Made by a program: the position numbers and the translations under genes
Source: Candidatus Heimdallarchaeota archaeon
GTDB taxonomy: Archaea > Asgardarchaeota > Heimdallarchaeia > Heimdallarchaeales > Kariarchaeaceae
Direction of reading: 5' to 3'
DNA length: 21,394 nt
Assembly: GCA_015522385.1 (NCBI GenBank)
Contig: WAMJ01000040.1
Location: forward strand, 1 to 21,394
The notes under the pieces: generated by a model
What the model was told of the DNA's origin: nothing
The model's database searches: none
What the model saw: only the letters and a program-made list of their open reading frames with translations
Shown: in pieces, positions 1-21,394 of the stretch
Layout of the letters: each line of letters starts with the position of its first letter
Position numbering within the stretch: position 1 is the stretch's first letter

Positions 1-90
1 ACGCAAAGATGGACCACGCAAAGATGGACCACGCAAAGATGGACCACGCAAAGATGGACCACGCAAAGATGGACCACGCAAAGATGGACC
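1..90 (+). repeat. 15-bp in-frame tandem repeat coding for MDHAK units
   Basis: Five identical units (ATGGACCACGCAAAG) start at 9, 24, 39, 54 and 69. The last 8 bases of another unit fill 1-8, and 84-90 begins a sixth unit that then changes into other His-rich codons. Each unit codes Met-Asp-His-Ala-Lys. The copies are identical at every base, so the array is young or kept uniform by slippage, and its copy number may vary between strains. The array is cut by the left edge, so its full length is unknown. Confidence 0.95.
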
Positions 91-2072
91 ATGGAGATCA
101 TGGAAACCACCATGAGATGATGGTTGCGGAGTTCCGAACTAAGACTATTGTTGTGACCCTTATCACCATCCCCGTACTCCTGCTTTCACCCACTATCCAA
201 GGGTGGCTTGGAATCACAGGGATCAGTTTTCCATTCCAAGATTTTGTCCTCGCCTTTCTCGCATCAGTGATTGTTTTCTACGGGGCGTCTACCTTCTTCA
301 AGGGAGCGAGAAGAGCCCTTAAAAGTGGGATACTTGATATGAGTGTCCTCGTGTCACTCGCGGTACTGTCAGGTTACCTTTACAGCCTCGCAGCCACCTT
401 TGTTTTCAAGGATGTTGCAGATTTCTACTGGGAGATATCCACACTGGTTCTCTTCCTTGTCTTCGGACACTGGATGGAGATGCGAGCTGTTGCGGGTGCA
501 TCAGGAGCTCTAAACGCGTTGGTTAAACTCATCCCACCCATGGCTAATCTTGTTGACGGGGATGACATCAAGGAGGTCGAGACCTCCGAACTCAAGGTCG
601 GTGATGTCATCCTTATCAGACCGGGGGAGAAGGTGCCCATTGACGGAAAAGTCATAGAGGGGCAGACCAATGTGAACGAGGCCATGATCACCGGTGAGGC
701 CAAACCCGTGTCCAAGAAGGAGGGGGACATGGTCATCGGTGGTACACTCAACCAGACCGGCTCGCTCAAGGTTGTCGTGGAGAGGACAGGGGATGAGACT
801 GCACTGTCACAGATCATTAGCCTCGTCAAGGAGGCCCAGAGTTCCAAGCCCAAGACACAGAAACTCGCAGATAGAGCTGCACACTACCTCACCCTCATCG
901 CCATAACAGTTGGCACACTGACATTCATCACATGGTCCTTCATACTTCCGCAGAATCTTGTATTCGCGCTGTCTCTGACGATTACAGTTCTCGTCATTGC
1001 CTGCCCCCACGCACTTGGTTTGGCGATACCCACGGTGACGTCAATATCCACCACACTCGCCGCCCAGAATGGGATGTTGGTCAAGGACATGATAGCGATG
1101 GAGATCGCCAAGGATCTGGACTACGTGGTCTTTGACAAGACGGGTACGCTCACCAAGGGAGAGTTCGGAGTCACCGATGTCATATCCTACTCATCCCTGA
1201 GTGAGGACGAGGTTCTTGCTCGTGTGGCAGGTCTGGAGCTTCACTCCGAGCATGTCATCGGTAAGGGAATCGTTAACTCCGCCAAGGACAAGGGTCTGAA
1301 CATTCCTAAAACTGCAGAATTCGATGCCATTCCTGGTAAGGGAGCGAAGGGAGAAGTCGAAGGGTCTATGATCTACGTCGGGAACAGGGCAATGGTCGAA
1401 GATCTCGGTCTCAGCGTGGAGAAGGGTCAGTCTGACTTCAACGAGCTCTCCTCGCAGGGTAAGACCGTGATCTACATCACGACGGACAAGGAGGTCATCG
1501 GCCTGATTGCCCTAGCGGACATCATCAGGGACGAGTCCTATGAGACCATATCTGCCCTCCAAGCCATGGGGGTGAAGACCGCGATGCTTACTGGTGACAA
1601 CGAGCTCACCGCTGCTTATGTCGCAAAGAAGCTAGGCCTGACAACCTACTTCGCGGACGTCCTCCCACAGGACAAAGCTGCAAAGATCAAGGAGCTCCAG
1701 TCCAAAGGTCACAAAGTAGCCATGGTCGGAGATGGTGTGAACGATGCACCTGCACTTGTTCAAGCAGATCTGGGTGTTGCTATTGGGGCGGGGACTGATG
1801 TAGCGGTCGAGTCCGCACATGTCGTCCTCGTCAAGAACGATCCTCGAGACATCGTCGCACTGTTCAGACTGAGCAGGGCTACCTCTGCCAAGATGGTGCA
1901 GAACCTCTGGTGGGCAACTGGATATAACGCCATAGCAATCCCGATTGCAGCAGGTCTTCTCTATCCAATCGGAGTGGTCATCAGACCCGAAGTTGCGGCT
2001 CTGATCATGGCATTAAGCTCAATAATTGTTGTCTCAAATGCCTTCCTCCTGAAGATTACAAAACTAAAGTAG
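9..2072 (+). CDS. copB: Copper-exporting P1B-type ATPase, CopB-like (5' end probably beyond the window)
   Basis: Membrane pump that uses ATP to move copper (Cu+/Cu2+, possibly Ag+) out of the cytoplasm. Residues are numbered from the ATG at 9. The metal-binding N-terminus is a Met/His-rich stretch (MDHAK repeats, then HGDHGNHHEMM) instead of a CxxC heavy-metal domain. The membrane CPH motif is at 332-334, the CopB-class signature. The actuator loop has TGEA at 228-231, the phosphorylated Asp376 lies in DKTGTLT, and the hinge GDGVND is at 574-579. The C-terminal pair of helices carries the N...Y..N and SS..V..NA pattern of P1B pumps. Oddities: the usual SEHP motif reads SEHV (His415, Val416) and TGES reads TGEA. 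The reading frame is open to the left edge and every repeat unit holds a Met, so the true start is probably upstream. No regulator is visible on this side. Confidence 0.93.
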   Translation: MDHAKMDHAKMDHAKMDHAKMDHAKMDHGDHGNHHEMMVAEFRTKTIVVTLITIPVLLLSPTIQGWLGITGISFPFQDFVLAFLASVIVFYGASTFFKGARRALKSGILDMSVLVSLAVLSGYLYSLAATFVFKDVADFYWEISTLVLFLVFGHWMEMRAVAGASGALNALVKLIPPMANLVDGDDIKEVETSELKVGDVILIRPGEKVPIDGKVIEGQTNVNEAMITGEAKPVSKKEGDMVIGGTLNQTGSLKVVVERTGDETALSQIISLVKEAQSSKPKTQKLADRAAHYLTLIAITVGTLTFITWSFILPQNLVFALSLTITVLVIACPHALGLAIPTVTSISTTLAAQNGMLVKDMIAMEIAKDLDYVVFDKTGTLTKGEFGVTDVISYSSLSEDEVLARVAGLELHSEHVIGKGIVNSAKDKGLNIPKTAEFDAIPGKGAKGEVEGSMIYVGNRAMVEDLGLSVEKGQSDFNELSSQGKTVIYITTDKEVIGLIALADIIRDESYETISALQAMGVKTAMLTGDNELTAAYVAKKLGLTTYFADVLPQDKAAKIKELQSKGHKVAMVGDGVNDAPALVQADLGVAIGAGTDVAVESAHVVLVKNDPRDIVALFRLSRATSAKMVQNLWWATGYNAIAIPIAAGLLYPIGVVIRPEVAALIMALSSIIVVSNAFLLKITKLK

Positions 2073-2128
2073 TAATATTTTCTTACAAAATAATAAATAA
2101 TTCAGTTGCAGTTTAATTTCTTGAGATG
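2073..2128. terminator. T-rich convergent intergenic spacer, possible bidirectional terminator
   Basis: Short AT-rich gap between two converging genes. The + strand has a T run right after the copB stop (TAATATTTTCTTA, 2073-2085). Read on the minus strand, about 2088-2100 is also T-rich (TTATTTATTATTTTG). Archaeal termination often uses U-rich tracts without a hairpin, and no strong stem is visible. The call rests on base composition and position only. Confidence 0.3.
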
Positions 2129-2527
2129 TCAGTATACATCCACTGCGTGCGTACCGACCTTCCCGACATAAACGCCGGCGAGGGGGTTCTGGCAGTAGGG
2201 ACAGTTGCTGTTCGATGCCAGTGAGATATCCAGATGGTGCTTGTGGAATACAGTCTTGCACTTGGGGCATTGTGAGAACTCATCTCCGACCTTGAAGCTC
2301 ATCTGGCTGATGGGGCAGATGTAGAGTTTGTCCCCGCAGTTCTGGCAGTATTTTGCGCCCTCGGGGTTGGAGGTGAAGTTGCAACTGAAACAGTACACTC
2401 CTGTCGTGACAGGTGGCTCCTCTTCCACCTCATCAACGACGACGGGTACTACACCGTGGTGCCCTAGGTGGTGGTGTCCCAGTATTCCCCGCCTCCTCCT
2501 GGATGTCCTTCGTCTTGTTCCGCACAT
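2129..2527 (-). CDS. Zinc-ribbon protein with a RING-like (Prok-RING-type) treble clef
   Basis: Small soluble protein of 132 residues. Residues 1-25 are Arg- and His-rich (RRRR, HHHLGHH), followed by an acidic linker (32-37). A zinc ribbon follows with Cys46/49 and Cys61/64. Residues 71-112 then follow the RING/treble-clef layout: CPIS (71-74), a KVGDEF turn, CPKC (87-90), VFHKHH (93-98) and CPYC (109-112). This resembles Prok-RING_1 domains (CPxC...D..V.CP.C...HR.C...C). The second Cys of the first knuckle is Ser74, and the Cys expected after FHxx is His98. The start lies 6 nt after the stop of the upstream membrane protein, so the two are probably co-transcribed. No ubiquitin-like or E2 gene is visible nearby, so an adaptor or protein-binding role is more likely than E3 activity. 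Function unknown. Confidence 0.75.
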   Translation of the reverse strand: MCGTRRRTSRRRRGILGHHHLGHHGVVPVVVDEVEEEPPVTTGVYCFSCNFTSNPEGAKYCQNCGDKLYICPISQMSFKVGDEFSQCPKCKTVFHKHHLDISLASNSNCPYCQNPLAGVYVGKVGTHAVDVY

Positions 2528-2533
2528 TTTACA

Positions 2534-2968
2534 TCACTCGTGAAGGATCCGCGATCCACATGTGTTGCAGTACTGAGCCTCTACCTTGTTGGAGGCACCA
2601 CAGGAGGTGCAGTACTGTGCCTTCGTGCCGAAGCTGTCATCGGTGGTCACAGATGCTACAGACTGAGCTACAGGCTGAGCGACCGGTTGAGAGACCGGCT
2701 GGTATACAACCTGCTTAGTCGGGGTCTGCACGGGGACTGCCGCTACTGCCTGCACTGGTGTCGATCCCACAGCAGATGTCTGTACGGGAATAGACCTCAC
2801 AACGAGGTATACCAATAGTCCCATCATAGGCATAAACAGCGTTACCAGACCCCATAGCAGTCCATTCCTGCCATTATTATTCGCATCATTCGCCACCAAG
2901 ATGGCGATGATCACAAGGATTCCAAATCCCAGAAGATACATGTGATTTCCGTCGTAATTCCACATCAT
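2534..2968 (-). CDS. PLDc_N-like membrane protein with C-terminal zinc ribbon
   Basis: Protein of 144 residues. Two hydrophobic segments (about 11-26 and 37-57) enclose an Asn-rich loop. The second has the pattern GLLWGL...PMMGLLVYLVVR, typical of the PLDc_N membrane hairpin. A Gln/Pro/Val-rich linker follows, with short VAQP repeats (about 60-105). A C-terminal zinc ribbon has Cys120/123 and Cys134/137 (YCTSCGA and YCNTCGS). The likely arrangement is a membrane anchor displaying a cytoplasmic zinc ribbon, which may hold the RING-like protein coded just downstream. The start is the first of two adjacent ATGs, with a clear GGGTGATCA ribosome site in front. The enzymatic part of phospholipase D is absent. 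Role unknown. Confidence 0.75.
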   Translation of the reverse strand: MMWNYDGNHMYLLGFGILVIIAILVANDANNNGRNGLLWGLVTLFMPMMGLLVYLVVRSIPVQTSAVGSTPVQAVAAVPVQTPTKQVVYQPVSQPVAQPVAQSVASVTTDDSFGTKAQYCTSCGASNKVEAQYCNTCGSRILHE

Positions 2969-3021
2969 GATTGATCACCCGTTTCACAACATCGTAAAAC
3001 TTGTCATATCATATATCGACG

Positions 3022-3033
3022 TATTATTTAAAG
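3022..3033 (-). promoter_or_regulatory. TATA box for the zinc-ribbon gene pair
   Basis: On the minus strand this reads CTTTAAATAATA, close to the archaeal TATA consensus. Transcription would start near 3003, giving a leader of about 35 nt that contains the GGTGATC ribosome site before the ATG at 2968. Supported by motif and spacing only. Confidence 0.55.
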
Positions 3034-3062
3034 AACATTTATTTCAAAATTGCTTGAGTAAA

Positions 3063-3076
3063 ATTTGAGCTCAAAT
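3063..3076. promoter_or_regulatory. Perfect 14-bp palindrome (candidate operator)
   Basis: ATTTGAGCTCAAAT is fully self-complementary. It lies 30 bp upstream of the TATA box of the zinc-ribbon pair and about 95 bp upstream of the ABC operon TATA box. An extra TTGAG half-site at 3054-3058 sits 12 bp to the left of the TTGAG within the palindrome. It may be a regulator site; the cognate protein is unknown. Confidence 0.4.
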
Positions 3077-3089
3077 CAAAACACCATAC

Positions 3090-3107
3090 ATTCATTATTG
3101 CATGAAT
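3090..3107. promoter_or_regulatory. Inverted repeat ATTCAT-N6-ATGAAT
   Basis: Six-base perfect arms at 3090-3095 and 3102-3107 around a 6-base spacer, about one helical turn and a half downstream of the 14-bp palindrome. The region is AT-rich, so chance occurrence is possible. Confidence 0.3.
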
Positions 3108-3149
3108 ATTGAAGAATTGATGAAAGATAGAATAGGAAAAAACCACATG

Positions 3150-3164
3150 TGTCAATACTTGACA
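3150..3164. promoter_or_regulatory. Inverted repeat TGTCAA-TAC-TTGACA next to the ABC operon promoter
   Basis: Perfect 6-bp arms around a 3-bp spacer, ending 6 bp before the TATA box of the downstream ABC operon, in the BRE position. A factor bound here would touch TFB/TBP binding, so it could repress or help recruit. The arm sequence resembles many bacterial-type wHTH operators, but no specific regulator can be named. Confidence 0.45.
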
Positions 3165-3170
3165 TGACAA

Positions 3171-3180
3171 CTTTAATATA
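3171..3180 (+). promoter_or_regulatory. TATA box of the ABC exporter/methyltransferase operon
   Basis: CTTTAATATA fits the archaeal TATA consensus. The expected start of transcription, about 25 nt later, falls at or next to the GTG codon at 3202. No ribosome site precedes that codon, so the first gene is probably translated from a leaderless mRNA. Confidence 0.6.
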
Positions 3181-3201
3181 TCAGGAACTGACATATAATT
3201 T

Positions 3202-3873
3202 GTGCAAGACAATAACGTACTTCTGAAACTCGAAAACGTGAAATTCAGGTACAACAAGAAGACAGATATCATCAATGGTGTCAATCTTACTGTTGGTACC
3301 GGTGAGATCGTGGGGATATCTGGAGAGAACGGAGCAGGCAAGTCCACTCTCCTCAAGCTCATCATTGGACTACTCAAACCGAAAGACGGGAATATCATCA
3401 AGAATGGTTCCATCGGGTATTCCCCTCAGAACCAATTGCTCTTCGAGAATCTGACAGTGATTGAGAACTTCATGGTCTTTGGGAAGGGAATGGATTTGCC
3501 AAGGAGTGAGATCGAGAAGGAGGCTGACCGGATAATGAAGGAATTGAATTTCACAAAATACAGGGACATAAAGGTCAAGGATCTTAGCGGTGGGACTGCG
3601 CAGAAAGTAAACTTTGGGATAGCTCTCTTAGGAGATCCTGAAATCCTCGTCCTTGATGAACCCTATCAGGGAATGGACTATGCCTCTTTCCTCGCGTTCT
3701 GGGACATACAATTCGACCTCAGGAAGCGAGGTAAGTCTGTGATCATCGTTAGCCACCTAATTGAAGATCAAGAGAAATTCAGCAAGGCGGTTCACCTCGT
3801 GAATGGCAAGCTCCAAGGCTGTAATAGGGTGGACTGCCCAGAGTGCTGTGGAGGTAAGAAGACAAATGAGTAA
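3202..3873 (+). CDS. ABC transporter ATP-binding protein with Cys-rich C-terminal tail
   Basis: Nucleotide-binding subunit of an ABC-2 type exporter, 223 residues. Walker A is at 41-49 (GENGAGKST), followed by a Q-loop (YSPQNQ), the signature LSGGT, Walker B ILVLDEP, a D-loop (YQGMD) and the switch His in IIVSHL. The start is GTG at 3202. It has no Shine-Dalgarno site, but a TATA box lies about 25 nt upstream, as expected for leaderless translation. The last residues contain Cys207, 212, 215 and 216 (C-x4-C-x2-CC), which is unusual for this family and could bind metal or sense redox state. The gene overlaps the first permease by 8 nt. The substrate cannot be read from sequence; family members export drugs, peptides or lipids. 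Confidence 0.88.
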   Translation: MQDNNVLLKLENVKFRYNKKTDIINGVNLTVGTGEIVGISGENGAGKSTLLKLIIGLLKPKDGNIIKNGSIGYSPQNQLLFENLTVIENFMVFGKGMDLPRSEIEKEADRIMKELNFTKYRDIKVKDLSGGTAQKVNFGIALLGDPEILVLDEPYQGMDYASFLAFWDIQFDLRKRGKSVIIVSHLIEDQEKFSKAVHLVNGKLQGCNRVDCPECCGGKKTNE

Positions 3874-4615
3874 GGTATCATTCCTGACACTCGCCTTCCT
3901 GAAGAACATCCTCCGGCAACGATCCATGATCTTCAGCACCCTCGTGCTCCCTGCCCTGATCATGTGGTCGACATGGTGGGTGACTGCGGATATTCCCATG
4001 CAGTTCGGTTTCGCTATAGCTGATAACGAGATTGGGAAGAGTATGATAGACGTCCATGTCGTCACAGGTGCTCTAACCTCGATTGCTATTACATCCTCCC
4101 TCTTCGGTTACATACTCTTCGCCGAGAACAGGAGAACGATTTCTCGCCTGAGAATATCAGGGTACACTGATAGCACGATATCGCTTGCTACTCTCCTGTC
4201 ACTCCTCGTGACACTTATACTCTCCATTGTCGTCGTGTCCATCCTCGCTCTGAATCTGACGGAGATCAAGGATACCACAGGAATGGTCATCTCCATCGTT
4301 ACTGTAACTGCAATTTACGCGTCACTGGGAACCCTTGTTGCCAAGTTTATCACCAACGTGACTGAGGGTACACTTATCCTCCTAATTTTCTCCTTCCTCG
4401 ATCTGATGCTCCTCACAAATCCCATGGGAGGTGGAGTGTACCTCGAGAAGTGGACATACTTCCTCCCGGGTTTCTGGCCCGTGCAGATCGCTCTCGAATC
4501 TGCTTTTGTGGGTGCTCCTAGCCAGATGGCAGTTGTTTACCCCTTGGTATTCATCACAGCTCTCGTCGTTCTCAACTTGGTTATCAAGCCAGTAAGCAAC
4601 GGAGGTGACAAATAA
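3866..4615 (+). CDS. ABC-2 type transporter permease, first of a pair
   Basis: Membrane subunit of 249 residues with about six hydrophobic segments. An N-terminal helix (FLKNILRQRSMIFSTLVLPALIMW) and an internal amphipathic stretch, ENRRTISRLRISGYTDSTIS, resemble the ABC-2 layout in which the segment after TM2 contacts the ATPase. I chose the ATG at 3866 because GGAGGTAAG lies 8 nt in front and the ATGAGTAA overlap couples it to the ATPase gene. An in-frame ATG at 3803 would lie deep inside the ATPase gene. The protein is similar in plan and local sequence to the next gene (RNGYTDS/IVGYKER after TM2), so the pair probably arose by duplication and forms a heterodimer. Confidence 0.82.
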   Translation: MSKVSFLTLAFLKNILRQRSMIFSTLVLPALIMWSTWWVTADIPMQFGFAIADNEIGKSMIDVHVVTGALTSIAITSSLFGYILFAENRRTISRLRISGYTDSTISLATLLSLLVTLILSIVVVSILALNLTEIKDTTGMVISIVTVTAIYASLGTLVAKFITNVTEGTLILLIFSFLDLMLLTNPMGGGVYLEKWTYFLPGFWPVQIALESAFVGAPSQMAVVYPLVFITALVVLNLVIKPVSNGGDK

Positions 4616-5355
4616 TGGGATCTGTATCTTCGTTGATCAACTACACGGGAAGAAGTTTCTTAAGAGACAAGGGGGTCATCCTCACCATCCTCGTCCTTCC
4701 CGTCCTGTTGCTGACTGTAGCCAAGGAAAGCGCACCAATCGAATCTATCCCCCTTAAGCTGGACGACACAGTCGTTGTGACCGAAACCGAAACGCTGATC
4801 CTCATCCTCTACTCCATGACTGCGGTCGTCTTAGTCTCGGTGATCACCAGCTTTTTCCTAGCCTTTAACCAGAAGAAGGTAATCCCGCGGCTGAAGATTG
4901 TGGGATACAAGGAGAGGGAGATCGCAACCAGCTTTGTCGTGATGACATCATTCGTGAACCTCACAGCAGTGGTCATCGTCTGGTGGTACACGACCGCAAA
5001 TGTAGACGTCACAGAGAAGCTGGGTTTCTTCGTCGGACTCTTGACCATCTCAGTCATCATGTCAATCCTCGGGCTGATTGTCGCAGAGGTGATCTCGTCC
5101 AAGACGCTCTCCCTGTACGTCCTACTTTCGATATCTATAATTGACGCATCCTTCATCGAGAACCCCGCGTTCTCGCGGAGGTACAACGATGACTGGACCC
5201 AACTCATGCCCTCCAACCTTCCACTTAAGGTTCTGCTCAGATCTGTGTACGATACGGGAACGGTGTGGACCGAGGGGGTGGCACTTGTCGCTCTGTACAT
5301 CGTAGCCCTTTTCTTGATCTATGTTATTGTTCGTTCATTGTGGAAAAGAAGCTAG
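4615..5355 (+). CDS. ABC-2 type transporter permease, second of a pair
   Basis: Membrane subunit of 246 residues, about six hydrophobic segments, related to the preceding permease: both start with a short amphipathic helix ending in a 'LVLPxLL' segment and carry a basic 'RLKIxGY' stretch after TM2. Its ATG overlaps the previous stop (TAATG), and GGAGGTGA, a near-perfect match to the archaeal anti-SD, lies 6 nt upstream. Together with the ATPase it should form a complete exporter. No extracytoplasmic binding protein is present, which fits export and not import. Substrate unknown. Confidence 0.82.
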   Translation: MGSVSSLINYTGRSFLRDKGVILTILVLPVLLLTVAKESAPIESIPLKLDDTVVVTETETLILILYSMTAVVLVSVITSFFLAFNQKKVIPRLKIVGYKEREIATSFVVMTSFVNLTAVVIVWWYTTANVDVTEKLGFFVGLLTISVIMSILGLIVAEVISSKTLSLYVLLSISIIDASFIENPAFSRRYNDDWTQLMPSNLPLKVLLRSVYDTGTVWTEGVALVALYIVALFLIYVIVRSLWKRS

Positions 5356-5960
5356 CCCGTGAGGGCCTTTATCACAGAATCGCACGCATCTACAATCTAT
5401 TGGACTGGCCGTATGAGGTCATGATCTACCGGGGGATGAGGAAGAGGTGGATAGCAGAGCTCAGAGGGGAAACCATCCTCGAGGTCGGAGTAGGTACGGG
5501 GAAGAACCTGAGGTACTACCACGGGAGCAATGAGGTTCTTGGAATAGACAGGAGTCCACAAATGCTCGCTCAAGCTGAGAAGGAACAGAGGAAACTGGGT
5601 GCGGAGAACATTGACCTTCTGCTTCAGGAGGAACTCCCGTGGAATCTGCCCGAGAAGAAATTTACAACTGTAGTTGCCACCTTCGTCATGTGCACGATGA
5701 AGGACCCCTCACCCGTGTTCGAGGAGATCGCACGGGTCGTCGCCCCGGGGACGAGGTTCATCATCTTTGAGTACACCAAGCCCAAGTCCTTTCTGATGAG
5801 GATGTGGGCGAAGCTCCTGAACCCAACGACGAGGTTCCTCTTCGGAGTTGACTTCAACAGGGGAGCGAGCACCGAGTTCATGGGGGAAAAGTGGAAACTG
5901 GTCAGACGCACGAATGTAATGGAGGAGTTCCTGTTCGTCGCGGAGTTAGAGAGGGTATGA
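5340..5960 (+). CDS. Class I SAM-dependent methyltransferase (METTL7/UbiE-like)
   Basis: Cytosolic or membrane-peripheral methyltransferase of about 206 residues. The Rossmann motif I ILEVGVGTGKNLRYY, the acidic end of strand 2 (LGIDRSP) and the motif FVMCTMKDPSPVFEEIARVV followed by PGTRFIIFEY match the METTL7/phospholipid-methyltransferase-like group. The N-terminal YNLLDWPYEVMIYRGMRKRW is typical of these proteins. I took the GTG at 5340, which overlaps the permease stop by 16 nt; no convincing ribosome site is visible, so translation may depend on coupling. A longer form from ATG 5265 would overlap the permease by 90 nt and adds residues unlike the family. The gene ends 15 nt inside the converging hemY. 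Substrate unknown; a small lipophilic thiol, quinone or lipid is possible. Confidence 0.75.
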   Translation: MEKKLAREGLYHRIARIYNLLDWPYEVMIYRGMRKRWIAELRGETILEVGVGTGKNLRYYHGSNEVLGIDRSPQMLAQAEKEQRKLGAENIDLLLQEELPWNLPEKKFTTVVATFVMCTMKDPSPVFEEIARVVAPGTRFIIFEYTKPKSFLMRMWAKLLNPTTRFLFGVDFNRGASTEFMGEKWKLVRRTNVMEEFLFVAELERV

Positions 5961-7307
5961 TTGTTGGATACGCACCGCTAGACGTCTGCCCTCATCTGCC
6001 AAGTGGGCTGTAGCAATCCCAGTCCACCCGATTGCATTGAAGTAGATACCCGGGTTCTGGGTCTCAAGATGCACACGGAAGTCATCCACTCTCCAGTGAC
6101 CGAGCTCCAGCTGTGGAATACCGGATTTGTGCCGTACAACATGCGTGAATTCTGGTTGGGCATCACCCAGCTTCAGAAGAGGTCTGATATCCTCAAGAGT
6201 GTTCTCGACCAGAGCTTCTGTACTAAGTTTGGCCCTCTCAGGGCTCCGTCGTCCTCCGAGAATGACCCGGAAGAGTACCTTACCATCCGGTGCATGATGA
6301 GGGAAGACATCCGAGGTGAAGAGAGTCCCCAGAGCGAATCTATCCTCCTTCGACGGAGAGAGATAGCCATATCCTCTGGGCCTATCAAGGAGGTCATTCT
6401 CGTCAAAACCCAGAGCCACAACGGCAACAGGAGGGGCTGGTATTGGATTGAGGGGCAACTTACCTTTGAGTTCGAGATCAGGGCAGTTATTTGGGCTGGT
6501 GCTGATGACGACAACATCTGCAGAGAACTGGTCATTCTCGCACTCCACAACATATTTACTTTCTCGCTTCTTGATCGAGAGCACAGGGGTGTTACAACGG
6601 ATATCAAATCCATCTGACATTCTCTCGACAAGGCTTATCATCCCGTTCTTGAAGTTCAAGAGGAAAGGTGGTTTCTTCTTCTTGTCATCCCCCTTTTTAT
6701 CGATTTTCTTCTTTTCCTTAGCGTAGCGCATACCGCCCCTGATAATCGATCCATGCTCACGCTCGAATTCAGCAAGCTTCGGAAAGACAAAGGATGCACT
6801 GAGCTTACGGTGGTCACCGGCATAGACACCTGAAATGAAAGCATCTAGGAGATGGTCAACACCTTTCCCGAATCTACGCTCAATTAATTCTCCCAAAGAG
6901 GATTCTGCAGGAATATCTTTGCTCTTAATAAAGGGTTCCGCAATCAGCCTGAGCTTGCTTCGGAAACTAATTAATGGAGTTGTGACTGCACCGAGGGGGC
7001 CGTGCGGTAATTTCACCAAGCGATTCTTTTGCACAAGATAGCGTTTCGCGGATATATTCGATGAAGGTTCGACGATATCGCGTGCTCCAGCTAGGTCGAT
7101 TAGTTCATTCGCGGCCATTGCATTCCCTCGGATACCCTCGGGACCTGTTTCGATGATGTACCCATCCTTGTTCACTGTGTTGATGAATCCCCCAGGGACA
7201 GTACCTTTCTCGAGGATCAGTATATTTTCTTTCGGGATTCCTTTGGCGTGGAGGAATGTCGCGGTTGCAAGACCACTGAATCCCGCACCAACAATAATTA
7301 CTTTCAT
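5946..7307 (-). CDS. hemY: Protoporphyrinogen oxidase, HemY-type FAD enzyme
   Basis: Six-electron oxidation of protoporphyrinogen IX to protoporphyrin IX. The N-terminal dinucleotide-binding motif is VGAGFSGLATA and the following strand ends in LILEKGTVPGG. The C-terminal FAD segment is YFNAIGWTGIATAHLADEGRRLA. About 453 residues, normal for the family. Residues around 200-225 hold a very Lys-rich insertion (KEKKKIDKK, KKKKPP) before the FKNGM segment. The second Met (ATG 7305-7307) is preferred because GGTGA then lies 7 nt upstream; the first Met at 7313 is only 1 nt from it. This is the last gene of the heme operon, 12 nt after hemN. HemY enzymes use O2 as electron acceptor; the related coproporphyrinogen oxidase CgoX cannot be fully excluded from sequence, but hemN in the same operon argues for protoporphyrinogen. 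Confidence 0.85.
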   Translation of the reverse strand: MKVIIVGAGFSGLATATFLHAKGIPKENILILEKGTVPGGFINTVNKDGYIIETGPEGIRGNAMAANELIDLAGARDIVEPSSNISAKRYLVQKNRLVKLPHGPLGAVTTPLISFRSKLRLIAEPFIKSKDIPAESSLGELIERRFGKGVDHLLDAFISGVYAGDHRKLSASFVFPKLAEFEREHGSIIRGGMRYAKEKKKIDKKGDDKKKKPPFLLNFKNGMISLVERMSDGFDIRCNTPVLSIKKRESKYVVECENDQFSADVVVISTSPNNCPDLELKGKLPLNPIPAPPVAVVALGFDENDLLDRPRGYGYLSPSKEDRFALGTLFTSDVFPHHAPDGKVLFRVILGGRRSPERAKLSTEALVENTLEDIRPLLKLGDAQPEFTHVVRHKSGIPQLELGHWRVDDFRVHLETQNPGIYFNAIGWTGIATAHLADEGRRLAVRIQQSYPL

Positions 7308-7319
7308 GATCATTTCACC

Positions 7320-8696
7320 CTATATTGATTTAGAGAACCCCCCTCGGTTCTTGCTGTTCAAGTACTCATCCATGACTGATGCAGGGAGTCTTGCAAACAC
7401 TTTCCCTAGGGCAGTGGCCCTCCACACCTCTCCATCCCTGTACACGAGACCCTCCTTTTCGTACTGTGGGAAACCATCGTTGATATCTTTTATGAGACTA
7501 TCAGCAGAAGTGCCATATTTGTTCATGATTTCTTCTGGGTCGACATAGAACTGGCACAGCCATCTAACTATTGCCTCCTTTCTCATCAGGTCGCTCTCGT
7601 TCAATCGGAGACCCTTCAGGATAGGAAACTTGTCATTCCAGACACCTGCATAATATTTGTCCAGGGTTTTGTGGTTCTGGGAGTACGCACCATTCACGTC
7701 ACTGATTGCAGAGAAGCCAAAAGCGATAAGATCTGACCCTGCATGCGTGGTATACCCCATGAAGTTTCTGTTGAGGTCGTTTGACGTGTAGGCCGTCCAG
7801 AGTTCGTCATCCTTGAGCGCAAAATGGTCAAAACCTATGGGTAGATATCCGAATTCAAGTAGTTTCTCGCGGGCTAGAAGGAAGAGCTCGAGCTTGTTCG
7901 TACCCCTTGGCAGAACCTCTAGAGGGAATATTCCCTGATGCCGGAATATCTTTGGAAGGTGGGCGTAGCTGTAAACCGCAAGTCTTTCTGGTCTGAGCTC
8001 ATGGATGAGATCCAAGCTCTGGGAGAATCCCTTTTTAGACTGGAAAGGAAGACCATATATCAGGTCTAAATTTATGCTCTCTATGCCATGATCCCTCGAA
8101 AATTCAATGAGATACTTGGTCTCCTCAAATGTCTGATGCCTGTTTATCTTCTTCTGGACGAGTGGATCGAAATCCTGAACACCCATCGAGAATCTGTTGA
8201 ATCCGTGATTCAGGAATGTGAGAGTGCGGTCATCTGTTGTGACGGAAGGATGCATCTCAACAGATTTCTCTGCATCTGAGGTGGGGGTGAACTTGCTGTC
8301 AACAAATTCTAGAAGCTCATGCAAAAGCTCAGCAGGGAAATAGGAAGGTGTGCCTCCACCGATGTGGAACTGGGAGTACTTCCTTCCGTCACCGATATAT
8401 TCGACGACATTTTCTATCTCCTCTTTTAGGTGATTGAGATAACTCCTGAAGTGGGACTCCCTCCTTGTGATATACGTGTTGCACCCACAGAATGAACACC
8501 GCCTCTCGCAGAATGGGAGGTGGATGTACAAGCTAAGATCTGAAGCGTCGTCTGCCACATCAGTAAGTGTTCTTGCATGATCTTCACTCGTGTACTTTCC
8601 GTTCCAGACAGGGACTGTGGGATAACTCGTGTACCGTGGTATAGGTAGGTTGAATCTCTCAATCATGTCAATATCGAGATCAGGGATATCTTCCAC
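7320..8696 (-). CDS. hemN: Oxygen-independent coproporphyrinogen III dehydrogenase (HemN)
   Basis: Radical SAM enzyme that decarboxylates two propionates of coproporphyrinogen III to make protoporphyrinogen IX without O2. The N-terminal PRYTSYPT motif and the cluster Cys63, 67, 70 with the extra Cys72 (PFCERRCSFCGCN) are those of true HemN; the HemW-type heme chaperone lacks this N-terminal region. GGGTPSYF follows, then MGVQDFDPLVQKKINRHQT and LDLIYGLPFQ. 458 residues, usual length. Start is GTG, overlapping the hemE stop by 1 nt, with GGAGGT 9 nt upstream. It is translationally coupled and sits between hemE and hemY, the order of reactions. Confidence 0.94.
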   Translation of the reverse strand: MEDIPDLDIDMIERFNLPIPRYTSYPTVPVWNGKYTSEDHARTLTDVADDASDLSLYIHLPFCERRCSFCGCNTYITRRESHFRSYLNHLKEEIENVVEYIGDGRKYSQFHIGGGTPSYFPAELLHELLEFVDSKFTPTSDAEKSVEMHPSVTTDDRTLTFLNHGFNRFSMGVQDFDPLVQKKINRHQTFEETKYLIEFSRDHGIESINLDLIYGLPFQSKKGFSQSLDLIHELRPERLAVYSYAHLPKIFRHQGIFPLEVLPRGTNKLELFLLAREKLLEFGYLPIGFDHFALKDDELWTAYTSNDLNRNFMGYTTHAGSDLIAFGFSAISDVNGAYSQNHKTLDKYYAGVWNDKFPILKGLRLNESDLMRKEAIVRWLCQFYVDPEEIMNKYGTSADSLIKDINDGFPQYEKEGLVYRDGEVWRATALGKVFARLPASVMDEYLNSKNRGGFSKSI

Positions 8697-9721
8697 TATG
8701 CACCAACCTCCTTTACCTGCTGCACAACAGCCATTACATTCTCGACGGGAGTATCCTTGTTGACACCTTGGGAGAGATTGAAGATATACCCCGGTTCCTG
8801 CATGCCCATTGAGATCTGCTCGTCTACCGCCTTCTTCAGTCTATCCCCACCAGTTAACAAGTACGCAGGGTCGAGATTCCCCTGAATAACCACTGGTCTA
8901 CTGATCACAGACCTTGCAGTTGATATGGTCATGGTATGGTCAAGACTATAACCCGAAGCACCGAGTTCTTTCAACACAGGAAGAAGGTGAGAAGAACCTC
9001 TGGCATAGAAGATGAGAGGTACTTTCTGTATTATGTCGTTCACCAGTTTTTTTGTCTTGGGCAGGATCATATCCCTGTACTGTGCAGGTGATAGATGCCC
9101 AGCCCAAGAGTCAAAGAGCTGCACAAAATCAACGCCCTGCTCTATCTGGGAGTTAATCTGTACCTTCACAACTTCAATGAGGAGATCGAGAAGTTCGTCG
9201 TAAGCACCACGGTTCATCTCGGCGAACACTTTCGTGGAAAGTGAGTCCCTAGTACTTCTTCCCTCAATCAAGTAAGATGAGAGTGTGTAAGGTGCCCCTG
9301 CAAAGCCGATTACAGCTTTGTCTGGAAGGTTTTCTCTAACAATTTGTATACCCTGTTTAAGCGAGTCAAATACATCGTCTTCGGGAACGGCAAGGTCATC
9401 GACATCACCCTGAGTTGAAATTCTATTCTTCAGGACTGGACCAACACCGGGGATGATTTTCAGATCCCTCTCCATTCCGTAGAACGGCAGGAGGATATCG
9501 GAGAAGATGATCGCTGCGTCGAGATCATACCGCTTGACGGGCTGCAGAGTTACCTCAGCGGTAAGGATAGGACTGAATAGGAGATCTTCGAAGGTCTTTC
9601 CTTCTCTGAGCTCGCGGTATTCTGGAAGATGCCTACCAGCTTGACGCATCATCCAAATAGGTGGTCTGACAGTTTCTCTGTGGGCAAAGACATCATCGAA
9701 TAGTTCCAAGGAGGTGCTCAT
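8696..9721 (-). CDS. hemE: Uroporphyrinogen decarboxylase
   Basis: Cytosolic enzyme that decarboxylates the four acetates of uroporphyrinogen III to give coproporphyrinogen III. 341 residues. The first signature PPIWMMRQAGRHLPEYRELR contains the two substrate-binding Arg; the FSDILLP segment carries the conserved Asp; the second signature is GFAGAPYTLSSYLIEG with the conserved Tyr. Near the C-terminus the usual NLGHG reads NLSQG, so the conserved His is Gln318. The ATG overlaps the hemL stop by 4 nt (ATGA), with GGAGGTGC... context in the promoterless junction (CCTTGGAACT on the minus strand lies after the start). Strong membership of the family; the His-to-Gln change is the only odd residue seen. 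Confidence 0.94.
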   Translation of the reverse strand: MSTSLELFDDVFAHRETVRPPIWMMRQAGRHLPEYRELREGKTFEDLLFSPILTAEVTLQPVKRYDLDAAIIFSDILLPFYGMERDLKIIPGVGPVLKNRISTQGDVDDLAVPEDDVFDSLKQGIQIVRENLPDKAVIGFAGAPYTLSSYLIEGRSTRDSLSTKVFAEMNRGAYDELLDLLIEVVKVQINSQIEQGVDFVQLFDSWAGHLSPAQYRDMILPKTKKLVNDIIQKVPLIFYARGSSHLLPVLKELGASGYSLDHTMTISTARSVISRPVVIQGNLDPAYLLTGGDRLKKAVDEQISMGMQEPGYIFNLSQGVNKDTPVENVMAVVQQVKEVGA

Positions 9722-11013
9722 GATCCATCACTCCTCTTCATCTTTTGGAAGGTGCTTTCGATTTTCGATATTGTCATTGAGATCACTTTGTCCGTGTGTG
9801 CAGTTGAGATAAAGCACACCTCGAATGCACTAGGTGGCATGTAGAGTCCCTCTTCGAGAGCGTACCTGTGGAATAGGGCATATCGCGCCTCTGCCTCAGG
9901 GCTGATATCTCTTGGTCCCTGAGGTTCATGATCCTGAAATACGAACCACAGGATCGAGGCTATTTGCCGTACATAAACTGGGATGGAGAATGTCTTCGAA
10001 AGTCGCAGGATCTCATCCTTAAGAAGTGATGCTCTCTGCTCAAGTATAGAGTAGGTGTCATCATCGAGCAGAGAGAGTGCCACAGTACCTGCTTTCATAG
10101 CGAGTGGATTACCGCTGAGAGTGCCGGCTTGGTACACATCCCCTACAGGGGCGACAAGTTCCATTAGATCCTTCCGCCCACCATACGCACCTACAGGAAG
10201 ACCACCGCCAATTATTTTTCCGTAGACCAGAAGGTCTGGTTTCAGCCCTTCGTAGTACCCAACAGCCCCACTCTTAGACACCCTGAAACCAGAGATGACC
10301 TCATCGAGGATGAAGATACTTCCGTGCTGTCGACACAGATCTTGAATGGTGGATAAGAACTCATTTGTCTGAGGGAATAGCCCCATGTTCGCCGGAATAC
10401 CTTCAATAATTACAGCGGCTATTTCAGAGCCTATATCCTCAAAAATCTTCTTCAGCGTCTGCTTGTCGCCTAGCTCAAGGACGAGGGTGTCCTTCGTCAC
10501 AGATTCGGGTATCCCCGCACTGTTAGCTATGCTGAAGGTAGCAAGACCACTTCCTGCCTTGACAAGGAGTGAATCCACATGTCCATGGTAACAGCCATTG
10601 AACTTGATGACCTTCGACCTTCCAGTAGCACCGCGAGCGAGCCGTAGGGCAGACATAACTGCCTCTGTCCCACTGTTCACAAACCTGACCCAATCAAGGT
10701 GAGGATTCAAGTTGATCATGAGATGTGCGAGCCCTACTTCGTTAGGGATGGGGGCTCCGAAGGAGGTCCCCATAGGGAGAACATCCATCAATCCATCCAC
10801 AATATCCTTGTTTGAGTGCCCAAAGATCAAGGGGCCAAATGACATCACATAGTCGATATACTCCCGACCATCCACATCATAGAGATATGCTCCACTACCC
10901 CTCTGTATGAATAGCGGTGTGTTCTTAACTGCTCTGAATGCCCGGACTGGAGAACTCACTCCTCCAGGCATCACTGTTTTTGCTTCATCGTACAATTTTT
11001 CACTTTTGCTCAT
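9718..11013 (-). CDS. hemL: Glutamate-1-semialdehyde 2,1-aminomutase
   Basis: PLP enzyme that converts glutamate-1-semialdehyde to 5-aminolevulinate, the second step of the C5 route. 431 residues. The N-terminal MPGGVSSPVRAFRAV and FVNSGTEAVMSALRLARG are diagnostic; FNGCYHGHVDS, the Asp motif FILDEVISGFR and the PLP Lys266 in LVYGKIIGGGLPVGAYGG are all present. I start at the ATG at 11013, which overlaps the hemB stop (ATGA); an in-frame ATG 17 codons upstream would add residues that lie in hemB and do not look like the family. Directly followed by hemE through a 4-nt overlap. Its substrate comes from HemA in the same operon. Confidence 0.95.
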   Translation of the reverse strand: MSKSEKLYDEAKTVMPGGVSSPVRAFRAVKNTPLFIQRGSGAYLYDVDGREYIDYVMSFGPLIFGHSNKDIVDGLMDVLPMGTSFGAPIPNEVGLAHLMINLNPHLDWVRFVNSGTEAVMSALRLARGATGRSKVIKFNGCYHGHVDSLLVKAGSGLATFSIANSAGIPESVTKDTLVLELGDKQTLKKIFEDIGSEIAAVIIEGIPANMGLFPQTNEFLSTIQDLCRQHGSIFILDEVISGFRVSKSGAVGYYEGLKPDLLVYGKIIGGGLPVGAYGGRKDLMELVAPVGDVYQAGTLSGNPLAMKAGTVALSLLDDDTYSILEQRASLLKDEILRLSKTFSIPVYVRQIASILWFVFQDHEPQGPRDISPEAEARYALFHRYALEEGLYMPPSAFEVCFISTAHTDKVISMTISKIESTFQKMKRSDGS

Positions 11014-11984
11014 TCTAACCAATTCCTTTCGAGGAGTTCCCTCGCGTGATATGTAATGACCCAATCAGCCCCTGCCCTTACCATGGAGTTCAGGTTCTCA
11101 AGAACTATTCCCCTCTCTTCTACCAGTCCCTTGCTGGCGGATTCTTTGACCATCGTGTACTCCCCGGATACATTGTATGCAGCAACAGGGAGATCTGTTA
11201 AACTACGTACCGTCTTGATGACATCAAGGTAGGCAAGCGCAGGCTTTACCATAACGGCATCAGCCCCCTCTGCTATGTCCTGAGATATCTCACGACTTAC
11301 CTGCCGTATGTCCCTTGGATCCATCTGGTAGGTTGACCGGTCACCAAATTGAGGGGAACTGTCTATTGCACCCCGAAACGGACCATAGTACGCGCTTGCA
11401 AACTTGACAGAATAGCTCAGTATCCCAGTATTCGTAAGACCATTAGCGTCTAGTGTCTCCCTGATTGCACCAACCCTGAAGTCCATCATGTCACTGGGTG
11501 CCACCCAGTCAGAACCTGCCTCCGCAAAAGTCAAGGCAGATTTTGCAATGAGAGAGATACTCTCATCATTCTTGATCTCACTGGTTGTCTTGTCGGGAAT
11601 CCCACAATGTCCGTGAGACGTATAGGGGCACAAGCATACGTCCGAGATCAAAAATATGCTATCACCGAAAACCTCCTTCAACCACCGGATGGTGGTTGCT
11701 AATGGTCCATCAGAGTCGTATGCTCCAGTCCCAAGGAAGTCCTTCTTGTGAGCCTCACCGAAGAGGAGAAATTTGTTAAGACCGAGGTCAACAAATTTTT
11801 CCATCTCCTTCAGGAGGACATCAGGAGAGTAGATATACTGACTCGGGAGTGTCGAAATCTCCTTTTTAACCCCATGACCATGGGTGATGAAAAGCGGGTA
11901 GATCAATTGTCTACACTCGACATGGTGGTGTCCGAGGGAATCTCTGATTATCTTACTTCTTCTTAAATTTCTGAGCCTAGTCAT
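11010..11984 (-). CDS. hemB: Delta-aminolevulinic acid dehydratase (porphobilinogen synthase)
   Basis: Condenses two 5-aminolevulinate molecules into porphobilinogen. 324 residues. The zinc-type metal site is visible as DVCLCPYTSHGHCG with Cys117, 119 and 127, in contrast to the Asp-rich Mg-type site of plants and many bacteria. The Schiff-base Lys lies in AVMVKPALAYLD, and FGDRSTYQMD and AAYNVSGEYTM are conserved substrate-site segments. Start taken as the ATG at 11984, overlapping the hemC-hemD stop (ATGA), with GGAGG 7 nt upstream; a start 14 codons earlier would read through the end of hemCD. Catalysis should require zinc. Confidence 0.95.
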   Translation of the reverse strand: MTRLRNLRRSKIIRDSLGHHHVECRQLIYPLFITHGHGVKKEISTLPSQYIYSPDVLLKEMEKFVDLGLNKFLLFGEAHKKDFLGTGAYDSDGPLATTIRWLKEVFGDSIFLISDVCLCPYTSHGHCGIPDKTTSEIKNDESISLIAKSALTFAEAGSDWVAPSDMMDFRVGAIRETLDANGLTNTGILSYSVKFASAYYGPFRGAIDSSPQFGDRSTYQMDPRDIRQVSREISQDIAEGADAVMVKPALAYLDVIKTVRSLTDLPVAAYNVSGEYTMVKESASKGLVEERGIVLENLNSMVRAGADWVITYHARELLERNWLE

Positions 11985-13594
11985 GACATTGCCTCCATTA
12001 TTCCACTCACATCGTGCGGTGTGCACACCGAAACATCCGAGGACTTGACTCCAGAGTTTACTAGAACTGATCGCGAGCGTTCACTGTACACAATCCATCT
12101 ATGCTTCCGTAGAAGATCACCGAGCTCTGAAGATAAGAGCATCTCAGTGATCTTTGTGCTTGTTGACACCACTACCCATTCACTAGTTTTACTCTTGACC
12201 TGTCGTAGTATCGCATTGGTGAGTGATGATGGGAGCTCGTACATTGTTGAGTAGACAACCACCCGTTCAAGAACCACCCCTAGATTATCACAGGTATCTA
12301 CAAGTCCCTTGGGAGCTATATCCCCGCCCAGATGAACTATGGTTTGGGGGTCGTCTTTCTCATGTAATTCCCTTGCAAGGAGGGCAGAGCTAGGACGGGT
12401 GCTCACATAATGGATGGGTATGCCCCTCGACTGAGCAATCCTTGCAGTTGCCCCCCCAACAACAGCGACCTTCTTCTTCTGTAGAAGGGGAACTATGGTT
12501 CTGTGGAGATAGTTTACACTCCGCGGTGATGTCAATATTATCCAGTCTCCCCCCCTGATTGTGTCCGCAGCAGATGTATTGGGTAGCACAGGAACAGAAG
12601 ACACGACGGGAAGACAGTAAGTGGGTACGCCTAGATCATGAAGTTCACGCACCATGGGATGATCCTCTCCCTTTGTGATAATAATATCAAATTCTGAGAC
12701 CGGCGGTGTTGTCATGGGCGTATGTGAGGAAAATTGTTCATCTACCCAGCAGAGAACCTCCTGTTTGCCCTTACCTATTATATGTGTATAACGGTGCACC
12801 CCCTGTCTTCTCCCGTCGAAGAGATCGAGTGTTAGTCCCGACTCTAATTGCTGAACAGTTACTCCAACAGGAGTAATACAACCAGATCCAAGCTTTGAGA
12901 AAATCTCTCTCTCAAGCTCCACGGAATCGGAGTCCTCGGATCGAAACTTTTCGATCACATCAATTAACTCTGTATCTTCCTTCCTCAGTTGGACTCCCAA
13001 CTGCCCCTGTGCTGGCGATGTCGGAAACAGGGAGAGAGGGAGGACAATACTTGATATCTCAGGAGGAAGGTTCTGGGGGTAGCGATTGACTGCAGCCTTA
13101 GATATGACAAGCCCATCGAACCACCCCTCAATAAGCTTCCCCACCCGTGTATCTATGTTTCCACGGATATCTACCACAACAAGGTCACTCCTGAGAGCCA
13201 GTAACTGACTCCTTCGCCTCACTGAGCTTGTTGCAATTACTGAGTGCGATGGGAGCTCATCGATCCCCCTATACTCTCCCCGGATCATGAGAACATCCCT
13301 CGGATCCTCTCGGGGAAGAACCGGAATTGTGTCAAGTCGGTCATCTGTTTTTGTAGGGAGATCCTTCATGCTGTGCACTGCGATGTCGATCTCCCCCTTG
13401 ACAAGAAGCTCCTCCAGATGACTAGTGAAGACACCATCCTTCCCCATCTGATGAATTGGGGTGATCCTGCTCGTATCCCCAAGGGACTTGAAGTAAACTG
13501 TCTCAACATCTAAGCCTATTTCCTTCATCCTGTCGACAAGGTGCGAAGTCTGTATCCTTGAGAGTTGACTGCCGCGAGCCCCTACAGTTATCAA
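11981..13594 (-). CDS. hemCD: Fused porphobilinogen deaminase / uroporphyrinogen III synthase
   Basis: One 537-residue protein with two consecutive activities. Residues 1 to about 295 are HemC: GARGSQLSRIQ at the N-terminus, HSMKDLPT with the catalytic Asp, the Arg-rich SSVRRRSQ, and Cys239 (GSGCITPVG) for the dipyrromethane cofactor. Residues from about 300 on are HemD: DIIITKGEDHP, a central DWIILTSPRSVNYL strand and VVVYSTMYELP linker, then VVVSTSTKITEML, with the low sequence conservation usual for HemD. The fusion would pass the unstable hydroxymethylbilane directly to ring closure. The start is TTG, supported by GGAGGT 6 nt upstream and by the family N-terminus beginning right there. 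It overlaps the hemA stop (TTGA) and is followed by hemB with a 4-nt overlap. Confidence 0.93.
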   Translation of the reverse strand: MITVGARGSQLSRIQTSHLVDRMKEIGLDVETVYFKSLGDTSRITPIHQMGKDGVFTSHLEELLVKGEIDIAVHSMKDLPTKTDDRLDTIPVLPREDPRDVLMIRGEYRGIDELPSHSVIATSSVRRRSQLLALRSDLVVVDIRGNIDTRVGKLIEGWFDGLVISKAAVNRYPQNLPPEISSIVLPLSLFPTSPAQGQLGVQLRKEDTELIDVIEKFRSEDSDSVELEREIFSKLGSGCITPVGVTVQQLESGLTLDLFDGRRQGVHRYTHIIGKGKQEVLCWVDEQFSSHTPMTTPPVSEFDIIITKGEDHPMVRELHDLGVPTYCLPVVSSVPVLPNTSAADTIRGGDWIILTSPRSVNYLHRTIVPLLQKKKVAVVGGATARIAQSRGIPIHYVSTRPSSALLARELHEKDDPQTIVHLGGDIAPKGLVDTCDNLGVVLERVVVYSTMYELPSSLTNAILRQVKSKTSEWVVVSTSTKITEMLLSSELGDLLRKHRWIVYSERSRSVLVNSGVKSSDVSVCTPHDVSGIMEAMS

Positions 13595-14694
13595 TCGTAG
13601 ACCTCCATGAGCAGATCCTTGTACTCCTCTTGAGCATGGTGCAGAAGGGTGTTGATGGCGACATCGAGTTTCTTCTCAATGTCCTTTGAGCCAAGTGATT
13701 CCATGATATCCTTCTTCTTGACCTGGGCCACGCTGTACAGCCTTGACCGAAAGTTTATGAGCTTGTCCTTGTGCTTTGTGAGAACATCCCGTTTTCGCCT
13801 GTGCGCCAGATATTCACCAATAAGTTGCTCTGCCTTAGCAATGGAAGATACCCTGATCTCTCTATTCTTCTCTGAGAGCTCTTTAAGATGATCCAAAGTT
13901 ATGACCTCGTGCACACTTCCGTCACCAATCTCGGGGATCGTCCTAGGAACAGTCAGATCGATGTAGAGCTGTGGGTCATTTCTCCCCTCTTCGATATCTT
14001 CGGAGGAGAGAAGAAGGTTGGGTGCTGCGATAAATACAAGGTCATACTGCTTAATTCTTGAAACGAATAGGTTCTTTCTGAAATAGTTTTCTGCAATAAG
14101 ATCCTCTCTATCGGTGTACCAATGAATCTTCGCTGAAGCAAAAAGACGCCTTACCAGCTTTCCGCTTTTTTTCGCCATTTCGCCCGTACCAATGATTCCG
14201 ATCTGCAGATTATGGTCAGGAGAAAGATTGGCACCGAAATCTCTGATTTTATCCTCAATCAGGGACAGCACGGATACTTTTCCAAGAGGGACACTAGTCT
14301 CTGATTGTATTCGAGAAGACACCCTGAATACATCCTGCATTATCTTCCCGAGCTCTTTCTCCATCCCACTATCTGATTCCGCACTGAAGAATGCCTCCTT
14401 CATCTGATGGGTGATTTGAGTCTCTCCGATAACGTAGGACTTGAGACCAGACGTCACTTTCACAAGGTAGTTGAATGCACTATCCCCTCGGAGAATCTCG
14501 ACATACTCAAGGAGATCGTTATCATCCAATACACCAAGGTCATTGTGTATCCTACTTTCGAGGCCTTGGAGGTCGTATACGGCAATTATGATTCTCTGGC
14601 AGGTGGATATTCTAAACGCTCCCTCTGCATTTGGGAGGAGTGTATCGAACTCATTTGTCACCCGTTCGAATATCTCTATGGGGGTGTGAGGCAT
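13591..14694 (-). CDS. hemA: Glutamyl-tRNA reductase (true start probably 7-11 codons upstream)
   Basis: First step of the C5 route: NADPH-dependent reduction of glutamyl-tRNA to glutamate-1-semialdehyde. The catalytic Cys32 lies in ISTCQR; SYVIGETQITHQMKEAF is the conserved substrate region; an NADP motif GIIGTGEMAKKSGKLV and the C-terminal dimerisation helices follow. The first ATG (14694) begins at PHTPIEIFERV, but the same open frame upstream codes LLVITWQ, which aligns without gaps with the first strand of other GluTRs (compare HILVVGVDYKSAPIEI in Bacillus). No ATG, GTG or TTG exists in that extension. GGAGGG at 14734-14739 sits 6 nt before an ATC codon and 9 nt before a TTA codon, so a non-standard start or a sequence error is likely. 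The stop overlaps the hemC-hemD start. Confidence 0.9.
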   Translation of the reverse strand: MPHTPIEIFERVTNEFDTLLPNAEGAFRISTCQRIIIAVYDLQGLESRIHNDLGVLDDNDLLEYVEILRGDSAFNYLVKVTSGLKSYVIGETQITHQMKEAFFSAESDSGMEKELGKIMQDVFRVSSRIQSETSVPLGKVSVLSLIEDKIRDFGANLSPDHNLQIGIIGTGEMAKKSGKLVRRLFASAKIHWYTDREDLIAENYFRKNLFVSRIKQYDLVFIAAPNLLLSSEDIEEGRNDPQLYIDLTVPRTIPEIGDGSVHEVITLDHLKELSEKNREIRVSSIAKAEQLIGEYLAHRRKRDVLTKHKDKLINFRSRLYSVAQVKKKDIMESLGSKDIEKKLDVAINTLLHHAQEEYKDLLMEVYD

Positions 14695-14720
14695 CTGCCA
14701 TGTAATGACCAGAAGGTTAT

Positions 14721-15755
14721 CTAAGATAGAGCTCCCTCCTCTGAGACCAGTCTGTGAATGTGCTGAGCTACACCTCGTGCGAATTTCTCCGAGTTATTCG
14801 GAGGTGGTATCATATGGTAATTGGTGATCCCAACCTCACTTGCCTCCTCCCTGTACAATATATCGATCTCGTAAAGGGTCTCTATGTGATCTGTAACGAA
14901 TCCCAAGGGTACGACAAACATGCACGAGATTGACTCACCAGCCAAATCCCCGATCACCTCGGAAGTGGAAGGTTCAATCCATTCAACGGGACCGACTTGA
15001 CTCTGGAAAGAGAGTGAGAATCTTACATTCACACCCATTTCCTTCAGCTTTCTGACTATCAGCTCATATGATTCAGTGATCAGAGCTTCGTATGGGTCAC
15101 CTTCAGCGACGTACTTCTTAGGTAATGCATGAGAACTAAATAGAATTACCATATTCTCTCGATCAGATTCATCCAACTTCTGCCATCTTTCATAGACCAC
15201 GTCCACCCACCAGTTGATGTAGAATTTTTCGAATGACCAGTCCTCGACCCAGTGTATCCTCGTCTTTCTTCCGAGGTATCTCTTCCAAAATTCTTCCGAG
15301 AAGTCATTCAACGAAGAACCAGTTGTAGACTTGCTGAAATGCGGATAAAGCGGGTAGAGTAGAAGACGATCTGCCTTTAGTTTGTTTAATCTATCCACCA
15401 CCTCCTTTGACCGAGGATCAGTGTATCTCATTATCAAATGTGTCCTGTATCCCTCACCAAGCTCTGCTTTTACTTTATCAATAAAATTATTTGTAATCTT
15501 CAGGATCGGAGACCCACCTCCAATCTTCTTATACATGTTCCGCGTATTTCTGGATCTGAAAGTTGATATCAACCACGCAAGATTCTTCTGGAACCGTCTC
15601 ATCCACTTCGGCAGTTGAATTATGTACTCATCAGAAAATAGATTAAATAGGAAAGCTTTTACTGCTTTTAAATTTGCGGGACCACCCATCTGTAGAAAAA
15701 CTACATCAACAGGAGTATTATTCTTATTGGGAGAACCCTCTGAATCTTGTGGCAT
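14721..15755 (-). CDS. hemH: Ferrochelatase (protoporphyrin type)
   Basis: Inserts Fe2+ into protoporphyrin IX to make protoheme, the last step, although it is the first gene of the operon. 344 residues. Catalytic His209 is in LFSSHALPKKY, and Glu292 is in VTDHIETLYEID. LLYPLYPHFSKSTTGSS and SFQSQVGPVEWIEPST are classic family segments, and the GDPY after the catalytic His is typical of the protoporphyrin enzymes. No Cys cluster for a 2Fe-2S site is seen. The ATG at 15755 lacks a ribosome site; a TATA box 30 nt upstream puts transcription start at about 15759, so the mRNA is nearly leaderless. The N-terminal about 15 residues are a polar extension before VDVVFLQMGGP. Confidence 0.94.
   Translation of the reverse strand: MPQDSEGSPNKNNTPVDVVFLQMGGPANLKAVKAFLFNLFSDEYIIQLPKWMRRFQKNLAWLISTFRSRNTRNMYKKIGGGSPILKITNNFIDKVKAELGEGYRTHLIMRYTDPRSKEVVDRLNKLKADRLLLYPLYPHFSKSTTGSSLNDFSEEFWKRYLGRKTRIHWVEDWSFEKFYINWWVDVVYERWQKLDESDRENMVILFSSHALPKKYVAEGDPYEALITESYELIVRKLKEMGVNVRFSLSFQSQVGPVEWIEPSTSEVIGDLAGESISCMFVVPLGFVTDHIETLYEIDILYREEASEVGITNYHMIPPPNNSEKFARGVAQHIHRLVSEEGALS
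14734..14739 (-). promoter_or_regulatory. Ribosome binding site that marks the likely hemA start
   Basis: GGAGGG on the minus strand, inside the end of hemH. It has no ATG, GTG or TTG within reach in the hemA frame: the in-frame codons 6 and 9 nt downstream are ATC and TTA. Other junctions in this operon have GGAGG-type sites 6-9 nt before their starts, so this site probably serves hemA from a non-standard start codon. Confidence 0.6.
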
Positions 15756-15781
15756 TCTTGGATGTAAGAAATTAGTTTTTA

Positions 15782-15789
15782 ATATAAAG
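15782..15789 (-). promoter_or_regulatory. TATA box of the heme operon
   Basis: Reads CTTTATAT on the minus strand, followed by an A/T-rich stretch. The predicted transcription start is near 15759, about 4 nt before the hemH ATG. It is the only clear promoter found for the eight-gene operon, whose internal junctions all overlap or are separated by at most a few tens of nt. Confidence 0.6.
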
Positions 15790-15801
15790 AAATTGTTCCA
15801 G

Positions 15802-15815
15802 ACTGTCCAGACAGT
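15802..15815. promoter_or_regulatory. Perfect palindrome ACTGTC-CA-GACAGT between hemH and the TrmB gene
   Basis: Two 6-bp arms with a 2-bp centre, about 13-33 bp upstream of the heme operon TATA box and about 37 bp upstream of the TATA box of the divergent regulator gene. It also overlaps a direct repeat of CCAGAC at 15798-15803 and 15807-15812. Position and symmetry fit a dimeric regulator controlling hem, its own divergent gene, or both. Confidence 0.55.
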
Positions 15816-15851
15816 GCGTTACAGCCAATTTCAGAACCTACAACCCAAGAT

Positions 15852-15859
15852 CATAAATA
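15852..15859 (+). promoter_or_regulatory. Probable TATA box of the TrmB-type regulator gene
   Basis: CATAAATA lies about 35 nt before the ATG, giving an expected transcription start near 15880 and a short leader that contains GGAGAAG. Motif and spacing are the only evidence. Confidence 0.4.
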
Positions 15860-15893
15860 CCATGGTAGCAGAAATGGCTTAACGGAGAAGTTA

Positions 15894-16712
15894 ATGAAGA
15901 ATAACAAAATTCTGCTTGAAAGTCTGAAGCATAAAATTAGCGAAATCCCATTAATTGTATACAGAAATTTGGAAGACCTCCTTGTCATCACCCCATCCGA
16001 AGGGAGGATATTTGTCACATTACTCCTCTATGATGCTCTATCCGCCAGAGAGATCGCCTTTGTTACGGACATCCCACGAACGAAGGTGTACAATCACATC
16101 AAATCGTTGGTCACCAAGGGGATCATCATCGAGAGATCGAGTAAACCTGCAAATGTGTATTTTGCTACGGATCCAAAGTTGCTTCATTCCAGATATATCA
16201 CCAAGTGGAAGTCACATCTACTAGACAGGGAGGAAAGGTTGGGGCAACTCGTAGATATGCTTATCGGTCTCCAGAGCGAGGAAAAACTCTTGTCTAATCC
16301 GGAAAATATCTCCGTGTCAAATACATTTCCAGAGATATACAGAGCGATTGAGGATGCAAATTCAAGAGTTTGGATTGTTGCTTCTGGGAAGGGAGGGATG
16401 TACAACTGGTCTGAGACTGCGAACACCTTGGCAGAACTTGTCAATCGGGGAATAGATGTCACCTACATCGTGGATAAACCAATAATTCCAAAAATCTTGG
16501 AAAAACACTTCAGACCTTTATTGGATAAAGGGAAGAGTATCCGAACGATTTATCAAAAGGTTGTACCGCACAACATGCTGATAGTAGATGAGAATTTGTT
16601 CATAATTAATATAAGCCCCGAGAGCTCCTCAATTGAGAATGTTCAGCACCGTGATATTGTAAATACCTATATCCTCTACCTTGAAGGGATAATAGAGGGT
16701 GCGAAACATTAG
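15894..16712 (+). CDS. TrmB-type transcriptional regulator, candidate regulator of the heme operon
   Basis: DNA-binding protein of 272 residues. Residues about 30-100 form a winged helix: TPSEGRIFVTLLLYDALSAREIA, then the recognition helix around DIPRTKVYNHIKSLVTKG, and a wing ending in ANVYFATDPK, as in TrmB proteins. A helical linker (about 100-130) follows. The C-terminal part (IYRAIEDANSRVWIVASGKG, later HNMLIVDENLFIINISPES) resembles the PLD-like sensor domain of TrmB relatives. No classic sugar-binding evidence is visible, so the ligand is unknown. It is divergent from hemH, sharing a 138-bp region with a perfect palindrome, the usual arrangement of a local regulator and its target. GGAGAAG lies just upstream of the ATG. 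It ends 2 nt from a converging gene. Confidence 0.8.
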   Translation: MKNNKILLESLKHKISEIPLIVYRNLEDLLVITPSEGRIFVTLLLYDALSAREIAFVTDIPRTKVYNHIKSLVTKGIIIERSSKPANVYFATDPKLLHSRYITKWKSHLLDREERLGQLVDMLIGLQSEEKLLSNPENISVSNTFPEIYRAIEDANSRVWIVASGKGGMYNWSETANTLAELVNRGIDVTYIVDKPIIPKILEKHFRPLLDKGKSIRTIYQKVVPHNMLIVDENLFIINISPESSSIENVQHRDIVNTYILYLEGIIEGAKH

Positions 16713-16714
16713 GC

Positions 16715-17512
16715 TCACTCGCCAGGAGCGGAGAACCTGTCCCTTGATACCCTCCAGATTCTGCGGTTGACGAGCGAGAGAACGAGCAACCATCCTACAA
16801 GCACAAGCAGCCTGTAGATAATGTCCATGACATCCAATCCATTGGACACGAGAACCATTGCAGGGAAGTCAACCATGCTGCTCATAGGGTTGAGCACAAG
16901 CATGTCCCGAACCCCCTGTGGAAAAAGTGCTAGGGGGATGATGGCTCCACCGAAGAACATCAACGTACCAATCAGTGAACCTCCAAATCCTCCGATACGA
17001 CCAACAAGTACTGCTGCTGCTGCCAGTATCGATACAATAAGGTACTGGAGCACAGTGTTCAGGAGGATCAGGATCAAGATCAGAAGCCCCTTAGCAAGGG
17101 TCAACTCCACTGTTATTCCCATGAGTGAAATCACCACAGCGAGGGTGATACTTCCAGTGACGAAATAGATGAGAAAATCGCCCCATCCCTCGAAGATCTC
17201 CTTAACGTGGTAGTCGATGGGAAGCGTAAATCCGACAACAGCACCACCCTGCACAAGATCCTGCTCCATCTTGATCATTGTCTCCTGAGTGTTGTACAGG
17301 AACTGCAAGAAAGCAGTAAAACTGACGAAGAGAAGGATCTGGCTCCTACTTAGACCCATGAACTGTGATGAGGAACCGACGATGAAGTCCCACAAAAGGA
17401 CAGTAACAAATACCCTGATTGGGAGCTGGAGAAGAATAAAGAGATAATTTAGCCGGAAGACCATCTTGGTTCGGATGGCCACCCTTAGGCTTGACGGGAG
17501 CTGGGCGAACAT
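16715..17512 (-). CDS. ABC transporter permease, ABC2_membrane_6 (DUF990) type
   Basis: Membrane protein of 265 residues with about six hydrophobic segments. The N-terminal RTKMVFRLNYLFILLQLPIRVFVTVLLWDFI and the late motif ...FGGAIIPLALFP..V...L.LNP are characteristic of the permeases that pair with ATPases carrying the VFGQR motif. The ATG overlaps the preceding stop by one base (TGATG), and GGAGGT lies 8 nt upstream, so it is coupled to the upstream permease. Last gene of a three-gene exporter unit. It ends only 2 nt from the converging regulator gene. Relatives are annotated as viologen/antibiotic exporter subunits, but the substrate here is unknown. Confidence 0.85.
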   Translation of the reverse strand: MFAQLPSSLRVAIRTKMVFRLNYLFILLQLPIRVFVTVLLWDFIVGSSSQFMGLSRSQILLFVSFTAFLQFLYNTQETMIKMEQDLVQGGAVVGFTLPIDYHVKEIFEGWGDFLIYFVTGSITLAVVISLMGITVELTLAKGLLILILILLNTVLQYLIVSILAAAAVLVGRIGGFGGSLIGTLMFFGGAIIPLALFPQGVRDMLVLNPMSSMVDFPAMVLVSNGLDVMDIIYRLLVLVGWLLVLSLVNRRIWRVSRDRFSAPGE

Positions 17513-18291
17513 CAGAGGCTACCTCCGGACTGGTAGTTCTTCAATCCACTCTCCCAGAGTTTCCTAAAGAGGGAGAACCAGATAGTGAGGAGGATGGTGA
17601 GGACTGCCACACCCCACAGAACCATATCGACAGATACACGCTGCAGGATGATACTGGCCGGAAAGGTGGCGACGAAGAAGAGTGGGACAATGAATGTGAG
17701 TAAGAACCCGGTCGCACCTCCGAGCCCATCAAGAGGAAAACGCTTAGCCAAACCAAAATTGTTCAATACCTGCACTATCGCCTGCATGGTTCCGATCCAG
17801 AATGACAGGAGATTGAACACCATAGCAACCAAGTTCTCCAGAACCGATCCTGCAATCGCCAGTATGACACCAAGGAGGAAGAGGAGGGGGTTGAGTCCTG
17901 GGTTCAGGTAGTACGCTATCCCTACTGCTATGAGGGAGACGATTGGAGTGAGAAGCCGTTCAGGGGAGAGCACTCTCCCGATCAACGCCTTGGTGGGGTT
18001 CTCTGGTAGAATGAGAATTGAGTCTAGCGATCCATGGACCACAAGGTATGGCAAGAAATAGAAGCCCAAAGAGAGTATCTGGAACACCGAGAGACTGAGA
18101 TGGGAGAAAGCGATAATGAGACCCATCTCCTTGAAGCTCCAACCGTTGAAAGTGCTGTTGAATGAGAGTCCCCCAAGGATAAACCAGAAGAGGAAGAACT
18201 GCACGATCCCAGTTATCATCTTGAAGAATACCATGGTGAAGTTCAACCTGAATGCCATCATCTCCCTGAGATTCAGGCGGAGGTACGCCAT
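17512..18291 (-). CDS. ABC transporter permease, ABC2_membrane_6 (DUF990) type
   Basis: Membrane protein of 259 residues with about six hydrophobic segments. It is the partner of the next permease and shares its plan: an N-terminal LNLREMMAFRLNFTMVFFKMITGIVQFFLFWFIL segment, and the late FIVPLFFVATFPASIIL segment that corresponds to the FxxPLxLFP turn of the family. I use the ATG at 18291, since GGTGAT lies 7 nt upstream and the codon overlaps the ATPase stop (TGATG); a GTG one codon earlier is also possible. The two permeases probably form a heterodimer with the ATPase coded upstream. Confidence 0.85.
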   Translation of the reverse strand: MAYLRLNLREMMAFRLNFTMVFFKMITGIVQFFLFWFILGGLSFNSTFNGWSFKEMGLIIAFSHLSLSVFQILSLGFYFLPYLVVHGSLDSILILPENPTKALIGRVLSPERLLTPIVSLIAVGIAYYLNPGLNPLLFLLGVILAIAGSVLENLVAMVFNLLSFWIGTMQAIVQVLNNFGLAKRFPLDGLGGATGFLLTFIVPLFFVATFPASIILQRVSVDMVLWGVAVLTILLTIWFSLFRKLWESGLKNYQSGGSL

Positions 18292-19259
18292 CACTGCCTA
18301 TCACCCACCGTGAGGGCGTCCACGAGACTCTGTTTCTTGATCCGGATGTCCTTGATCTTAAAGCCTTCGTAGAGCATCTTCATGATATCCTCGATGGAGT
18401 CATCGAATGAGATCTTCAGCGTGTCACCCTCTTGCGTGACCTCGGTCGCCAGCTGCTTAAGCCCATCGAGGGAGGTCTCGACCGGGACATCACGTGGGCC
18501 CTCTGTCTCGACAAAGAGGAGGTTGCTGAGTTTAAGCTCATGGTTGAGTTCCTCCTGTGTACCCCTGAACTGCAACTGTCCGTTGGAGATGATGATGTAG
18601 TCGTCGCACATGTTCTCTAGCTCGGCGAGGTCGTGGCTTGATATGATCGTGGTCACGTCGTTCTCGCGGACGTACCTCACGAGCAGTTCCCTCAGTTTCG
18701 CCTTCGCCTTGAAATCCAGACCTATTGAGGGCTCGTCGAGGAAGAGGAGATCAGGACCGTGGAGCAGAGCTGCTACGATGTCGCACTTCCTCCTCTGCCC
18801 GAGGCTCAGCTCCCTCGGGGGACGGTCGATGAGGTCGGTAATTCCAAATAGCTCGGATAGGTAATCCAACCTCTGGTTGAATATAGACTTAGGTACCCTG
18901 TATATGTCCCTTAGCCACTCATAGGAGTAGCGGACGGGGATCGTCAACCTGAGTATAGTCCTCTGTCCGAAGACGATACCCACCCTTTTCATCAATTCCT
19001 TACGCTGCTTGAAAGGATCCATTCCAAGAACTGATATATAACCTGAATTCGGGCTGAGTATCCCTGTCATGAGCTTGATCACGGTGGACTTTCCAGCTCC
19101 ATTCTCACCTATCAGTCCAGTTATTCCAGGCTTATCCACGGAAAATGACAGATTCTTCACCGCAGACACCTCGTGGAATACAGGGTTCAAAAATCCCTTA
19201 AGACCATTCTGTAGTCTAACCCTGTACGATTTAGAAACCTGTGAAAAAAGTATCAACAT
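18291..19259 (-). CDS. ABC transporter ATP-binding protein with VFGQR motif
   Basis: Nucleotide-binding subunit, 322 residues from the ATG at 19259. Walker A is at 51-59 (GENGAGKST), followed by the Q-loop IVFGQRTIL, the signature ELSLGQRRKCDI (LSLGQ, not LSGGQ), Walker B LLFLDEPSIGLD and the switch His ISSHDLAELE. Pre-Walker sequence GLKGFLNPVFHEVSAVKNLSF and the FGQR/LSLGQR pair are typical of ATPases that work with ABC2_membrane_6 permeases, as coded immediately downstream. The last 80 residues form an extra C-terminal domain. A GTG five codons upstream is possible, but the ATG lies 2 nt from the start of transcription expected from the TATA box at 19283-19290, so leaderless translation is likely. 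Exporter with unknown substrate. Confidence 0.9.
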   Translation of the reverse strand: MLILFSQVSKSYRVRLQNGLKGFLNPVFHEVSAVKNLSFSVDKPGITGLIGENGAGKSTVIKLMTGILSPNSGYISVLGMDPFKQRKELMKRVGIVFGQRTILRLTIPVRYSYEWLRDIYRVPKSIFNQRLDYLSELFGITDLIDRPPRELSLGQRRKCDIVAALLHGPDLLFLDEPSIGLDFKAKAKLRELLVRYVRENDVTTIISSHDLAELENMCDDYIIISNGQLQFRGTQEELNHELKLSNLLFVETEGPRDVPVETSLDGLKQLATEVTQEGDTLKISFDDSIEDIMKMLYEGFKIKDIRIKKQSLVDALTVGDRQ

Positions 19260-19282
19260 CGTTGGAGTCTGCACGAATTGGG

Positions 19283-19290
19283 TATAAATA
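19283..19290 (-). promoter_or_regulatory. TATA box of the second ABC exporter operon
   Basis: TATTTATA on the minus strand, with transcription expected to start near 19261, next to the ATG at 19259. No ribosome site lies between, again fitting a leaderless message. Confidence 0.55.
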
Positions 19291-19310
19291 ATGATGAATT
19301 TCGAAGTGAC

Positions 19311-19670
19311 CTAAGATTCGGTCTCCTCAAAGACCTCTCCGATTATCTCATTCCTGAGCTCATCGACCACATCGAATGACCTCCTGAGGATGTCAGAGGA
19401 GAGCTCCCCGAGCTTCGCCTTTACCACCTTCGTGACCACTCTTGAGGTCTTCTCTCCGAGGATGAGCTTGTGAACTGCTTTCATCCCATCTGAATAATTC
19501 TCGGAAATAGTCTTTGTGACATCCTCTTTGACTGCTTCTTGTATCCCAGTAACGAGTTCCCTCATAGTTTTATCAGAGAAGATACCATCAAATGCCTGAT
19601 TGATCTCCTCGTCAATCTCGTCCATTACCTCATCGAAAATTGTCTTGGCCGTTCCCGTCAAGTCGTTCAT
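19311..19670 (-). CDS. Unrecognised helical, charged protein
   Basis: About 119 residues, with no motif I recognise. Composition is rich in Glu, Asp, Lys and Val, with long predicted helices (TAKTIFDEVMDEIDEEINQAF, GIQEAVKEDVTKTISE, TSRVVTKVVKAKLGEL, SFDVVDELRNEIIGEVFEE) and no membrane segment. It may be a small helical bundle. The ATG at 19670 is chosen; the frame can be extended to a TTG at 19778, but the extra residues are coded by triplets unlike the body of the gene and include a short palindromic stretch, so this part is more likely a leader. There is no good ribosome site; GGAAAGG lies 17 nt upstream. The gene ends about 50 nt before the ABC ATPase and reads in the same direction, but each has its own TATA box. 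Confidence 0.5.
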   Translation of the reverse strand: MNDLTGTAKTIFDEVMDEIDEEINQAFDGIFSDKTMRELVTGIQEAVKEDVTKTISENYSDGMKAVHKLILGEKTSRVVTKVVKAKLGELSSDILRRSFDVVDELRNEIIGEVFEETES

Positions 19671-19808
19671 TGATGGGGATAATGACCTTTCCTTAAGTAT
19701 CTTTCCTACAGAGATTAGAGTAGTGCGACAACAGTGCACTCTGTCTGAACGCGTGGTCTGTCCATCAATTTTAAACAATGTGTGATAAGAATCCAGAAAA
19801 TTTATAAA
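19671..19808 (-). promoter_or_regulatory. TATA box and about 108-nt leader of the helical-protein gene
   Basis: A TATA box (TTTATAAATT on the minus strand, 19799-19808) predicts transcription from about 19778, which would leave a leader of roughly 108 nt before the ATG at 19670. The leader holds AGTGCACT (19733-19740), framed by ACAG and CTGT (19731-19744). The alternative is leaderless translation from the TTG at 19778. The same AT-rich block lies upstream of the divergent DUF2892 gene and may serve both directions. Confidence 0.4.
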
Positions 19809-19814
19809 TAAATA

Positions 19815-19882
19815 TGTATATGCAACTATTGACTATGCATCAATTGTATATGCAACTTGTAGAATTCCCAGTTGCTAGCAAC
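19815..19882. promoter_or_regulatory. Direct repeats and palindrome, candidate operator of the MarR operon
   Basis: A 13-bp direct repeat TGTATATGCAACT occurs at 19815-19827 and 19845-19857, exactly 30 bp apart. Between them is the inverted repeat ATTGA-N7-TCAAT (19828-19844). Downstream at 19871-19882 is a perfect 12-bp palindrome GTTGCTAGCAAC. The GCAAC core is common to all three sites. The block spans the likely promoter of the DUF2892-MarR unit, and MarR proteins normally bind palindromes overlapping their own promoter, so self-control is the simplest reading. Confidence 0.5.
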
Positions 19883-19910
19883 AGATCATAGATAGGAAGT
19901 GAAAAACACA

Positions 19911-20132
19911 ATGCCAGAACACAACGTTGGAAACACCGATAAAATCATCAGATATATTCTCGCCATAGTACTATTTGCAGTTGCAATATTCCTAGGTCTT
20001 AATAACCAAGTCACCACAGCAATAATTGTGGGAGTCGTGGGGCTAATCCCGCTGGTCACGGCAGCGGTAAACTTCTGCCCAATATACAGGATCTTCGGAA
20101 TTAGTACCTGTTCAAATACCAAGACTGCCTAG
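19911..20132 (+). CDS. Small DUF2892 membrane protein
   Basis: 73 residues, two hydrophobic segments (about 13-30 and 34-52). The N-terminal NVGNTDKIIRYILA and C-terminal NFCPIYRIFGISTC match DUF2892, the module also attached to rhodanese domains in YgaP-like proteins; the two Cys are conserved. No rhodanese domain is present. The ATG at 19911 is chosen because GGAAGTGA lies 8 nt upstream; a GTG at 19899 would have that site inside its own codons. The gene is followed after 11 nt by a MarR regulator and is probably co-transcribed. Related families are linked with sulfur or persulfide handling, which is a hint and not proof. Confidence 0.85.
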   Translation: MPEHNVGNTDKIIRYILAIVLFAVAIFLGLNNQVTTAIIVGVVGLIPLVTAAVNFCPIYRIFGISTCSNTKTA

Positions 20133-20143
20133 GACAGCAAGAT

Positions 20144-20620
20144 ATGACTGACATAGACTTTTTGGAGCTTGTCAACTCCTGTTTTTGTACCAATACCAGA
20201 ATCCTCTCTCGGAAGATCACACGACTTTATGATGCCTACCTTGCACCGTCAGGGATTAATATTAATCAGTTATCCATCCTCCTGACTATTCAAGGGTTGA
20301 ACCAGAGATCAGGAGATAGATCCGCCACCGCTACTGAGTTGGCTGAGTACTTGAGTATGGACAACTCCTCAGTCTCTCGGAGTCTCCGCACATTGGAGAG
20401 AATGGCGATCGTTACCATGGTTTCTCCAGAAAACAATCGTCGGAAGAAGCACATCGAGCTTACCAAGCACGGGGAAGAGGTCCTCATGAAGGCGTTCCCA
20501 TATTGGAATCAGGCGCAGGAGAAGATCAGGGAGCAGATTGGCACCGACTCCTTCTCCCAGATGATCAGACTACTCACCACGATTCACCCCGAGATTGATA
20601 TAAAGAACGTAGAATCATAA
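20144..20620 (+). CDS. MarR-family transcriptional regulator with N-terminal Cys pair
   Basis: 158 residues, length normal for MarR. Residues about 55-105 form the winged helix (ATATELAEYLSMDNSSVSRSLRTLERMAIV, then a wing with SPENNRRKKHIELTKHG). Flanking helices form the dimer interface. Cys13 and Cys15 (CFCTNTR) are followed by KITRLYDAYLAPSGININQLSIL, a pattern common in a MarR subgroup with a C-x-C near the start; the thiols could serve as a redox sensor. It follows the DUF2892 gene by 11 nt. The palindrome and direct repeats upstream of the unit are candidate operators. Ends 1 nt from the converging PAS gene. Ligand and targets unknown. Confidence 0.9.
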   Translation: MTDIDFLELVNSCFCTNTRILSRKITRLYDAYLAPSGININQLSILLTIQGLNQRSGDRSATATELAEYLSMDNSSVSRSLRTLERMAIVTMVSPENNRRKKHIELTKHGEEVLMKAFPYWNQAQEKIREQIGTDSFSQMIRLLTTIHPEIDIKNVES

Positions 20621-20621
20621 T

Positions 20622-21394
20622 CTACTCACGTCTTAGCATACCAAGGGTGATTTTGTTCTTTTCTTCTGTGAAAATTGAATCCTGTATAACTGAAAATAGG
20701 TTTAATTTCAGATCTTTGAGGTCTATATCTACGAGGTTCTCCGATGTTTTCATCTTATCGAGCGTCTCGTTCAGAAGGTTGGTAATCTTCTCCCTGTCAG
20801 AGAAGAGAGGGAGGTACTTCTCAGGTGAGAAGATCAGGAGAAAGACATAGTCCTTTCCTTTGAATCTGACGTCGCTGGACTCTGAATGCATCACCTTAGA
20901 GAAACCGAGGGAGACAATACCCGCGAGGTCAAGGACGGGTAAGGGTCCATAGAGCCCCTCGTTTAGGTAATTGCCCTGTCCCACCGCTGCTATCCAAAAC
21001 GCGGACTCCTTAATTAGGAATTCTTTCGGGTATTCTACATATGGGAGATCCTCGGTAATAACGACCTCTCCTCCAAGATTCCCGAACCTCACAATGGAGA
21101 TGAAGATCTCTTCGCTGAGAACCTTATCGAGATTCTCGGAAGCCATATCCATAAACACCTTGTCGGTGATGTTCTCGATTACCTCTATGTACTTAACCAG
21201 TTTTCCCTGCTCGTCAATGACGGGGTAGTGGCTTATCTCGAAGATCCCTTCCTTTCCGTGTATGTCATTCCTCTTGACCACAACTCGTCCCGGTTTCTTG
21301 TTGAGTACCATACTGTAGGCAGGACAGTATTGACAGGGATGATCACCCTCCTTTTCTAGGTAGTCCCAGCGATTGTAACACATCTTCCGGGGAG
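20622..21394 (-). CDS. PAS-domain protein with Cys motif (N-terminus beyond the window)
   Basis: The frame is open to the right edge, so the start lies outside; the first Met in view is at 21383 and is inside the PAS fold. The visible part starts with a PAS segment holding Cys2, Cys17 and Cys20 (numbered from that Met): CYNRWDYLEKEGDHPCQYCPAY then FEISHYPVIDEQGKLVKYIEVIENITD. The CY...PC..CP layout occurs in a group of PAS domains that may bind metal or heme or sense redox state. After about residue 95 there is an unrecognised region of about 155 residues (GNLGGEVVITEDLPYVEYP, GPLPVLDLAGIVSLGFSKVM, KDYVFLLIFSPEKYLPLF) and no kinase, HTH or HD signature. The stop is 1 nt from the MarR stop. 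A signalling role is inferred from the PAS fold only. Confidence 0.7.
   Translation of the reverse strand, partial: PRKMCYNRWDYLEKEGDHPCQYCPAYSMVLNKKPGRVVVKRNDIHGKEGIFEISHYPVIDEQGKLVKYIEVIENITDKVFMDMASENLDKVLSEEIFISIVRFGNLGGEVVITEDLPYVEYPKEFLIKESAFWIAAVGQGNYLNEGLYGPLPVLDLAGIVSLGFSKVMHSESSDVRFKGKDYVFLLIFSPEKYLPLFSDREKITNLLNETLDKMKTSENLVDIDLKDLKLNLFSVIQDSIFTEEKNKITLGMLRRE

Follow-up and report, generated by a model that had tools for sequence, protein, structure and literature searches.

The window, by which we mean the whole 21,394-nucleotide stretch analyzed here, carries a complete operon for heme synthesis by what we predict is the protoporphyrin-dependent route, in DNA that most likely comes from an Asgard archaeon. 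We put the probability at roughly 80% for the reading as a whole: a complete protoporphyrin-dependent heme operon in an Asgard host, most likely acquired once from bacteria as a block and then inherited, lost in some lineages, and probably passed on. That Ca. Heimdallarchaeota make heme by the protoporphyrin-dependent route has been published, and horizontal transfer was suggested there (PMC11459464); Ca. Heimdallarchaeota hem genes are also listed in PMC11193907, section 8. The former report concerns the same route and the same archaeal group as the window operon; the portion of its text available to us gives no operon, gene order, fusion, phylum-wide distribution, or enzyme gene trees. Our literature search recognized no paper as describing the heme operon itself. 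An earlier sequence-only reading of this DNA, which proposed block transfer from bacteria or a late gain, had counted vertical inheritance within an archaeal group already known for the route as evidence against itself; because the route in Ca. Heimdallarchaeota is in print, on the available text of PMC11459464, that objection holds in part.

In the window's list of open reading frames (ORFs), positions 5946 to 15755 are filled by eight consecutive minus-strand ORFs, all of them heme genes, in the order hemH-hemA-hemCD-hemB-hemL-hemE-hemN-hemY. By their Pfam and NCBIfam families, they encode all steps from glutamyl-tRNA to protoheme, as had been claimed from the letters alone; the fusion of hemC and hemD into a single gene is absent from that earlier account. 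The operon and its upstream region contain the following features:

15894..16712, plus strand: TrmB-type transcriptional regulator (PF01978), divergent from hemH, candidate operon regulator
15802..15815, no strand assigned: palindrome ACTGTC-TG-GACAGT between trmB and hemH, weak candidate operator
15777..15788, minus strand: TATA-like box TTTATATTAAAA, 22 to 33 bases ahead of the hemH ATG and picked by eye as a candidate archaeal promoter
14721..15755, minus strand: hemH, protoporphyrin-type ferrochelatase, first operon gene (TIGR00109/PF00762)
13591..14694, minus strand: hemA, glutamyl-tRNA reductase (PF05201, PF01488)
11981..13594, minus strand: hemCD, fusion of hydroxymethylbilane synthase and uroporphyrinogen III synthase (PF01379 + PF02602)
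11010..11984, minus strand: hemB, porphobilinogen synthase (PF00490, 415 bits; CxCx..C motif, which we take to be zinc-like)
9718..11013, minus strand: hemL, glutamate-1-semialdehyde aminomutase (TIGR00713, 537 bits, cut-off 527)
8696..9721, minus strand: hemE, uroporphyrinogen decarboxylase (TIGR01464, 328 bits, cut-off 303)
7320..8696, minus strand: hemN, oxygen-independent coproporphyrinogen III dehydrogenase (TIGR00538, 433 bits, cut-off 325)
5946..7313, minus strand: hemY, FAD protoporphyrinogen oxidase, last operon gene (TIGR00562, 231 bits, cut-off 98; gene trees)

Overlaps of 4 bases join hemA/hemCD, hemCD/hemB (ATGA, at 11984), hemB/hemL (also ATGA), and hemL/hemE, while hemE and hemN overlap by 1 base and hemN and hemY are separated by 6 bases; the genes are probably cotranscribed and translationally coupled. 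The hemA frame stays open upstream of 14694, and its true start probably lies there, without an ATG, GTG, or TTG codon. GC content is 0.476 in the operon and 0.485 in the rest of the window. The arrangement is not a matter of chance, since nine separate assemblies show these genes in the same order.

As predicted from their families, HemA and HemL would convert glutamyl-tRNA to 5-aminolevulinate, HemB would form porphobilinogen and the fused HemCD uroporphyrinogen III, HemE would yield coproporphyrinogen III, HemN would convert this to protoporphyrinogen IX without oxygen, HemY would produce protoporphyrin IX, and HemH would then insert iron. HemA exceeds the PF05201 cut-off and falls below that of TIGR01035 (127 versus 210); CQR, presumably its functional Cys motif, is present in 10 of 10 aligned operon copies. 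The 537-aa HemCD matches PF01379 at residues 2 to 211 and PF02602 at residues 314 to 504 and carries GSGC, presumably the cofactor Cys region; HemA and the HemD half of the fusion are divergent sequences. HemN has its best structure match in 1olt (292 bits), contains PRYTSYPT and CxxxCxxCxC, and is a true HemN rather than HemW, the HemW model TIGR00539 scoring below cut-off (146 versus 205). HemY matches the structures 3i6d (161 bits), 2ivd (160), and 1sez (135), which we take to be the HemY-type enzymes of B. subtilis, Myxococcus, and tobacco, respectively. HemH scores 284 bits with TIGR00109 (cut-off 125), and its closest solved structures are of human FECH (156 bits), with B. subtilis-type (coproporphyrin) enzymes at 99.5 bits or less. 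Three residues with presumed roles in the enzyme are kept: a Met (FLQMGG) where human FECH has Met76, a His (SHALP), and a Glu (DHIETLYE); coproporphyrin ferrochelatases have, we assume, Tyr in place of this Met. By FECH score and Met, the ferrochelatase is thus of the protoporphyrin rather than the coproporphyrin type. TIGRFAM cut-offs and solved-structure matches therefore confirm the HemN, HemY, and ferrochelatase assignments of the sequence-only reading. HemE, a true HemN, and HemY above their cut-offs, together with a human-type ferrochelatase, point to a protoporphyrin-dependent route.

We compared the operon with 227 genomes of the phylum, 58 of them in the class of Ca. Heimdallarchaeota S012_26_esom, which itself has all eight genes in identical order. 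Counted only at E ≤ 1e-20, ferrochelatases occur in 9 of the 227 genomes, all in this class, and all nine carriers show the operon, whole or in pieces, so that strong ferrochelatases in the phylum set lie only within this operon (9/9). The operon is whole on one contig in four (G001, G028, G034, G035) and complete over two contigs in G031; in G026, G027, G029, and G048, whose contigs break off within it, six or seven of the genes are seen. Gene order is consistent across all nine, with eight genes seen in five, and the proteins are 26 to 65% identical to those of the window. HemY at E ≤ 1e-30 is found in 8 of the 58 class genomes and 8 of the 227 phylum genomes, and HemB in 13 of 227, nine of which are operon carriers. 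Tetrapyrrole synthesis looks rare in the 227 genomes, and given the rarity of HemB and the confinement of ferrochelatase to the operon, the operon is a compact marker of heme autonomy. At E ≤ 0.001, ferrochelatase matches above the Pfam cut-off also appear in G030, G047, G053, and G058 (32.8 to 38.6 bits), and three further matches fall below it; G030, which is nested among the carriers in the RpoB tree, has a relic of hemH of about 45 codons. A 45-aa HemA-like match in G030 was rejected as chance, as it did not recur with HemA queries from related operons. A first contig scan of genomes with a single-sequence HemCD query found no relative, an alignment search with HemY returned one locus labeled Heimdallarchaeota among 80 listed, and a plasmid search with HemH gave distant matches only (best rows Haladaptatus and Azospirillum, 28 to 29%).

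A Pfam scan of 22 window proteins hit no Ahb, siroheme, or ChdC family, in agreement with the earlier observation on Ahb and siroheme genes. The sequence-only reading also called for a look at Ahb genes elsewhere in the genome; in the related genomes searched, AhbC and AhbD exceed their curated cut-offs in 0 of the 58 class genomes, the nine carriers included, and no carrier has an AhbC match at 1e-40. The AhbD model draws weak matches from almost all genomes and from 14 of 14 controls, as is to be expected for a radical SAM family. In G047, of the same class, genes resembling AhbC and AhbD score below cut-off; this genome also has HemB, on the same contig as the AhbC-like gene. A coproporphyrin-type or other tetrapyrrole route, with HemY and HemH acting on coproporphyrin species and protoporphyrin bypassed on the way to the product, appears very unlikely: the B. 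subtilis HemY enzyme acts on coproporphyrinogen and window HemY scores slightly higher with 3i6d than with 2ivd or 1sez, but the operon has a true HemN, ChdC is not among the 22 scanned proteins, and HemH resembles human FECH more closely than the coproporphyrin ferrochelatases, with Met in place of the Tyr of the latter. We regard a bacterial source for the contig, or the misbinning of bacterial contigs into archaeal genomes, as scarcely credible. In favor of it, the eight enzymes are all bacterial in type, and bacterial HemH and HemB stand at about 39 to 49% identity among the matches listed; against this, the operon is present in nine separate assemblies, its trees give the two subgroups of RpoB for seven of eight carriers compared, and a divergent TrmB, a mainly archaeal regulator type, adjoins hemH in three carriers (G026, G027, G028). 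Window HemY falls within the Asgard clade, and HemY, HemH, HemB, and HemN are nested in the clade of the S012_26_esom class, HemCD giving no resolved position. A non-heme flank protein (20622 to 21392, without a Pfam family) is frequent in this class, with matches, many of them partial, in 45 of 227 genomes in a search of the phylum only (38/58 in the class versus 7/169 others). Support for the archaeal host proposed earlier comes from the relatives of the operon and a single flank protein, not from a universal marker: the whole window has no tRNA or Rfam match, and its 22 Pfam-scanned proteins include no ribosomal protein family or universal protein marker. In G035, ten proteins near the operon, on a contig of 123 kb, gave no decisive result for archaeal hallmarks; one that adjoins the operon is a WD40 protein.

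By trees and gene order, the best reading of the operon's origin is a single old block transfer from bacteria, as the sequence-only reading had suggested. Asgard HemY forms one clade (98/97, starred) against 15 other rows and is nested among bacteria, and the operon copies also form one clade for HemB (99/97, starred), HemN (99/99, starred), and HemE (100/99, starred). In the HemL tree, a branch (100/99, starred) separates the operon rows, Bdellovibrionota, and Holophagaceae from two archaeal and seven bacterial HemL, and the operon rows are not split from Holophagaceae and Bdellovibrionaceae. The HemB tree sets the operon rows apart from other archaea and most bacteria alike, the HemCD tree resolves no single operon clade (3 changes), and the HemE tree, at odds with the other genes, assigns the window to the opposite subgroup (94/91, not starred). 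Several tree neighbors are long branches, the HemH tree carries a long-branch warning, and donor sampling is biased because the bacterial rows come mostly from loci picked by HemY. The phylogenies called for earlier deliver HemY among bacteria and HemL with Bdellovibrionota and Holophagaceae rather than archaea; the divergence of HemA and HemCD is too great for placement. Closeness of HemY to eukaryotic PPOX was tested and found no support: the HemY-type oxidases of human and tobacco fall apart from Asgard HemY, which argues against direct descent of the eukaryotic enzyme from the Asgard one, although both are long branches. Late gain finds no support, given the low identities, a GC content equal to that of the rest of the window, and the sharing of the operon by nine other species across two deep subgroups. 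We propose that one acquisition from a bacterium would have preceded the separation of the two operon-bearing subgroups of the class, followed by descent, loss in some lineages, and probably at least one transfer within the class.

Two other histories bear on this proposal. If hemA, hemL, hemB, and hemCD were native archaeal genes and only hemE, hemN, hemY, and hemH bacterial, assembled later, the divergence of HemA and HemCD and the lack of a bacterial donor indicated by HemB itself would be accommodated, and most archaea retain hemA, hemL, hemB, hemC, and hemD for other tetrapyrroles (PMC3004389, in the part consulted). We think this unlikely: the trees keep operon HemB and HemL separate from the non-operon homologues compared, those of Asgards and Methanosarcinaceae, the order hemA-CD-B-L is like that of bacterial operons, and the 13 HemB-bearing genomes, nine of them carriers, leave little native gene set for recruitment. 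It seems doubtful, too, that the common ancestor of the class already had the operon and handed it down by descent alone, so that its distribution reflects many losses and no transfer among members of the class. The single clades of HemY, HemB, HemN, and HemE fit such a history, as does the hemH relic in G030, a sign of loss among the carriers; however, G048 is far from the other carriers by RpoB, yet lies inside operon subgroup A by HemY (97/88, starred), HemN (96/97, starred), HemH (95/86, starred), and HemB (89/85, not starred), and forcing it outside in the HemY tree gives a p-AU of 0.011 for a group named post hoc.

A heme-copper oxidase is found in 7 of the 9 carriers (G027 and G028 have no match) versus 7 of the 49 other class genomes (Fisher P = 3e-4, ignoring kinship), and most likely the heme feeds these oxidases. 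All 7 class genomes with a heme-copper oxidase but no operon are also without HemB. Tentatively, after crossing once from bacteria into an ancestor of Heimdallarchaeia-type Asgards, the operon may have served as a portable aerobic unit that was kept, lost (G030), or passed between orders (G048); if so, oxidase-bearing Asgards without it would live on their neighbors' heme. By the current view, Asgards of this class stand close to the archaeal lineage that gave rise to eukaryotes, and how they came to use oxygen is debated (see also PMC12993045, in the portion consulted). The operon suggests that part of the group's aerobic biochemistry was taken from bacteria.

The divergent TrmB-type protein probably controls the heme operon. 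It was not matched upstream of hemH in G001, G031, and G035, where at least 3 kb was examined. As for the candidate operator, TGTCNNGACA also occurs upstream of hemH in G026 (0 mismatches), in G027 (one), and, with one mismatch, in G031, which belongs to a subgroup other than the window's, but not in G028 (3 mismatches). A second palindrome, GATTCCGGAATC, precedes hemH with up to 2 mismatches in four of five subgroup-B genomes (five mismatches in G031) and not in the window's subgroup; shuffles did as well in 0, 1, 1, and 4 of 300 trials in those four genomes, counts that are no test, since both motifs were picked after the sequences had been viewed.

Compared with known systems, the Asgard operon has the early steps to uroporphyrinogen III in common with the archaeal siroheme-dependent Ahb route (PMC3004389, in the part consulted) and differs in that its nine carriers have neither AhbC nor AhbD above cut-off. 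Among bacterial operons, that of a Holophagaceae bacterium (locus L057) reads hemD (by eye)-hemB-hemL-hemE-hemN-hemH-hemY, and that of a Bdellovibrionaceae bacterium (L056) reads hemA (by eye)-hemC with a long C-terminal part-hemL-two other genes-hemE-hemN-hemY. Both resemble the Asgard operon in the order B-L-E-N-...-Y, and the 517-aa HemC of L056, of which only the HemC part was matched, has a length that suggests a HemCD fusion. Unlike either, the Asgard operon begins with hemH; L056 also differs in that hemB is divergent and a sensor kinase and regulator are inserted (by eye). All enzymes of the Asgard operon are those of the bacterial and eukaryotic protoporphyrin pathway, with a ferrochelatase of the human type and with HemN and HemY rather than their alternatives HemF and HemG; what sets the operon apart from the classical pathway is its archaeal host, the gathering of all genes into one operon, and the fusion of HemC and HemD.

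The heme genes of this contig form a real, complete and conserved bacterial-type heme operon of Asgard archaea. Features of the window are as follows (coordinates, strand where assigned, content):

9-2072: P-type ATPase gene, probably copper-type as judged by eye, carrying a series of MDHAK repeats at the N-terminus and truncated at the window edge
15755 down to 5946, minus strand: heme gene block of eight genes in the order hemH, hemA, hemCD, hemB, hemL, hemE, hemN, hemY
15894-16712, divergent from hemH: TrmB-type regulator gene
16715-19274: ABC transporter cassette near the heme operon, an ATPase with two ABC-2 type permeases
20622-21392, opposite end of the window: protein without any Pfam family

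Within the operon, hemC and hemD are a single fused gene, and six of the seven junctions are overlaps of one to four bases or six-base spacings. The starts of hemB and hemL are most likely the ATGs at 11984 and 11013, respectively, rather than the earlier starts of the ORF listing. The hemA frame stays open upstream of the ATG at 14694, and by eye this stretch resembles the first strand of glutamyl-tRNA reductase; no ATG, GTG or TTG was found in that strand (14694-14724), and the gene may have an unusual start codon or a sequence error. In the hemH/TrmB intergenic region, a TATA-like box precedes hemH and a palindrome of 14 bases is also present, and the divergent TrmB gene recurs in three related genomes (G026, G027, G028). 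A second palindrome, GATTCCGGAATC or near it, lies upstream of hemH and before the TATA region at loci L092, L093, L095 and L131; this type, present in four of the five genomes of operon subgroup B, differs from the palindrome of the window's own subgroup and is a candidate subgroup-B operator.

The enzyme types define the heme route. Family and structure matches (TIGR00538; structure 1olt) identify HemN as a genuine oxygen-independent coproporphyrinogen dehydrogenase, HemY exceeds the cut-off of the protoporphyrinogen oxidase model, and HemH scores 156 bits with human ferrochelatase versus at most 99.5 bits with coproporphyrin ferrochelatases. The window HemH has Met at the position of human Met76, and the nine related copies keep this Met (7/7 covering the site), a His (8/8) and a Glu (9/9), positions that we take to have functional roles. 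Together with the presence of HemE, these types indicate that the predicted route is protoporphyrin-dependent. The sequence-only reading of a complete, coupled heme operon with HemN, HemY and a protoporphyrin-type ferrochelatase is upheld by protein families, matches to solved structures and conserved gene order. HemN needs no oxygen and HemY normally uses it, a pairing that would suit a low-oxygen host.

Neither a tRNA nor an Rfam match was found in the window. The best named relatives of HemCD belong to Ca. Heimdallarchaeota LC_3 and those of HemY to members of Ca. Kariarchaeaceae and Ca. Heimdallarchaeota, while the best named HemH relative is labeled Methanobacteriota. All eight genes occur in identical order on one contig (L035) of Ca. 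Heimdallarchaeota S012_26_esom. In the HemY tree the window sequence belongs to the Asgard clade, where it shares a starred group with the copies of G026, G027, G028 and G048.

Across 227 Asgard genomes, HemY (E ≤ 1e-30) was found in eight, all among the 58 genomes of the S012_26_esom class, and ferrochelatase (E ≤ 1e-20) in nine, again all in that class. These nine carriers are G001, G026, G027, G028, G029, G031, G034, G035 and G048; weak ferrochelatase matches (E above 1e-10) occur in seven more class genomes, of which four pass the Pfam cut-off. The operon is complete on one contig in four carriers, and G031 has all eight genes across two contigs. In the other four, some genes were not found where contigs end (hemL and hemE in G026, hemN in G027, hemY in G029, hemE in G048) and the visible genes keep the operon order. 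The G031 hemH (C257:7590-8545) matched in two pieces, with the first part of the gene absent from the frame of the remainder, which may reflect a frameshift, sequence error or decay. HemB was found in 13 of the 227 genomes: the nine carriers, G012 (a fragment), G047, G082 and G227. The Pfam-less protein at 20622-21392, searched within the phylum only, has matches, many partial, in 45 of 227 genomes (38/58 in the class, 7/169 elsewhere).

No class genome (0/58) has AhbC or AhbD, enzymes of the siroheme-dependent route, over curated cut-offs, and at 1e-40 AhbC finds no match in any carrier. G047 provides the strongest AhbC-like match (369 bits), located on a contig also bearing HemB (C30; L151, L217). 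For AhbD-like matches, the highest scores come from G047 (314 bits) and G039 (299 bits). Because G047 combines HemB and an AhbC-like gene on one contig, a siroheme-type route may exist alongside the protoporphyrin route within the class. Of the 58 class genomes, 14 have heme-copper oxidase subunit I above its cut-off. Seven of these are carriers; the others (G032, G033, G036, G037, G041, G042, G049) lack both HemB and a ferrochelatase at E ≤ 1e-20 and may import heme or be incomplete assemblies, which could explain single cases of such gaps.

A late gain in this lineage, as had been proposed, is not borne out: operon copies share 26-65% identity per gene with the window and operon GC equals that of the remaining window, making recent arrival unlikely. 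An RpoB tree covering 49 of the 58 class genomes places seven carriers in one clade with G030, G032 and G033, and G048 in a separate clade (G029, without an RpoB match, is absent). The operon trees group G048 with G026-G028, and forcing it outside in the HemY tree gave a p-AU of 0.011 in a test posed after the tree was known, which suggests transfer of the operon within the class. Loss also appears to have occurred, as one remnant lies between unrelated genes in G030, which has no other part of the operon:

L108 (G030:C322), about 1477-1656: hemH piece of about 45 codons

With 35-64% identity to all nine related copies, this piece is read as a relic of operon loss.

Gene trees and bacterial gene orders together favor a single block transfer as the way the heme genes would have reached Asgard archaea. 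The operon HemY is nested among bacterial HemY, with P0132-P0136 (one labeled "bacterium") as sisters and the human and tobacco enzymes elsewhere on long branches. A starred 100/99 branch separates operon HemL, together with the HemL of Bdellovibrionota and Holophagaceae, from that of G082, Methanosarcinaceae and seven bacteria. Operon HemN (99/99) and HemE (100/99) are each a single starred clade. Operon HemB (99/97, starred) stands apart from non-operon Asgard (G047, G082, G227), Methanosarcinaceae and most bacterial HemB, and is joined by a Holophagaceae HemB with unstarred support of 92/86. One Holophagaceae gene order (B-L-E-N-H-Y) and one from a Bdellovibrionaceae bacterium (A-C/CD-L-E-N-Y) resemble the Asgard operon; in these two bacteria, hemA and hemD were assigned by eye or length. 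Several points speak against one block: the HemCD tree lacks resolution, the window groups with the other subgroup in the HemE tree (94/91), possible donors are represented by few sequences on long branches, and HemY was used to choose the bacterial sample. On balance, the suggested block transfer from bacteria is the most likely origin. The HemH tree, which carries a long-branch warning and an unsettled outgroup, has a starred 24-row clade (100/100) of all ten operon copies, thirteen other proteins and P0247. This last ferrochelatase, labeled Methanobacteriota or Euryarchaeota, sits inside the Asgard clade beside G001 and may be a mislabeled record or one of the "unclassified Euryarchaeota" of PMC11459464.

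According to the available text of Storbeck and colleagues (PMC3004389), the only archaea found with hemE and hemH were Picrophilus torridus and two Thermoplasma species, where hemF/N or hemG/Y were not recognizable. The protoporphyrin route proposed for this archaeal group is present in full but not new: as far as the available text goes, PMC11459464 reports it in Ca. Heimdallarchaeota and some unclassified Euryarchaeota, possibly stemming from horizontal transfer. In PMC11193907, a figure on Heimdallarchaeia genomes names HemA, L, B, C, E, N, G and H and assigns them to part of bacteriochlorophyll synthesis, and PMC12993045, in the part available, refers to Appler et al. 2026 for the oxygen metabolism of these archaea, a study that may cover their heme genes. 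Among the matches listed, so far as their text was available, no publication was recognized as describing the operon, its gene order or its distribution. A fusion of HemC with CobA-HemD is reported for Euryarchaeota in PMC11237513; the Asgard HemC-HemD fusion is not mentioned in the available text of that article. To a route already known in this group, our analysis adds the operon, its distribution and evidence for a single origin.
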